NCBI GenBank assembly: GCA_009746045.1
Contig: RPFO01000115.1
Location: 1,080,734 to 1,144,733, forward strand
Source of the DNA: Mesostigma viride
Taxonomy: Eukaryota; Streptophyta; Mesostigmatophyceae; Mesostigmatales; Mesostigmataceae
Reading direction: 5' to 3'
DNA length: 64,000 nt
Shown: piece after piece, positions 1 to 64,000 of the stretch
Layout: each line of letters opens with the position of its first letter
Numbering within the stretch: position 1 is the stretch's first letter
Translations under genes and position numbers: made by a program
The notes under the pieces: model-generated
What the model was told of the DNA's origin: nothing
Database searches by the model: none
The model's input: only the letters and a program-made list of their open reading frames with translations

Positions 1-465
1 GGGGGGCTAAAATAGGCATCCTAGTGCAGTTTTGAACATGGAAATGATAGGTTAGCATGGAGTATATTGGCAAACATGCATGCTAACACTTATTCCAACC
101 TCACTGTGTGCCACCAATTAATACCTGCCATAACCACTGCAGGTCCCTGCCGGATATTGTTGGAGACGACTACGCGCGGGACGCGAGTACGGGGTTCACA
201 ACCTTAAGTATCATGCATGATGGAGCACGTATACCTTGGATTTCACCCTATAGTACTTCAGGGGGGACTGCAACTGTACCCAAGCACTACATCCAAACAC
301 TTACATACATGTCTTGTTTCACCCAGGGACCCACAAGATTTAATGCTAAAAATAGCTGGTGACTAAATTATTTTGAGTCTGACAACTGACACCAGTTTGG
401 GGGGGGCTAGAATAAACATCCTAGTGCAGTTTTGAACATGGAAATGATAATAGGTAAGCATGAAA
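1..465. repeat. diverged tandem repeat, about 402-bp period
   Basis: The first 60 bases (G-run, then a stretch around GTGCAGTTTTGAACATGG) recur at 403-463 with few changes. Weaker similarity continues behind both copies, for example around CATGCATGATGGA. This is at least two diverged units of a satellite or an old tandem duplication that probably continues left of the window. No coding potential seen. Confidence 0.7.
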
Positions 466-956
466 CATGCATGATTATGATTATTCCAGCCTATGTGGCA
501 CAAATATATGCCACAATAAGCGTAAATGCTTGCAGCCCCGCTGATACTGTGGTACTTATATTTTTACATGCATGATGGACCTTGCACACAAAGTCATTAA
601 CATCCCAGCACGTACTCCTAGATGAATTAGTGACCAAGGGACCATCATTGCATGCAGTAACACTGAAAATTGCCAACTAGAAATAGGTGGCACTGCATGT
701 GCATGACCATCACGGAGCAGATTTTCAAACTGCACAAGTTATGCATAAACATGAAAGCTAATAAGACATGACCACGAAACAATAACCCATGCAGGCTAAC
801 AACATGAAACCAAATTATAACACATGCACAGGTGGGTCCATGAAACAATAACACACACTTCAAACCATGCCGGCCCATGGTGATACACGGCGCGCATGAG
901 CGCGGGCAGGAAAGGCCAAATGCCATGCCACGTATAGGCAACAAATGCTAGCATTC
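466..956. other. non-coding stretch, no gene seen
   Basis: It holds the diverged second repeat unit and then AT-rich sequence with many ATGCATG-type words. Short open frames here have no recognisable domain. Confidence 0.5.
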
Positions 957-2100
957 TTAGTCAGCCTCCGTAGGACTACATCCCAGGCGGACATGCTCCG
1001 CCCTGAGATCATTGGCGGCGCCGCGCCACCCCCTTGAGCTTCCGGGTGGTGGCTGCTGCCCCCCTCGTGGTAGTGGCACCCTTAATAATGAACTTCTTGG
1101 CGCATTCGCCACGCTGGGAGAGGCGCTGCCACACCCGCTGCTTCGTCGGCGTTGAAGTCCAGCCCCTCCACCTGCCCGGAGTGGAAGAATCCGAAGCAGT
1201 TCCGCTCGCTGCATGTTGCTGCAGAACGCCGGCCATGTCACAGTGCTCGCACATGACCGAGGTCTTGTGCTTCCTGCCTTAATTGCGCGCAGCTAGCACA
1301 GTTGGCACAGCACCTGCTCCACCCACGGGATCTTCTTGGCGGGGTAGTGCACTGAGGGGGCAAAATCGGCCCACCGTGCGGCTGAGGGGGATGTCCGCAG
1401 CCTGCAGCTCACGGATGGGCACGGTTGCGCCCGGCCACGCGTTCGCCTCGAGCTCCTTGGCCAGCACGCTCAGGAACCTCGAGTGGGTCATGGCGGTCCT
1501 GGACTCCGTGTGGATCATCATGTGCAGCAGGTATATGTAGCTGTTGGTGAGCACGTTGGCGAAGTGCCCCATCAGCAGGCGCACCCACCACACCCTCGTC
1601 ACAAGGGCCTTGCACACGTCGTACTCAGCGCAGTATTGGTCGCACATGCAGGTCCGTGGCCTTGTAGGTGAGCCAATACTCCACGATGTTGTGGGGTACG
1701 GTCACCGTCTTCCGCACCCCGGTGTGGCTGCCGTGCCGGGTGACCGCCACCTCCACAAGGGCGCCTGCATGGGCAACCCCTTGGAGAGGGTCCACACCGG
1801 CTTCTTGTCCTGCCAGCTGCACAGCAGGTGCCCCTCGTCGCTTAATTGCCGCCCACGCGTAGTCATGCACCCTGCTCCACCTCGATCCTTCTTCTTGGGC
1901 ATGAGCTTCGCCACCTCATCGAAGGGCAGCCCCTTGCGGTTCGCGCAGATGGTGCCGACCACGCGGTGGCCCATCTCAGCGACTGACTTGATGGCGCGCC
2001 GGCGCTCATGCTCGTGTAAAACCAGTCCATCGCTACGATGGCGGGGCGCTCGAGCGCGGACACCATGCGCGTCACCACCTTGAGTTGAATGCCCTTCACC
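957..2100 (-). pseudogene. piggyBac-1 transposase, 3' half
   Basis: Minus-strand reading continues the DDE core: VAMDWFYTS (second catalytic Asp, about 2040), VVGTICANRKGLPFDEVAKL, WQDKKPVWTLSKG, then YKATDL and CDQYCAEYDVCKALVTRVWW (third-Asp region, about 1680-1590), with a frameshift between the last two. The sequence ends with NSYIYLLHMMIHTESR and a CEHCDMAG segment (about 1250) that may be a remnant of the C-terminal zinc-binding domain. The equivalent block of piggyBac-2 is TYKAVDLQDQFGAEY followed by ALVTRIWW. Broken by frameshifts. Confidence 0.8.
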
Positions 2101-2252
2101 GCTGGCTAGCACGCCGGCGATGGAGACGGGATATTTGTTGTTTGGGGAACCGATTGTGGGAGAGCTGAGCCCGCAGCCGCCACTGATTGCTATTGAACCC
2201 TTGCTGCTGGCCAGGCCGCAAGGAGCTCAGCGGCGCGGCACTAACCGATAAG

Positions 2253-2333
2253 GCATGCTCGAGCCTCTAACCCGAGACTACCGGTAGGCTACCCGATAGT
2301 GCATGCTCGAGCCTCTAACCCGAGACTACCGGC
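2253..2333. repeat. two 32-bp direct repeats in the Copia-0 3' region
   Basis: A 32-base unit beginning GCATGCTCGAGCCTCTAACC occurs at 2253-2284 and again at 2302-2333, identical by eye. They lie in the non-coding part of Copia-0 downstream of RNase H, where LTR or 3' UTR sequence is expected. Function unknown. Confidence 0.75.
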
Positions 2334-2866
2334 ACTCAGCGGATCTGTGCTACCGAGGGCGACGGTTCTCTGACCGTCCCGGCGCGCACTGGCTTCCGTA
2401 CCTTGCTTAGGCACCGACTAGCATCTAGCTAGACACCAATCTTTGATGCCCACCTGACTAGGCGCCCAGACCGGCGACTACCGGCCAGGGGATAGATGCC
2501 ACTCGGCCGAGCACAACTCCCATACTTTCTTTTTAAATAATTATCATAAATTATTTAAAGCGAGGGGCAATAGGGTAGCACTGACCCTACGTACGTTCAA
2601 GTAGAGAAACACGTAACGGCACACTGGCCGTCCCCAAATCCTAAACCCCAAGGAGGGTGCCCTACGCTGGGATCTGAGCACGCCAAAAACACCCGGGTTT
2701 TGCCGGGCTTTGCTCCCGGCCTCCTTTTCTACTTGGGTGCAACTGCACCACATGCATCATTAGTAGGCACACTGGCCGCCTGTCAGGTCTAGGGAAATGT
2801 ATTCACAGATGAAAGAAGCGCCCATTCCCATGCAAAAAGACGACAGGTCACACGGTAAAAAAAAAC

Positions 2867-4092
2867 TCATGTCATCATGAGCTGCCGCAGCAGCTTGTAC
2901 TGAGGCCCCGACAGCATCGCGGGCTTGGTCAAGGCATCGGCAATATTCTCGCTCTCCGGGATCCACCGCCGCTCATCCAACACCGTGGCGGACTCGGCCA
3001 ACACAAGGTAATCTAGTTTGGTGGTGGAGGCGAGCGAGTTATTCAGAAACTCAATTATTGACTTGCTATCTGTGCACAGCCGCATGCGGAGCGACAGCGC
3101 CACGCGGGCCTTATCCGCAATCCATTGCAAAAGATGCTGCACATAACACGCATGGTCGACAGCGGAAATGAACGCGCGACACTCCGCGCGATTGCTGTCT
3201 ACCACTACCCGCTGATGGATGCGGCTATATACCAGTCGACAATAGTGGGCTGCCCAGTGGGGCTATCAAGAAAAAAGATGGCCGCCTCCCGCGCGCGCAG
3301 CTGCGTGATGGTACGCGACTCCAGGTTCGCGTCAGAGTAAATGGTCATTGCCACCGGGCGGGTGATATCAACCCCCCACACGCGCAGGCCCGGTGACGCC
3401 AAGACTTGCGTCCCACTACAATACGCTTCCGCGGACACCTTTTTCAGCGGGGAAAGTGCCCCGGGGCCTCCGGGGCAAATTCAGAAAGCGATGCGGAACT
3501 TAGATACTAAAATTTCGTTTTTGGTTCGCACCGTACAGCCAATCATTTTGCGCCCGGATCAAATTGTGATCTGGGCACTGAACACGAAAATTTCAGCGGA
3601 ACGTACGAAACACCAACGCAACTAGAGAAAATTGTCAGTGACGAAACTGTAGTACCGTGTACCCGAGCAAAATGTAGTAGGACTTCGTCCGAAGTCACGT
3701 TCGGAATTTTTCCCCGCAAGATTCCCCCGCAAGATTCCCCCGCAAGATTCCCCCGCATGATTCCCCCTGCTAGGTTCAGGTCCAGTCGATGCTCGCCAAA
3801 TGGCGCAAAAAAAAGAAACATGTGTTATATCAACGGTGCGAATCCTCGTTACCGCTCGGGTAACATTCTCACTCATTTCGCGTCTCCTAGGAACCGTATT
3901 GTAGTGCCGAAGATGCTGCGCTCCCATGCCCGCAAGCACGGCGTCGGCCGCACGCGCGTAGATGGACAGGTCGGGTCGCACCGTGCCCGCGAGCCACCCC
4001 AGCTGGCCACGCAAGTGCGGTCCCGCGGACGCATCCAGCCGCTCGGGCAGCGATTGCGCGAGCTTGTCGGCGTATTCCTGCTTGGCCGCCAT
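2867..4092 (-). pseudogene. Copia-0 RT connection and RNase H, interrupted
   Basis: At 4092-3890 the frame reads the RT connection (LRGQLGWLAGTVRPDLSIYARAAD). Coding similarity resumes near 3440 with VDITRPVAMTIYSDANLESRT and REAAIFFLDS, then SNRAECRAFISAVDHA, LCTDSKSIIEFL and ENIADALTKPA, which are the acidic motifs of a copia-type RNase H (D, E, D, D). RNase H removes the RNA strand during reverse transcription. The frame is shifted near 3205 and a ~430-bp foreign block splits the two halves. Confidence 0.75.
3455..3890. other. ~430-bp insertion in Copia-0 with a 13-bp tandem repeat
   Basis: The alignment of Copia-0 with Copia-1 and Copia-2 is continuous on both sides of this block, but the block has no counterpart in them. 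It contains four near-identical 13-bp units (CCCGCAAGATTCC) at about 3714-3768. It is AT-richer than its surroundings and has no coding signature. Boundaries are approximate and no target duplication was found. Confidence 0.5.
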
Positions 4093-4098
4093 GTCAAT

Positions 4099-4662
4099 TC
4101 ACCAGCCGACCGGTGTGCGGTGCAAAGTGTAGGTTAGGCCACAGAAAGGGACGGGGGTGTCGGGGTCCAGCCACAACGTGCGGCTAGTGGGCAAAAGCTT
4201 GGCCACAGCGGTTATGAACTGCCGGACCCACGCCTGGGGTCCAATAAGCCGCCAGTCATCCCCATGCCATTGCATGAACGCGGGCTCGTGTGGGTTGGGT
4301 GTGTGGATGTGAAAGAGGTTGCTATCGATGCGGGAAAACACCGCCTCCATGCTAGCAAAGATGCGTTCAGCCGTCTTGCGAAAGATGATGGGGCTAGACT
4401 GCAGGCCCTCCACACCAAGGAGAAGCCGCAAGTACACACACCGCAGCTCCCCCTGCCACACCAAAGGGACCTTGACCACATACACCGTGCCACGCCACAC
4501 TTCCTCGGCCACTGCCGGGTCGCTATGGAGAAAGGCCCGCTGAAAATCTGAGCAGGCCATGGCATAGTCCAAACCCCGATCCAACAGCCCCAAGAACACC
4601 GATGTTAACACCCGGCTAGTGGTCTGCGACAGCCCGGGCGTAAACAATTCCTCCTCCGACAA
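4099..4662 (-). pseudogene. Copia-0 reverse transcriptase, palm region
   Basis: The segment continues the RT after a stop near 4666. It holds SDFQRAFLHSD (motif A region; in Copia-1 TDIKRAFLRGD), GVEGLQSSPIIF, and MQWHGDDWRLIGP, where the GDD replaces the YVDD of typical copia RTs. It ends in FCGLTYTLHRTPVGW. The same HGDD box is present in the other two elements. One stop and a frame change separate it from neighbouring parts. Confidence 0.75.
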
Positions 4663-4668
4663 CTCAGA

Positions 4669-5832
4669 CTAGCCCCTAAACTCCGTGACACAGGGCCGTA
4701 CATGAAATGTGACAGGGTCAGTGGGGAGGACCTGCTTATACTTGAGCACAAACTTCAAGTTCAGCTTTACCGCCCCTTGCGGCACCTCCATCAACTCCCC
4801 ATACACCCCATACATCGCCCACTCCAGCTGCGCGCGCAAGAAAGCCGCGCGCCACTTATGGAACTTGATAGGGTCACGGCAGTCCTCCTTAAACTGCGGA
4901 TAACTAACAGGAGATTTAGTGGCGATGCTCCAGGGAAAAATGCCAAGACTGCTGGGGTGACACTTCTGCGGCTGCGTGACATCGGCTACCAGCGGCTCTG
5001 CCGTATATTCCGCCCCGCGAATGGCCCCTACTGCAGTGGCATAATCCTCAGGGTGATTAATAGCCTCGGGGGGACCCCGGCCCGTGAGGGCTGCAAGCGC
5101 TACGTGATATTGGTACAAGCCTATGCTCCCCACCCCCTCGAGGGTCACCAAGCCGGCTGACACAGAAAACCCGGGGAGGGAAACAAAAGGGTTACCTATG
5201 AGGGTGATACCCTTGTAACCCTCTAGCACTTGCACAGGGACATCTACCCCTAGGATGGGCATGAGCACCTGCCCAGCCACCTTATACGCCTGCTGCCCGT
5301 CAAACCCCGCAACCTCCTTCCAACTACTGGGCAGCAAAGGGTAATAGGCCTCGGCCGCCGCCGGGCTCGTGATAGACGCGCCTGCCATGGTATCTATGGC
5401 CGCAATATGCCTAGAGGGAACATCATGAGCTTCAGTCACAACGGTGGGGCACTTATCTGGCATGACGCGGCTGACTTGTGCCGCACCCCCCGCTGCCGCC
5501 GCCTTGAGCTTGTCCGCCTTGAGCAGCTGCCGGAGGACGTGCATGGGCCAGCTGGGAGCCCACGCCCGCGCCTGACGATGTGTCCGCGGCGCCGCCACGG
5601 TGGGTGCTGCTGGGGTCGCGGGGAGGGGCTGAGGTAGCGCCCCCGCGTCGACCCCGGGGACTTGCTCCGGCGCGGCGCCTGCAGGGGGGTGGGCAACAAG
5701 CGCATCATGCACAGCCACCCCAAGTGGGGTGGGTAGGACAGGTTCCAGCCGGGCCCGCTTAATTGGCCGGCCGGCTATCCACATCCCAACCGAGCTGGCG
5801 GCTATGCTCCTTGGCCGCCTGGACCTGGGCAT
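4669..5832 (-). CDS. Copia-0 protease and start of reverse transcriptase
   Basis: 387 codons open. A Pro/Ala-rich linker leads into a retropepsin-like domain with active-site stretch AIDTMAGASITS (about residue 145) and a flap/closing motif LIGNPFVSLPGF (about residue 210). The usual DTG/DSG is DTM here. It runs on into the RT N-terminus (GAVKLNLKFVLKYKQ, FHVRPCVTEFRG) before stopping. Protease cleaves the Gag-Pol polyprotein in the particle. Its place downstream of the integrase remnant agrees with Copia-1 and Copia-2. Confidence 0.7.
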   Translation of the reverse strand: MPRSRRPRSIAASSVGMWIAGRPIKRARLEPVLPTPLGVAVHDALVAHPPAGAAPEQVPGVDAGALPQPLPATPAAPTVAAPRTHRQARAWAPSWPMHVLRQLLKADKLKAAAAGGAAQVSRVMPDKCPTVVTEAHDVPSRHIAAIDTMAGASITSPAAAEAYYPLLPSSWKEVAGFDGQQAYKVAGQVLMPILGVDVPVQVLEGYKGITLIGNPFVSLPGFSVSAGLVTLEGVGSIGLYQYHVALAALTGRGPPEAINHPEDYATAVGAIRGAEYTAEPLVADVTQPQKCHPSSLGIFPWSIATKSPVSYPQFKEDCRDPIKFHKWRAAFLRAQLEWAMYGVYGELMEVPQGAVKLNLKFVLKYKQVLPTDPVTFHVRPCVTEFRG

Positions 5833-6232
5833 CGGACGCCTTGTACCGATACACCTTATCCCACGGGATGAGATAGTCCCTATGCTCCCAGTGCACCTTC
5901 ACCCGCCTGTGCACCCAGTCCAAATCCACCATGCACCATGCCTGGCCCTTGCATCTGCCCCCGCTTGCCAAAGGAATTCTCCTTGTTGTGAAACAAGACC
6001 AACTCTCCCAGCTCCCACTCCTGCGACAAGTCAGGCTGGGTGCGGTCTAACTGCCGCCTAACCTCAGCGGTGGTAGCGAGGTGGGCCTCCCAATTGTCTG
6101 CCACGTCCGGAGGGTAAATGCCCGACTGCAGCCCCCGCGCGGTAATAAGACCTATAGTCCCTGGGGCAGCTTGAAAAGCACCTGGCTGTTGTACTTGTCC
6201 ATGAGCAAGCGGCACCACAGCGCGCGTTGTGC
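5759..6232 (-). pseudogene. Copia-0 integrase, C-terminal remnant
   Basis: In two frames the minus strand reads ALWC..., then ITARGLQSGIYPPDV, LGELVLFHNKENSFGKRG and VDLDWVHRRVKVHWEH...VYRY. These match the Copia-1 segment IPAGLQAGVYPPEV, GDQVLYYKENSFGKVG and VEVKHNINGKRHRVS, an SH3-like C-terminal domain of the integrase. The catalytic core is absent because the element is truncated at 6232. A stop and a frame change break it. Confidence 0.7.
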
Positions 6233-7694
6233 AACGTGTGGTCCTCCTCGGCCTTGACCTTGTCGTAGTAGGTCTCCACCTTGAGCAGGTAGCCCGTCTT
6301 GTCGTTCAGATCGATCAAGCGAACAGCTTGACGGGGAAGGGCTCGGGCTTCGTGGGGTTGAAGCACTTCACGGGGGACATCTTGAGTCGCGTGGGGATGG
6401 AGCGCTCGTCCAGCGCGATGCGGTCCCCGGCCGGGCTTCACGTACTTGATGTACGCGGCGTTGAGGTGCTCCTCGAGCCACAGAGTCTGCCAGAGGATGT
6501 GCGCCCTCGGGTCATGCAGTGTCGCGGGCATGCAGGGCGCTGCATGGGCCGAGTCGGCTGGCAGCTAGTGGAGGAAGCGTGCAATTTGCTCGAACCGCTT
6601 CTGCGGCATCACGTCTTGGAGGCAGACAGGCTTTCCCACACCCATCCCCTCAATGGAAAAGTATAGTCATCCTTCGAAGGGAACCTGCCCAGGGCCATGG
6701 TGATGACGATGCGCCCAGAAATTTGCTCAATGATCTCATGCATTGTTACAGGGTGCCACTCACGCCCACCTGGCTTGCCCGCCCCCGGCCTTGAGCTCAG
6801 CATAGTCGTTGGTCTCCTTGACAATCTTGGCCACGACATGCATTGATCACGTTGGGACCACAAAAGGGAGAACAGCCCGAGGGGCCCAAACTTGATTACT
6901 TGAGCTGCATGGGCAGGGGAAAGAGTTTTGAAAGCAGGCGATACCCGTCATCGGCGACAGCACCGGAGTGTCGGGAAAAGGAAACACACCTGGCTTGCCG
7001 AAACCAAATTTCCAGACAGTCTCGGCTGGCTCCTCAGTGGCAGTCGTGCATCGTCAGGAAAAAACGAATCATCGAGCTCAGCCTCACCACTCGGCACCGG
7101 ACCCTCTGCACCCTTCTGGTAATTAACAAAGTCGTCATCGGAAGCGTCCGAGACAACGCTCTGGCTGGCCGCCGCCTTGGTCTGACGGCGCCTTTCATTT
7201 CGCGAGGCGTGGCTGATGGCTGGGTAACTCTTCTTCGGGTTGCCGACAGCGCGCTTCCCCGGCTCGCGTCGCTTGACCGGTGCCGGTGGGCAGCTCGATA
7301 TCCTCGGATTTGTCGTCGTCGCCCTCGCCGGCGTCAGAATCGCTATCCTGGCCCTGCTCGCTATCATCGTCACTGCATGCTACCTGCCGTTGGGACCTTC
7401 CTGGCTGCACATTCTTTCACTAGAGCTTCGTACTATATCATCTGAGCTGCACGAATATATGAAAATCTGCTCACGGGTGAATGGGTACGTGAGCTTGTCG
7501 TCGGAGAAATAGCACCGTGCACCATCTCCGGACCTGTTCAATGTCACTACCTTGGCCGGCAAACGTACCTCGCTGTGTTTTTCCCCATACTACTCTATCG
7601 CCCAGTCTAGTCCGAACTTTTCCACAGGCACTGCAATGAAAATGCCCTTCTTTACCTTGAAAGTCCGTATATCTGCCTGCATTTCGTCCGCCAT
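6233..7694 (-). pseudogene. piggyBac-1 transposase, 5' half
   Basis: From the ATG at 7694 the minus strand reads an N-terminal domain (VRLPAKVVTLNRSG... YPFTREQIF) that matches the start of piggyBac-2 (VRIPGSVVSLNRA... YDFTKAQVY). An in-frame TAG interrupts it. An acidic, Ser-rich stretch follows (about 7373-6950), then the piggyBac core start (GREWHPVTMHEIIEQISG, about 6770-6690). The first catalytic Asp lies in LDERS at about 6410, followed by LIDLNDKTGYLL and YDKVKAEEDHT. Several frame changes separate these pieces. Transposases of this family cut and paste at TTAA through a DDD triad; this copy is dead. Confidence 0.8.
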
Positions 7695-8080
7695 GTCTAC
7701 GTCCGCGCTCCCCCCTTTTTTCGCATCCTTCGTTTTCGTCAATTTTTGTCAATTTTTTTTACCGCCAAAACCTGCATGCACCAGGCCGGTACGTACCCTG
7801 TTGACTTTGACCATGCAGAGTTTCCACCCTGATACGGTGCATGGTCAAATACGGCCAGACAAGTGTCCTACGGATAGAGTGAATCTAGATCTTTTCGGTG
7901 GTCTAGTTGGTTCCCGCCAAAACCTTTCCGGCCAAATCCCTGTAGACTGACAGGGCGCACAAACTCATCACCGAATGTGAGGCATGAGAAAAACTCGCAG
8001 TCGAAAATCGGCACGAGGACGGTTTAGGGGGTGTTATCAACACTTGGATAAGAGATCTGAAATGAACGAGGTCGGCCAAC
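7695..8080. other. 5' flank of piggyBac-1, no gene seen
   Basis: This contains the presumed 5' UTR and end of piggyBac-1. I looked for a TTAA with CCCT-type terminal repeats like those of piggyBac-2 and found none that I can support. Confidence 0.4.
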
Positions 8081-8461
8081 CATATGCCCCTTCTCAGGGA
8101 TATATGTTAAAAATATAATTACTTACAGCAGAGTGAAATCACTCAAACCAAAGCAAACGCCCAGCTATGAACCTATATACAGAGCCATGTCAAAGCTCTA
8201 TACTACGATAAGACCAATGGAAACGCCTAACGGGAGGAACCTAATAGCCCTGCTGCACCGCAAAATCAGCCCGCGTACGGCGGAGCATGATGTCAGCCAT
8301 GGCCCGAGTCAGCGCCACCGACAAGCGCTGACGCCAATATGACGTCCAGGTCCGCGCCGACCATGGGGCCCGCTGGCCCTCCAGGTCCAGCCGGTCCTCC
8401 CGGAGCCTAAACAGGGATATATGTGCTACATGTCATGCAGTACTCCCAACGGAGTTATGTT
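8081..8461. repeat. terminus of a foldback-family element (FB-C), interrupted
   Basis: 8081-8106 (CATATGCCCCTTCTCAGGG then ATATATG) and 8412-8461 (CAGGGATATATGTGCTAC ... CCCAACGGAGTTATGTT) together form one copy of the terminal sequence also seen at 8646-8699, 39194-39246, 40440-40501 and 46973-47010. The copy is split by the 8107-8411 insertion. All copies end at ATGTT (or AACAT on the other strand), beyond which the flanks differ. Confidence 0.65.
8107..8411. mobile_element. 305-bp insertion with a 12-bp direct duplication
   Basis: The 12 bases CAGGGATATATG occur at 8095-8106 and again at 8412-8423, flanking this block and splitting an FB-family terminus. A duplication of that length suits a target-primed (SINE or LINE) insertion or a small DNA element. 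No tRNA-like promoter or coding motif was recognised in it. Confidence 0.5.
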
Positions 8462-8699
8462 CCTAACTGTGGACTCGAGCCTCGAGGAGTCTGAGAGGAA
8501 AGACACTGCTAACGACCGGATCGCGGAAGCGGCGGCATCATGGCCGGTTAGTGTCTCGGACTCTCGGTACCTACTCATAAGTATTAATACTATCTAGTGA
8601 ATTTGATATAAATAGGCGTGTTAAATGAAATGAAAACTAAATTGTAACATATCTCCGAACGTTGGGAGTACATATAGCACATATCCCTGAGAAGGGGCA

Positions 8700-9266
8700 T
8701 GTTACGTCGCGTAACAATTCGTTGTAGTTACGGACGTAAATTAGGTCTTTTGCCTCGGTTGTCCCTAGGTTTACGTGTAGCTCCTACCGGGACACTATTG
8801 TCCTCGTAACAGTACTGTGGTACATTGGGTGCCGTTGGGCGCCGCGCCGCGTACTTTACTAGTGGTCCTTATCCTTTGGTAGAATGTAGTGGACCAGCGT
8901 GCATCTGTATCTGTGCCGGTGCATCTGTAGGCGAGGGCCATGTCGGCCCGAGCGTGTTGGACCGTTGGTGACCATTTATGCACGTTCTACCCCTCGTACG
9001 TGTGTTCACTCGGCGTGTGTTAAATGGATTAACACATATAGGCTTGGGTCACGGCAGTGTAGTTGTGTTTCCTTCCTCTATTCCTGGAGTAAACGGGTTG
9101 TGTAAATGGCTTATGGCGTATTATAGCAACACTTACGTTAATGCATTGAGATCTGGATCGTCTCGTTCGTCTTTCGCTAGGGGTTTAACTAGAGGTGGCT
9201 TGACTAGTTTAGGTAGCATCAGGCCAGGTAGAGGTAGAGGTAGTGGTAGATACCCGAGGCGTAACA
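8700..9266 (+). repeat. chromovirus 5' LTR
   Basis: 567 bp, matching 19508-20070 almost base for base. It begins TGTTACGTCGCGTAACA and ends GAGGCGTAACA. It should contain the element's promoter and, in the 3' copy, the polyadenylation signal; I could not place these. Confidence 0.93.
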
Positions 9267-9267
9267 A

Positions 9268-9285
9268 TGGACTCGGAGGAATTTT
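9268..9285 (+). promoter_or_regulatory. putative primer-binding site
   Basis: One base after the 5' LTR the sequence is TGGACTCGGAGGAATTTT. The leading TGG is what pairing to a tRNA CCA end requires. The primer tRNA was not identified. Confidence 0.45.
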
Positions 9286-9793
9286 AGGTAGAGAACCAGA
9301 CGACGATCCCCTGCAACATACGTCATTGAATCAACCCTTCCGCGTCCGGGAAAATGAAGACGACACCTACTTGACAGGTAATGGGCGGGTCGCCTGCAAG
9401 CTGGGGGGTAGTGCTGCCCGATTCGGGACACGCCCTGCCTAGAAGATAGACCTGCTCGAAGCGGAAAATCCTTTTATAGATAGCTCCTTTTCCTCGTTTT
9501 GTTTTCTTGAGACATGTGGCCTACTGTCGTAGATAGGTGATGGTTTTGGTTCTACGTTAGAGAGACGACTAGCGTCTCGTAGATTACACTTTTCTGCATT
9601 CTTGCCTGCGTTGTATTTAGACGACCCATCGCCAGACGCAGAATTCTTGAAACCGGATACTTACGACCACCTGGCGCTGGAAACCTCGTCCCTGCGTGCG
9701 TCGTCAATCTGGTTCGGTTTCAGACACCCGAGATAAGTCGCCTTCTCCTCGTTCTCCTTATTTGACTACTCAAGACCTACCAGGTGCGTTAAC

Positions 9794-10198
9794 ATGAGCC
9801 AGCGACGTCCTTTTCCTGCTCCTTCTCATTCGACTAGTAATAATAGTTTAGCGAAGTATTACGTTGTTATTACCCCTCAATGGGCATCTATTTTCTTATC
9901 GTGGGCCGATGCTAGGAAGTTCGTTCAGTCACGTGCTTATAACGTCTCCAAATATAAGAAGTTTATGTCCTTTGAAGAAGCTCAGACCTACCTCTTAAAG
10001 CATAGTGAATCAGATTTGGGTCTCCATTCTCGTCCTTCTCCTCATGCTCGTCCTGCAGTAGATAGTCTTGTTTTTGTTACACCACCTCCATCTCCTCCTT
10101 CGTCTCCCCCTAAACGGGCTGCATCCTCATCTAGCTTAGACACGCCTCTCACCTTAGAGTTCGGTTCCCTATCCATTACTGTTGCTAAAAAGGATTGA
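9794..10198 (+). CDS. viroplasmin / RNase H1 hybrid-binding-domain protein in the chromovirus leader
   Basis: 134 codons with its own ATG and stop, between the 5' LTR and gag. Residues 21-69 (KYYVVITPQWASIFLSWADA ... KYKKFMSFEEAQTYL) match the small domain shared by caulimovirus viroplasmin proteins and the N-terminus of eukaryotic RNase H1, which binds RNA:DNA hybrids or double-stranded RNA. The rest is low-complexity Pro/Ser. The leader 9267-9793 has no other ORF of note. Inferred role: binding hybrid or structured RNA during reverse transcription. The domain call rests on pattern recognition. Confidence 0.65.
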   Translation: MSQRRPFPAPSHSTSNNSLAKYYVVITPQWASIFLSWADARKFVQSRAYNVSKYKKFMSFEEAQTYLLKHSESDLGLHSRPSPHARPAVDSLVFVTPPPSPPSSPPKRAASSSSLDTPLTLEFGSLSITVAKKD

Positions 10199-10312
10199 TT
10201 TAAATTGTTTCCTTCTTTTAGGACACTAAAAGCTTTTCTTTTCTTTCCTTGCCTTGTCCTTTATCCTTGTTGCTTTCAGTTAGATTCCTAATAATCATTT
10301 ACTTAATTAAAA

Positions 10313-11506
10313 ATGGATCCAGTGGGTGGTAACATGTCGCCTATACCTACCAACACTCCTACTATGAGTAATAATAATAATAATACTAACAACCATAACA
10401 ACAATCGTGGTAACCGACGGGACTCACTTGAAACGGTGCACCATCTCACTCCTCAAGGTAATCTTCGTACCTCACCTCCTTCTCCTGTTACTGGTGGTCG
10501 CCGTCGTCCCTCACTTACCCCTCCTACCTATGAACAACGTATGCAAGTCAGATTTAGTGATGACCCTTCCCTTACCCTGAACCAGGCCCCTGCCCCTCCT
10601 GCAACCTTGGCTCAACCCCCCAGCAGGTCCTCACTAACTAACAATGTTGCTAGGCCTCCTTCCCACCCTGTGCCTTCCATGCCTGCTTTTAACACGGGTC
10701 GTGCCTCTGCCCCTGTCGGCCCTTCTGGGCGCCCTAGTGCAGTTCCCTTTTACCCACCTGCTTCCTGGTCCTACCCTGAGACGGCCTATGAGGCAGCCCA
10801 GGTCCCTACCCGTGTGGCTGATTTAGAAGTTAATAGTGATTTCAGCACCATGCCTCTAGATGACAGAAATTATGATCATTTTGCCTACTCCTCTCTTCGT
10901 GAGCAATATACTGTACCCTTCTCCTACGGGCACCAGCCTGAAACGGTGGCCCCTTCTAGACCCCTACCCAAGACTTTTCCTCTTCCTTCCTTCTATCCCG
11001 CTTATGTAGCAGTGGAAGATAGTGGCCCTATGGGAAAAACTGACTCTTCTAATCCCCCTAAGCCCCCTGCTCTTCCCCTCTTTGCTAACCTTCCCAAGCT
11101 GGATGTCAAGTCTACCCCTCAACAGTTTTTCACCTTTATTATGTTGCTTACCCAGAACACAGAGTCGTGGCAGAATCATAATAGATGGCGTCTCTCTGAT
11201 GCTGTACTAGTCCCTCACTATCTTACAACCTGCATTACTCCTGAGCTTGCTAACCTCATTCAGTGTGAGTCTTTGGCCTCTCATGCCTACCCTAACTCTG
11301 TAGCAGAATTGTTTAAGCGTTTAGAGAACCATTTAGTCCCTCCTGATTCAGATTGGCAGGATAGATTAGCCTTTGGTACCTTGCAGCAGGGTACTAAATC
11401 ATTTAAGGAGTATATGAAAGAGTTTGATGCTCAGATGGTACGAATTAGGGATTTGTCGGGTGCAGACAGCAGAAGTACGTGCTCGCTTCCTCCAAGGCCT
11501 CAGTAG
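10313..11506 (+). CDS. gag: chromovirus Gag, N-terminal and capsid part
   Basis: 397 codons from an ATG after an AT-rich leader. The first ~250 residues are low complexity (Asn runs, then Pro/Ser-rich). From about residue 255 a capsid-like region begins (LPKLDVKSTPQQFFTFIMLL ... WQDRLAFGTLQQGTKSFKEY), typical of the Ty3/gypsy Gag core that builds the particle. The frame ends early in Ser/Arg codons. The family-typical continuation is in the next frame (EVRARFLQGLSRPLLREVK), so a single-base shift lies at about 11450-11475. Confidence 0.8.
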   Translation: MDPVGGNMSPIPTNTPTMSNNNNNTNNHNNNRGNRRDSLETVHHLTPQGNLRTSPPSPVTGGRRRPSLTPPTYEQRMQVRFSDDPSLTLNQAPAPPATLAQPPSRSSLTNNVARPPSHPVPSMPAFNTGRASAPVGPSGRPSAVPFYPPASWSYPETAYEAAQVPTRVADLEVNSDFSTMPLDDRNYDHFAYSSLREQYTVPFSYGHQPETVAPSRPLPKTFPLPSFYPAYVAVEDSGPMGKTDSSNPPKPPALPLFANLPKLDVKSTPQQFFTFIMLLTQNTESWQNHNRWRLSDAVLVPHYLTTCITPELANLIQCESLASHAYPNSVAELFKRLENHLVPPDSDWQDRLAFGTLQQGTKSFKEYMKEFDAQMVRIRDLSGADSRSTCSLPPRPQ

Positions 11507-12053
11507 ACCTTTATTACGTGAAGTCAAGCGCCAGTTCTCTGCCTACCGTTTTACTGACCTCCCCCTCAAGCATGTGCGCCAGCATCTCTTGCGAGTAGCA
11601 GATTTCTTCACCACTCCTTCTCTCCCTACCCGTTCCCGTATTAATAATATTATCCTTACCCCTGAGGAGGAGAACTCCTATGTAGAAGAATTAGATATCT
11701 GCGTTGCTGATCTTTCAGCTCTTGATGTCTCTCATATCACATGCTATCATTGTAAGGAAGTAGGTCATCTTAAACGTGAGTGCCCCAAGTTCCTTTCGGG
11801 TGCTCCCCCTCATCCCGACGCTCGCCCTCCTCGTACCCCTCAGCGTGCTCCTATTCGTCCCACTTCAGGACGCATTCCCTCAGCTACCCCTAGTAGGCTG
11901 AATGCTGTGCAGACAGGACCCCCAGGGTTCCCCTATGATAATCAGGCTCCCGCACCCTCTTCGCTCCCTCGTGACCCTCCAGCAGTGGCTTTTTCGCCAG
12001 GGTCTTCTTCGGGGTTAGTTCCTATGGATTTGGGGGGGGAGGGGGAACAGTAG
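11424..12053 (+). CDS. gag: chromovirus Gag, C-terminal part with CCHC zinc knuckle
   Basis: This continues Gag after the frameshift. It reads RARFLQGLSRPLLREVKRQF, then a CX2CX4HX4C knuckle (CYHCKEVGHLKREC) near residue 110, which binds the RNA genome, followed by a Pro-rich tail ending just before the composite insertion at 12102. No slippery heptamer is evident at the frame change, so I read it as mutation or assembly error rather than programmed recoding. Confidence 0.75.
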   Translation: MMLRWYELGICRVQTAEVRARFLQGLSRPLLREVKRQFSAYRFTDLPLKHVRQHLLRVADFFTTPSLPTRSRINNIILTPEEENSYVEELDICVADLSALDVSHITCYHCKEVGHLKRECPKFLSGAPPHPDARPPRTPQRAPIRPTSGRIPSATPSRLNAVQTGPPGFPYDNQAPAPSSLPRDPPAVAFSPGSSSGLVPMDLGGEGEQ

Positions 12054-12101
12054 GCCTGTCAGCCGGGGGTAACCTGGACAGGTCCTTCTTAGATAGTACC
12101 C

Positions 12102-12645
12102 AGTTACGTTAAATAGTGCCGGAACCTTTTGCCGCCTGAGGCAAATCGGTCCGGAACACTATTTTGCCCGGAATAACCACTTCCGAGCACCCAAGTTAAT
12201 TCGGCCGAATTAACTTGGGTGCTCGAAAGTGGTTATTCCGGGCAAAATAGTGTTACGGACCGATTTGCCTCAGGCGGCAAAAGGTTCCGGCACTATTTAA
12301 CGTAACTAAAACCCGTGCACCTTGGAGGTCAGGGGTTCGAATCCTTACTGAGGCAGCTCCGGCGCATTTAGTGGTGCGTGCTCAGCGGCCTAGGCGGATG
12401 TCTCGGGCTCTTCGTCCCCCCTCCACGAGGCCAGGTTTTAGTTACGTTAAATAGTGCCGGAACCTTTTGCCGCCTGAGGCAAATCGGTCCGTAACACTAT
12501 TTTGCCCGGAATAACCACTTCCGAGCACCCAAGTTAATTCGGCCGAATTAACTTGGGTGCTCGGAAGTGGTTATTCCGGGCAAAATAGTGTTACGGACCG
12601 ATTTGCCTCAGGCGGCAAAAGGTTCCGGCACTATTTAACGTAACT
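12102..12645. mobile_element. palindrome-tRNA-like-palindrome composite element, copy 1
   Basis: 544 bp with target duplication TACCC (12097-12101 and 12646-12650). Two 206-bp near-perfect palindromes (12102-12307 and 12440-12645, centres at TCGGCCGA) flank a 132-bp core (12308-12439). Because the ends are palindromic they are both direct and inverted repeats. The ends read AGTTACGTTAAATAG ... CTATTTAACGTAACT. The core has GGTTCGAATCC, a perfect Pol III B-box. No ORF. It lies inside the chromovirus between gag and protease. Copy 2 is at 61268-61743 in the other orientation. Confidence 0.93.
12267..12355 (+). ncRNA. tRNA-like structure within composite copy 1
   Basis: An 89-nt class II tRNA-like fold: a perfect 7-bp acceptor stem GCCTCAG/CTGAGGC with discriminator A; a short D-stem CGG/CCG whose loop holds GG; GCAC/GTGC at the anticodon stem with an oversized 21-nt loop; a variable arm ACCT-TGG-AGGT; and a T-arm with loop TTCGAAT. 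The T-stem has G:T pairs and one A:A mismatch. The A-box is weak. The 5' half lies in the palindrome and the 3' half in the core. It may drive Pol III transcription of the element; unlikely to be a working tRNA. Confidence 0.55.
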
Positions 12646-12732
12646 TACCCCAGATAAAAATTTTTGCCTGCCTGTTTTTATAACCTCTGTAGGAGCTGAA
12701 TCTTCCCTATACCACTACGTGTGCGTCCTCTT

Positions 12733-12882
12733 ATGTTCTTGAATGGTGGTTTAACCGTTCCCCATACTGTTGTAGACCCTTTCTTGCATGCTGATGAACT
12801 TTTGAATGTCTCTGTGTTGGTAGATAGCGGTGCGGCTAGCTCCTTTGTGAGCGAGGCCCTAGTTAGGCGTTTAGGACTATAG
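12733..12882 (+). pseudogene. chromovirus protease, broken
   Basis: The frame reads VSVLVDSGAASSFVSEALVRRLGL with the aspartic-protease DSG at 12823-12831, then a TAG at 12880. The expected continuation (PHTKPVTVHYADGR, then LLGLDWHQ near 13045) is spread over other frames. The enzyme cleaves the polyprotein in immature particles; this copy is interrupted. Confidence 0.75.
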
Positions 12883-12955
12883 TCCCTACCCCTCACACCA
12901 AACCTGTCACTGTTCATTATGCTGATGGTCGCACCAGTCATGATCCCCGGGTACG

Positions 12956-14464
12956 GTGTCCCTTCCCCTGGTCATACAAGGACGTACTGTCAACCTGACG
13001 GCCACTATAGGCCCTATCACTACCGCTGATGTATTACTAGGATTAGATTGGCACCAGGATAATAAGATTACTATTAATTATGATACCATGGTCATTTGGT
13101 TTCCAGATAGCTCTTACTGGGTACCGGAACGTCATTATAGATTGGAAAATTCATCCTTGGTAGATATTACTCCTCCTACACCTGTTGATCCTCCTGTAAG
13201 ACCTATACCTGAAGTATTAATGTCCAATGATGAGTTGCGTTCTGAATTAAAGGAATATGGATATTTATTATGTATGTTCCTTCAGTTAGAAGTACAGGAG
13301 ATACCTATCACTAATAATAGTGTGGATATAGATATAAACACAGTGGATACAATAGGAGTGGGATTTACTGAAAATGAAATAGTAAGATACATGGCTGTGA
13401 TAGATTCCTCAAAAGTTTTTGAAGAAAAGACTCCTTCTTATCCTCCTCCTCGTTCTGTTTTACACCGTGTAGTTATCAAGGACGGTGCAGTTCCTACGCA
13501 CTCTCCGATGTATAGAATGGGCCCTACCGAGTTAAAGGAACTAAAACAGATTTTAGTGTCACTATTAGAAGCAGGATTGATAGAGCCTAGTAACTCTCCC
13601 TACTCAGCTGGTGTCCTGTTAGTTCCTAAGCCAAATGGCAAGTTTCGCCTAGTTACTGATTATAGGAAGTTGAATGATATTACTGTGAAGTCTAAATACC
13701 CTCTACCTCGTATTGATGATATATTTAATAAGGTTAAAGGTTCCACTTGTTTCACAGTACTGGATTGTGCGGATGGTTTTTGGCAGTTGCGGATAGCTCC
13801 TGAGGATTGCCATAAAACCGCCTTTGCTACCCCTTTTGGTCATTACCAGTTTAGAGTAGCGGCTATGGGACTCTGTAACTCGCCTGCCTCTTTTCAAATG
13901 TTAATGAATGAAGTGCTTAGACCTGTTATGGGAAATTCTCACCTTCCTCAGGTGTCCTCTGATTTAAAGGATCCTTCCTTCTCCTCTGTTTCTTTATCTG
14001 AGCATGACCGTTCTTGTGCTCAAGCTTACTTAGATGATATTCTTATTTACTCTCCTGATTTTGAAACGCACCTACGTGATTTAAAGAAAGTATTAGAAAT
14101 AATGGCTGAAAATTCTTTGTGGGCGCGCCGTGCTAAAGTTCGTTCGGGTAGGAGTGTCCCATTTTTAGGGCACGTTCTGTCAGATGCCGGGGTCGCTACC
14201 GACCCGGATAAAACTAAGTCAATTCAGGAATGGCCTACTCCTACCGACGTTAAAGGTGTACGTAGTTTTCTAGGAATTGCTTCTTACTATAGGCGTTTTA
14301 TCCCGCGTTTCGCAACTATAGCAGCCCCTATTAATCATTTATTAAAGAAGGATATCCCCTTTGTTTGGAGTAGTGAATGTCAGTCGGCTTTTCAGTGTCT
14401 AAAATCCCTACTCCTTTCCCCTCCTGTACTCATCCTACCGGATACTACTAAACCCTTTGTGTAG
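12956..14464 (+). CDS. pol: chromovirus protease end and reverse transcriptase
   Basis: 502 codons. The start covers the protease C-terminal motif LLGLDWHQ. RT motifs follow: FRLVTDYRKLNDITVKSKYP, FTVLDCADGFWQL (motif A Asp), FRVAAMGLCNSPASFQ (motif B), YLDDILIYS (motif C), and the thumb/connection (FLGHVLSD, VRSFLGIASYYRRFI, FVWSSECQSAF). These are diagnostic of Ty3/gypsy RTs. The frame ends at 14464 immediately before RNase H by a one-base shift. It copies the genomic RNA into DNA. Confidence 0.9.
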   Translation: MSLPLVIQGRTVNLTATIGPITTADVLLGLDWHQDNKITINYDTMVIWFPDSSYWVPERHYRLENSSLVDITPPTPVDPPVRPIPEVLMSNDELRSELKEYGYLLCMFLQLEVQEIPITNNSVDIDINTVDTIGVGFTENEIVRYMAVIDSSKVFEEKTPSYPPPRSVLHRVVIKDGAVPTHSPMYRMGPTELKELKQILVSLLEAGLIEPSNSPYSAGVLLVPKPNGKFRLVTDYRKLNDITVKSKYPLPRIDDIFNKVKGSTCFTVLDCADGFWQLRIAPEDCHKTAFATPFGHYQFRVAAMGLCNSPASFQMLMNEVLRPVMGNSHLPQVSSDLKDPSFSSVSLSEHDRSCAQAYLDDILIYSPDFETHLRDLKKVLEIMAENSLWARRAKVRSGRSVPFLGHVLSDAGVATDPDKTKSIQEWPTPTDVKGVRSFLGIASYYRRFIPRFATIAAPINHLLKKDIPFVWSSECQSAFQCLKSLLLSPPVLILPDTTKPFV

Positions 14465-15104
14465 CTACAGATGCTAGTAAGGTAGCTATAGGGGCGTCCT
14501 TCTCCAGGATCAGGGTCAGGGCTTACAGCCAATTGAGTATATCTCTAGGACAATGCTCCCTGCGGAGCGTAACTATCCCGTACACCAGCAGGAACTCTTA
14601 GCGGTGGTGTATTGTTGCCACGCGTGGCAGCACTTTCTTAAAGGTGCTCAATTTGATGTCTGCCTGAATGAACCCTGTGAGCTAGATCCTTATAGGTTAG
14701 TTATCCAAACGGATCACCGTCCCCTTACCCATCTTCTCTCCCAACCCAACCTTACCCCTCGGCAAGCGCGCTGGATGGAATTTTTAGCACAGTTTTCCCC
14801 TTTTAAACTTCAGTATGTTAAGGGTGTAGATAACATAGTACCAGATGCACTCTCTCGTCGTGCAGATTACTCCTTTTTCGAGGACCTTGATGTTCTCAAT
14901 ACTACTCTAGTTCCTACTACTATGGGTGTAACCCCTTATGGTGAACTACCTGATGATGAATCCTATGCCTACCTCTTTCATACAGCTGTTCGCATGCCTG
15001 ATCTCCTTTCTCACGTAGGACTCTCTCTCCCGTGTGAGGCCCTTCCCGTGGCCTCGGTGGGGGGGAGGGGAAAAATAAAATTTCTATACCGCTTAGCCAT
15101 ATAG
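14465..15104 (+). pseudogene. pol: chromovirus RNase H
   Basis: After the shift at 14464 a second frame reads VATDASKVAIGASF (first RNase H Asp). From 14553 the main frame reads RNYPVHQQELLAVVYCCHAW (Glu), LVIQTDHRPLTHLL (Asp) and DNIVPDALSRR (last Asp). This is the gypsy RNase H order between RT and integrase. Two frame changes break it. Confidence 0.8.
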
Positions 15105-15214
15105 CGACTAGGTCAGGAAAGTCTTATGAAAACATAGTCCCTCTAGGACCTCCCCTTCTCTTTGGCAAGGCGGTAGGAGATCTCTTTAAACCTGTTCTGG
15201 ATACCTCTGTAGCG

Positions 15215-16102
15215 ATGCCTACCTCTGATCTTGAACGTCTTATTAGTAGATTTACGGCCACTGAGCCGGAAGCATTAGCTGCCATTGCTGCACATCCCCA
15301 ACAATTAGGCAAGCACCCTTGTAAATTTGTAGGTGGGTTTTTATATGTGCAGATAGCAGATTCTCCCCCTCAATGGCGCCTGTATGTCCCTCCTATCTGT
15401 CGCTCCTCCTTGCTCTTTGAGTTGCATGACTTAGCTGCTCATCAGGGTGGTAAACGGGTACGGGACCTAGTAGCCCGCTCTTATTACTGGCCTTCCCTTT
15501 ATAAGGATGTAGATGAGTATGTTAGAACTTGTCAATCTTGCCAGGAGATGAAACCCAATAACGTAGGACAGATAGCAGAACCTAGGACCTTGCCTGACCC
15601 CATCATGCCGTGGGATTCTATCATGATGGATTTTGTAGGACCTTTTAGAAAGAATGATAGGGGCAATGCCCAGATCCTTGTGTTCATAGATCGTTTTACT
15701 CGTATGTGCCATCTCGTGCCGTGTCCTTTAGAACTCACAGCACGTGATTGCGCACGCCTATACCTCAATAATGTATACAGATATCATGGTTTGAGTAGGC
15801 AGTTTATTAGTGATAAGGATAAGTTATTTACCTCAGATTTTTGGCAGCAGTTTTTCGCTGCCATCGGTACCAAGGTTACCTACGGTACTGCCTACCACTC
15901 CTCCTCCTCTCATTTAGTAGAGCGTCTTAATAGGGTAGTGGAAGAAGCGCTTAGGCACTATGTTAATGGCTCGGGAAGTGATTGGGAGGATTATTTATGT
16001 TTGGTAGAGTTCTCCCTCAACAATTGTCCCCAAGCTGCGCATGGATATACGCCCTTCTTCCTAGATACTGGTAGACAGCCTCTTACCCTACCTCTCTCTT
16101 AG
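15215..16102 (+). CDS. pol: chromovirus integrase, zinc-binding and catalytic domains
   Basis: 295 codons. HHCC zinc-binding domain (ELHDLAAHQGGKRVRDL ... CQSCQEMK). Core DDE: MMDFVGPF, FISDKDKLF and the Glu in HLVERLNR. TPFFLDTGRQPLT near the end is the usual post-core motif. It joins element DNA to the target, giving the 5-bp duplication seen. A frame change separates it from RNase H. Confidence 0.9.
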   Translation: MPTSDLERLISRFTATEPEALAAIAAHPQQLGKHPCKFVGGFLYVQIADSPPQWRLYVPPICRSSLLFELHDLAAHQGGKRVRDLVARSYYWPSLYKDVDEYVRTCQSCQEMKPNNVGQIAEPRTLPDPIMPWDSIMMDFVGPFRKNDRGNAQILVFIDRFTRMCHLVPCPLELTARDCARLYLNNVYRYHGLSRQFISDKDKLFTSDFWQQFFAAIGTKVTYGTAYHSSSSHLVERLNRVVEEALRHYVNGSGSDWEDYLCLVEFSLNNCPQAAHGYTPFFLDTGRQPLTLPLS

Positions 16103-16128
16103 CTAGTCCTCTACGGGACAAGGATGAT

Positions 16129-16740
16129 GTGTCCCGAGATACTGTAGAAGGTGTACAGTCCTTACTAGATAGAATGAAAACTGCTCATGACCACGCGATC
16201 TCAGGGTACCAAAAAGCTCAGTCTAAGTACCTTGCTAGGTTGCGTGCCTCCTTAGATAGAAGAGCACCTGAGATAGAAATAGGAGATCTAGTATTAGTAG
16301 AAGGCCCCCGTGTTGGCCGTTTTGCTCATAAGTTTGAAGCAGAACTTAAGGTCAAACTTAGGCCCGCCTTCTTAGGACCCTTCCATGTGTTGTCTAGAGT
16401 AGGAAATTTCTTATATAAAGTCGATATCCCTACCTCTTGGCAGACACATTCAAACACCTTCCATAGAAGCCAGCTGAAACTGTACCACCCTAGTACGTTC
16501 GCTGGTAGAGAGCTAGCGCCTGCCCCTTTAGAGCATAACCCTGACACTGGGGAAGTAGAAGACGAAGTAGAAAGCATCGTGGCCCATAGAGATATCAAAA
16601 AGGGCCGCGGTACCCAGCGTCAGTATAAAGTGAAGTGGATGTATGCTCGTAGTGAAGTAGATAAGGTCTGGTATACGGAGAGTGAGCTAGATGGGTGTAG
16701 TCGCCTGCTGCAGGAATATAAAACCCTGCACAAGCTCTAG
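16129..16740 (+). CDS. pol: chromovirus integrase C-terminus with chromodomain
   Basis: 203 codons continuing the integrase in another frame. GDLVLVEGPRVGRFAHKF and LGPFHVLSRVGNFLYKVDIP are the GPY/F module. VESIVAHRDIKKGRGTQRQY, KVKWMYARSEVDKVWYTESEL and LLQEY form a chromodomain, which in chromoviruses reads histone marks to steer integration. This places the element among the chromoviruses. Confidence 0.85.
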   Translation: MSRDTVEGVQSLLDRMKTAHDHAISGYQKAQSKYLARLRASLDRRAPEIEIGDLVLVEGPRVGRFAHKFEAELKVKLRPAFLGPFHVLSRVGNFLYKVDIPTSWQTHSNTFHRSQLKLYHPSTFAGRELAPAPLEHNPDTGEVEDEVESIVAHRDIKKGRGTQRQYKVKWMYARSEVDKVWYTESELDGCSRLLQEYKTLHKL

Positions 16741-17077
16741 TTGTAGACCTTCTCCTCTCTTATGTTATGTCTGCTGTCGACGGGTGGTTGGTTGTCCCCT
16801 CCCCTCCGCAGCCGTCATGTCAGAGCCTACCCCTCCGGCTGAGAGCCCGCTGCCGTCCCCGCCCCTACCGGACCCTGAGCTGTACTTCGAGGCCCTTCCG
16901 GGCCGCTGGGTGTCACGGTCCAGTTTCCGGGTGGCATCGTGCAGCCGGCCCTCCAGGCCCAACATGCGGTTTAGTCAGGGCTGCTCTCTTCGGGGTCACG
17001 TGGTACGGTCCCTCCCCTGATGAACCGCACCAGCTTGTTTTGCACGGGTTCGACGATGCCGGGCACTGTTTGTTAGA

Positions 17078-19138
17078 ATGTGGCTCCAGCTGTCCAGCCT
17101 TGGGACAGATAGCTGCGGTTCTCCAGTGCCCCGGGTGTTTTCCTACCTTTCTACCCCTGTGGGCCGCTCCTGCCTACGGGATGTGTTCCCCTGGCTTCCG
17201 GCCGAGGGTGATGCGGAAATAGATGAGAACCCCTGCGACCTTCTACGGGCAGTAGAGTTCATGGAGATAGCAGACCAGACAGCGGGCGTAGGATTGGGCG
17301 ACCCTACTCCTACGGACGCGCCGGTAGAGGCACAGTATTCTCCTGAGTATTCGGCCTCCCCTGCGGCGTCCTCCTCTTCAGTGTCGGCGCCTTCCCCTGT
17401 CCCGTCTTCACCGAGGTCGGTCCTGTGCGCATCGGTGGAGCCTACCCCTTTGGGCTCTGGTCGTGAGCCTGATCCTCTTTCGGCGACAGTTTCTGCGATG
17501 CAGGCGCAGATCCAGTCCCTGACGGCGGCCTTCGGGGCCTTCATGGCGGCCCAGGCGCACGCTCCAGCCACGCCAGGTGGGGTGTCTGCCGCAGCTGTGC
17601 CCCCTTCCCCTTCGGTCGCCTCGACGTCTACGGGTCCGTCTGTGCCGCGCGAGCCCTCGGCGGCTGCGGTTCCCTCTGTTGCTGCGGCTCCTACGCCTTC
17701 GGCTACCTCTGCGCCTGCTACTGACGTACCTGCGCCTCGGCGCGAGTCCGCCGTCCCAGCGGCCGCGCCCGTCGCCGCCGCGTCCGAGCCGCCCACCACG
17801 TCAGCGCCGCCCTCGCGGGGTTTCTTCAGCGACCCGGGCGGTCTTCCCAGGCTTTGGGAGGGCGGTCCTCCGCAGAGGATCCCGGTGCCTGACTGGAGCT
17901 TAGACGGTAACCAGTCGTATGCCGGATTGCCTGTCCCCACGGGCCCTATTTTCAACATGTGGCCTGGTGGTGCTCCGCCCCCAGAGACCGGCGCGCCAGC
18001 TGCGGAGGCGGGTCCGTCGCGACCCCCTGCGGCATCGGGTCCGACGCGGCCCCCTGTTGTACCGGCGCCGTCTGCGTCTGTGCCGGTTCCTACCCCTTCG
18101 TCGGCCCCTGTCCCTTCGGCCCCGCGGTCTTTGGCTGCGGTTGTTCGGTCCAGTGGCTCTGACCCTCGCGCCACCCGCGCTGCCGATTCCCTTCGGGAGT
18201 TGTCAGAGGGCGATCGGGATCGGGCCCCTTCTGTGGTGCATGCGACTCCGGAGTCGCGCGACACGCCTGTCTTTGGGTACGGTATGTCTGCGCTCGCCTG
18301 CCGCCAGTGTGACCTGCCGCGCGCCTCCGCCGAGCTTGCCATTTCGCCCATGTCCTACGGGTTCTCCCAGGTGTGTCGGGCGCCGCGGGACCGTGGCCTA
18401 CCAGTTGAGACTGATCGGCCTCCTTTCGATATGGTTATTTTAGCTGATCCGGTGTTCCAGGGTGAGATCCTGGTTCGGCGCGTCCTGTATCGCTGGGCTA
18501 GGCGCCACAATGACTTGGACACCTACGGCGGGTTCCAGTGGGCTTACCCTCCGCCTCTGGGCATTATGGCCTCAGATGCCCTTACGGTAGAGTTTCCTGC
18601 GGTGCCGGGTGCCACGTACAGCACGGTCCTTCAGCCCATCCTAGAGTGGGATGCCCGTCGTCCAGCGCCCATCCCGGGCCAGGGTTTGGACTCTCGGGGT
18701 CATCCTCCTCCCCGGGCTAGCGACTACCTCGAGACGTTCGGGTCGCGACAGTGTGCCCGTCGGTGGCGCTCCCGTGAGATTCGGCATATCCGGTTGTGGC
18801 CGTCCAACGTGGAGCCCCTGGTAGATCTGTTTTTCCCGACGGGTATGCGCCCTCGGATCCGGTACCATCGCCTGCTCCTGCGGGCTCTCTGCCTGATCGC
18901 GGTAGAGCCTTTCCTACGCCTCTTTGCCTGTGGTTTCCTGGACTGGGCCCGGGGCCAGGTCGTTCTTACGCAGCATAGGTATTACTGGGCCTTCCTGGGT
19001 CTTTTTCCTGACGGCGTGTGGGCCGATGTTTTCCTCACTGTAGATAGGCACGACAATGCTGAGGATGTGTCTCACTACCAGGCGTACCTGGATGTCCTGC
19101 TGGCCTCCCGTGGTACTTACCAGACGGATGGCCATTAG
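17078..19138 (+). CDS. chromovirus 3' ORF, unknown function
   Basis: 686 codons between integrase and 3' LTR, on the sense strand. Residues ~80-400 are Ala/Pro/Ser-rich, with a short helical stretch (AMQAQIQSLTAAFGAFMAAQ). From about 420 the protein looks globular (FDMVILADPVFQGEILVRRV, WAYPPPLG, YHRLLLRALCLIAVEPFLRL, YYWAFLGLFPDGVWADVF). GC content is far above gag-pol, suggesting separate origin. The env-like position is the only link to an envelope: no signal peptide, and one doubtful hydrophobic stretch near residue 605. The region 16741-17077 may belong to it in other frames. Not recognised. Confidence 0.65.
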   Translation: MWLQLSSLGTDSCGSPVPRVFSYLSTPVGRSCLRDVFPWLPAEGDAEIDENPCDLLRAVEFMEIADQTAGVGLGDPTPTDAPVEAQYSPEYSASPAASSSSVSAPSPVPSSPRSVLCASVEPTPLGSGREPDPLSATVSAMQAQIQSLTAAFGAFMAAQAHAPATPGGVSAAAVPPSPSVASTSTGPSVPREPSAAAVPSVAAAPTPSATSAPATDVPAPRRESAVPAAAPVAAASEPPTTSAPPSRGFFSDPGGLPRLWEGGPPQRIPVPDWSLDGNQSYAGLPVPTGPIFNMWPGGAPPPETGAPAAEAGPSRPPAASGPTRPPVVPAPSASVPVPTPSSAPVPSAPRSLAAVVRSSGSDPRATRAADSLRELSEGDRDRAPSVVHATPESRDTPVFGYGMSALACRQCDLPRASAELAISPMSYGFSQVCRAPRDRGLPVETDRPPFDMVILADPVFQGEILVRRVLYRWARRHNDLDTYGGFQWAYPPPLGIMASDALTVEFPAVPGATYSTVLQPILEWDARRPAPIPGQGLDSRGHPPPRASDYLETFGSRQCARRWRSREIRHIRLWPSNVEPLVDLFFPTGMRPRIRYHRLLLRALCLIAVEPFLRLFACGFLDWARGQVVLTQHRYYWAFLGLFPDGVWADVFLTVDRHDNAEDVSHYQAYLDVLLASRGTYQTDGH

Positions 19139-19491
19139 ATAGAGGGCCTTAGGCCCGACCTGAGGGTGTTGTCCCTCCGGTATATAGAGTCGCCCTCACG
19201 TTCTGGCCAGTTGACTGGTCGTTCTTGGTCCTTGGTACTGATTTGTTTACTCTGTGTGTCCTGCCCAGTGCCGTTCCCCCCGGCAAGGACTTTGTTCCAG
19301 GCAGTTAGGGGAACCTACCACCAGGCTTGGTGCTGGCTAACCCTACACCTCCCGGCGTGGTGGTGGAGACCGAGTTAATACGTTGGTGCCTTGTATCTTG
19401 GATGGTCTGCCGATTGTGTTGGTGTGTGCTGGGTGCATTAGGTTTCCTACCCCTTGTTTTCCTCCCTGTGCGTAGGGAGAGGGCTCCCTAC

Positions 19492-19507
19492 CTTTGTGGG
19501 GGGGAGG
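19492..19507 (+). promoter_or_regulatory. polypurine tract
   Basis: A G-rich run (GTGGGGGGGAGG) directly precedes the 3' LTR at 19508, where plus-strand DNA priming is expected in LTR elements. Confidence 0.7.
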
Positions 19508-20070
19508 TGTTACGTCGCGTAACAATTCGTTGTAGTTACGGACGTAAATTAGGTCTTTTGCCTCGGTTGTCCCTAGGTTTACGTGTAGCTCCTACCGGGA
19601 CACTATTGTCCTCGTAACAGTACTGTGGTACATTGGGTGCCGTTGGGCGCCGCGCCGCGTACTTTACTAGTGGTCCTTATTCTTTGGTAGAATGTAGTGG
19701 ACCAGCGTGCATCTGTATCTGTGCCGGTGCATCTGTAGGCGAGGGCCATGTCGGCCCGAGCGTGTTGGACCGTTGGTGACCATTTATGCACGTTCTACCC
19801 CTCGTGTGTGCACTCGGCGTGTGTTAAATGGATTAACACATATAGGCTTGGGTCACGGCAGTGTAGTTGTGTTTCCTTCCTCTATTCCTGGAGTAAACGG
19901 GTTGTGTAAATGGCTTATGGCGTATTATAGCAACACTTACGTTAATGCATTGAGATCTGGATCGTCTCGTTCGTCTTTCGCTAGGGGTTTAACTAGAGGT
20001 GGCTTGACTAGTTTAGGTAGCATCAGGCCAGGTAGAGGTAGAGGTAGTGGTAGATACCCGAGGCGTAACA
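19508..20070 (+). repeat. chromovirus 3' LTR
   Basis: 563 bp, starting TGTTACG and ending CGTAACA, followed by the GGGCA duplication at 20071-20075. Compared with the 5' LTR it has one clear substitution (TATTCTTTGG) and a small gap (about 4 bp) near 19806. Confidence 0.93.
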
Positions 20071-20075
20071 GGGCA

Positions 20076-20463
20076 CTCATCATATCAGCATGCATGGCTT
20101 GTGATGCATTCTGGGCTACCGACTTGGACTGCAAGGGTAGGGTGTAAACTACACCTGCTCTGGGTGCACAAAGTGCACCTACACCGGCCACTATATGTGA
20201 TTCCACCAGCACCTAAGGTGCGGACATGTAGGGTGGAAGATCAGCATGGCTAAACATTAAATATTGGCTAGGGCATGGCTTCTCATGCCACGGTCTAGCT
20301 TTTGTATAGCCACGTTGATCTCCCCCCACCATGACAGGCTTCCCCTTCGCTGGGTATATAGCTTGATAGATCATGGTGCATGCATGGGGGCGCAGGTGCC
20401 CTGGTGCACCTCGAGCAAGTGTCGTTTACATTCCCACCCTTGCAGGAAGTAGCTTAGAATGTA
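20076..20463. repeat. central hairpin of FB-A
   Basis: The first ~190 bp (GCATTCTGGGCTACC, GCAAGGGTAGGGTGTAA, ...) are the approximate reverse complement of the last ~190 bp (... TTACATTCCCACCCTTGC, GTAGCTTAGAATGTA), with the turn near GGCATGGCTTCTCATGCC at about 20273-20290. This is the folded core of the foldback element. No coding potential. Confidence 0.75.
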
Positions 20464-20536
20464 TTAACCCTTAAATGGTACTCGGTCCGTTTTGTAGGAC
20501 TGAGTTTTTCTCAGTCCTATTAAACGGACCGAGTTT
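20464..20536. repeat. piggyBac-2 left terminus with subterminal hairpin
   Basis: After TTAACCCTTAAATGGT comes a near-perfect hairpin, ACTCGGTCCGTTT...TAGGACTGAG with arms pairing around TTTTT, to about 20531. Related ACTCAGTCC-type inverted words occur near the right end at 40393-40420 and at about 38996-39045, suggesting transposase-binding or structural repeats near the ends. Confidence 0.65.
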
Positions 20537-20749
20537 GTGGCAGAACTAGCTCAGATTCTAGCAAACTTTTTAAGATTCTGACTAGACCAGCGTTGACATC
20601 TAGATTTGTATAGAATCTCGTGCACCCCTGGTTTACCACTTTTGGACATCTGGTCAGGGACCTATGAGTTAAAGTATCCAGGGGGGTACCCTGGTCAAAA
20701 GGTACCGTCGGGCGGGAAAAAAAAGACCAAAACGAGGAAGACCGCGAAA

Positions 20750-21036
20750 ATGACGAGTAACGACGGCAGCCATGGCGTCGCCTCCCGGTGGCGCGCAGTC
20801 AGGATTTTTGCTAAGACGTGTTCGGTACCACCGGCTATATTCGGTGCTGGCTGGGCACGCGAGAATTTCGGGGAAAATAATGCTACCGTGCGCATTCCTG
20901 GGTCTGTAGTGTCGCTGAACCGCGCATGCACTATCGCGAAATGTGTTTTCGAGGGCGATCCGAAGAAATACGACTTCACCAAGGCGCAGGTTTATCAGTG
21001 GAAGGTCGCCGAGGCTGCAGGCTCGGTAGATGGTGA
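20750..21036 (+). pseudogene. piggyBac-2 transposase, N-terminal domain
   Basis: The open frame begins at an ATG (MTSNDGSHGVASRW) and reads GWARENFGENNATVRIPGSV, VSLNRACTIAKCVFEGD and KYDFTKAQVYQW. It matches the N-terminus of piggyBac-1 (DWAIE, VRLPAKVVTLNRSG, YPFTREQIF). The frame then runs into the Copia-1 LTR at 21037. The domain is not the DDE core; its function is unknown, possibly DNA or chromatin binding. An upstream in-frame ATG at 20606 exists, but similarity starts after 20750. Confidence 0.7.
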
Positions 21037-21452
21037 AGTTAGAATGCGGTGGGATATATTGCTTGAGAACACTGAAGGCTGTGAGCAATGAATTGCTTGG
21101 TTCATTAGAAAATAGGTTTACCCTTTATCAACGTTCCTCTCACCGGCTGCGCCGCCAGTGACCGTTGGGTGCAGACCGTTGGCCCGAGGCCGCACGATGA
21201 CAGGTAGCTGTCTAGTCACTGCATCGTGCGATCACAGATCAATGCACGCTGCAGTACGGTCCCTATCTAGGATATATCTCAGTACCCAAAGTACCTATCT
21301 AGGGAAACGTATGCGACTCGACTAGCATTCCTATCTGCATAGCCCACGTGGTATTTATATTCACATACCAACGTAGGTTTACAAGGCTTATTCATACGTT
21401 GTATTCACAATGCCTTTGAGACTTAGTCTACAGCAAAGCCTGGAGACTAACT
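21037..21452 (-). repeat. Copia-1 3' LTR
   Basis: 416 bp, matching 28166-28638 except for the missing ~57-bp block. Plus-strand ends are AGTTAGAATGCGG and GAGACTAACT. These 6-bp inverted ends lack the usual TG...CA. Confidence 0.9.
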
Positions 21453-21826
21453 CCAGTATTGTTTTATTATTTATTTCTTAATGCAGGTCTGCACCCCCAA
21501 CATTATTGTTATTGTTTTTAAGTTGATTAGGGGTACAAAAGAGACATGGCTGGTTGAGCCAGGTTGGTTACAGCTGGCTGTTCTGGCCAGGTGTTATATT
21601 GCACATTAAATAAGGTGTACACAGCTGGCTGGTTTGGCCAGTTACTGAAGCACACATTAAGTAAATGGATACAAAGCTTGTGTCCTCAAGCTGCAAATGG
21701 ATACAAATCTGACCTAGCCAGCACTCACACCCCACAACGAATGTGTTGAATTTTATGGCGCCCAGCAGCTATCGCTGTGGTAAGGGGGTGTGGTGGTTGT
21801 GTACTGTGCTATGGCCAGTCATTTAT

Positions 21827-24800
21827 TCAAACACTGACTCTGATATCATAGGGGTTCATGTTCTGAAAGAGGAGCTGGTACTGTTGGCCAGCAGCATCCC
21901 GCAGCTTCGTGAGAGCGTCTGCTGGGTTGTCCTCATCATCCACATGAGTCCAGCTGGAAAAATAGGTGGCCTCCTGTTTGAGGATCACCCAATCCAAGTC
22001 AGTGTGGACAGCAGCAGAGACAGATTTCTTGGTTAGAAAGCTGATCACAGATTGGCTGTCAGTATAGAGATGTGAGATGACATTGCATGTGCTGCCTGCC
22101 TGGGTTTGTAGCCAGGTGAGCATGTGCTGCAGGGAACGAGCATGCAATGCAGCAGACACCACAGCACGACATTCAGCTGAGTTGCTGCTGCCAGGTTTTC
22201 TGCGGTGTAGCCTGCTGTACCAGGAAGTGAGGGACATGTAATCTGACCTGTTGGTGAGAAAAAACAGCCCTGATTCCCGTGCCCCCATCTGATTGATTGT
22301 TCTGCTCTCCATGGAGCTGTCCATGACACATTGGATGTGGATGTCTTCCATCAGATTCAGGCCATGGAGGATGAGGGGGGGACAGTCATTGACCAACTTC
22401 CTGATGTGACTGCATTTGATCTTGACTAGAACATCATGGGTGACCCTGCTGATGACAGCTAAGGGAGCCCCACAGATGGCTGACCACCACCCCAGTTTGC
22501 CCTGAACAGTGGCACACATATGTAAGGGGAGGTAGTTGTCCTGCAGCAGATCTAGACAATCTTGGATATATTCTGCAGGAGGGGAGAGAGAGCAGACCCA
22601 CTGATCTGGCTGCCTATGCAGCTGCAACATGATGCCACAGAACTGGATGGGGGTTGTGCTCAATTCCACCTGTTTGCCAATCTCATATGATTCCTGGACC
22701 TGCTGAATAAAGGTTTCCACCTCAGCTCTAGGCCCACAAATGAGTTGGTCATCTCCATGCCACACAAAGAACAGCAGTCCAGAGGGGGTGGGTACAACAA
22801 AAAAGCATGGGTCCAGGTCATCATACGTGGCCTTGAGCTTTTTGAATACTTCCTCTGCTGAGTCTCTGAAAATTTTTGGGGCACTGACAAGCCCTTCCAC
22901 CCCAATGTTGATGATAAGGTGGGGCTCATCAATATAAGGTTTCCACACAGCTGGGGTGTCTACCACGTACACCTTCCCTTTCCACACAGATTCAGCCTTT
23001 TCTGGGTCCCCCCTGAGGAAGGCCCTTTTAATATCAGTGGCTTTGCAGACATAGTCTTGGCCTGCATTGAGGTTGTGGAGGAAGAGGGAGAGCATGATCC
23101 TGAGTGAGGTTTGTTGCAGCCCAGGTGTGTATGTTTCCCCTTTTGGCAGTGTGGATGTCCCCTTTAATTCTGTGACACATGGTCTGGCATGGAAGATTGG
23201 GGAGCCCACTTTTTGTGGTTTTTGTTTGAGAACAAATTTTAATCTGAGCTTTTTGGCTCCCTCTGGCACGTCCCATGAAGGGGTGACAGGCGGTTTGTAT
23301 TGAGGGTTTTTGGGGTTGGGCAGGACCCATTCCTGCCTGGCTTGGTGGACAATGGCCATCAGCCACTTGGTAAACCCTTTTTGTGTTTTGCATTCTTGTA
23401 TGACGTGGGAGATTTGGTGGGGTGAGTGCATGGCTATGTCCCACTTACCCAGCCCAAAGGCTGAGGGATGGAGGAACTGGCTGTGCACTAACTTGTCCAG
23501 ATCAGGGATCTCCCCTGGTGCATACTGAGTGTTGACTGCCTTGATGACAGCATCCATACCAGGGACAATACTGGAGAGAGGGATTTTAAAGTGGTCCAGA
23601 GGAACTGCACCCACCCCTGTGACACTGAGCTCATTAGCTGAGATAAGCACCCCAGGATAGGATACAAAAGGTTCCCCCAACAAGGTGTTACCAGAGTACC
23701 CCTCCACCACCTGGAAGGGTGTCTGAATACCAAGTATAGGGAGCATCACTTGTCCCACTACATCCAGTGAGCTTTGGCCTGAGAAATCCTGCACCCGTGC
23801 CCAAAATGAAGGTGCAATCTCAAGACCAGGGATGGCTTGTGCACTGATCACACTGACCTGTGCCTGAGTGTCTATTGCCAGGGTCCAGGGGTCCTGACTA
23901 GTGCACACAGCTGAGACTTTTGCCAACCCTGCGGCCACAGCAGCTTGTTGCTTATGTGACCTGTGTAATGCTTGCAAGGCGACTGCCAATCTTGACCTCA
24001 GAGCGGGAGGGTTGGCAGACAATTTGGTGCCTTGGGGCTGAGCTAATGCTTCCAACCCAGCTACCTCGTGCCTGGTTAAGCAATCCCCAGGTTGTGAAGT
24101 GGGCCTGGCTTCACTGAGGGTGGAAGTGTTCACAGAGGGTGCTGTGGTGCTGTCAACAGCAGTAATTGGTGGCTCAGAGCTACTGCTGGGCATGCTGGAG
24201 TTGCCAGATAGAAGTAGTGAGTCCATGCTTAAAGACTCTTCCCCAGGCACGTCTGCCATGGGAGAATAATACTTCTTAATTCTATGACAGCTCACCCTGT
24301 GACGCTTCCCATTGATATTGTGCTTGACCTCCACGGTCTTGCTGTTTTTGGTAAATCCACGGATGGTAACTGGACCTAGCCAAGTTCCAACCTTACCAAA
24401 GCTGTTTTCCTTGTAATAGAGAACTTGATCACCTTTTTGGAATACTGGCCTGGAATGGGTTTTATCTTTTTCTGCCAGTTTTGCTGAGGTTTGTGCACGT
24501 GCAGTGTTGTACAGTGCTATCACCTCTGGGGGATATACACCTGCCTGCAGGCCTGCTGGGATTACTTCACCCCACGTGGCATGCAAGACAGGTCTCATGT
24601 TTAGGGTTGTGCACATTTCATGACACCAGAGTGCCCTGTCACAATAGACCCCTGAAGTAGCATCCTTGGAAGGATTTTTGGCTAGTAGGGTTTTGACAGA
24701 TCTGATGGTTCTTTCAATGACCCCCTGACCCTCATGATCTTCCAGCCCAGCAATCTCTATTGCTTCACACCCTTCCAGGTCAGTCAGACAAGAAAATTGT

Positions 24801-25540
24801 TGATCAAGCAAAATTCTGTCAACTGGGTAGAATCTGGGTAAAGCAATCATGAGTGCAACACGTAGCTGCCCTGCAGACATGCCAGGTAGGGGTTCCATTA
24901 CTGTGAACCTGGACCATGAGTCTTTTAGGATCAGGTAGGGTTGGACATCTTTGTTGATGTGCATCACATCCCCCACTATCATGCCCCTATTGGTGGAAGG
25001 AGTTGCAGTATGCCATTTTTGAGGTTTGGGGCTATTGAACTGACATTCTTGACAGTGTTGTCTAGCCAGTTTTACTGCATTCCTGAGTTGTTTTCCCATG
25101 CTACTACCCCCCAGCCGTCTGGCCAGTTCCTCAGCCACTGTTTCATGACCCATGGCTAGGTGCAGCTGATGAGCAAGCTCCTTGATATCTATGGAGTTGT
25201 CAACAGTAGGGGTTAGTGCTTTTATGTAAGGTTCCAGAACAGGGTGTTGGGAGGACAGTAAGGTTGCTGCCTCAAAATCAATTATGCCCTGGTTGCCATC
25301 CCCAATGGTAATGAGATCATCATCCTCAGAGTACATAAGGTGAGTGAACTCACATTGATTTGGGTAGCGAGGCCTGTTGCAACGGCTGCCTGGAGGCCCC
25401 AGGGGATGACGTGCGTGCCAGCAGCCCGGGCAGAGATCCACCCCGTTGGCCAGGGAGTCGTTGTTGGGGCAGTTGTGCCGTGCGTGCCCTCGTTGGAAGC
25501 ACCTCAGGCACCTTATGGACCCCCCAGGGTTGCCAGGCTG

Positions 25541-25571
<31 letters not shown>

Positions 25572-25665
25572 CCCTGCTGGGACCGGTTCTGGCCCTGCTG
25601 GGACCTGTTGTTGTTGTTGTTTTGGCCCTGTTGGGACCTGTTGTTATTGTTGCCCTGCTGGGACC

Positions 25666-25696
<31 letters not shown>

Positions 25697-25717
25697 GGGG
25701 TTGCCATGCAGGGGCAC
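21827..25717 (-). CDS. pol: Copia-1 polyprotein: zinc knuckle, integrase, protease, RT, RNase H
   Basis: 1296 codons. Residues 8-59 are Asn-rich; CCHC knuckle at 70-83; integrase HHCC at 186, 191, 222, 225; DDE at D250, D305, E335 (29 residues between the last two, shorter than DD35E); SH3-like tail ~425-485; retropepsin-like domain ~610-700 with AIDTQAQVSVIS (D616) and LLGEPFVSYPG; copia-type RT ~820-1090 with TDIKRAFLRGD (D895) and VWHGDDQL (D989/D990); RNase H to the end (AECRAVVS, LYTDSQSVISFL, NPADALTK). The protease lies after the integrase, unlike known Ty1/copia (PR-INT-RT) or Ty3/gypsy (PR-RT-INT). A long intact frame suggests recent activity. The start codon is nominal, since Gag should be fused upstream. 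Confidence 0.88.
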
Positions 25718-26457
25718 ACGGTGCCACGTGTTGCCACGCCCCTGAGAGCCACTGCCCCCTTGGTGGGAGGACTTGTGGGTCTTGGGTGCCCCCCCTGGCT
25801 GGCCTGCCCCTTGCGTTTGTGGCCTTGGACACCCTGGACCTTGGGGTCCTGGGCCTGGTTGTTGCCAGTACCCAGGGGGTCCACTGCCTCCTCGATATAG
25901 AGCATGGCAGCTCTGAAGTTGTCCCAGAGGGACTTGAGGCCTGTAAGCAGGGTAGCCAGGACAGAAGGTTGCAAATTAGCTTTTGTTAGCCAGGTGTGGA
26001 TGAGATACCTTGGTTGGAGCTTGAGAAGCTCAAGGTCTTTCTCAATCATTACCCTGTATGTTTTTGCATCCCCAGAGAGGTTATTCTTGTTCACCTTATA
26101 TGCAGCAAGCCAGTTGAAACGTTCTACTGCTTCCATGTGGTTATTGGTAAGCACTAGCTGTTTCAGATCAGTGATAAAGGTAGGCCACTGTTCAATGGCT
26201 GCTTCAGGTGTCAGGGTACGTTCCTGATAGGTTTGAATCAATGCTCTGATTGCAGGAGATGATTGATGGAATGTGGAGGAGGCCCTGAGAGCCTTAAACT
26301 GATGTCTAAGGTTAAGACCTTCCATCCCATACTCCAAAGCAAAAACAAATTGCTTAGCTTGTTCAACAGTGTGACCCTCAGGCAAGCCAGCAATATTGAT
26401 TTTGGATTCCTTTTTATGAGGGTTAAACACACCTGTGAGAGGGGGGTTGGCCCTCAA
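25513..26457 (-). CDS. gag: Copia-1 Gag capsid ORF
   Basis: The capsid-like segment (AKQFVFALEYGMEGLNLRHQ, FNWLAAYKVNKNNLSGDAKT, RYLIHTWLTKANLQPSVLAT, LKSLWDNFRAAMLYIEE) matches Copia-2 (FKGFNWLASYKVNKSDYVRD-type block and KYLIHQWLTKAEL). After it the frame enters poly-Thr encoded by an (AAC)n-type tract, while the pol frame reads the same DNA as poly-Asn and then the zinc knuckle, so the true coding path changes frame in or before the tract. Confidence 0.7.
25536..25700 (-). repeat. (AAC)n-type trinucleotide tract in Copia-1 gag-pol
   Basis: Runs of GTT on the plus strand, broken by repeated CCTGCTGGGACC-type units. In the pol frame they encode Asn runs with RSQQG spacers. Slippage here could explain the gag/pol frame change. 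Confidence 0.8.
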
Positions 26458-26918
26458 GAAGCGTCGGTTGCTTGTTGCAGGCGGGTGGGGTCCAGGTTGA
26501 TGGTCCCCCGCTCATACCGCGACATCAGGGCGCGCAGGCCCTCGACAGTTTGCAGCTGGTTAGCTGTTAACTGCTGATCTTGCAACGAGGCCAGCTGGGC
26601 CTGGAGAATGGCGAGCTGTTCCAGGACATCCCCGCTCCTTGGGGGGGCCTCAGCAGGCCTGTTGGGTGCCTGTGGCACCTCTGCACCTCCCCCCAGGGCC
26701 TCCTGGGGTCCTGGCCACCCCCCCTGGTTTGGGAGGGGGCCCCAACCCACAGGGCGAACCTGGGGTGGTGGGGGAGGGGGAGGGGGGGTCATGGTGGCCC
26801 TGGGGGAGCCCGGGGGTGTCCGGGTAACCCCACTGGGTCCAGCCCCATCGGTGGAGGGGCGGGCAGGGGTGTCTGCCTCTGCTCTCCTCCTGGCCTCCTC
26901 CCGCATGAGACGCTTCAT
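26454..26918 (-). CDS. gag: Copia-1 Gag middle ORF
   Basis: 154 codons. Its ATG overlaps the stop of the preceding ORF. A charged start (MKRLMREEARRRAEADT), Pro-rich middle (a run of Pro), then a helical segment (LEQLAILQAQLASLQDQQLT). It stops at 26454, where the next frame continues the capsid (LRANPPLTGVFNPHKKE). Either a frameshift or reinitiation links them. Confidence 0.55.
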   Translation of the reverse strand: MKRLMREEARRRAEADTPARPSTDGAGPSGVTRTPPGSPRATMTPPPPPPPPQVRPVGWGPLPNQGGWPGPQEALGGGAEVPQAPNRPAEAPPRSGDVLEQLAILQAQLASLQDQQLTANQLQTVEGLRALMSRYERGTINLDPTRLQQATDAS

Positions 26919-28147
26919 CTCCTTGCGTACCTCATGCTCCCGGAGGGCTGCCTGAAAGGCAGCCTCATCCTCGGGTATGTCAGGGAGTGGTCTCCCATGA
27001 TCATAGCAGGCCGGACTGGACAGTCCGCCTCTTTGCCCTTCCTCGCGCCCAGGGCCAGCAGTCCCTCCTTGTACTGCAGGGGTTGGGGGGGAGAGGGTTT
27101 CTTGCTGGTGGTTTCCAGCGGGGGGGCTTCTTCAGCTACCACCCCATGTTTGGCCAAGATGGCCTCCGTGACCCTGGCTTGGGTGATGGAGGACATGGTT
27201 TTAAAGTGTGCTGACCGAGCAAGCTCGGCCAGGTCTTGACTGTCCGCATAGTCCATGGGATAGTCAGCATTTTTTAAGAGGTCACGTAACCGCTGGGTGG
27301 CCTCGCGGTACGCGTCCGCCATCGCCTGGTGGGTAGCCAGGCGACGGGCGGCTTCCTCTTCATATTCTTGCCGCTTAGCGGCGAGCCGAAAAGCCGCCTC
27401 TCGGCGGACCTCTCGGTCCCGCTGCCGCGCTCGGCGTTCTTCATTTGCCACCAGCGCGGCCTGCTCGACCGCCAGGAGCGCTGGGGTAAGATTGATCTCA
27501 GTCTCCCCATCGGGGAGACTGGCAGTGTCGGATACCTCATCGTCGGACATTGGTTGTCCGGCGATGGGTTCCACAGGTTTTCGCACCACCCGTGCGAGTT
27601 TAATACTCTCCATGTCCTTCTTCTTGCGAAGAAGGGACGCAGAGGGTCGCCCAAACGTTAGCTCAATGTGGTTATGTCCCTGGGCGAAAGGGACATTAAG
27701 GTTTGATGTGGCGGGACGAAAGGTAATCGTCCCGTCCGGTGCCACCGAGGCCGTCTGACGGGGCATACGCTCCCGAAGAGATGGCAACGTGGGGCCGGAC
27801 TGTGGAGCCTCAGTGGGGTTTACCACCGAGGTCTCCGCAGCCATGGCCGCGCCAGCCGTGGTTGCGGCTGGGGCGGCCGCCGGAGTCGAGGGTAAGCCGG
27901 TCTCCCCGGGGGGAGCCGTCTCGGCCTCCGGCCTCGCAGGGGAGGGGGGTAGGTCGGTCGGCTTTGCAGCCGCCGTCCCCTCGTCCTGGCAACCATTGTG
28001 AGTCTTTTTGTTCTTTTTCTTTTTCTTGGAAATGGCCGCATCGCCAGCCGGCTTCTTGTTGTTGTCTCTGGGCATCCGCCGATCCTGCCCATCATCATCC
28101 TCGTTGTAGGTAAGCTTCTTAGCGACATTCTTGTTCGTGATAGCCAT
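26915..28147 (-). CDS. gag: Copia-1 Gag N-terminal ORF
   Basis: 410 codons from an ATG just inside the 5' LTR. A Lys/Asn-rich start, Pro/Ala-rich linker, a charged coiled-coil-like stretch (residues ~230-320, rich in RRAR, REA, EEAARR), then a basic tail. The stop TGA overlaps the next ATG as ATGA at 26918-26915, which would suit termination-reinitiation. No Pfam-like match recognised; gag identity follows from position. Confidence 0.65.
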   Translation of the reverse strand: MAITNKNVAKKLTYNEDDDGQDRRMPRDNNKKPAGDAAISKKKKKNKKTHNGCQDEGTAAAKPTDLPPSPARPEAETAPPGETGLPSTPAAAPAATTAGAAMAAETSVVNPTEAPQSGPTLPSLRERMPRQTASVAPDGTITFRPATSNLNVPFAQGHNHIELTFGRPSASLLRKKKDMESIKLARVVRKPVEPIAGQPMSDDEVSDTASLPDGETEINLTPALLAVEQAALVANEERRARQRDREVRREAAFRLAAKRQEYEEEAARRLATHQAMADAYREATQRLRDLLKNADYPMDYADSQDLAELARSAHFKTMSSITQARVTEAILAKHGVVAEEAPPLETTSKKPSPPQPLQYKEGLLALGARKGKEADCPVRPAMIMGDHSLTYPRMRLPFRQPSGSMRYARR

Positions 28148-28165
28148 GGTAGCAAATAAAATTCA

Positions 28166-28638
28166 AGTTAGAATGCGGTGGGATATATTGCTTGAGAACA
28201 CTGAAGGCTGTGAGCAATGAATTGCTTGGTTCATTAGAAAATAGGTTTACCCTTTATCAACGTTCCTCTCACCGGCTGCGCCGCCAGTGACCGTTGGGTG
28301 CAGACCGTTGGCCCGAGGCCGCACGATGACAGGTAGCTGTCTAGTCACTGCATCGTGCGATCACAGATCAATGCACGCTGCAGTACGGTCCCTATCTAGG
28401 ATACTCTAGTACCGTCCAATGACAGGACACTACGTATACTGGGTACTGACATCTGTCACGTACCTCAGTACCCAAAGTACCTATCTAGGGAAACGTATGC
28501 GACTCGACTAGCATTCCTATCTGCATAGCCCACGTGGTATTTATATTCACATACCAACGTAGGTTTACAAGGCTTATTCATACGTTGTATTCACAATGCC
28601 TTTGAGACTTAGTCTACAGCAAAGCATGGAGACTAACT
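28166..28638 (-). repeat. Copia-1 5' LTR
   Basis: 473 bp. On the element's strand it starts AGTTAGTCTCCATGC and ends CATTCTAACT, only about 18 bases before the gag ATG. No TGG primer-binding site follows it directly, so the priming mode is unclear. Confidence 0.9.
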
Positions 28639-28643
28639 GGTGA

Positions 28644-28898
28644 CGGTGGCGATGAGAATGATGGCGATGCCGCAGTGCAGGATGATGTTGACGACGGTGG
28701 GGTGCAGGGGGGTGCCGCCGATCGATCGACGGATCTGACCCGGCCCCCTCGCCTGGCGATGGCGACAGCGAGGATATTTGGCAGAGCCCGGTCAAGAAGC
28801 GTGCCAAGCGCAAGACTGGCCATGCGGCCAGAGCACCGGCACTCCGGAATCCACCCAGAAGGCGTCGGCTGCAGCCAACCCCGGTTGCAGACGATGAC
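28644..28898 (+). pseudogene. piggyBac-2 transposase, acidic/basic linker
   Basis: Between Copia-1 and Copia-2 lies a 255-bp remnant. After removing Copia-1 with one GGTGA, the N-terminal frame continues as GDGGDENDGDAAVQDDVDD, and a neighbouring frame reads SEDIWQSPVKKRAKRKTGH and PRRRRLQPTPVADDD. Acidic then basic, nuclear-localisation-like composition is usual in piggyBac N-termini. It ends at the ATGAC duplication of Copia-2. Confidence 0.65.
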
Positions 28899-29415
28899 AG
28901 TTATTCTAGGACTTCAGGCCTAGACTATCAGTACACGTGGCGTTGTCCCCGTCTCCCAAGTGGGATACGGACATGGACGGTGGTGTAGTACACTGGACAT
29001 ATCTCTACTAGGGTTTAGATCCGCACGTGCCATATTGGGCACGTGGGTGCTAGATATTAGCACTGAGATATGTAGGGCACACGCACGGTATTCACGTGGT
29101 AGGGTTTATGAGCTGTGATGCAGACCACAAGGTGGTTGCAGTGCTAGTCCTGTACGGAGGTCCTAGGGGAGGTCCAGGACCATCCACGTAGTGCTGTTAG
29201 GCAGTCGGTGCCTGTGGGCATCGTATCAGTCCTAGCTGGAGTAGATCTAGCTGGACGGAGCCAGCACCTCATTGGTTAGCACTGGTGCAGGATAGCTAGG
29301 TTACCCTAACCTACGTGCCCATGCAAGCCAGGTTGGCAAGCTTGCATGGATTGATATATGCCAGCCATTGCATAATCCAACACACGTTCGCATCCATTGC
29401 ACGAGTGCCATAACT
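28899..29415 (+). repeat. Copia-2 5' LTR
   Basis: 517 bp, matching 36134-36653. Starts AGTTATTCTAGGACTTC, ends GAGTGCCATAACT. A TTTATAAAAAC word follows at about 29419, with the first Gag ATG at 29465. Confidence 0.9.
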
Positions 29416-29464
29416 TGCATTTATAAAAACTCTCACAGTTTTTATACTACTCTATTCTTTTAAA

Positions 29465-31294
29465 ATGTCGAACGTTTCTGATCGCGAGGGCTCTTCGGAG
29501 TCAAGCCTGTCCCCATCGTCCGGAGATTTGGACTACCGGGCGGCAGCTAGTACGGGGCCGGCAGGGTAGGGGTGATCACGCTGGCAGCGATGCCGGCAGT
29601 GGTCGCTCGTCTTCGGACGAGGACCCGCGGTACCTGGATCAGCTGGCGGCGAAGCCGCCGATATACAATGTCTGGCGTCCCAACGCACCACCGGCTGAAG
29701 GGCAGCCCACGGCACCCGAGCTGGTTACGGGGCCGGGGAGGTTGGTGCAGGTGCTGGGGGATATCCCGTCGGATGGATACGACGAGGACGAAGACCTAGT
29801 CGATCTTGAGCTGCCTGAGGACAGGGAGCAGAGAGAGGCGATGCTCCGCCGGGAGGCAGAGCGCCTTCGGCAGGAGGCCCAGCTCCGCAGAGAGGTGGAG
29901 CAGCAGCGCGAGCTGGAGGCTCAGCGCGAGGCTCAGCTGCGGGCGGAGACTGAGATAGACAGGACAGCCCGGGTGCTCGCGGAGCGGCAGCAGGAGCGGG
30001 ATCGCGTGGCCAGGGCAGGCCTGCGCGCGGAAGGTGCGCGCGAGGCGCCCCCTACGTTCTCCGCAAGAAGAACGAGCTCTTCACCTTTGCGCACAGGCGC
30101 ACAGCGCGCAACTTTCGGCGCAGGGCTGGGGATGTATTGCAGGAGACAGACTCCTCGGTGGAGATGCAGCCAGGAGATCAGGGTGAGGTGCTGGTTCTGA
30201 TGGACCCGGCTATGGTCGAGGCCGAGCGACTGGCCAAGATCGAGTACACCAGGCATTGCCAGCGGAAGGCGAAGCGGGCGATGGTGCGGTCCATGGCGGA
30301 AAACAGTTTGGCTAGGGAGCGTGCAGCCAGGGAGGTGCAGCATCGGGCGCTGCGGCGACTTGAATCGTGCGAAGGCGCACGAGGCGACGGAGAAGACCCG
30401 GCGTCATCAGGCGCGTCTGGACGCGGCCACGAAGAGGTCGGAGGCGGCACTGGCAGCAATGGTGGGCCCGGCGAGGAGGGAGCAGGAGGCCAGGCTGGCA
30501 AGGAAGAGCAGGCGGAACGCACGTGCCCTCGACAGGCGCATGCGGAAGGAGGAGAGGGCTCTACGCAGGTATCAGGAGGCGGCCAGGACCTGGGCTCTGC
30601 AGGGAGAATTCGGAGACGCAATCCGTTTTGAGCGTGGTCTGGCGCCACATGAGCCGCTGCCCGAGGACGCGGTACTGGACTTCATGCGCACCCCGCAGCG
30701 AGCAAGAGCCCAGCGAGGAGCGGCCTTGTTAAACGCGCGTGAGCGTGTTCGCGCTGGTGCAGACACACCCCACCCCCCACCGGCCCCACACCCAAACACA
30801 CTTTGCAGACCGACACGGACCTGGAGCTGGACCGCATCGCTGCACTACTCCACCAGGAGCTGGACGCAGCGGAGGCCAACCCGACCAAGCGGGCGCGGGC
30901 AGCAGAGGCAGTAGAGCAACTGCTGAGGGCCGCCAAGCGGGTCCGCCAAGGAAAGTGGCAGGAGGGGTGTGGACCATCGTCTACGCCCCAGCGGTCGCAT
31001 CCAGAGGAGGATGGTGACGAGGGGAAGGACGGGGGAGCACCAGGGGGAGGGGCACCAGCAAGCACCGGGGGTATGGCGGGCGGCAGCAACGCTGGAGCGA
31101 CAACCCAGCAGCAGCAGCAGCCACAGCATCAGCACAGCAGCAGCAGCAGCAGCAGCAGCGGCAGCATCAGCAACAGCAACCGCAGCAGCAGCAGCAGCAG
31201 CAGCAACCTCAACCACAAGCGGCTGTCGCTGTACCACAGCGACCCAGGTTTGATGCATCCCGTAGGGAAGATAGGATTACCTTCCCAGGTCTAG
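29465..31294 (+). pseudogene. gag: Copia-2 Gag N-terminal region, frameshifted
   Basis: An ATG at 29465 starts MSNVSDREGSSESSL and meets a TAG after ~35 codons. Further frames read a long charged coiled-coil-like stretch (about 29810-30000, rich in REAERLRQEAQLRREVEQQ) and more Arg/Glu-rich sequence, resembling in character the Copia-1 gag ORF. A (CAG)n tract at about 31105-31205 gives Gln or Ser runs depending on frame. At least four frame changes. Confidence 0.6.
31105..31205 (+). repeat. (CAG)n-rich microsatellite in Copia-2 gag
   Basis: Interrupted CAG/AGC repeats in the coding strand just upstream of the capsid-like block. Copia-1 has an (AAC)n-type tract instead, placed after the capsid. 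Confidence 0.85.
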
Positions 31295-31305
31295 CTGAGG
31301 GATTT

Positions 31306-31898
31306 GTGCAGGAGGATGCACTTGAGTTTCTTTTCAAGATAGAACATTCCTGGTCCCATGATAACATCCGTGATTGGTTTCCTGCTCTCAGGGTGTCTAA
31401 CACGATCCACCAATCTGCACCTAGCATAAAACAAATGGTCAGATGTATGAGAGGAGGGCCAGCACACCTGGGGCTGAGGAGGTGCAAATCTTCACAGAAT
31501 TCATAGCAGACCTAAAAGGGCTGTTGACCAAGGGGGAACACCTGCAGGCTCTCAAGGGGTTCAACTGGTTGGCCTCGTACAAAGTCAACAAGTCTGACTA
31601 CGTACGTGACAACAAACAGTATGTCCTGTACATAGACAGGGACGAGGAGTTGAAGAAACTCAACTCTAAGTACCTGATCCATCAGTGGCTCACCAAAGCT
31701 GAGCTGGACAAGAACACCAATGCAGTTCTGCTGGCTGGCCTTAAAGACAAGTGGGATGATTTTAGGGGGGCCATGTTGTTCATTCAGCAGAGCCTAGAAC
31801 CCTTCTCAACTGTCAAGGAACCCAAGGTTAACAAGGTCCAAGGGGGGGTCAGGACGGTGCAGGTCCTAGCAGGAAGAAGCTCATCAAGGAGGTGGTAG
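31306..31898 (+). pseudogene. gag: Copia-2 Gag capsid region
   Basis: Two overlapping frames give FKIEHSWSHDNIRDWFPALR, then LKGFNWLASYKVNKSDYVRD, KYLIHQWLTKAELDKNTNAV and LKDKWDDFRGAMLFIQQSLE, matching the Copia-1 capsid. A frame change at about 31450 separates them. Confidence 0.7.
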
Positions 31899-33280
31899 CT
31901 CAGGTCAAGGCGGTGTTCAAGGGTCCCCAGCAAGGTAAGAAGGCAGGGGGGTCATCCAAGCAGCAGGGGAAATCAGACAAGGGGGGAAAGGGGAACCCAG
32001 GCAGTAAGGCAGGGCCCTCCCAGGGGCCTAGTCAGAAAGGTAAGCCTCATGACTCCACCCTGTACTGCACCAGGTGCTCATGCAAGGGGCATGAGAGGGA
32101 TGATTGCTGGAAGGGCAAACCCGAACTTGGATCTGATGTGGATGTGTGCCCAGGTTGCTGGGAGCCCCGCCACCCGTTACCTGCAGGGGGACGCTGCAAC
32201 AAGCCCAGGAAGGGAGCCTCGACGGGGCGCCCCACAAAACAAGCCAGCACTCAGGACGACTGTAAGTCTCCTGTACCCTGGTTTCTCAATGGCCGTGTAC
32301 CTTCTATTTGCTCTGTGTTGCCTGACAGTGAGGAAGTGGATTGGGACCTGGCTTATGACATGACGTTAGCACAGGTGGCCCAAGATCCCACTATAGCCTC
32401 CTTAGATGCAGCAGCAGATAAGGTTATATCCTATGCCAGGTTAGCCCAACAGCTACACAAGGCAATGGGGCATGAGGCAGTGGCAGAAAGGCTGGCCAAC
32501 AAAATTGATGGCCGTGACCTGGAACAGATGTGCAGGCATGTCAGGAAGCACTGTGAAGCGTGCCAACTGCATGCACCTAAACCCAAGAGATGGCATGTGG
32601 CCACCCCACCACTGGCTAGAGGAAAGCTAGTAGGGGATGTGATACACCTGGTGAAGGACACGGTGTATTACTTGGTCCTAAAAGATGCCTGGTCTAGGTT
32701 TGTGGTGATAGAACCCTTGCCAGGCATGGCCAATGAACAACTGCACAGAGCCCTGCTGATTGCACTAGCACGGTATCATCCTCAGGAAAAATTAATGCTG
32801 GATCAGCAGTTCACGTGGATACAAGATTATCCTGATCTGCCCAAGATAGACATTGCTGGGGCTCAAGATCATGAACGCCAGGGGATGATTGAACGTACCA
32901 TGCGTGCTATCAGGGACCTCATAAAGAAAAATGAGTCCAGGACAGCAGAGTCTGGGAGCTATGCTGATAGGACAGCGTGGGCAGCTGAGGTGTGCAGAAC
33001 TCTGAACACCAAGCCCCTCATGTCTTCTCCTTTTGGTGAAATCACATCAATTGGCCTGCAATCAGGTAGCTACTCTCAGGAGGTACTAGACCACTACAAC
33101 ACGCAAAGGCAACACTTGGCCAAGTTGCTGGCAAAAAAGGATAAGAGTAATGCCAGGCCTGTGTTTGAAGTGGGGGATCAGGTACTCTACTATAGGGAGG
33201 GGAAGGGAACAAAGCCCACTCTGGTAGATGGCATGGTCCAGCTGAAATCATCAGGTTGTCAGAAACAGGTGACACGGTGA
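31892..33280 (+). CDS. pol: Copia-2 zinc knuckle and integrase
   Basis: 462 codons. A Gly/Lys-rich start, CCHC knuckle (CTRCSCKGHERDDC), then CPGCWEPRHPLPAGGRCNKP as in Copia-1. Integrase HHCC (LHKAMGHEAVAERL, CRHVRKHCEACQ), D in VGDVIHLVKD, D in LMLDQQFTW, E in MIERTMRAI (29 residues between). It ends in the SH3-like part (EVGDQVLYYREGKG) after a frame change. Inserts the cDNA into the host genome. Confidence 0.85.
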   Translation: MVAQVKAVFKGPQQGKKAGGSSKQQGKSDKGGKGNPGSKAGPSQGPSQKGKPHDSTLYCTRCSCKGHERDDCWKGKPELGSDVDVCPGCWEPRHPLPAGGRCNKPRKGASTGRPTKQASTQDDCKSPVPWFLNGRVPSICSVLPDSEEVDWDLAYDMTLAQVAQDPTIASLDAAADKVISYARLAQQLHKAMGHEAVAERLANKIDGRDLEQMCRHVRKHCEACQLHAPKPKRWHVATPPLARGKLVGDVIHLVKDTVYYLVLKDAWSRFVVIEPLPGMANEQLHRALLIALARYHPQEKLMLDQQFTWIQDYPDLPKIDIAGAQDHERQGMIERTMRAIRDLIKKNESRTAESGSYADRTAWAAEVCRTLNTKPLMSSPFGEITSIGLQSGSYSQEVLDHYNTQRQHLAKLLAKKDKSNARPVFEVGDQVLYYREGKGTKPTLVDGMVQLKSSGCQKQVTR

Positions 33281-35277
33281 CTATTCAGCATCACAGAGAG
33301 CGAATGGTTGGCAAGCATAGACTGAAGCTTTATTACCCTCCTTTGGCAGACGTGTCAGGGGTAGAATTCTTGGACATGGATTCAGAGCCTCAGTCTGGTG
33401 GGTTGGTCTCACCCAGTGAATTGGCTAGGGACATAGCTGATGCAAGCAACACAACCATAGACGCTCCTGTGTTCCTCAGTGGTGCAGCCCCACCACAGCC
33501 CACTGGTCCAACTGGGCAGGAGGAACGTGCACTGGATGAGCAGCAGGTCGCTCCTCCCTCATCTCAGGAACAGCCACGCGAAGCAGCAGATCCTGTTGTC
33601 CCCAGGAATAAATTTGCTGAGGCTCTAAAAGCTCTACATAGAGCACACACTGCCAAGGCACAAATGGCAGCAGGTGCAGCACAAGTCAATGCTGTGGGTG
33701 AATCTAACCAGGATCCCAGTATTCTGGCAGTAGACACACAGGCACAGGTGAGCATCATCAGTGCACAAGCTGTATCTGGCCTAAGTCTGCAACGCTCGCC
33801 CTGGGCTAGAGTGTCAGATTTTTCAGGCAAAACAAAAATGGCAGTCAAAGGCCAAGTGCTAATTCCCATTCTGGGTGTGCCCACTCCCTTCCAGGTAGTA
33901 GAGGGCTACAAGGGGAATGCACTGCTGGGGGAACCATTTGTCTCATACCCTGGAGTAGTCATCTCAGCTGGGAGGTTGAGTGTGACTGGGGTGGGGCAGG
34001 TCACCCTGGACCATTTCAAAATTCCTTTAACACAGATCAGTGATGGCCTGGAAGCAGCCATCAATGCTGTCAACATAAAATACCTCCCAGGTCAGGAACC
34101 CTGTGTTGATTCCCTCATTCATTCTCAGAAGCTACACCCCTCTGCGTTTGGGCTTGGTAGATGGGACATAGCGTCCATGTCTCCCTTGTCCTATGATGAT
34201 GTGGTCAAAGACTGTCAAACGCAGATTGGTTTTCTGAAATGGATGGAAGCCTTTAACAGGGCTAGAGAGGAATGGGTTTGTCCTGATCCACGTAGTAAGT
34301 CCCAGGTACCACCTGTAACACCGATTGAGGCACTGCCACAAGGGGCCAGAAAGCTCAGACTGAAGTTTGTCTGCAAGCATAAACCCCAGGCAGATGGGAC
34401 ACCTCCCATTTTTCATGCCAGACCTTGTGTCACGGAGTTCAGGGGCTCCACTGAGCTAACAGAGGCTGAACTGTATACCCCTGGTATTCAGCAGACGTCT
34501 CTTAAGGTCCTGTTGGCCACTTTCCTTCACCATCTGAATGCTGGTAAGGACTACGTGTGTAAAGCCACTGACATTAAGCGTGCCTTCCTTAAAGGCAACC
34601 CTGACATAGCCCAAAAGGTGTGGAGGGGTCAAGTCTATGTGGTAAACACTCCCAAAGTCTGGTCTGGGGACATCAAGGAACCTCATCTAAGGCCTAACTT
34701 GGGGGTAGAAGGGCTTCAGTCAGCACCTAAAATTTTTAGGCTGTCTGCCCAAGAGGTCTTCCTGAAGCTGGGGGCCCAGTATGATGATATTGACCCTTGT
34801 TTCTTCACCATCCCTCATCCTGCTGGTATGATGATGTTTGTGTGGCATGGGGATGATCAGCTCATTACTGGTCCCAGGGCAGCTGTGGAGGATTTCATTG
34901 CTCAAGTGTCTGCTAGCTTTGAATTAGGCAAGCAGCTGGAGCTGGGGAAAGATCCTGTCAAGTTCTGTGGCATCATTCTGAACCTGTTTAAGGAGCAGAA
35001 GGAGTGGGTGTGTTCTCTCAAAGCATCCCCTGAGTATGTCATGTCTTGCAAAGATGTTCTTCCCTCTGACATCACTCCTGATCTCTGTCCCACTATTAGG
35101 GGTAAGCTAGGTTGGCTGTGTGCCACTTGTGCTCCTCATCTGGCAGTGGTCAGCAGAGTGGATGATGATGTCCTCATGGAGGTAGGGTCTAGGGCTATTA
35201 AACAGGTGTTGCATGATGGCCCTCCCCTTATTCTTCATGCTTGGATCTGTTCCAACCCATCCACATCACATGCATGA
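33256..35277 (+). CDS. pol: Copia-2 integrase tail, protease and reverse transcriptase
   Basis: 673 codons. Integrase SH3-like tail (TVTIQHHRERMVGKHRLKLY), protease with VDTQAQVSIISAQ (near 33725) and LLGEPFVSYPG, RT with KLRLKFVCKHKPQ, TDIKRAFLKGN (motif A), GVEGLQSAPKIF and VWHGDDQLITG (motif C). It confirms that the protease lies between integrase and RT. It terminates about 500 bp before the element's coding end through a shift near 35240. Confidence 0.88.
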   Translation: MSETGDTVTIQHHRERMVGKHRLKLYYPPLADVSGVEFLDMDSEPQSGGLVSPSELARDIADASNTTIDAPVFLSGAAPPQPTGPTGQEERALDEQQVAPPSSQEQPREAADPVVPRNKFAEALKALHRAHTAKAQMAAGAAQVNAVGESNQDPSILAVDTQAQVSIISAQAVSGLSLQRSPWARVSDFSGKTKMAVKGQVLIPILGVPTPFQVVEGYKGNALLGEPFVSYPGVVISAGRLSVTGVGQVTLDHFKIPLTQISDGLEAAINAVNIKYLPGQEPCVDSLIHSQKLHPSAFGLGRWDIASMSPLSYDDVVKDCQTQIGFLKWMEAFNRAREEWVCPDPRSKSQVPPVTPIEALPQGARKLRLKFVCKHKPQADGTPPIFHARPCVTEFRGSTELTEAELYTPGIQQTSLKVLLATFLHHLNAGKDYVCKATDIKRAFLKGNPDIAQKVWRGQVYVVNTPKVWSGDIKEPHLRPNLGVEGLQSAPKIFRLSAQEVFLKLGAQYDDIDPCFFTIPHPAGMMMFVWHGDDQLITGPRAAVEDFIAQVSASFELGKQLELGKDPVKFCGIILNLFKEQKEWVCSLKASPEYVMSCKDVLPSDITPDLCPTIRGKLGWLCATCAPHLAVVSRVDDDVLMEVGSRAIKQVLHDGPPLILHAWICSNPSTSHA

Positions 35278-35758
35278 TGGACAGTTCCATGGAGTCACGG
35301 GTAGTCACTAAGGTACAAGCCAGAGAGGCAGGCTATTTATGTTGTCTAACCCCACTGGCAAGCAATCTTTGGTTTCCTGGTTCAGCAGACTCCACAAGCG
35401 CAAGGCAGTCAGCAGCAATGTAGCAGAATGCCGTGCTGTGGTCTCAGCTGTGTTGCATGCCAGGTACTTGAACCATCTGCTGGTGTGGTTGCAGCATCAG
35501 GCTGGTAGTTATGCTGGTGTCAAATCCCATCTGCTGACTGACAGTCAATCCCTTCTCTCTTTCCTGGACAACCCCTTGGCTGTGCACACCGATTTGGACT
35601 GGATTGTCCTCAAGCAGGAGTGTACCTATCTGGAGTCCAAGACTCACATCCGAGACCCTGACAATGCAGCAGATGCACTCACAAAAGTGCCACAGGCTGC
35701 AGGGCCTCAGTACAGAGTCCTATACACGCTGATGAACCCATATAACGGCAGAGGGTGA
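35241..35758 (+). pseudogene. pol: Copia-2 RNase H
   Basis: Two frames: MDSSMESRVVTKVQAREAGY, then WFSRLHKRKAVSSNVAECRA, LLTDSQSLLSFLDN, DPDNAADALTKVPQA and a stop at 35756-35758. These are the copia RNase H acidic motifs. One frame change near 35340. Confidence 0.8.
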
Positions 35759-36133
35759 AGTGCCTCAGCCTAGGGCTATTAGCACCAGATAGGAGGGTGG
35801 TCATGGGGTGGCAGGGTCTGAAGTGTCCCACCCGTAAGACTCTCTTTGCGTCATTAAAGATTGAGGTCAGAAGGGTCCTCCTTTATTGATGGCTTGTTCT
35901 TTGTCAATAAAACGTGTGGTCATATTTTTCTGACAATGGTTTTCCTAACACAGGCACCCAACCAGTGGGGATGTTGTATCCAACACGGAGGAGCTATGGG
36001 CGCTTTTATAAATGCATCTCTTTCAGTGTCCTGGTTGTCCCTGTGGGGAACCTTGCTTATCAGTAGTGGTTGGCATATGAGTGGGTTGTGGGAAGAGTCT
36101 TCCCCTCACTCCCCAAAGAAAAGTAATAATGGG

Positions 36134-36653
36134 AGTTATTCTAGGGCTTCAGGCCTAGACTATCAGTACACGTGGCGTTGTCCCCGTCTCCCAAGTGGGA
36201 TACGGACATGGACGGTGGTGTAGTACACTGGACATATCTCTACTAGGATTTAGATCCGCACGTGCCATATTGGGCACGTGGGTGCTAGATATTAGCACTG
36301 AGATATGTAGGGCACACGCACGTGGGTATTCACGTGGTAGGGTTTATGAGCTGTGATGCAGACCACAAGGTGGTTGCAGTGCTAGTCCTGTACGGAGGTC
36401 CTAGGGGAGGTCCAGGACCATCCACGTAGTGCTGTTAGGCAGTCGGTGCCTGTGGGCATCGTATCAGTCCTAGCTGGAGTAGATCTAGCTGGACGGAGCC
36501 AGCACCTCATTGGTTAGCACTGGTGCAGGATAGCTAGGTTACCCTAACCTACGTGCCCATGCAAGCCAGGTTGGCAAGCTTGCATGGATTGATATATGCC
36601 AGCCATTGCATAATCCAACACACGTTCGCATCCATTGCACGAGTGCCATAACT
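36134..36653 (+). repeat. Copia-2 3' LTR
   Basis: 520 bp. It differs from the 5' LTR by a few substitutions and a 3-base difference near ACGCACGTGGG. Followed by ATGAC (36654-36658). Confidence 0.9.
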
Positions 36654-38430
36654 ATGACAACTCCGAAGGCAGCACTGATGAGGAGCAGGCCGACGAGGTG
36701 CCAGACCTGCATGGTCGATTCCGATGATGAGGAGCAGCCTGATGACGGTGCGGCTGGTCGTGCTCAGGAGGATATTGACTGGATTTTCGGGACAGGAAAG
36801 CCTGAGGATGGAATTCTGCCCGAGATCACCTGCGCCGGCGTTTGACAGCAAGGCGACATACAAGAACATTCCCGCCCGTGCGCACAGGTTTGCATGGTCC
36901 TCTCGAGCTGTTCCTTCTGTTTTGGGATCCCAAGACTGTGCTCGAGCCCATCGTTGCTGAGACCAACCGGTATGCTGAACAGCAGCGAGCTGCTGGCAAG
37001 CCTGGAGCTCGGGAATGGACACCAATGACTATCCACGGGCTCGGCAAGTTCTTGGGCATCATCATCACCATGTCTCTGGTGCGTCTGCCTGCAAGGGGAG
37101 ACTACTTTACTGGGCTGCCCATGGGTGCTGCAGCTCCTGTCAACCTGCAGCAGGTCATGGCTAAACAGAGGTTTGACCAGATTTGCCGCTTTCTCCATTT
37201 CAGGAACACCGCAGACCGCCCTGAGAATCGCCAGACACGCGAGTGGAGGCTCTTCCAGTTCCTCTGGCTGGAGGAGCTGCTGAATGCAGCATACAAGAAG
37301 TACTTCGTGCCAGGGGAGCGGGCTGCCATCGACGAGCGATCCATCTTGACGCGGCACAAGCTGTGCCCGGCCCATCCGGTGCTATAACCCGACCAAGCCG
37401 TCCCCGTTCCACATCAAGCATGCAGTATTGCATCTGCGACTGGCCAACGGGCTACCTCTACCACGCGCACACCTACGACAAGCTGCCCGGCCGAGGAGCA
37501 GCACACGTTCAATATCACCAAGATGCTGGCGGGCGAGCTGCCGCACCCATGCAGGATCGCCACCGACCGCTTCTACACCAGCCGCGACATGCTGGAGGAG
37601 CTCCACGACGTGCAGGGCCACCAGGTGCATGGTGGGCACTATCATGCCCAACCGGCGTGGGCTTCCCTTCAAGGAGGTCAAGGACCAGCTGGGGCGCAGG
37701 CCGGAGCAGGGGGACTACGCGTGGGCTGTCGATCAGGATGGGCTCATCCTCGTGGCGTGGCAGGACAGGAAGACGGTGTGGATGGCGTCCAAGGGGATCC
37801 CGCTCACCGAGGTGGAGGTCAGCCGCCACGGGGGGCGCGACCTTCGCATCACGGTGCCTGCCCCCAGCCTGGTGCCGATCTACTGGGGGACCTACAAGGC
37901 AGTGGACCTGCAGGACCAGTTCGGGGCTGAATACCCTGTGCAGGATGCGCTCGTGACGCGCATTTGGTGGCACAGGGCTGCAACTGGCCACCTGGCCAAC
38001 TCGATCACCAACGCCTTCATCCTGCACAAGCTCACCCACACTGGCCGCGCTGACGTGTTCAGCCATGCTGGCTTCTTCAGCAAGCTGGCCGACGAGCTGT
38101 GCACCATGCAATCAGTGGATGTCAGCTAGGCGGCAGGGTGGCGTCTCTCCTCGCTGCATGAGCCACATGCATATCCACCGTCCCGGGCGTACAACGGCCG
38201 CCTCACCGGCATGCACCCACCTGGAGCCAGAGCGCATCCCCTTCGTGGAACAGGCGCATTGCGTGGTGTGCGCAGTCGAGAAGGTGCGCAAGGCGCAAGC
38301 GCACCAACTTCTGGTGCAAGGACTGCGACACGGCGCTGTGCGTGGGCTCCTGCTGGAACGTGTACCACGGGGGGCTGCTGACCGGCCTGGACGGGGGCGA
38401 CCAGAAGCAGCGCCCCCACCATGCAGCCGC
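36654..38430 (+). pseudogene. piggyBac-2 transposase, DDE core and zinc finger
   Basis: Acidic linker (VDSDDEEQPDDGA, QEDIDWIFGTGKPEDG), then the core: REWTPMTIHGLGKFLGIIIT, FDQICRFLHFRN, AIDERSIL (first Asp, about 37330), IATDRFYTSRDML (second, about 37560), GTIMPNRRGLPFKEV, WQDRKTVWMASKGIP, YWGTYKAVDLQDQFGAEY (third, about 37910), ATGHLANSITNAFILHK. At the end two frames give CVVCAVEKVRKAQ and FWCKDCDTALCVGSCWNVYH (about 38305-38365), the C-terminal Cys/His zinc-binding domain. At least five frame changes; non-functional as read. Confidence 0.88.
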
Positions 38431-38484
38431 TCACGAGCCGTAGCTAGCGCGGCTGGCAGGGAGTGGGCTGAGTCCAACGGGCGC

Positions 38485-38678
38485 CAGTGTGAGCTAGTAC
38501 GCCGTATTATACGCCGTATTATACGAAATACGCAATACGCCGAGGTTTGGCGTATTGCCGTACTAGAAATTTTGCTAGTAGTACGCCGTATTATACACGT
38601 ATAATACACGTATTATACGAAATACGCAATACGCCGAGGTTTTGCCGTATTGCCGTATTGCCGTACTAGCTCACACTG
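38485..38678. mobile_element. 194-bp hAT-type MITE
   Basis: Terminal inverted repeats CAGTGTGAGCTAGTACG / CGTACTAGCTCACACTG, flanked by the perfect 8-bp duplication ACGGGCGC (38477-38484 and 38679-38686). CAG-type ends and 8-bp duplications are diagnostic of hAT transposons. The interior is built of repeated TACGCCGTATTATACG and AATACGCAATACGCC words and folds on itself; no coding potential. Confidence 0.9.
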
Positions 38679-39193
38679 ACGGGCGCACCACAAGGGCTGC
38701 AGAGGGTGCTGGGCTGCTGACAGGGCATGCGAGGCGGCGTGCTCTGAGGAACAGGAGGCGCGCGTCGTAGATGGTAGCCAAGTAGCTGTATAGGTCACCT
38801 TAGCATAGGGCTAGACCTTTGGCTACCGCCGCGCGCGCGCATGTTTATGCTGGCACATGTTCGTGTGTTTTATGGCATGGTGTCTTGGGCCAACACCTGG
38901 GCTTGACAATTTTGTGCATTTGTGTGTCTTGCCACATGTTTATGCCGTATGGAATAAAGTTTTGCATTGGTTTGTTAGCAAATAGTAGCAAAAAAACTCA
39001 GTCCGGAGTGAGCAAAATAACTCAGTACGGACTGAGTTATTTTTGACTTTTTGCTACGTGGCGTGTAGAGCTCTGTAACATTCCATGAAGTCAGTGTTCC
39101 TATGGCCTTCCTAGGATTATTTTCATCTGCCTTTGAAATTCCAGGGCCAACAACATTGTTACACAACAGATATTGCACTATTAATTAATTATC

Positions 39194-39480
39194 AACATCA
39201 CTCCGTTGGGAGTAAATGTAGCACATATCCCTGAGAAGGGGCATATGGCTTTAAATACATTCTAGGCTACTTCATGCAAGGGTGGGAATGTAAGCTACCC
39301 CTGCTCTAGGTGCACCAGGGCACCTAGCTGCACCCTCATGGTCTATCACGCTATGCCCGGGTAAGGGGGGGAGCATGCCATGTGGGGGAAGATCATCATG
39401 GCTATACGAGAGCTATAGGGCATGGCTTCTCAGCAGGGAGGGACTCCCTGCATGGGCACTGCATAATTAAATAAAGCTAG
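39194..39480. repeat. FB-B, arm of a foldback element
   Basis: Starts AACATCACTCCGTTGGGAG, continues through GAGAAGGGGCATATGGC, TTTAAATACATTCTAGG, GCAAGGGTGGGAATGTAAGC and GGTGCACCAGGGCACC, and ends near GGGCATGGCTTCTCAGC. It is the uninterrupted counterpart of the FB-A arms and shows the likely pre-insertion sequence for the piggyBac-2 TTAA site (here TTTAAA at 39252-39257). A second arm of this copy is not evident. Confidence 0.7.
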
Positions 39481-39622
39481 GCATCATCTGGAGGGTAGCT
39501 CATCATAGGCACACATGTACATGACTAAAAAGGCTAGGCCTCAGCTGGTATAGTGCCTGTTGTAGGCGGGCATGTACAAGGCCACTGTCTAACTATTCTA
39601 CGTATACTACTGCTGTATTCCC

Positions 39623-40190
39623 CTAGGCTGGGGCTGGAGTCGCTGGGGCCGCGGTGGTCGAGGGGGTCGCGTGCCAGGGCTTGTGGCCGACGTAGATGGC
39701 CGCCCCCTTCCAGTACACCGGCTGGCCCGCCTTGGTCTGCCGGAGCTGGAGGTAGGTCGGCCATAGCTCCCGTCGCCGTTGTTGCTGTGCCAGGGTCAAG
39801 TCGTCGTCCACGGTGAAGTGATCATGAGTCTTCTCGAGCCGCTTGCGGCGTCTGAGAAACGAAATCTTGTCCGCTGGGCTCTCAAAGATGAGAAGAAGCG
39901 GAGGCGCCCCTGCCTTACCCCGCGCGCGGGGGAGGCGGTGCATGGGCGGTCAGCTTAATCTCACCAAGGAGGCCCATGCGTGCAAGGATTTTGCTCTCAA
40001 ACGCACGTGCAAGCTTCTCGGAATTCTCACCTTCCTCCATGTCGAAGTTCTTGAGTATGGCGTTGAGGCTGCGCTTGGCGACCTCGGCCTCCTCGCGGAG
40101 GTCAAGCGTCTGCCGCTGGAGCTGGGCTGCGACGGCGGAGGTGGTGCATGGAGGTGGTGTGCTGCTTACGCATGTCCGCCCAGGTCGTGA
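39623..40190 (-). pseudogene. LINE ORF1-like fragment
   Basis: Minus-strand frames give a helical stretch (LREEAEVAKRSLNAILKNFD and ARAFESKILARMG), then LLLIFESPADKISFLRRRKR, DDDLTLAQQQRRRELWPTYL and GQPVYWKGAAIYVGHKPW. This resembles the coiled-coil plus RNA-binding/CTD layout of LINE ORF1 proteins. There is a stop near 39945 between the parts. It lies inside the piggyBac-2 3' region, opposite in strand to the LINE at 40621. Family assignment is tentative. Confidence 0.5.
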
Positions 40191-40439
40191 TGGGAGGATA
40201 TTGCACTATGTACATGTCAAATCCCGATTTTCCGTACCCCCCTGGGGTGTGCGCTATTTATAGCACCCAAAAGTAACTGATTTGGGACCAGTGACCTATT
40301 CCCCATGAAAATCAACATATATGCATGCTTGGTGCCAAGGGGTGGCCAGAAATTGTTTTTAGGCCATACACAGCAAATTTGCAAAGATGTGCAACTCAGT
40401 CTGTTAAATAGGACTGAGTGTACACCATTTTAGGGTTAA

Positions 40440-40501
40440 AAGCCATATGCCCCTTCTCTGCATGGGATATGTGCTACATTTACTACCAACGGAGTTATGT
40501 T
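40440..40501. repeat. right terminus of FB-A
   Basis: Directly after the piggyBac-2 TTAA: AGCCATATGCCCCTTCTC, an inserted TGCAT, GGGATATGTGCTACATTTAC, then CAACGGAGTTATGTT. It is the inverted partner of 8646-8699. Confidence 0.75.
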
Positions 40502-40503
40502 CC

Positions 40504-40547
40504 TAATTAATTAATTAATTAATTAATTAATTAATTAATTAATTAAT
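40504..40547. repeat. (TTAA)n microsatellite
   Basis: About eleven TTAA units. A similar run closes the LINE at 46352-46376. Confidence 0.95.
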
Positions 40548-40654
40548 GGCTTCTCAGCGCAGAGAGTAGCTCTAGAGCTGCATAAGCAGAGCTTCCAGCT
40601 AACCTCCTCTCCCCGGCCCAGCTAGTCATCAAGAACGGTCTGCTGGGCAGCGAC

Positions 40655-40849
40655 GTGGCAATCAAGGCCAGGAATGAAGGCCAGAAGGTCTACGTCCGCC
40701 TCGTCCACGACACCCCCGTGCTCTTCATCAACGGCCAGCGCACGGAGGCGCAGGCTCCTAACAAGCGGCACAAGCCGGGCCGTACCAGGCCCGCCCCAGC
40801 TGCGTCATCATTGTCTACGCACGTCCCGGGTATGGATGGCGCCCGGTAA
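40655..40849 (+). CDS. LINE ORF1-like segment
   Basis: 64 codons (MAIKARNEGQKVYVRLVHDT, PVLFINGQRTEAQ, a basic KRHKPGRTRP tail); the frame is open upstream to about 40621 without an ATG. Basic, small, and upstream of the endonuclease, so an ORF1 remnant is likely. The following 40850-41250 has no clear gene, apart from a basic frame and C-rich microsatellites. Confidence 0.4.
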   Translation: MAIKARNEGQKVYVRLVHDTPVLFINGQRTEAQAPNKRHKPGRTRPAPAASSLSTHVPGMDGAR

Positions 40850-41143
40850 GGGCACACCCTCGCGGCCTCGCGGTACAATAGGCTTTGGGCACAGCCTTTA
40901 TAAACAAGCCCCTTTCCATCCTCATGTCGCACCGTGCGAGCATGATCAGGATGCAAGGTCGCCAGGCACGCCACGGTCAACCTTCCCGCCAATTTACCAG
41001 CCTCACACGCCTCCTAGCCCGCCTTGAGCGGGATGAGGCCCAGTCGACACGCCGGCGACCCCAGCCAGGACGGAGACGACGCATATCCGTCCTGAAAGAA
41101 AGCCTCCATGCGTTGACAAGCATTAACCCCAATCGCCACCCTC

Positions 41144-41213
41144 CCCCCCACCCCCACCCCCACCCCCACCCCCACCTCCAGCACTACCCTTCTCCCCCCC
41201 CCCCCCCCCCCCG
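41144..41213 (+). repeat. (CCCCCA)n and poly-C tract
   Basis: CCCCAC repeats at about 41144-41180 and a pure C run at about 41194-41212, just upstream of the LINE endonuclease. Confidence 0.9.
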
Positions 41214-41254
41214 CTAATAGGGCAATGGCCCATTCTTGGTATTGCAAGTTTTAA

Positions 41255-42943
41255 CCCCTAAATGGTCTTGCGGCCGATTTTCCGCCAAAAATCGAGTTCC
41301 AGCCGATGCATCGGCCCCTTCTCGGGCGACCAAATGCCGCGAAAACGATTGAGAATTAGGAAACGTTTAGCTGAGAAGATCGAAAGTTTATAAAATACTC
41401 TAAAGCATGGTATATGGGTTTGCATACTTCTGACAAAGTTATAGAGGTGTTCTGGCCGGTCAAAGTACAAGGGGTCAGGGTACTTTTTCACGTACAACGT
41501 GCATTCCGGAAAACGACGACCTGGCCATGGCGGCTTGCGCCCACGCATGGCATTTACGTTTTCGTTCGAATTTTCTGACCAAACTTAGGATATTGATTTT
41601 ATACGTCCTAAAGATCATACAGGCCAATTTCTGGTTCGCGGGAATGCCCTTTGATAGGTGTCGGCAGCGTTCTTGCTGGAAAAAACTGCGATCAGGCCGG
41701 ACGATAGAAACGTTGACAGCAATACCTTTCCGGCGTATTTTAAAGGATATATCGGTTTCTTTATACTTTTTATGATACATAGTAGTCGTAAACGTGCAAG
41801 GGTGGCCAGAAATCGCCGAATCCAGCGACCATGCTGCACAACTTTGGTGTGCCGAAATGCGCCATTTTGCGGCCACCGCCTGGGCCAAGGTAACGCCATC
41901 CATGCCTGGTAAAGCTTAAGCATCGTTTTCCTATCGATGTTTGACGTTTATATATACGTTCTAGCTTGTGTAGCACATTCTTTTTGCATTATTCATGCTC
42001 TTTCTTGACCCTGGCCTGGCCCCTTTCTAAAACACCCTTCTTAGATGCTTCCCTCAGTCAGTTGACCTGCCACAGGGTGATGGTGATAAGTTTTAGAGGC
42101 TGTATGGGTTTGAATACCTCCATATATGTTTGTTATACATTTCCCATACACATATTGCATGAGTGTGAGGCAGTTGGCTGGTCGCTGTGGCATCATCAAG
42201 CACGTAACTGGTGAGTAAAAGCTTCCCATTGACAGCATGTGCCACCAGGTGTGCTGGCCATCACCTGGCAAGCTATAGCAGCTTAGGCCTAGTTTATCCT
42301 TGCTAGGGCAGGCTGAAATAGGCTCAACATCACTAGTTTGTTGGTGGCTGCCTCCTAGAATGCATGCCTTGCGTAGGGTATCCGTACCACGTTACCTACG
42401 TGCATGGACAAGGTAGCACCTGCACATAGGTGCCATGTAAGGGCAGTGTGATGATGCAGTTATGTTTCCCCATCATTGTGGAAGGGAAATGTATTGTTTG
42501 GCATGGTTGGTGGCCATATTAGTAGGTAGTATGCCCACCCCTACCCCCTTGGTTGCTTTTTACCAACGGTACCCCTATGGGCTGTACTGGGTGTAACTGC
42601 TGGTATACCCACCCAAATGATGACCCCAATGGCTCAAACTGTTCAGCAACTAATTGTTTATCATCCCTGAAGTGGTAGGTGCCTAGGTCTTATAACATAA
42701 TTCAAAATGCACATTCTACCAAAAATGAAAACGCGCGTCTTGACCCCCCTGACTTTGACGGCAGTTATACATGGCCTACCCTGCATATATGTGAGGTTGT
42801 GATATACCAACCCGAAGGGCAACTCATGGACATGCTTGGCCCCCAAGGACAGCCATTGGATATGGGTAGGTTGGATGGCATCTGGTTTGCAAAATTGTGA
42901 AGATCCAGCCGATTTATCGGCAGGATCTCAGACCATTTAGGGG
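41255..42943. mobile_element. non-autonomous piggyBac-type element in the LINE
   Basis: TTAA at 41251-41254 and 42944-42947 flank inverted ends CCCCTAAATGGTCT (14 bp perfect), continuing as imperfect GCCGAT-type words. The ends resemble those of piggyBac-2 (CCCT[T/A]AAATGGT). 1.69 kb; short open frames inside show no transposase motif. On removal of one TTAA the flanks join as a continuous LINE frame reading LGIASFNVRTL. Confidence 0.88.
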
Positions 42944-42948
42944 TTAAC

Positions 42949-44130
42949 GTGCGCACCCTCCCTGCAGATCCTTCTACGAGCGGCGGCACCCCCGCACGCC
43001 AACGCGTCGACGAGCTGATCGCCCTGTGCGCCGACAACAAGATCGCTGTTCTTGGAGTCCAGGAGCACCGACGCACCGTTGACCCTCAGCACGCGGTCAA
43101 CGGTCTGCTGGTCGACAACCTGCGTGCAGGCTGGCGGTTCCACTATGGTGGCGGCGACGCGCCGGGCCAAGGTGGTGTGGGCCTCTTGTGCTCGCCGGCA
43201 GCATCAGAGCAGCTCCAGTCCATCGTGCTGCGGTCCCCGCGTGTGCTAGTGGCCATTTTTTCAGCCACTGAGGGCCATTCACACCACACGCTAACCGTTA
43301 TCGTGGGATATGCACCACATGCGGGTCGAGCTCAGGCGGAACGTGAGGCCTTCTTCGACGCACTCAAGGAGGAGGAGGCCAACATCCCAGCTCGGCACTT
43401 CCTGGTTATGCTGCTCGACGCCAACGCCACGCTGCCAGTTGGCACTGGGGGCGCTCAGTATTCCCCACCCAACACGACAGCCAACGGTAACACGCCTTTA
43501 TTTGCGAATCTGCTGGCAGAATCTGCGCTGGTTGCATGCAATGCTTCTTTCGCACGCCCCGCTGAGCAGCTGGCCACCTTTTTTGGGCCGTCGGATCGGG
43601 TGGTGTGCCTTGACTATGTCTGTGTACGCCGGGCTCAGCGCCCCTCAGTTGTCGATGCTCGCGTCCTGCAAGATTCTGTCAGCACGGTGGAATCTGATCA
43701 TCGTCTCGTGCTCGCTCACATCAGATTGCGGTTTCCTGGGGTGAAACCGTCGCGACAGCTGGCACCTCAGCAAGATCTGAAGGTGCTCCGGATTGTGCTG
43801 AAGGATGCCGACAAGATGTCAGCAGAAGAACAGGCCGCTATGTCGCACAGGGATGATTTCCTGGCCGTATTCGACGCCCGGGGCAGCCGACAGCAGTTAC
43901 ACGCCATTCCGCCGCCGGGGGATATTTCAGTGATCCTCCGTGGTGTCGCCGCCAAGTATCGCCTGGCGGCCCGCACCCTTCCCACCTTGCCTCCGCGCCG
44001 GCAGCTTGCTGTCCACCGTCACGCACCGACAGTGGTCGCCGCCATGCAGGCAGATGCTCCGCCGCAACAGAGATCCGATCGCCAAACCTGGGCTGCAAGC
44101 AGCTCTGAGGGCCGCCTACGAGCAGGCTGA
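42949..44130 (+). CDS. LINE apurinic-type endonuclease domain
   Basis: 393 codons, with the true N-terminus on the other side of the MITE (SFN at about 41240-41254). Motifs: NVRTL (catalytic Asn region), AVLGVQEHRR (Glu), GGVGLLCSP, LVMLLDANATLP (Asp/Asn), LDYVCVRR and VESDHRLVLAHIRL (Asp-His). This family nicks target DNA to prime reverse transcription. After residue ~285 it becomes a linker toward the RT. The frame ends at 44130 by a shift. Confidence 0.85.
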   Translation: MRTLPADPSTSGGTPARQRVDELIALCADNKIAVLGVQEHRRTVDPQHAVNGLLVDNLRAGWRFHYGGGDAPGQGGVGLLCSPAASEQLQSIVLRSPRVLVAIFSATEGHSHHTLTVIVGYAPHAGRAQAEREAFFDALKEEEANIPARHFLVMLLDANATLPVGTGGAQYSPPNTTANGNTPLFANLLAESALVACNASFARPAEQLATFFGPSDRVVCLDYVCVRRAQRPSVVDARVLQDSVSTVESDHRLVLAHIRLRFPGVKPSRQLAPQQDLKVLRIVLKDADKMSAEEQAAMSHRDDFLAVFDARGSRQQLHAIPPPGDISVILRGVAAKYRLAARTLPTLPPRRQLAVHRHAPTVVAAMQADAPPQQRSDRQTWAASSSEGRLRAG

Positions 44131-44138
44131 GAAGGCAG

Positions 44139-45671
44139 ATGCTCAGCAGATGGTCAAGGACCTGCGCAGCTGCCAGCAGAAGCACGACGGCAAGGGGGCC
44201 TGGTTCTGGTACAAGCGCCTCGGGCACCCGGACGGCCTCGGCCGGCCCCACCGCCACGACGTCCCCGGCGCCCCAGCCAAGCGGCTTCGTCACCTGGGCC
44301 ACGGCCACGGCCGAGGTCGTGGGGACAGCTGCGCCGCCCCCACCCCTGCTCCCAGCCGCCGCCGCCCGCCCGGCCGCCCTGGCCGGCCCCGCTGGCCCCT
44401 CGGCCCCGCCTAGGTCAGCGGCGGACTACCTAGTCCCCCCGCTGGTCGGCCCACTTGGCGACCTGTCTGACATGCCTCCTTTCACCTCTCGCGAGGTCAC
44501 GGAGGCGGTCCAGCGCCTGCGTTATGACGCAGCCACCGGCTCTGACGAGATTCCGGCCGCAGTTGTAAAACTTGCAGCCGAATTCGAGGACACAGGTGTT
44601 ATGCTGCTCTTCCGGGACATCTGCAACCGCCTTCTGCTGTCGTCGCAACCACCTCCAGCGGCCTGGCAACACAGTTTTCGCACGATGCTGTACAAGAACA
44701 AGGGGTCGCCTGCCGACCCCGGCAACTACAGAGGGCCGGGTGTGCATTCAAAGTGCCCCCCTCAAGCTTCTTATGCGGCTCATCCTGAACCGCTTGCGCA
44801 CGGCCCTGGACGGTCACCTCAGCGAGACTCAGCACGGCTTCCGTTCAGGTCGCAACACAGTATACAGGCGCTCTTCGCTACTCGCCGCCTGGTGGAGGAA
44901 CTGCAACGCCTTCAGCCTGGTGAGTCCCCTTTGCACCTTGTGCTGGTGGACTTCATCAAAGCCTTCGATTCGGTTTTCTGGCCTGCGCTTTGGGACATCC
45001 TCGAGTTGTTCCGGATCCCCCGCCCCCTGATTGCTGTCATCCGCAACCTGTATGAAGGGTCCACCACTTCGGTGCGCACTTCTTACGGGACCACGCCCCC
45101 ATGCCCTTTACAGAAGGGTGTGTGGCAGGGCTGCGTGCTGTCGCCCTACCTGTTCATTATTGTTGTCGAATACGTAATGATTCAGGCGCGCAAGCGATTT
45201 GCCCGCATCGTGGGCAGGGAACCAGGAGTGCAGGTTGCTAACAAGTTCTGGCATGGCGGTGCGGACACGGAGATTCGGCTAGCAGACATCATTTACGCAG
45301 ACGACACCACCCTCTTCGAGGACACTGAGCACGTGCAGACATGGCTTGATTGCCTGGCTCTCGAGGCCCGTGCAGTGGGGCTTGAGGTCAGCAAGAAGAC
45401 AGAGGCCCTGGCGGTTGGGCTCACCAACTCACCGCCGCCCCTCTATCTCCTAGACGGCTCTCGAGTCCTGTATCGGGACCGCGTTAAGCTGCTGGGCAGC
45501 CTGCTCCCCAGCTGCGAGGTTGATGTGGACCATCGCATCTCCCTCGCCTGGCACGCTTTACGCCAGTACCGGGCCCTGTGGCGCAAGCCCCTGGGCAAGA
45601 TCGAGAAACAGGACCTGTTCAAGGTCCTCGTCCTTCCTGTTCTCACGTATGGCGCCGAGACTCGAGATTAG
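44139..45671 (+). CDS. LINE reverse transcriptase
   Basis: 510 codons. After a Pro/Ala-rich linker: FTSREVTEAVQRLRYDAATG, SFRTMLYKNKGSPADPGNYR, then a frame excursion near 44745-44840 (the usual LILNRL...TQHGF is in another frame), and LVDFIKAFDSVFW (motif A), KGVWQGCVLSPYLF (motif B), IIYADDTTLFED (motif C), LEVSKKTEALAVG. Ends at 45671 in ETRD, with the C-terminal region continuing in another frame. Confidence 0.88.
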   Translation: MLSRWSRTCAAASRSTTARGPGSGTSASGTRTASAGPTATTSPAPQPSGFVTWATATAEVVGTAAPPPPLLPAAAARPAALAGPAGPSAPPRSAADYLVPPLVGPLGDLSDMPPFTSREVTEAVQRLRYDAATGSDEIPAAVVKLAAEFEDTGVMLLFRDICNRLLLSSQPPPAAWQHSFRTMLYKNKGSPADPGNYRGPGVHSKCPPQASYAAHPEPLAHGPGRSPQRDSARLPFRSQHSIQALFATRRLVEELQRLQPGESPLHLVLVDFIKAFDSVFWPALWDILELFRIPRPLIAVIRNLYEGSTTSVRTSYGTTPPCPLQKGVWQGCVLSPYLFIIVVEYVMIQARKRFARIVGREPGVQVANKFWHGGADTEIRLADIIYADDTTLFEDTEHVQTWLDCLALEARAVGLEVSKKTEALAVGLTNSPPPLYLLDGSRVLYRDRVKLLGSLLPSCEVDVDHRISLAWHALRQYRALWRKPLGKIEKQDLFKVLVLPVLTYGAETRD

Positions 45672-46210
45672 ACATGAGACGTGGACCCTCACCGCCGACC
45701 TGGCCCGCAAGCTGGACTCAAGGCCCGCAAGCTGGAGTCACCAGCATGCTGCGTTCCATTTTCAGAGTAGGATATGCTGCTCATGTCCGCAACGAGGACC
45801 TGTACCAGGGCATGCCCTATATCACCAGCACCATTAAGCAACGCCGCCTGCAGCTAGTAGGGCACCTAGCTCGCACCAACCAGGTAGACACCTCACGTGG
45901 CCCCCCCGCAGGACTGCGAGGTCCCAGCCCAGCCTGGCCGGCACCTCCTGACGTGGGCTGGGCCCAGTGATGTTAGACGCCGCAAGGCCCGCACCTTCAA
46001 AGAACAGCTAGTAGAGGACATGGGGGGCCTAGGCCTCTCCGTGATTTGGAAGAAGATGATGGACAAGGCCAAGTGGGCCCAGGTCATAGAGGACAACGAG
46101 CCCCCCCCAGACCCCAGTGGGGAAGCGCCCGCGTGTGCAATCCCGCGGGAGGCACGCCAGATAGCTCCCCCTAGGGCAGCGTGCGGCTGCCTATATAGAT
46201 GTTGTAGTTA
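45672..46210 (+). pseudogene. LINE C-terminal region
   Basis: Frames read MLRSIFRVGYAAHVRNEDLY, IKQRRLQLVGHLARTNQVDT and KARTFKEQLVEDMGG. The RRLQLVGHLAR segment resembles the post-RT 'RRLRWLGHV' motif common in LINEs. Broken across frames. Confidence 0.6.
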
Positions 46211-46277
46211 GAATGCTGTTAGATAGATGTAGTATGTAGCCAATGTAGATAGATTAGACCGGTAGGAATGTTTGCAC

Positions 46278-46376
46278 CCATCCATCCATCCATCCATCCA
46301 TCCATCCATCGGGGGTTAATGCTCCGTGACTCCCCAACGGGAGCACGAGTCTAATTAATTAATTAATTAATTAATT
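46278..46376 (+). repeat. (CATC)n and (TTAA)n at the LINE 3' end
   Basis: CATC units at 46278-46310 and TTAA/TAAT units at 46352-46376. Microsatellite tails are common LINE 3' ends. Confidence 0.85.
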
Positions 46377-47430
46377 CCAGCTAAATTCTTAATGCATCAT
46401 CCATGGGGAGTCCCATTATCAGTATCAAAGAGACAACCAGCGCAGGCCAGAAATCGGGAGAATCCGGACCATGGTAGCTCGAGCCTGCCGTCATCTTTTC
46501 CGCGTTTTCGAGTCGTTCAGGATGATGAAGATGAATGGTGATGGAAATGTGTATCCTTGTGCATTGAAATTATGGCTGGCTTACGTGTGGAGCGACTAGA
46601 TGACCTAGACGGTGGGGCCGGAAACAGCATGCTTGATCAGGGCGTGTGTTTCGAGCCTAGCTGGCCGGGAGTGTCTAGTGGTGAGTATAGCTAGTATAGG
46701 CGCATGTATGCGCGTAGTACAGTGGTCCCAGCTCAGTTTGAACACCGCATTCGCTCCCTCTCTCTTCTTTGGACTGCTATGCAGAACAAGAAGAGGTGGC
46801 AGATGATCTATTGTCCAGGCTCACACGCCAGCCCCTGTGGGCAAGCCCCCTCCCCCCAAGCGGAAGGGGCGCTTTGCTGAGTAGTGTAGTTAGGATTTTC
46901 TAGACTAGATCGATAGCTTAGAGTTAGGTTCGTTCGATTACGCGGCTTCGCCCACCTCCACCCATCCAGCAAGGAATATGTGCTACATGATCTCCCAACG
47001 GAGTCATGTTATAATATAAATTTTTAATTTAGGGCGTCCCCAACATCTACTGCTCCAATTTTGGTACTTTTGAAATTCCATGCCTGGAGCGCAAAGTTTG
47101 CATTGAATATATGTGCCGTTTGTAGCTCTAGCTCTATAATAACCTGACCAACCCCGCATTCCTCAAAGTAGCACTTGTTGCCTATTCTCAAATGTTATGC
47201 GAATCACATGATTAGGATCTGCTTCACGATTGCTATTGCTCGAGATTCAATTAAGAATGATTGAGATCAATAAATGATGAACCAAATAAACCAAATTAGG
47301 CCACTTGACAAGTTCATGATCCATTTAAATTGTGCGATTAATTAATTCATAAATCATACATTACATGGGATACCCCCGTCGACGAGCTAGTGGTACGTAC
47401 AATGAAACATTTGAGTTTGTAACATGTCTC
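46377..47430. other. non-coding stretch with one FB terminus
   Basis: 46973-47010 (GGAATATGTGCTACATG ... CCCAACGGAGTCATGTT) is another copy of the FB-family terminus (FB-D). The rest is AT-rich with no supported gene. Confidence 0.55.
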
Positions 47431-47683
47431 CATGGATATATACATGTATGCTGGACCTCGCGCATCTCAGCCCTCTAAGAAATGTTATTTGAACTCAGGT
47501 CTAGATCTAAATATATACATGATCTGGATAATATTATACACTTCCTTAAAAGAGCATGAATCGAGCTTTACAATTCAGGACAAGGAACTCGTTTGCAAAT
47601 CACGGCTGAAAGGCAAGTGCTCACAACGAAGCACGTGCTCTCAAGGCTGTCCACCTCGTCCAACCAAGCCCGGGCGAGCTGGC

Positions 47684-50276
47684 CTACTGAACAGGTCTCT
47701 TCTTGGCCAAGTTCGTGAGCCGTTTCTCGACGTCTGTCGGAATGGTCAAGATGGCCTGGCGATTGTTAGCTGGGTTGACAACAATGGTGTGTTCGAACCC
47801 CGCGTCCATGCACAGGTAGCAATTGACCAAGTTTGGCTGTTCAGGTTGGGCATCGGCGTCCATTTTGAACATCGTCGCCATACCCGGAAATCTGTCCCAG
47901 TAGCGCACCCCCACCACCCATTGTCCCTTACGGAACAACTCCCTATCGACCTTGCCGTTTCTGTCGGCCACTCGCCTCACGAAAGTAGCGGCCACCTGAT
48001 AAGGCTCCTGCAAGACTTCCGCTAGCCAATATGGATGATCTGGATCGTGGGACCCATCACCAGAGTAGGACTCGACGGCAAAAATGTCTCGCAGCTTCAG
48101 TCTCCTTCCCATCATCGTCCTCTCTGCCTGTAGTCTGTTCAGTCGCGTCCCTGCGTGCCCCCCTTGTCCGTTTGGGTTCCTTTGCACTGGCTCCCCCAGT
48201 TTGTGGAGCTTCATCCGAGCACCTCCCACATTCCAGCCGTCCATGTCGGTCCACTCCTTTCGACAATCCCACCACCTTTCCTCGGCGCACGCACCGCCAC
48301 AATAGCAGGAATACTGGCGCAGCATTAAGCGCGTCACATTCGACTTGTCCATGCGCCACCAGTGCGCCTTCTTCACTCCTTTGATTTCGCCGCGCCCTGG
48401 GCTGTAAGGAAGCACCTGCGCGTCGAAGACAAGATTTGCACAAGGGAAAGTTGAAGTTACGAGACCATCGAGCTAGTTGTGTTTTATTAAGCACTCCTGA
48501 TCGCCAGGACTCCAAGAACGCCCTAGAAACGACGGCCGGCGTAACTATTCCCTGAACGAGGACTGTACACTTAATTACCTCGGGGAACTCGAAGAAGTTA
48601 CGCCTGGTCGTTGTGGTCCCGCCCACCGCCCCCGACGCCAGATTCTCCACCAACTGGGCGGCCGTCTGTTTGTCCTGGTTCTCTTCCCTGATGTGCCACC
48701 TCCTCAACATGCACTTCACAGTCCCACCAGCTCCATCCACCTCCCCCTTTCCGTGCTGCTCCCCAAAGTAATTCCACTCAAATGACTCCAGGTGCGGATC
48801 CTCCGTCAGCAGCCGGGCCATTTCCGCGATCACATTCCTTGACTTGAACTGCATGGAGCAATTGTCCGACCACCCAATGAAGCGCTTCACCTCTACCCCT
48901 TCTGACCGTAGTGTCGCCAGGATTTTGAGGATAGCAAAACGGAGGGCCCGCCCGTCCCTTTTCATTCCGCCCTGTCCGATGAAGTGAAACTCCCTTCTCA
49001 CGACCTTTCCCGACGCTGGATCCAAGTAGCGCACGATCCAGGGCATAAGGACGAATGTGACTGGATGCCAATACTGTGCTTGGAGATTGTGATAGGTGTA
49101 AGACTGGTAGTTCTCGGCGTAATCTGTGTGGCATACAAGGTCCCCCACCCGCATCCTTGAGAGACATTCCTTGGAGGCGTCCGCTTGCCACCACGCGTTG
49201 AAGCAATGCTGGATGAAGTCCGGCCACTTGTCCACAATCGCCTCCTTTAGCTCCGTTGGTGTGGACTTGACGTCGACTTGCGTCAATCGCTGCCCACCAG
49301 CCTTTGCGATCTCGTCACAGTCGTCCTGCATATGCGCAATGTGCACATACAGAAAAGACATCAACTTCGACCCACCAATGACCTGTAGGAAGAAAAAAGA
49401 CAGGACCTCAGGAAAAATTGAAAAAGAAACGCCTTGGGGCGCAACCACTCCACTAAAAATTACCTCTGGCCCAAGAACCTCAGGAAACATTGCTTAAGAA
49501 ACGCCTTGGGGCGCAACCACTCCACTAAAAATTACCTCTGGCCCAAGAACCTCAGGAAACATTGCAAAAGAAACGCCTTGGGGCGCAACCACTCCACTAA
49601 AAATTACCTCTGGCCCAAGAACCGCACCCGGCGGCACATCCTGCATCTCGTATCTGGTCCATGAAATCAGGTGGTTGGAAGCCTCCTCCCGTTCGCATAA
49701 CATGAAGTTCCGAATTCCACACTTGGGAGCCCGGCAAGTGCCCAACACACAAGCCTTACGCCGGATCGAGCAAACCCCCAACTCCTCGCCCAGGTCATGA
49801 TCGGGCACCCCTTCCTCGTCGTCCAGCACCCTCCCATGCATGGGCAGATCCTCAAGTTCGCCCTGAAAAGGCTGAACCTGCGGCCGCGACGACCCCACAG
49901 ACGACCTCGAACCTCCCCCCTCCCTCATCCCCTCCACCTCACAAGTAAACTTGTTCACCCACTCTGTCGTGTGAGTGGCTTTGAAAATGGAACATGTGGG
50001 CACGGAGGACCCCACGTCGAGCTGGCTACCATGATCGCACGCGTGGCATTCAGGTCCGCACTCGCATCTGGCATGAAAAGTTGCACGAAATTTGGCCAAC
50101 CCCCCAACCATGGACTGCATGGTAGTGTGGTGCTGGCATGCGCACAAGTTCCGCATTTTCCACCGCCCCTTGACGCATGCGGGCATATGCTTGCAAAAAG
50201 AAGTGTATCCCACATGAACTGTGCTCTTCTGATTCGTGCGAGGCATTGACATCCCCTCCTCCGTCTCCATAATCAC
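47684..50276 (-). CDS. intron-containing DDE-like transposase, unassigned family
   Basis: Three exons on the minus strand: 50276-49608, 49382-48579, 48415-47684, joined by GT-AG introns in phase 0. Exon 1 is Cys/His-rich (CKHMPACVKG, CACQHHTTMQ, CECGPECHAC). Exon 2 has three acidic blocks in DDE-like order: VCHTDYAENYQ, FIGWSDNCSMQFKS and FGEQHGKGEVDGAGG. Exon 3 has another Cys-containing segment and YWLAEVLQEP ... KGQWVVGVRYWDRF, reminiscent of small barrel chromatin-reader or nucleic-acid-binding folds. The HGKG..DG.GG pattern is known from uncharacterised transposase-like proteins in animals and fungi, but I cannot name the superfamily. It could be an active transposon gene or a domesticated copy. 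Confidence 0.6.
48416..48578 (-). other. intron 2 of the transposase-like gene
   Basis: Donor GAG|GTAATTAAG at 48578, acceptor GACGCGCAG ending at 48416; the frame joins FFEFPE to VLPYSPGRG. It contains one copy of the AACGACGGCCGGCGTAAC palindromic motif (48528-48545). Confidence 0.7.
49383..49607 (-). other. intron 1 of the transposase-like gene, with triplicated 5' splice site
   Basis: Donor GAG|GTAATT at 49607 and acceptor TTCTTCCTACAG ending at 49383. The 72-bp segment that spans the donor (with exon-like GGGCCAGAG before it) is repeated three times, so equivalent donors occur at 49607, 49535 and 49463. Joining at the outermost donor keeps the frame (LGPE then VIGGSK). The repeats also carry AACGCCTTGGGGCGCAAC. 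Confidence 0.75.
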
Positions 50277-50289
50277 CTGATTTCCCCCC

Positions 50290-51240
50290 TCACGCCCTCC
50301 TCTCCCTCCACCCCCCCCCCTCCCTAGTGTCCATCCGCCGCGGTGGCTTCAACTCCGGATGGCGGGAAATGAACACTTCGTAAATCTTCGACTTGGAGAC
50401 AGTATAGTAGCGCGCACCCTCCGAAAACGCTAGTGTATGTTTGTAATCCTTTCTTGTCCATTCACAATGAACATCCTTCATGTTCGGAGACGCCCGCGTC
50501 AAGTTATCATCCCTCCAGCACGCTTGTATCAGGGCAATGACTTCCGTCGGAAGCTCGTCTTTCCTCCTCCTCCTCTCTGGCGCACTCATCAAAAGGTCGT
50601 CCTCCCCTTCTTCCATTCCATCCCTGTGACCCCGAACAGTTGCGACAAAGCGCCTGTCAATCCCGAACGCGCGCTCCACAATCCTGTCCGGGACGCCCTC
50701 CATTGCCTTCGTAACAAGTCCACACAAGGCCCACCTAAGCCCACGATCCTTCTCAGATGTTCCCAAGTCGCCAAAAGCCTTCTTGATGGTATCCCGAAGA
50801 GATTCCGCCCAACTTTCAGGAAGCCCGTCGTCACAGTTCTTCCTCTTCTTAATGCCGTTGCTCTCGGCCACCATGGCATTTAGTCTTGAAGCTGCGCAAG
50901 ACAGAACCTCCGCGCTCATCTCTGGCGTCCTGTGGTTGTTTGCTTTCACGCGTTCCGCCATGATAGGAAAGATGTCATTGGCAATTTTGTACCCCTTGTT
51001 CTCGATGTACTTGTCGCTCCGGGGACCGCGAAGTGCAGGCTCCCGGTCGTCCTTGGACAAGGGACGCGAACCGTCGGAAACGGCCCCCCGCCCCGATTGC
51101 GCCATCAGACTTTGGTCAGACGGCAGCTGATTTTTTTCGCCTCTTAATCCCGCGGCACCGAAAGCCCTGAGGATGAGTAATGATAAATAATCACCATTAA
51201 AGACACGACGAAAACGATGGGCATCAAACAAGAACGACAA
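50290..51240 (-). CDS. N-terminal part of the 47-51 kb transposase-like gene
   Basis: 316 codons upstream of exon 1, in a different frame. Helical, charged (PEMSAEVLSCAASRLNAMVA, ESWAESLRDTIKKAFGDLG, RIVERAFGIDRRFVATVRG, KSKIYEVFISRHPELKPP); the segment near DRRFVATVRG looks like a helix-turn-helix, so DNA binding is plausible. The frame runs into a G-run (plus-strand C10 near 50312), where a one-base indel would join it to the next block. A possible 3' splice site (CATCCTCAG) lies at 51167, so the real exon may start at 51166. Confidence 0.5.
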   Translation of the reverse strand: MSFLFDAHRFRRVFNGDYLSLLILRAFGAAGLRGEKNQLPSDQSLMAQSGRGAVSDGSRPLSKDDREPALRGPRSDKYIENKGYKIANDIFPIMAERVKANNHRTPEMSAEVLSCAASRLNAMVAESNGIKKRKNCDDGLPESWAESLRDTIKKAFGDLGTSEKDRGLRWALCGLVTKAMEGVPDRIVERAFGIDRRFVATVRGHRDGMEEGEDDLLMSAPERRRRKDELPTEVIALIQACWRDDNLTRASPNMKDVHCEWTRKDYKHTLAFSEGARYYTVSKSKIYEVFISRHPELKPPRRMDTREGGGWRERRA

Positions 51241-51251
51241 GCGTCATTAAT

Positions 51252-51494
51252 AACGCCGGCCGGCGCAACTGGATACATGTAAACCATACAAAAGTGATTT
51301 TATGAAACACATACAGTTTGTCATTAATAACGACGGCCGGCGTAACTCGGGCGCAATTAAAAACCATTAAGAAGCAACTCAGGATATGCAGGCAGAAATC
51401 CTTCAGGTGTAAAAAAGATGTACAAACACACTTTTGGTAATGGGGCCTGATTGCGCAACTGCAAGATACCATTGGAAACGCCGGCCGGTGCAAC
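51252..51494. repeat. palindromic-motif repeat array, left part
   Basis: Three copies of an 18-bp near-palindrome, AACG[A/C]CGGCCGG[C/T]G[T/C]AAC, at 51252-51269, 51329-51346 and 51477-51494, embedded in related longer units. The array continues at 53886-54131 after the split-direct-repeat element. Confidence 0.75.
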
Positions 51495-51513
51495 TGGATG
51501 CATGTACATAAAC

Positions 51514-52123
51514 TCGGTTTTCTCTGAATATAGTTTAATTAACGCATGCGGGAAAGATAAGGCCGCCATGCCTTGGCCTGGATGTGGAAGGCTGTCTGCG
51601 ACATGGGCTGACTAATTCGATCTGTACAAAGGGTTTCCTGCTCGCCCGAATTTTCCTTGGATGACCCGGTTGTTTATAAGGGTCGGTGGCTATTAATTAG
51701 CGGTCCGAGAAAATTAATTGTAGGTTTTATACGACTTCACTTGCAAAGATTCGTGTTTGGTTGCACCAGCTGAGGTTAGGTGGGGACCTGTAGGGTCGGC
51801 TGGTTGCTTACCGAATCTTTGGCTGATTTGGGTTATTTAGTGAGTCGTGATTAATTATTGTATAGTGGATTCGGACCGACCCAAGGGGTCGATGGGCGCG
51901 TTTTATGGTTGTCAGTCTTGGGAACCTTGTACAACTACCTGTACGGTTAACGCACTAGCCTGGGGGTGCGTGGCCACGCTGTTTGTAGTGGCGTTTTCAG
52001 CACTGTTCAGGCCGGTGTGTGACGCATGCCGGTGTTAATTAATTTAGGATGATGTCAGCTTGTGTGTCGGCGGGCCATGCCTTAAGCAAGCTAGGCAGGC
52101 AATGATCCGCAATTGTTTCTTTC
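51514..52123. repeat. A1 repeat of the non-autonomous element
   Basis: 610 bp, starts TCGGTTTTCTCTGAATATAG, same as 53087-53696 except about two bases. Confidence 0.9.
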
Positions 52124-52957
52124 ACAATGGCGGCAATGGCCGCCTGTGCAAAATTGCACATTCTAGCGCGGGTTGCATCTGTCTTGTAGCCGAGGCAGAT
52201 GGTGGCACAACCGCTAAGTTGTTCGACCAAGCATAGTATAGTTGGTCGTGCAACGGAAAGAAAATTTAAATTTACCCCCATGTCGTTTTCCCCGGCTGCG
52301 GGTCTTTTTGACATGGGCGAAGGATGGGGCGCTACTCCGGCGGTTTGGCCAGCTTCGGCGGAGCTGTTTATAAGGTTCTAAAACAGCTCTAGTGTCACAT
52401 CGCAGGCTTGCCACCTTGCGATGGTGCGTGGGACGTGACCTGGACTCAAAAGGTCCCGAACCAGGTTCCTGTCAGCAACGACCTTTTTTTGTCATAAAAT
52501 ATTTTTTGTGGCGGCAGGTCAGTTGTCCAGCTGCCCCTGCCGAGGAGGGGTGGTTGGGGACAATAGGAGCCGCGCGAGAGTTGCGCTCCGAAGCTAGAAA
52601 TTTCCCTATTGCGAGACTCGAGTTGGGGAGGGCGTCTCAGGGAGGCGAGGCTACGCCAGACCTTTGTCGTTCCTTTTCGTCTCAGCACCTGCTGCGCGGC
52701 TCAGTCTATTATGGTGTCGTAAAACCTCTTTCCTTTTTGGACGGTTCCGGAATTGCGAAATGCTGGCTCTTTTTGAGGGCTTGCTTTTGGGGTGGTCACC
52801 GGCTTGTGTCGCATTGTAACCAGCGGGCCCCTGCGGGGGTTAATATAGCCTAGCGCGGGCTGAGTCGCCATTTAAGATGTTGCGACACGCTCTTTCGCGC
52901 ACGGTGGTCATGAGTTTAATCGGCGCAATGGGGTTGGCGCCAGGGGGGGTAATTGGG
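52124..52957. other. internal region of the non-autonomous element
   Basis: No domain recognised on either strand. A 153-codon frame at 52392-52853 exists but shows no family signature and is not called as a gene. Confidence 0.5.
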
Positions 52958-53086
52958 TGGAGGCTTCTTGCTTCCGCGTGCGGATTGAGAAACCTTAAGG
53001 CCACTGTTAACTGCTGCATTTGTGGCAGGGCTCCACTTATTGTATTCAATCAAATGCTGGTCTTCTTGGGAGCTGAGTGATTTTAA
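52958..53086. repeat. B1 repeat of the non-autonomous element
   Basis: 129 bp, starts TGGAGGCTTCTTGC, ends GAGTGATTTTAA; identical to 53712-53840 by eye. Confidence 0.9.
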
Positions 53087-53696
53087 TCGGTTTTCTCTGA
53101 ATATAGTTTAATTAACGCATGCGGGAAAGATAAGGCCGCCATGCCTTGGCCTGGATGTGGAAGGCTGTCTGCGACATGGGCTGACTAATTCGATCTGTAC
53201 AAAGGGTTTCCTGCTCGCCCGAATTTTCCTTGGATGACCCGGTTGTTTATAAGGGTCGGTGGCTATTAATTAGCGGTCCGAGAAAATTAATTGTAGGTTT
53301 TATACGACTTCACTTGCAAAGATTCGTGTTTGGTTGCACCAGCTGAGGTTAGGTGGGGACCTGTAGGGTCGGCTGGTTGCTTACCGAATCTTTGGCTGAT
53401 TTGGGTTATTTAGTGAGTCGTGATTAATTATTGTATAGTGGATTCGGACCGGCCCAAGGGGTCGATGGGCGCGTTTTATGGTTGTCAGTCTTGGGAACCT
53501 TGTACAACTACCTGTACGGTTAACGCACTAGCCTGGGGGTGCGTGGCCACGCTGTTTGTAGTGGCGTTTTCAGCACTGTTCAGGCCGGTGTGTGACGCAT
53601 GCCGGTGTCAATTAATTTAGGATGATGTCAGCTTGTGTGTCGGCGGGCCATGCCTTAAGCAAGCTAGGCAGGCAATGATCCGCAATTGTTTCTTTC
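53087..53696. repeat. A2 repeat of the non-autonomous element
   Basis: Abuts B1 directly, as expected of a circular junction copied into the element. Confidence 0.9.
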
Positions 53697-53711
53697 CCCT
53701 CCCTCCCACCC
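53697..53711 (-). promoter_or_regulatory. G-quadruplex motif at the A2/B2 junction
   Basis: The minus strand reads GGGTGGGAGGGAGGG, four G3 runs with one-base loops. It is found only between A2 and B2, not between A1 and the interior. Confidence 0.7.
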
Positions 53712-53840
53712 TGGAGGCTTCTTGCTTCCGCGTGCGGATTGAGAAACCTTAAGGCCACTGTTAACTGCTGCATTTGTGGCAGGGCTCCACTTATTGTATT
53801 CAATCAAATGCTGGTCTTCTTGGGAGCTGAGTGATTTTAA
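53712..53840. repeat. B2 repeat of the non-autonomous element
   Basis: Copy of 52958-53086 that closes the element; host sequence (CATACAAAAGTG) follows. Confidence 0.9.
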
Positions 53841-53885
53841 CATACAAAAGTGATTTGCACAAAACCCCTACAATTTGTCATGAGT

Positions 53886-54131
53886 AACGACGGCCGGCGT
53901 AACTCGGTTGCATTTGAAAACCACAAAGAAGCAACTCAGGTAGTGAAGGCGGAAATCCCAGAGGTGATAAAATGTTCACCAACACAAAATGTTGATAAGC
54001 GTGCAAGCTTTTGCAAATGCGCGCAAGATACCATTGGAAACGCCGGCCGGCGCAACTGGAACACCAAAACAAAAAACTTGATTTGCACGAAACCCATTCA
54101 GTTCGTCATGGATAACGACGGCCGGCGCAAC
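53886..54131. repeat. palindromic-motif repeat array, right part
   Basis: Motif copies at 53886-53903, 54039-54056 and 54114-54131, with spacings of about 153 and 75 bp like those left of the inserted element (about 148 and 77). Confidence 0.75.
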
Positions 54132-54231
54132 TTCATGGCACTCACCACTTTCACCAAATGCCATGTCGCCATTATATTGAGGAAAGCGAAGTATGCCCAC
54201 TTAAAGCTGTGGTCTGCAGAACATTGACACA

Positions 54232-56458
54232 AAATATGCATGGTATTTCAAGCAATGAATGCTATGTGTCAGGCATCAATGTCTTTATTGTATCCAAATG
54301 TGGTTAGGACGGAGGTTTACATTGGTTGCTATTTTAAGACAATGGCGTATAACCAAACATTGCACACACTCAAGAGTGTACTTATGCTGAACTGGAAAGG
54401 AACAATAAACCCCAATAAGGTAGATATTTTTCTTTTACATTTTAATTTTTTATATACTAGTTTATATAATATTATATTATATTAATTATATTATGCTATA
54501 TTATGTTATATGAAATAACATTAAAATTAACATAAAATTAAAATTATATATTAATTATAGTATATTATATAATTTATATTATATATTATATTCACGATGC
54601 TCTGTGTATTAATGAGATATCAGACACACCTACATCACATCGCCTTCGCCTTGATGTTTCCGTTGTATGGGTCCGGTCGGGCGTTGGTAGCTGGTCGACA
54701 ACAATTCTACATTTCCTAAAAAAAAATGCGACCGTGCCTACATTCGAAGGCGCGCTGTGGCTGACCTGAACTATCGGTGAACACCTCGGCGTCACTTGAC
54801 CGGCCTAGGTTGACATTTCGGCAGAGTAACGCTGCTTAAAGGATCATTGCGTAGTTCGCGCGATTTGGCTCTTTATATATGTTTTTGGAGACGACGAGCA
54901 AGCATCCGATTGGTCAGCCAATTCCTGTCCAGTCCTCGGACAGTGTCCAATCCGGTGCTTGGGATCCAGAAAACGTGCTCGAGCCTGGCCACTCTGTCGC
55001 GGGCGCCGCGCTAGTGGCGTCGCGCCCAAACCTGACCAGGCCATAGGAAAGGGCGGGGGCGAATGCAAGAATTATTGTTATATCCTGACCTGTCCTGGGG
55101 AAGGTCCGGGGCGAATGCAAGAATTAATATACCTGCGTATGCAACCAACACGGCCGATCCACATACATAATCCGACTGAGCTGGACGGTACGGACCAAAT
55201 TTCGGTGCAAATTGAGGCCCAAAAGCTATGTCGGCACGGTGCGCGCACCCCTTGCGGTAGTGGCCATGGCGACTGCCTTTAGACGAAACGTGGCAAATCT
55301 GGCACGCGGAAAGCAGAAAAAATGCTCGATTGTTGGAGAAAATTAGTTACTGATTCTAATTTATGGCGGGATGGTTGCGATCTATAATGTCGCGGGCTTT
55401 TTTTCTTTGCCATCGGCAGGGGGGGTCCGGCCTGAATTTCTGTCGGGATGAATAAAGTATAATGGATGCCTGCCGGGTTGATTGTCGATTGTTGCCAGTT
55501 TTGATGGTCGTAAGGAAAGCTAGTTTAATGATGTTTCTAAAGCCGTAAAAATTCCCGCTGCTATCTTTACCTTTCCCGTCATTTTGCGGTAAGATAACAT
55601 TAGCCCTGCGCGATGCGTACTGCCCAACCACTCCATGAAAGGGTGGACTTTCTTGTGCGCCTGGGCACGAATAAATGCCCGTTATGGTACGTTCTTGTGT
55701 TAAACGTCTTAAGCTAGCGTTTTCCTGCTTTCTTAGCTCGTTGAGCGTAAGCTTTTTGCCTTCTTTCCGGCCAGATGCAGCCAGAAAGTTGCGGGTCCTG
55801 GCGCTGCATCGCTGGATTCCTGGGTGTCTTTTAGCTAGTTAATCGTCTGTGACGTGGCTGGCTTTCTGCAGCGCGTGGCCCGCAACCTGTCGGGAAGGTG
55901 TAATGCTTTTATTTCCATGCTTCTCTGAAATTTCTTGTGCTTTATAGACAGTTGTGTTCGAGGAAATTCACGCGGTCTTCCTAAGCAGCGGCATCATTTT
56001 CCCCAGACACTGACGAGCTGGCACCTGTCTCCTAAAGAGAGCGGCTCGTGCTTGTTAGAAAGGAGGCAGTGTGCATTTTGCGGGACACAATGCTTTGGTG
56101 GCACATGCGTCAGGTAGGCTGTTCCAATGGTCTCTTCACCTTTCCCACTGAGTAAATGTTAGCATTTGTCATGCTAACCAGAGCAGCTAGCCACAGGTTG
56201 GCTGGATAAAAAGTCAGCTTATTTTCTCTTTATATACTGCGTGTGTGGTCCTCCACGTGTCCGGCTTGTTGGGCATTTTGGAAGAGGGTTTATAATGTGT
56301 TGTTGGGTGGAACAACTTGGTTGTTGGCACAAAATCACACATTATTAGCCTGAGATAGGCATGACATATGCTGCTCAGGCGTGTCGTCCTACCAGCCTTG
56401 TTGTTAAGGGTAGACTCACAAGGCTGGCTGTGCCGATGGAGGGGTGGGGCGTGCTAGC
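54232..56458. other. 2.2-kb stretch without a supported gene
   Basis: 54420-54600 is very AT-rich (TATAT and ATTATA words). A 24-base word near GGGCGAATGCAAGAATTA occurs twice, about 50 bp apart, near 55060-55130. Frames are short and without recognisable domains. Host promoter or intergenic DNA is possible. Confidence 0.45.
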
Positions 56459-56880
56459 CCCCCCCCACACCCACGCATGCATGCTAGCCCACCCCCACAC
56501 CCACGCATGCATGCTAGCCCACACTCACACCCACGCATGCATGCTAGCCCACCCCCACACCCACGCATGCATGCTAGCCCCCCCACACACCCACGCATGT
56601 GCATGCCAGCCCCCCCCACACCCACGCATGCATGACAGCCCCCCCCACACCCACGCATGCATGCTAGCCCCACACACACACCCACGCATGCATGCCAGCC
56701 CCCATACACACCCACGCATGCATGCCAGCCCCCCCCACACTTACGCATGCATGCTAGCGCCCCACACACACCCACGCATGCATGCCAGCCCCCCCCACAC
56801 CCACGCATGCAGGCTAGCCCACCCCCACACCCACGCATGCATGCCAGCCCACCCCCACACCCATGCGTGCATGCCAGCCC
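56459..56880. repeat. minisatellite, 14 units of about 30 bp
   Basis: Unit CCCACGCATGCATGCTAGCC plus CACCCCCACA, repeated 14 times with small changes. Every unit has GCATGCATG-type alternating purine-pyrimidine words. A 175-codon frame runs through it (His, Pro, Ala, Cys), but that is a by-product of the repeat. Confidence 0.95.
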
Positions 56881-57149
56881 ACCCCTAGCTTGAGCGTGCT
56901 TGTAAAGTTTTTGCATGGTTTATTAAAATGAGTGGAATATGTATTTATTGCATTAAATGTTAATTTTATCATGAATGAAAATGGTCAACATTGCCGAAGT
57001 GCCCCTAAATTGCTCAATATTGTGTGCTCAAGAATTCAATGAGGATTGTCATCATGGAAACCCGCACAAATTCACGATTCCGGGCATGCATGTGAAAGTA
57101 TCAAGAACAATTTTCAATTAAGAATGGTATCTCATTGTTCCATGAATCA

Positions 57150-58179
57150 ATATGACTCCATGTACGTAGACAAGCCATGATGACCCCATGGGAGCCTAAA
57201 TCCTCATCATTAAATACATAAATGCCACCCATGTACGTAGACGGGCCATGATGACACCAATGGAGCCTGAATCCTCATCATTTTGTTTTCTTTGACATCC
57301 ATGTACATACGTAGGCCAGCCATGATGACACCAATGGAGCCTGGATCCTCCTCATTAATTACATACATGCCATCCATGTACGTAGACAGGCCATGATGAC
57401 ACCATGGGAGCCTGAATCCTCATCATTTACTATTCCTTGACATCCATGTACGTAGACGGGCCATGATGACACCATGGGAGCCTGAATCCTCATCATTAAA
57501 TACATAAATGACATCCATGTACGTAGACAGGCCATGATGACACCATGGGAGCCTGAATCCTCATCATTTACTATTCCTTGACATCCATGTACGTAGACGG
57601 GCCATGATGACACCATGGGAGCCTGAATCCTCATCATTTACTATTCCTTGACATCCATGTACGTAGACGGGCCATGATGACACCATGGGAGCCTGAATCC
57701 TCATCATTTTGTTTTCTTTGACATCCATGTACATACGTAGGCCAGCCATGATGACACCAATGGAGCCTGAATCCTCATCATTAATTACATACATGCCATC
57801 CATGTACGTAGACAGGCCATGATGACACCATGGGAGCCTGAATACTCATCATTTACTATTCCTTGACATCCATGTACGTGGACGGGCCATGATGACACCA
57901 TGGGAGCCTGAATCCTCATGATTTACTATTCCTTGACATCCATGTACGTAGGCCAGCCATGGAGACACCATGGGAGCCTGAATCCTCCTCATTAATTACA
58001 TACATGCCAATGATCCATGTACGTAGACAAGCCATGATGACCCCATGGGAGCCTGAATCCTCATCATTTTTTTTTCTTTGACATCCATGTACGTAGACGG
58101 GCCATGATGACACCATGGGAGCCTGAATCCTCATCATTAATTACATAAATGACATCCATGTACGTAGACGGGCCATGAT
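57150..58179. repeat. satellite array, about 15 units of ~71 bp
   Basis: Units hold CATGTACGTAGACGGGCCAT, GATGACACCATGGGAGCC and TGAATCCTCATCATT, followed by one of a few variable linkers (TTACTATTCCTTGA, AAATACATAAATG, TTGTTTTCTTTGA). The array is interrupted at 58177-58179 by the DIRS-type element and resumes at 63986-64000, so it extends beyond the window. Confidence 0.95.
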
Positions 58180-58387
58180 TTGGTGAGCTATGCTCATTTT
58201 ATCTATGACTAACCTGCTGAGCGGAGAATGCAACGCCGTATAGCACCAAAAGAAAAAATAATTTTAGAAAAAATATTTTTTGTGCTGGCACCCGTACCCC
58301 AGCCACCCAGGTAGGGGTTGGCTGGAGAGGTGGTTGCTATAAAGGGTGGGCTTCCATTCTAGGGAAGCAGGTTGTTTTCTTTTGCCT
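58180..58387 (+). repeat. A1 repeat of the DIRS-type element
   Basis: 208 bp from TTGGTGAGCTATGC to CTTTTGCCT; one visible difference from 63559-63766. Confidence 0.92.
58338..58347 (+). promoter_or_regulatory. possible TATA box in A1
   Basis: CTATAAAGGG lies about 110 bp before the first gag ATG (58456). The same sequence occurs in A2. Confidence 0.4.
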
Positions 58388-58455
58388 GAGAACCTCACGT
58401 GACCACAACACAAAAAACAAAACGCAAGATAACACATCAAGCAGTATAACCTACC

Positions 58456-58881
58456 ATGTCCACAGTGACAGCCCCAGACCGGAATTTCCTAGCGAAACTC
58501 AAGCAAGCAGCCAAGGAGGGATGCACCCCAAAGGAGGCCGCCACTGCGGTTCAGAAGATCCTAGGGGAGGGGAACTGGCTAGAGCGGATCCAGAAGCTCA
58601 CTCCGGGGCGTGCCAAGAACGTCATGGACGTCCTGGAGGAACGGGGGTTTGTCAGCGACTGGGATGGGGAGGAGGCCCTGGCCGATGTGCTAGCAGCGCA
58701 ACTGGGGGAGGCTATTGCAGAGCCGGACCCACCAGTGTCAGCAGGTGCGGTGGGAACGGGGGTGTTCCCCCTTCGGCAGGTGGAAGCGGAGGGGCGGGGC
58801 ATGGTGGAGCGGGCGCTGGGGAGGACGATGGCGCTCCTGGGGCGATCGACCAGGCTGTGGCGGACCTGGACCGAAACCTAG
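58456..58881 (+). CDS. DIRS-type element gag-like ORF, first part
   Basis: 141 codons (MSTVTAPDRNFLAKLKQAAK, GCTPKEAATAVQKILGEGNW, GRAKNVMDVLEERGFVSDWD). Helical start, no zinc knuckle. The frame probably leaves the true coding path near 58800, where a second frame continues. Position and size suggest a Gag-like structural protein. Confidence 0.6.
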   Translation: MSTVTAPDRNFLAKLKQAAKEGCTPKEAATAVQKILGEGNWLERIQKLTPGRAKNVMDVLEERGFVSDWDGEEALADVLAAQLGEAIAEPDPPVSAGAVGTGVFPLRQVEAEGRGMVERALGRTMALLGRSTRLWRTWTET

Positions 58882-59558
58882 GTCGGCTGCTGGGGACCGA
58901 GACGGGCTATGCAACGCCAGCTGGAGGGCTTCCATCCCGGCCGGGCAACGCCCGCACTGGCGGAGATATTGGCGACCTAATATCGGCTATGTCGAAGCTG
59001 CTGGACCAGGCAAAGACTCCAGCAGCTGCAAGCCCAGCCGCAGCGACGGCTGCTGGCAGACTGGCGCGCACGAAGGGGGTGGCGCTGAGTGGGCATGCAG
59101 TGCCGGTGCTGGTGAGCAACATGCTGGAGGCGGTGCTGCCAGGAATGCTGGACTACGCGGAGAGCGTGGGGGGGAAGTCCATCCGTGCATCGTTAATGCT
59201 GACGATGCACGGCAGCTCAGCCAGCGGGGAGAGGCGGATGCTGCTCCTGCAGATGGCAGGAATTCTGGACACGATGGTGACAGAATTTGGCTACTGGGCC
59301 ACGCCACGCTCCGAAGTAATTCTGGAGCTGGCAGCAGCCGAGTACCTGGCAAAGCTGATCACGGCATGCCAGCTGGTGGATGTGGGGTCGACGGGTTGGA
59401 AGGGGACGCCGTCGGCAATGCTGCCATTCCAGGAGGGTGGAGCAATGCTGGCGTCTCCGGCGGTGCGGGCGGCGATGAGCATGGGGAAGCTGCAGCACAA
59501 GCTGGAGCAGGGTCCCGGCAAGAAGGGGCAGGGCGGCCCGTCCAACAACAACAAGTGA
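58521..59558 (+). CDS. DIRS-type element gag-like ORF, second part
   Basis: Only the part after about 58810 looks real (AIDQAVADLDRNLGRLLGTE, GDIGDLISAMSKLLDQAKTP, ALSGHAVPVLVSNMLEAVLP, GERRMLLLQMAGILDTMVTE, a Gly/Lys tail ending PSNNNK). Helical, with no known motif. It is one base out of phase with the first part; a C-run near 58767 is a candidate indel site. Confidence 0.6.
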   Translation: MHPKGGRHCGSEDPRGGELARADPEAHSGACQERHGRPGGTGVCQRLGWGGGPGRCASSATGGGYCRAGPTSVSRCGGNGGVPPSAGGSGGAGHGGAGAGEDDGAPGAIDQAVADLDRNLGRLLGTETGYATPAGGLPSRPGNARTGGDIGDLISAMSKLLDQAKTPAAASPAAATAAGRLARTKGVALSGHAVPVLVSNMLEAVLPGMLDYAESVGGKSIRASLMLTMHGSSASGERRMLLLQMAGILDTMVTEFGYWATPRSEVILELAAAEYLAKLITACQLVDVGSTGWKGTPSAMLPFQEGGAMLASPAVRAAMSMGKLQHKLEQGPGKKGQGGPSNNNK

Positions 59559-59754
59559 GGGAGCGGTGCCTTCTTCCACTACCTCTTCCAGCACCCCTGC
59601 CACCTCGTGACTGGTGGCAGCAGGTACGCTCAGGCCGTAGGCGCGATAGGATGAGTCGGGCTTTTAATGCTCGCACACTAGCCTGTCAGACGGTTAGGGC
59701 GTTAAACTGGATGGGGGGGGGGGGCGAGACCCGCCTGCTGTAGATTCAGCCCGT

Positions 59755-61269
59755 GTGCCCGGGCCTCTGCAGCAGGCGGCCCTAGATGGGATCGATGATG
59801 CTTGCAGGTCCTTTGTCCGCCGGAACGGTGGTTCCGTAGCGGCAATGGCAGGATCTGTAGTGGATGGGGGTGAATATGCTGAAGGAGCCCCTTACGAACC
59901 GTTAGTGGCCGCACGCTTGGCTTTGCCTGGACCGGGGGAAGGTGGCCAAGTGGATGTGCTGAACTTACTACCCCCCTCTTGGGGAGCAATTTTGAATGAT
60001 GAGAGTAGGATGGTACGGACGCTGAGCCCAGCAGAGCGGATCTTGCAGAAGTCGATGCGGATCTCGCGGGGGTGTAGCATGGAGGAGTTCGCGCGGGTTT
60101 GCACGGTGTGTGTGGAGAGGGGGATTTTGGGTGGATTTTTTGAGGAGGAGCCGCCTATGGTGAACGGTACTTTCGGGGTCGGAAAGCCCGACGGCCGTAT
60201 ACGGCTGATTGTGGACAACCGGCGTGGCAACATGCCACTACCTGATCCTATGCCCGCTTTTTTACCACACCTTGGCGTGATTTGCGATTTGCCCACGCGC
60301 GCTGGGGAGGATGTTTTTGGGGGCGTATCAGATTTGGATTCGTACTACAACAGACTCCGCCTGCCAGTTTGGATGCGGCGGTACTGTGCGTGGATGCCGG
60401 TGTGGTCGGATCTGGTGGGCCTGAGTGGGGCTCGTCGGAAGGTGTGGCCGTGGATGTTGTGCTGGCCAATGGGCAACAAGCTGGCCGTCGCGGTGGCCCA
60501 GTGTGTGCATCAGTCTGTGTTGTACCGCTGTGGCCCCAAGCCGCCGTTGGAGGCTAGTCGTGGGCTGAGCATCAACATGTCCGCGCTGATCCTGGTGGCG
60601 GAGGCCAACGAGGCGGGGGAGACCGTCCGGCTGAGGCTGGAGGAGGACCCTGCTGCGCCCTTGGCGCCCTCGCCGTGCTTCGAATCTCGGCAGGATCTGG
60701 AAGGTATGCATGCTGTGACGATCGATGATCTCCATTTCACCCACTGTGCGTCGGTGGATGGGGTGAATCAGCAGCTAGATCGTGTTCAGGCTGCCTACGC
60801 CGCTGTTGGGCTGGTGCAGAAGTCTGACAAGGTGGTACGGGCGACAGCAGAGCAGACTGGTGTGCAGGCGGTGGGGGTCATTCACCAAAGGGATGGTGAC
60901 GTGGTGCCTGTTCCTGAGCGTGTGGTGGCAGTTATCGCCGCTACTCATAGAATCTTAGATCGCGGGTTTACATACTACCGCGAACTTAGTTCTGTGCTTG
61001 GGAAGTGGGTGTGGATGCATCTGCTGTGCCGCCCCATGCTTTCGGTGTGGTCTGAGACGTACCGGCTGCTAGCAGCCATGAATGCCTCCCTGCCTGGGCG
61101 CCGCTGGCGCCTCCCTGCGGGGGCCCGCCAGGAGCTTCAGGCGGCGATCGACCTGGCCCCCTTTTTGAGGGCGGCCAGGGCCCGGCCCCTTTCTGACCGG
61201 GTCGTCGCAAGTGATGCGAGCGGCTCCGGCGGTGGGGTGGTCTACAGGGACCTGCCTGGGGCCGATTAG
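59755..61269 (+). CDS. DIRS-type reverse transcriptase, and RNase H start
   Basis: 504 codons (nominal start; the frame upstream is shifted at a G-run near 59713-59722). RT: NGTFGVGKPDGRIRLIVDNR, GVSDLDSYYNRLRLPVWMRR (motif A), WPMGNKLAVAVAQCVHQSVL (motif B region), AVTIDDLHFTH (motif C, IDD), GVIHQRD, YYRELSSVLGKWVWMH. RNase H begins VVASDASGSGGGVVYRD, then the composite insertion ends the frame at GAD-stop. After removing the insertion and one CGATT the frame continues without a stop into 61749 and onward. Confidence 0.85.
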   Translation: MPGPLQQAALDGIDDACRSFVRRNGGSVAAMAGSVVDGGEYAEGAPYEPLVAARLALPGPGEGGQVDVLNLLPPSWGAILNDESRMVRTLSPAERILQKSMRISRGCSMEEFARVCTVCVERGILGGFFEEEPPMVNGTFGVGKPDGRIRLIVDNRRGNMPLPDPMPAFLPHLGVICDLPTRAGEDVFGGVSDLDSYYNRLRLPVWMRRYCAWMPVWSDLVGLSGARRKVWPWMLCWPMGNKLAVAVAQCVHQSVLYRCGPKPPLEASRGLSINMSALILVAEANEAGETVRLRLEEDPAAPLAPSPCFESRQDLEGMHAVTIDDLHFTHCASVDGVNQQLDRVQAAYAAVGLVQKSDKVVRATAEQTGVQAVGVIHQRDGDVVPVPERVVAVIAATHRILDRGFTYYRELSSVLGKWVWMHLLCRPMLSVWSETYRLLAAMNASLPGRRWRLPAGARQELQAAIDLAPFLRAARARPLSDRVVASDASGSGGGVVYRDLPGAD

Positions 61270-61743
61270 TTACGTTAAATAGTGCCGGAACCTTTTGCCG
61301 CCTGAGGCAAATCGGTCCGTAACACTATTTTGCCCGGAATAACCACTTCCGAGCACCCAAGTTCATTCGGCCGAATTAACTTGGGTGCTCGGAAGTGGTT
61401 ATTCCGGGCAAAATAGTGTTACGGACCGATTTGCCTCAGGCGGCAAAAGGTTCCGGCACTATTTAACGTAACTAAAACCTGGCCTCGTGGAGGGGGGACG
61501 AAGAGCCCGAGACATCCGCCTAGGCCGCTGAGCACGCACCACTAAATGCGCCGGAGCTGCCTCAGTGAGGATTCGAACCCCTGACCTCCAAGTTGCACAG
61601 GTTTTAGTTACGTTAAATAGTGCCGGAACCTTTTGCCGCCTGAGGCAAATCGGGCCGGAACACTATTTTGCCCGGAATAACCACTTCCGAGCACCCAAGT
61701 TAATTCGGGGCGGCAAAAGGTTCCGGCACTATTTAACGTAACT
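61268..61743. mobile_element. palindrome-tRNA-like-palindrome composite element, copy 2
   Basis: 476 bp with target duplication CGATT (61263-61267 and 61744-61748). Palindrome 61268-61473 (206 bp), core 61474-61605 (132 bp, in reverse orientation to copy 1), and a second repeat 61606-61743 that lost 68 bp from one half. Ends and core match copy 1 with few differences. It lies in the RNase H coding region of the DIRS-type element. Confidence 0.93.
61558..61646 (-). ncRNA. tRNA-like structure within composite copy 2
   Basis: Same 89-nt fold as at 12267-12355. Acceptor GCCTCAG/CTGAGGC is intact. Changes from copy 1 include a T-stem change (CCTCA instead of CCTTA) that improves one pair, and a changed variable arm (ACTTGGAGGT). 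T-loop TTCGAAT is kept. The 68-bp deletion in the neighbouring palindrome does not touch it. Confidence 0.55.
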
Positions 61744-61831
61744 CGATTGTGCCCGGCTGGCGACCCGGCGCGAAGCGCGGGGGTGGCGGACGACAGCTTT
61801 AACGTCTGGGGAGGACTGGGACCTGGAGCGC

Positions 61832-63166
61832 ATGGAGGAGGGGGACTACAGCCTGCTGGATAGTGGCCACTGGCGTACGGCACTGTCCTACCGGTGGCGG
61901 GGGCAGCCTAACCACATCAACGTCAAGGAGGCGATTGCTGCGACACAGGGGGTCGAGTGGTCGTGCCGGACCAAGGCGTGTCGGGGTAAGCGAGTCGTCC
62001 GGCTCGTAGACTCCAGTGCTGTGGTGGGGGCGTTTGTCAGAGGGCGGTCGTCTTCCTACCGTCTCAACCAGCTGGTTCGACGCTACTGCGCTCTGTCACT
62101 GGCTGGCGACATGCAGAGCCACTGGGTCTGGGTGGCTACCGACCACAACCCAGCTGACAAGGCCAGTCGGCGTGGCGCTTGGGTTCCTGACTTGACCCGG
62201 TGTGGTGACGTGCATCCCAACCCTGGGCCTGAGGGGGCGCGACGCCCTCGGGACTTGGCACTTTTGGAGGGCACAGTCAACCCTGTGTCTACGTTGCCAG
62301 CGTACCGACGTGCGGCGGCTGTCTACGTGGCGTGGGCGCCACCTGGCCCTGTCGACCCAGCTGACGCCGAAGCCATTTTCTGTGAGTGGATTTCTGCTGT
62401 CTACCATGCCAGAGGCGGGCGGGGGCGTACCTTATGCCAGCATGCCAAGGCCTGTCTGCACCTGTACTACCCCGACATTGTTCGGAATTGGGTACTGGCG
62501 GACCGCCTGCTAGCAGGTTGGCAGCGGCTTGTTCCGGCTGTCAGCCCTCCGCCTATGCCCTGGCGCCTTTGCTATTTCACTGCCCTGTTGCTAGTTTCAC
62601 GTCGACAGGTGCATTTGAGTGCGTTGATTATTATTGCTTTCCAGCAGTATTTACGCATTAGCGAGGCGCTAGGGCTGCGGGTTCGGGATGTGGCTCATCC
62701 CGGCCACCCCCTTCTCGAGCCAGGGCCCATGGTCGGTGCCCTTGTGCTGCGCAACCCCAAAACTGCGCAGGGGGCGGCCCAGCACGTCCTCGTCCGGGAT
62801 CCACTTTCCTTGTGGCTCCTGCGACGTCTGACGGCTGGCCAGCCCCCGGATGCACTCCTCTTTCGAGGCTTAACGTACAGCCAGGCTAGGCAGCAGTGGG
62901 AGGCTGTGCAGGCCCGCATGAGCATCCCAGGGATGTTTTCTTTTCACAGCCTCCGGCATGGGGGGGCGACGCACGACGCCATCGCTGGCGAGTCGCCGGA
63001 GGCCATCCAGCTGCGCGGCCGGTGGGCTTCGGCCCTCTCGGTCACGCGCTACATTGGCCTCCCCCGCAGCCTCCTGGGGCGCGACATCCCACCCGCCCTC
63101 TGGGCTCAGGCCCTGGGTTTTGACCCAGCGGTTTTCCGGCGCCACTTCGGTGGCGTCGAGTTTTGA
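61832..63166 (+). CDS. DIRS-type RNase H and tyrosine recombinase
   Basis: 444 codons, really the continuation of the RT frame (open from 61749). Residues ~1-115: RNase H (HINVKEAIAATQGVEW, VVRLVDSSAVVGAFVRG, WVATDHNPADKASR). Residues ~122-135: CGDVHPNPGPE, a 2A-like motif. From ~215: tyrosine recombinase with Arg in QQYLRISEALGLRV, HSLRHGG (His-x-x-Arg), RGRWAS (Trp in the second His position) and catalytic Tyr in VTRYIGL. It integrates a circular DNA copy. Ends at 63166; 63167-63361 is 3' UTR. Confidence 0.9.
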   Translation: MEEGDYSLLDSGHWRTALSYRWRGQPNHINVKEAIAATQGVEWSCRTKACRGKRVVRLVDSSAVVGAFVRGRSSSYRLNQLVRRYCALSLAGDMQSHWVWVATDHNPADKASRRGAWVPDLTRCGDVHPNPGPEGARRPRDLALLEGTVNPVSTLPAYRRAAAVYVAWAPPGPVDPADAEAIFCEWISAVYHARGGRGRTLCQHAKACLHLYYPDIVRNWVLADRLLAGWQRLVPAVSPPPMPWRLCYFTALLLVSRRQVHLSALIIIAFQQYLRISEALGLRVRDVAHPGHPLLEPGPMVGALVLRNPKTAQGAAQHVLVRDPLSLWLLRRLTAGQPPDALLFRGLTYSQARQQWEAVQARMSIPGMFSFHSLRHGGATHDAIAGESPEAIQLRGRWASALSVTRYIGLPRSLLGRDIPPALWAQALGFDPAVFRRHFGGVEF

Positions 63167-63361
63167 CGTCCTCCTGTTTTTACCTCTCGTCTTTTAGCTA
63201 TCAACTGACCTCACCCTTGTGTGGGAGGTCAGGGGGGAAATGGTTTAACTAACCCGAGGGTGAACCTGGGTTGGGACAAAGTACCCCCATAGCTAGGTAG
63301 TTTAAGTTTTCTTTTTTGCATGTCCTACGTATTTTCGGCTGTTAGCCATGTAAGGAGATGT

Positions 63362-63558
63362 GGGTAGAGCAGGGGCACAGCTGCTGTGGGCTGGCCCTGC
63401 ACATTCACATAGTGTGCTCACCCTAGCATACAGATGGCCGTGTTGCCATCTGGTAGACATGTCTGTGTTATTCCACCGTATAGAGCTAGCACACATATTG
63501 TAATAAATTTGATGTTTTGTGGTGATGCATGCAAAGCAAGGCAAGGCCAGAAATGGAT
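63362..63558 (+). repeat. B1 repeat of the DIRS-type element
   Basis: 197 bp, identical by eye to 63792-63988. It includes TATTGTAATAAA (63496-63507), holding both TGTAA and AATAAA, a plausible polyadenylation signal. Confidence 0.92.
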
Positions 63559-63766
63559 TTGGTGAGCTATGCTCATTTTATCTATGACTTACCTGCTGAG
63601 CGGAGAATGCAACGCCGTATAGCACCAAAAGAAAAAATAATTTTAGAAAAAATATTTTTTGTGCTGGCACCCGTACCCCAGCCACCCAGGTAGGGGTTGG
63701 CTGGAGAGGTGGTTGCTATAAAGGGTGGGCTTCCATTCTAGGGAAGCAGGTTGTTTTCTTTTGCCT
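63559..63766 (+). repeat. A2 repeat of the DIRS-type element
   Basis: Abuts B1 at GGAT/TTGGTG. Confidence 0.92.
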
Positions 63767-63791
63767 CCCACCCGCCCACCCTGGCAAAAGG
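63767..63791 (-). promoter_or_regulatory. G-quadruplex motif at the A2/B2 junction
   Basis: The minus strand of 63767-63781 reads GGGTGGGCGGGTGGG, four G3 runs with one-base loops. Absent after A1. Confidence 0.7.
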
Positions 63792-63988
63792 GGGTAGAGC
63801 AGGGGCACAGCTGCTGTGGGCTGGCCCTGCACATTCACATAGTGTGCTCACCCTAGCATACAGATGGCCGTGTTGCCATCTGGTAGACATGTCTGTGTTA
63901 TTCCACCGTATAGAGCTAGCACACATATTGTAATAAATTTGATGTTTTGTGGTGATGCATGCAAAGCAAGGCAAGGCCAGAAATGGAT
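63792..63988 (+). repeat. B2 repeat of the DIRS-type element
   Basis: Closes the element with AAATGGAT; the satellite resumes with GATGACACCATGGGA. Confidence 0.92.
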
Positions 63989-64000
63989 GACACCATGGGA

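What the first reader, a model, noticed from the sequence alone, without database searches (positions are those of the whole stretch)
12102..12645. New composite mobile element: two 206-bp palindromes around a tRNA-like core, two independent insertions
Copies at 12102-12645 (TACCC duplication) and 61268-61743 (CGATT duplication) lie in unrelated retroelements in opposite orientations, share the same boundaries and a 132-bp core, and encode no protein. Terminal repeats that are palindromes make them direct and inverted repeats at once. I know no described SINE, TRIM or foldback family with this plan. The LTR-like size, 5-bp duplication and lack of ORFs resemble a TRIM; the B-box resembles a SINE; the hairpins resemble foldback elements.
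Basis: partly seen in the sequence, partly recalled or inferred. Interest (0 to 1): 0.9.

Follow-up and report, generated by a model that had tools for sequence, protein, structure and literature searches.

The report
Nested-palindrome foldback transposons of an alga
A green alga's genome carries many copies of small jumping DNA pieces built as palindromes inside a larger palindrome; the two copies in this window are a short form of a family that has moved recently.

Summary
In detail: both copies have 206-bp palindromes (103+103; one damaged in copy 2), a 132-bp core and 5-bp duplications. The window comes from a 440-Mb genome, read as Mesostigma viride. The commonest sampled form is 882 bp: three palindromes and two cores in opposite orientation, itself one giant palindrome (15 of 38 two-ended entries). 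Ends number about 3,130, core edges 1,634. Of the 38, 36 have a 5-bp duplication and none a 6-bp one. A lone palindrome has one too. A second family has homologous arms and a different core, sharing mainly a ~30-bp B-box stretch; it shows the same plan, with 5-bp duplications in 11 of 11 examined. Best reading: a non-autonomous foldback-type DNA transposon, moved by an unidentified transposase. Its palindromes probably fold, break at their tips (10 of 16 broken ones) and are copied from one another. It fails the tests for TRIM and SINE. No tRNA was detected and no autonomous element found, in partial searches. New variant of a known kind.

The parts
12097..12101 (.). 5-bp target-site duplication TACCC, left
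12102..12307 (.). palindrome P1 of copy 1 (arms 103+103, 2 differences between arms)
12266..12277 (+). A-box-like TGCCTCAGGCGG, 2 mismatches to TRGCNNAGYNGG (consensus recalled), 56 bases before the B-box; weak
   Evidence: positions transferred to P1, read
12308..12439 (+). 132-bp core; begins AAAACC and ends GGTTTT
12334..12344 (+). exact B-box GGTTCGAATCC
12436..12439 (+). TTTT at the end of the core; possible Pol III stop (inference)
12440..12645 (.). palindrome P2 of copy 1 (arms identical)
12646..12650 (.). TACCC, right
61263..61267 (.). 5-bp target-site duplication CGATT, left
61268..61473 (.). palindrome P1 of copy 2
61474..61605 (-). 132-bp core of copy 2 (3 differences from copy 1)
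61606..61708 (+). left arm of palindrome P2 of copy 2
61709..61743 (-). outer 35 bp of the right arm of P2; 68 bp lost from the axis outward
61744..61748 (.). CGATT, right

Best explanation
The finding is a short form of a non-autonomous DNA (TIR-type) transposon of the foldback kind in what is most likely Mesostigma viride. SHOWN: each palindrome P is two 103-bp ends set back to back; two-ended elements are chains of P and core that begin and end at a P edge (AGTTACG...CGTAACT) and nearly all are flanked by exactly 5 duplicated bases. The commonest sampled chain is P-c-P-C-P, a single 882-bp palindrome with the B-box side of both cores facing the middle P. A second family with homologous arms and a different core has the same plan. 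INFERRED: a transposase supplied in trans recognises the arm as its end and cuts the target with a 5-base stagger. Since every P offers a left and a right end, a lone P, P-core-P or longer chains can all be moved or left behind. INFERRED: the palindromes fold into hairpins; tips are cut (deletions that start at the axis) and one arm or unit serves as template for another (variants shared by both arms of a P; equal cores within a copy). Unequal exchange between the identical P modules changes the number of cores.
For: Fixed ends and 5-bp duplications: 36 of 38 two-ended entries, 0 of 38 match over 6 bases. In 20 further stretches, not checked for shared flanks, 13 show it (one in a run of C); of the other seven, four are cut at the edge of the stretch (L067, L069, L078, L085), L083 is unclear, L084 is broken and has none, and L066 is a 24-bp remnant with GTATG. 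Family 2: 11 of 11, 8 by script (one in a run of G), L102-L104 by eye. Lone P with AAGGG (L054). Copy 2 interrupts an ORF; flanks joined without one CGATT give one 995-aa open frame. Copy 1 lies between two LTR-like repeats of 567 bp with 1 mismatch and 2 gap openings, so it is likely young. Same plan in family 2: in about 33 listed loci with long matches on both strands (my reading; list cut short) + lies left of -, one also has a -,+ junction; whole two-core elements are palindromes of about 1,038 bp, 99.2%. Arms of the families: 77.8% over 80 bases. Shared variants: of 107 palindromes 10 have a variant in both arms, 9 in one arm only; 24 of 27 multi-core loci have one core haplotype, shuffled mean 11.1, 0 of 20,000 shuffles reach 24. 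Tip breaks: 10 of 16 broken palindromes have a break at or within about 5 nt of the axis (my count, junctions read).
Against: No transposase or autonomous copy was found, so the superfamily is open. AGTTACGTTAAATB has 5 sites against 3 for its reversed control and showed no new partner; these searches cannot see an autonomous copy whose ends equal the family's, or one with other ends. 5 bp is not the duplication of the foldback families read here (8-10 bp Tetris; 7 bp Galileo). L061 and L084 have no duplication. In family 2 the tips of P' stay asymmetric (20 of 20 left outer ones), so arms are not always copied whole onto each other. 9 of 107 palindromes have one-arm variants, some at commonly variable sites. 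Equal cores in one locus could also come from amplification of a few master elements or gene conversion.
Confidence: 0.75

Rival explanations
1. TRIM: a tiny LTR retrotransposon remnant with 206-bp LTRs, moved by a retroviral-type integrase.
For: Direct terminal repeats, 5-bp duplication, lone P like a solo LTR, many LTR elements in the published M. viride genome (PMC6947507, section 8).
Against: Ends are AGT...ACT, not TG...CA (rule recalled). After the left repeat comes AAAACC in both copies, no TGG-type primer site; no purine tract before the right repeat (my reading). Terminal repeats are also inverted repeats. Cores lie in both orientations in 28 of 38 entries, which copying of LTR-element RNA is not expected to give.
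Confidence: 0.05
2. SINE: a Pol III transcribed tRNA-derived element copied by a LINE.
For: Exact B-box; A-box-like site 56 bases upstream in P; TTTT at the core's end. The B-box stretch is kept in family 2 although most of the core differs.
Against: Fixed DNA ends on both sides, no 3' tail, duplications of exactly 5 bp, no tRNA by ARAGORN or Rfam, the A-box has 2 mismatches, one diverged core has lost the exact B-box (L012 fifth core).
Confidence: 0.04
3. Same transposon, but no hairpin copying: the giant palindrome was made once and moves as an inherited unit; core numbers vary by unequal crossing-over, and likeness within a copy is recent amplification of a few masters or gene conversion.
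For: Family 2 keeps the same asymmetric tips in 20 of 20 left outer palindromes. Of 18 two-core entries 15 are cC, 3 same-orientation and 0 Cc, as expected from one founder; Cc junctions were seen only in longer arrays (L012; L077).
Against: 24 of 27 multi-core loci have equal cores while three haplotypes circulate. Private variants lie in both arms of a single P (L024, L043), which needs copying at that P.
Confidence: 0.4
4. Assembly or sequencing artefact of palindromes (false inverted repeats from long reads).
For: Palindromes are hard to assemble; one locus (L016) abuts a run of N.
Against: Flanks on the two sides differ and carry exact 5-bp duplications at dozens of sites; an artefact would mirror the flank as well.
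Confidence: 0.03

Closest known systems
Foldback-like Galileo (Drosophila; P superfamily)
   Same: Very long TIRs, internal tandem repeats in the TIR of variable number, TIR-only copies, solo TIRs, chimeric copies (PMC3573991, passages read).
   Different: Galileo has a known transposase and 7-bp duplications; its TIR repeats are not described as palindromes in the passages read. Here each end module is a palindrome and the duplication is 5 bp.
Tetris (D. virilis foldback)
   Same: Non-autonomous, modular TIRs with tandem units (TIR-220), no transposase found (PMC4079207, passages read).
   Different: 8-10 bp duplications and a middle domain between TIRs; here the middle of the commonest form is a palindrome and the modules themselves are palindromes.
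MITEs (features recalled)
   Same: Short, TIRs, fixed duplication, many copies, no long ORF.
   Different: A simple MITE has one pair of TIRs; here several end pairs sit in one element, a palindrome of palindromes. No parent transposon known.
Palindrome-centred inverted duplication by hairpin capping and replication (E. coli, yeast)
   Same: A palindrome forms a hairpin and copying gives an inverted duplication centred on it (PMC3315005 and PMC7467729, abstracts and outlines), the same geometry as P-c-P-C-P.
   Different: Those are chromosome rearrangements, not mobile elements.
Rolling-hairpin replicons such as parvoviruses (recalled)
   Same: Terminal palindromes that can self-prime.
   Different: No replicon or protein seen here; only an analogy.

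Membership tests
Foldback-type TIR transposon | Long terminal inverted repeats making up most of the element | tested here: met
   Inverted arms of 212 nt in copy 1; 882-bp and about 1,038-bp copies are palindromes throughout
Foldback-type TIR transposon | Modular TIR with variable number of repeat units | tested here: met
   0-5 cores per element, partial cores counted, in 38 two-ended entries
Foldback-type TIR transposon | Constant target-site duplication | tested here: met
   5 bp in 36 of 38, 6 bp in 0 of 38; 11 of 11 in family 2
Foldback-type TIR transposon | A transposase of a known superfamily that moves it | tested here: inconclusive
   None seen; listings are partial and no transposase family was searched
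MITE | Short, no long ORF, TIRs, high copy number | tested here: met
   206-1,891 bp; 3,130 ends with up to 1 mismatch; no ORF of 150 aa in the window copies
MITE | Ends shared with an autonomous DNA transposon | tested here: inconclusive
   None found (5 sites, control 3); search cannot exclude one
TRIM (LTR type) | LTRs with TG...CA ends | tested here: not met
   Ends AGT...ACT in both window copies and in the complete copies
TRIM (LTR type) | Primer-binding site and purine tract next to the repeats | tested here: not met
   By reading only: AAAACC follows the left repeat, GGTTTT precedes the right one
SINE (tRNA type) | A and B boxes in order | tested here: inconclusive
   B-box exact; A-box-like site with 2 mismatches
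SINE (tRNA type) | Recognisable tRNA head | tested here: not met
   ARAGORN none, Rfam none
SINE (tRNA type) | 3' tail and variable, longer duplications | tested here: not met
   Exactly 5 bp, palindrome edges on both sides
Composite transposon (two mobile ends around cargo) | The end module can be found alone with its own duplication | tested here: inconclusive
   One lone P with AAGGG (L054); could also be left by exchange between two Ps

The most novel reading that the evidence does not exclude
A DNA transposon that multiplies by hairpin copying: the palindrome at one end of a single-stranded or trimmed element folds back, its 3' end primes synthesis across the core and the far palindrome, and the inverted dimer (P-c-P-C-P, far Ps mirror images, both cores equal, middle P keeping its own asymmetric tip) re-inserts with a 5-bp stagger. 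That would be rolling-hairpin-like amplification in a eukaryotic transposon, used by two families that keep mainly the arms and a B-box stretch in common.
Probability: 0.22. Interest if true: 0.85.

Novelty: new variant of a known kind. Interest (0 to 1): 0.62.

Why it matters
Long perfect palindromes are usually unstable (general knowledge), yet this genome carries over a thousand of them (inferred from the end counts) inside elements that look young, with visible breaks at their tips. It is a natural data set for how palindromes form, are homogenised and break, and for how foldback transposons grow. Two families with the same plan and different cores make the question of what the ends and the B-box stretch do directly testable. 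The genome appears to be that of an early-branching streptophyte alga; in the main text of one genome paper (PMC7027972) 'palindrom' and 'inverted repeat' occur 0 times, and the passages and section that I saw of the other (PMC6947507) do not mention such an element.

Tried and rejected
tRNA identity of the core: ARAGORN on the window and on both copies, core and palindrome gave none. In one search the joined core+P+core gave 0 genes at the four stricter settings and 677 meaningless ones at the loosest, discarded; the output was cut, so the results for the other joins were not seen. Rfam. Structured RNA in the core: RNA z -1.26, DNA z -0.35 (120-nt inner part), not notable. miRNA-family hits to the hairpins (E down to 2e-9) lie far below the gathering score and reflect the long stem. 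Copies elsewhere: no exact 20-21-mer match in viral contigs or genome contigs (21); no blastn match in phages or plasmids.

Flip/flop of the middle palindrome: in family 2 the middle tip reads A|B in 9, B|A in 6 and otherwise in 5 of 20, while left outer ones are A|B in 20 of 20. I first took this for parvovirus-like flip/flop and dropped it: a P-c-P-C-P element is otherwise symmetric, so insertion orientation alone produces both readings.

A tRNA gene as source of the core: 7 genome sites of TTCGAATCCTCACTGAGGCAH (control 0) turned out to be members of the same element family (five clearly diverged, two close copies), without tRNA by ARAGORN or Rfam at gathering.

Literature: in the listings no title or shown abstract describes a family with this plan; one search returned nothing. 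Only open-licence PMC papers are held. PMC6947507: section 8 and passages. PMC7027972, PMC4079207, PMC3573991: passages. PMC3315005, PMC7467729: abstract and outline. Repbase and Dfam could not be searched.

Never answered: the exact counts of AGTTACGTTAAAT, AGTTACGTTAAAR and AGTTATTATAAATAG, the genome search with the core alone, and the empty-site search.

Full report
1. Observation. Both copies are as described. Copy 1 (12102-12645) has two 206-bp direct repeats, each a palindrome without spacer, and outer arms of 212 nt that are inverted repeats. Copy 2 (61268-61743) has the same parts but its last palindrome lacks 68 bp that begin at the axis. Arms differ from a reference arm at 0-2 of 103 positions, cores at 3 of 132; duplications are TACCC and CGATT. 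BLAST finds no other match in the window.

2. Where it is. The window is G000:C1913:1080734-1144733 of a 440-Mb assembly in 2,243 contigs. The top six protein hits to the integrase-type ORF next to copy 2 are models labelled jgi/Mesvir1, which I read as Mesostigma viride; the published M. viride genome is repeat-rich (66.02%, section 8 of PMC6947507). Copy 1 sits between repeats at 8700-9266 and 19508-20070 (567-bp alignment, 1 mismatch, 2 gap openings) that flank ORFs with Retrotrans_gag (below Pfam's cut-off), RVT_1 and integrase domains: a Gypsy-type LTR element (label from general knowledge). Copy 2 splits a reading frame; the part after it has a Phage_integrase domain and 211-bp repeats lie at both sides: DIRS-type by content. 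With one CGATT and the insert left out, the frame runs 995 codons. Both insertions are probably young.

3. Genome copies. The first search scored 40 of 707 candidate places and listed arrays. I fetched these loci and drew each as arms, palindromes and cores. One search took both window copies, L009-L047, two of the five extended views (L049, L050) and five of the twelve short stretches (L054, L058, L061, L063, L065). Of 52 entries 45 remained after removing equal flanks; 38 had both ends; 36 of 38 have an identical 5-bp flank and 0 of 38 an identical 6-bp flank. One insertion (L012/L021) is still counted twice. Of the two without, L030 (seen longer as L050) ends 19 bp further on in a 13-bp arm remnant and then has GGGCG (my reading); L061 has none. 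Forms among the 38, partial cores counted: two cores 18 (15 P-c-P-C-P, 3 with cores in one orientation, none Cc), three 8, one 6, four 3, five 2, none 1. In cC the B-box side of both cores faces the middle P. Cores in both orientations: 28 of 38. This sample was chosen by likeness to the query, so 20 further stretches came from the position lists; 13 of 20 show a 5-bp duplication. They were not checked for shared flanks. Of the other seven, L067, L069, L078 and L085 are cut at the edge of the stretch, L083 is unclear, L084 is broken and has none, and L066 is the 24-bp remnant. A middle junction of the Cc kind occurs in L012 and L077.

4. Numbers. The terminal 21-mer with up to 1 mismatch occurs 1,557 + 1,573 times, control 0. 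The inner edge ATTTAACGTAACTAAAACC occurs 818 + 816 times, control 0, hence about 817 core units. With about 2.3 cores per element in the sample (88 in 38) this suggests roughly 350 insertions (inference).

5. Small forms. A lone 206-bp P lies between AAGGG copies (L054). A 24-bp form of two 12-bp ends lies between GTATG copies (L066, by reading). They may be moved as such or be left over after internal loss; the data do not separate these.

6. Second family. A site led to C1791, where a different palindrome P' of 216 bp and a different core of 200 bp are fused to a family-1 core and P, the whole between ACGCT copies (by reading). A search with it scored 40 of 285 candidates (list cut short). 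In about 33 loci with long matches on both strands + lies left of -, one with an additional -,+ junction (my reading). Of three whole stretches, L102 and L103 are palindromes of 1,040 and 1,038 bp at 99.2%, and the three-core L104 contains one of 1,038 bp; 11 of 11 elements examined have 5-bp duplications, 8 by script and 3 by eye. The arms of the families match at 77.8% over 80 bases and can be aligned end to end. The cores share mainly ACCTyG.A.GTC.GGGGTTCGAATCC. In family 2 also, the B-box side of both cores faces the middle palindrome. So the plan, the arms and the B-box stretch are kept while most of the core is not. Diverged family-1 relatives have cores at 82-89%; arms are mostly 70-78% (short pieces to 85%) in L095, L097 and L098 but 94-95% in L096 and L099. 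They were found by a pattern in the core, which favours conserved cores; and one diverged core found otherwise (L012, fifth) has lost the exact B-box.

7. What happens to the palindromes. Of 107 palindromes, 10 carry a variant in both arms and 9 a variant in only one arm. Private two-arm variants: L024 third P, L043 third P; L038 has five variants in its first P only. In 24 of 27 multi-core loci all cores have the same haplotype at the two common sites; shuffling gives 11.1 on average and never 24 in 20,000 (shuffling ignores kinship between elements). The exceptions are L012, L015 and L034. In family 2 the tip is asymmetric in 20 of 20 left outer palindromes, so copying does not usually reach the tip there. 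(62 stretches, some overlapping) lists 348 arms in intact palindromes, some counted twice, and 38 irregular ones. After dropping ends of stretches, repeats and L083, I count 16 broken palindromes, 10 with a break at or within about 5 nt of the axis (E2, L017, L033/L051, L034, L058, L061, L063, L071, L084 twice); one or two would be expected if breaks fell evenly (rough inference).

8. Mechanism. Shown: fixed ends, 5-bp duplications, modular chains, two families. Inferred: a transposase in trans that recognises the arm; every P is a pair of ends, so several cuts are possible. Inferred, less sure: hairpin folding explains axis breaks, two-arm variants and equal cores. Hairpin formation and replication at a palindrome gives inverted duplications in E. 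coli (PMC3315005, abstract), and foldback inversions in yeast go through single-stranded hairpins (PMC7467729, abstract). Applied to P-c-P this would give P-c-P-C-P with the far Ps as mirror images. Why it is the B-box side that ends up in the middle is not explained; a single founder per family would do it, and is the main rival.

9. Known kinds. It meets the structural features of foldback elements and MITEs, fails those of TRIMs and SINEs, and lacks an identified transposase. The Tetris paper reports a similar situation, a modular foldback family without a found transposase (passages). The literature listings named in Tried and rejected showed no family with palindromic end modules nested in a palindrome; subscription journals, Repbase and Dfam were not searched. 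Verdict: new variant of a known kind.

Noticed in passing
window 39180-40515 and 8084-8700: Two other inverted-repeat pairs with related sequence (GGGATATGTGCTACAT type; 52 bp at 1,232 bp spacing and 26 bp at 565 bp), perhaps another TIR family; a similar motif appears in the flank of L060.
   Followed up: no
window 56429-56915: 30-bp tandem array (CCCACACCCACGCATGCATGCTAGCC type), 14 overlapping registers.
   Followed up: no
window 57078-58143: Repeats at steps of about 70, 141-145 and 215 bp just left of the DIRS-type element.
   Followed up: no
window 58177-63988: DIRS-like element: 211-bp repeats at 58177-58387 and 63556-63766, further 197-bp repeats at 63362 and 63792, Phage_integrase domain in the ORF 61742-63166.
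   Followed up: partly
window 51514-51813 and 53087-53386; 52958-53086 and 53712-53840: Identical interleaved repeats within 2.5 kb, unexplained.
   Followed up: no
window 21827-25975 (-) and 33196-35277 (+): Copia-type reverse transcriptase matches (RVT_2; the first below Pfam's cut-off) with long repeats at both sides.
   Followed up: no
L064 1-590: Tandem repeat containing CCCAGTTCAAACCCGCGCAGGGGCTAG, a T-arm-like motif (label recalled), next to an element copy.
   Followed up: no
L012/L021, L026/L027/L046, L032/L044/L045, L040/L041: Same insertion present at several places with identical flanks of 57-60 bp: segmental duplications or haplotypes in the assembly.
   Followed up: partly
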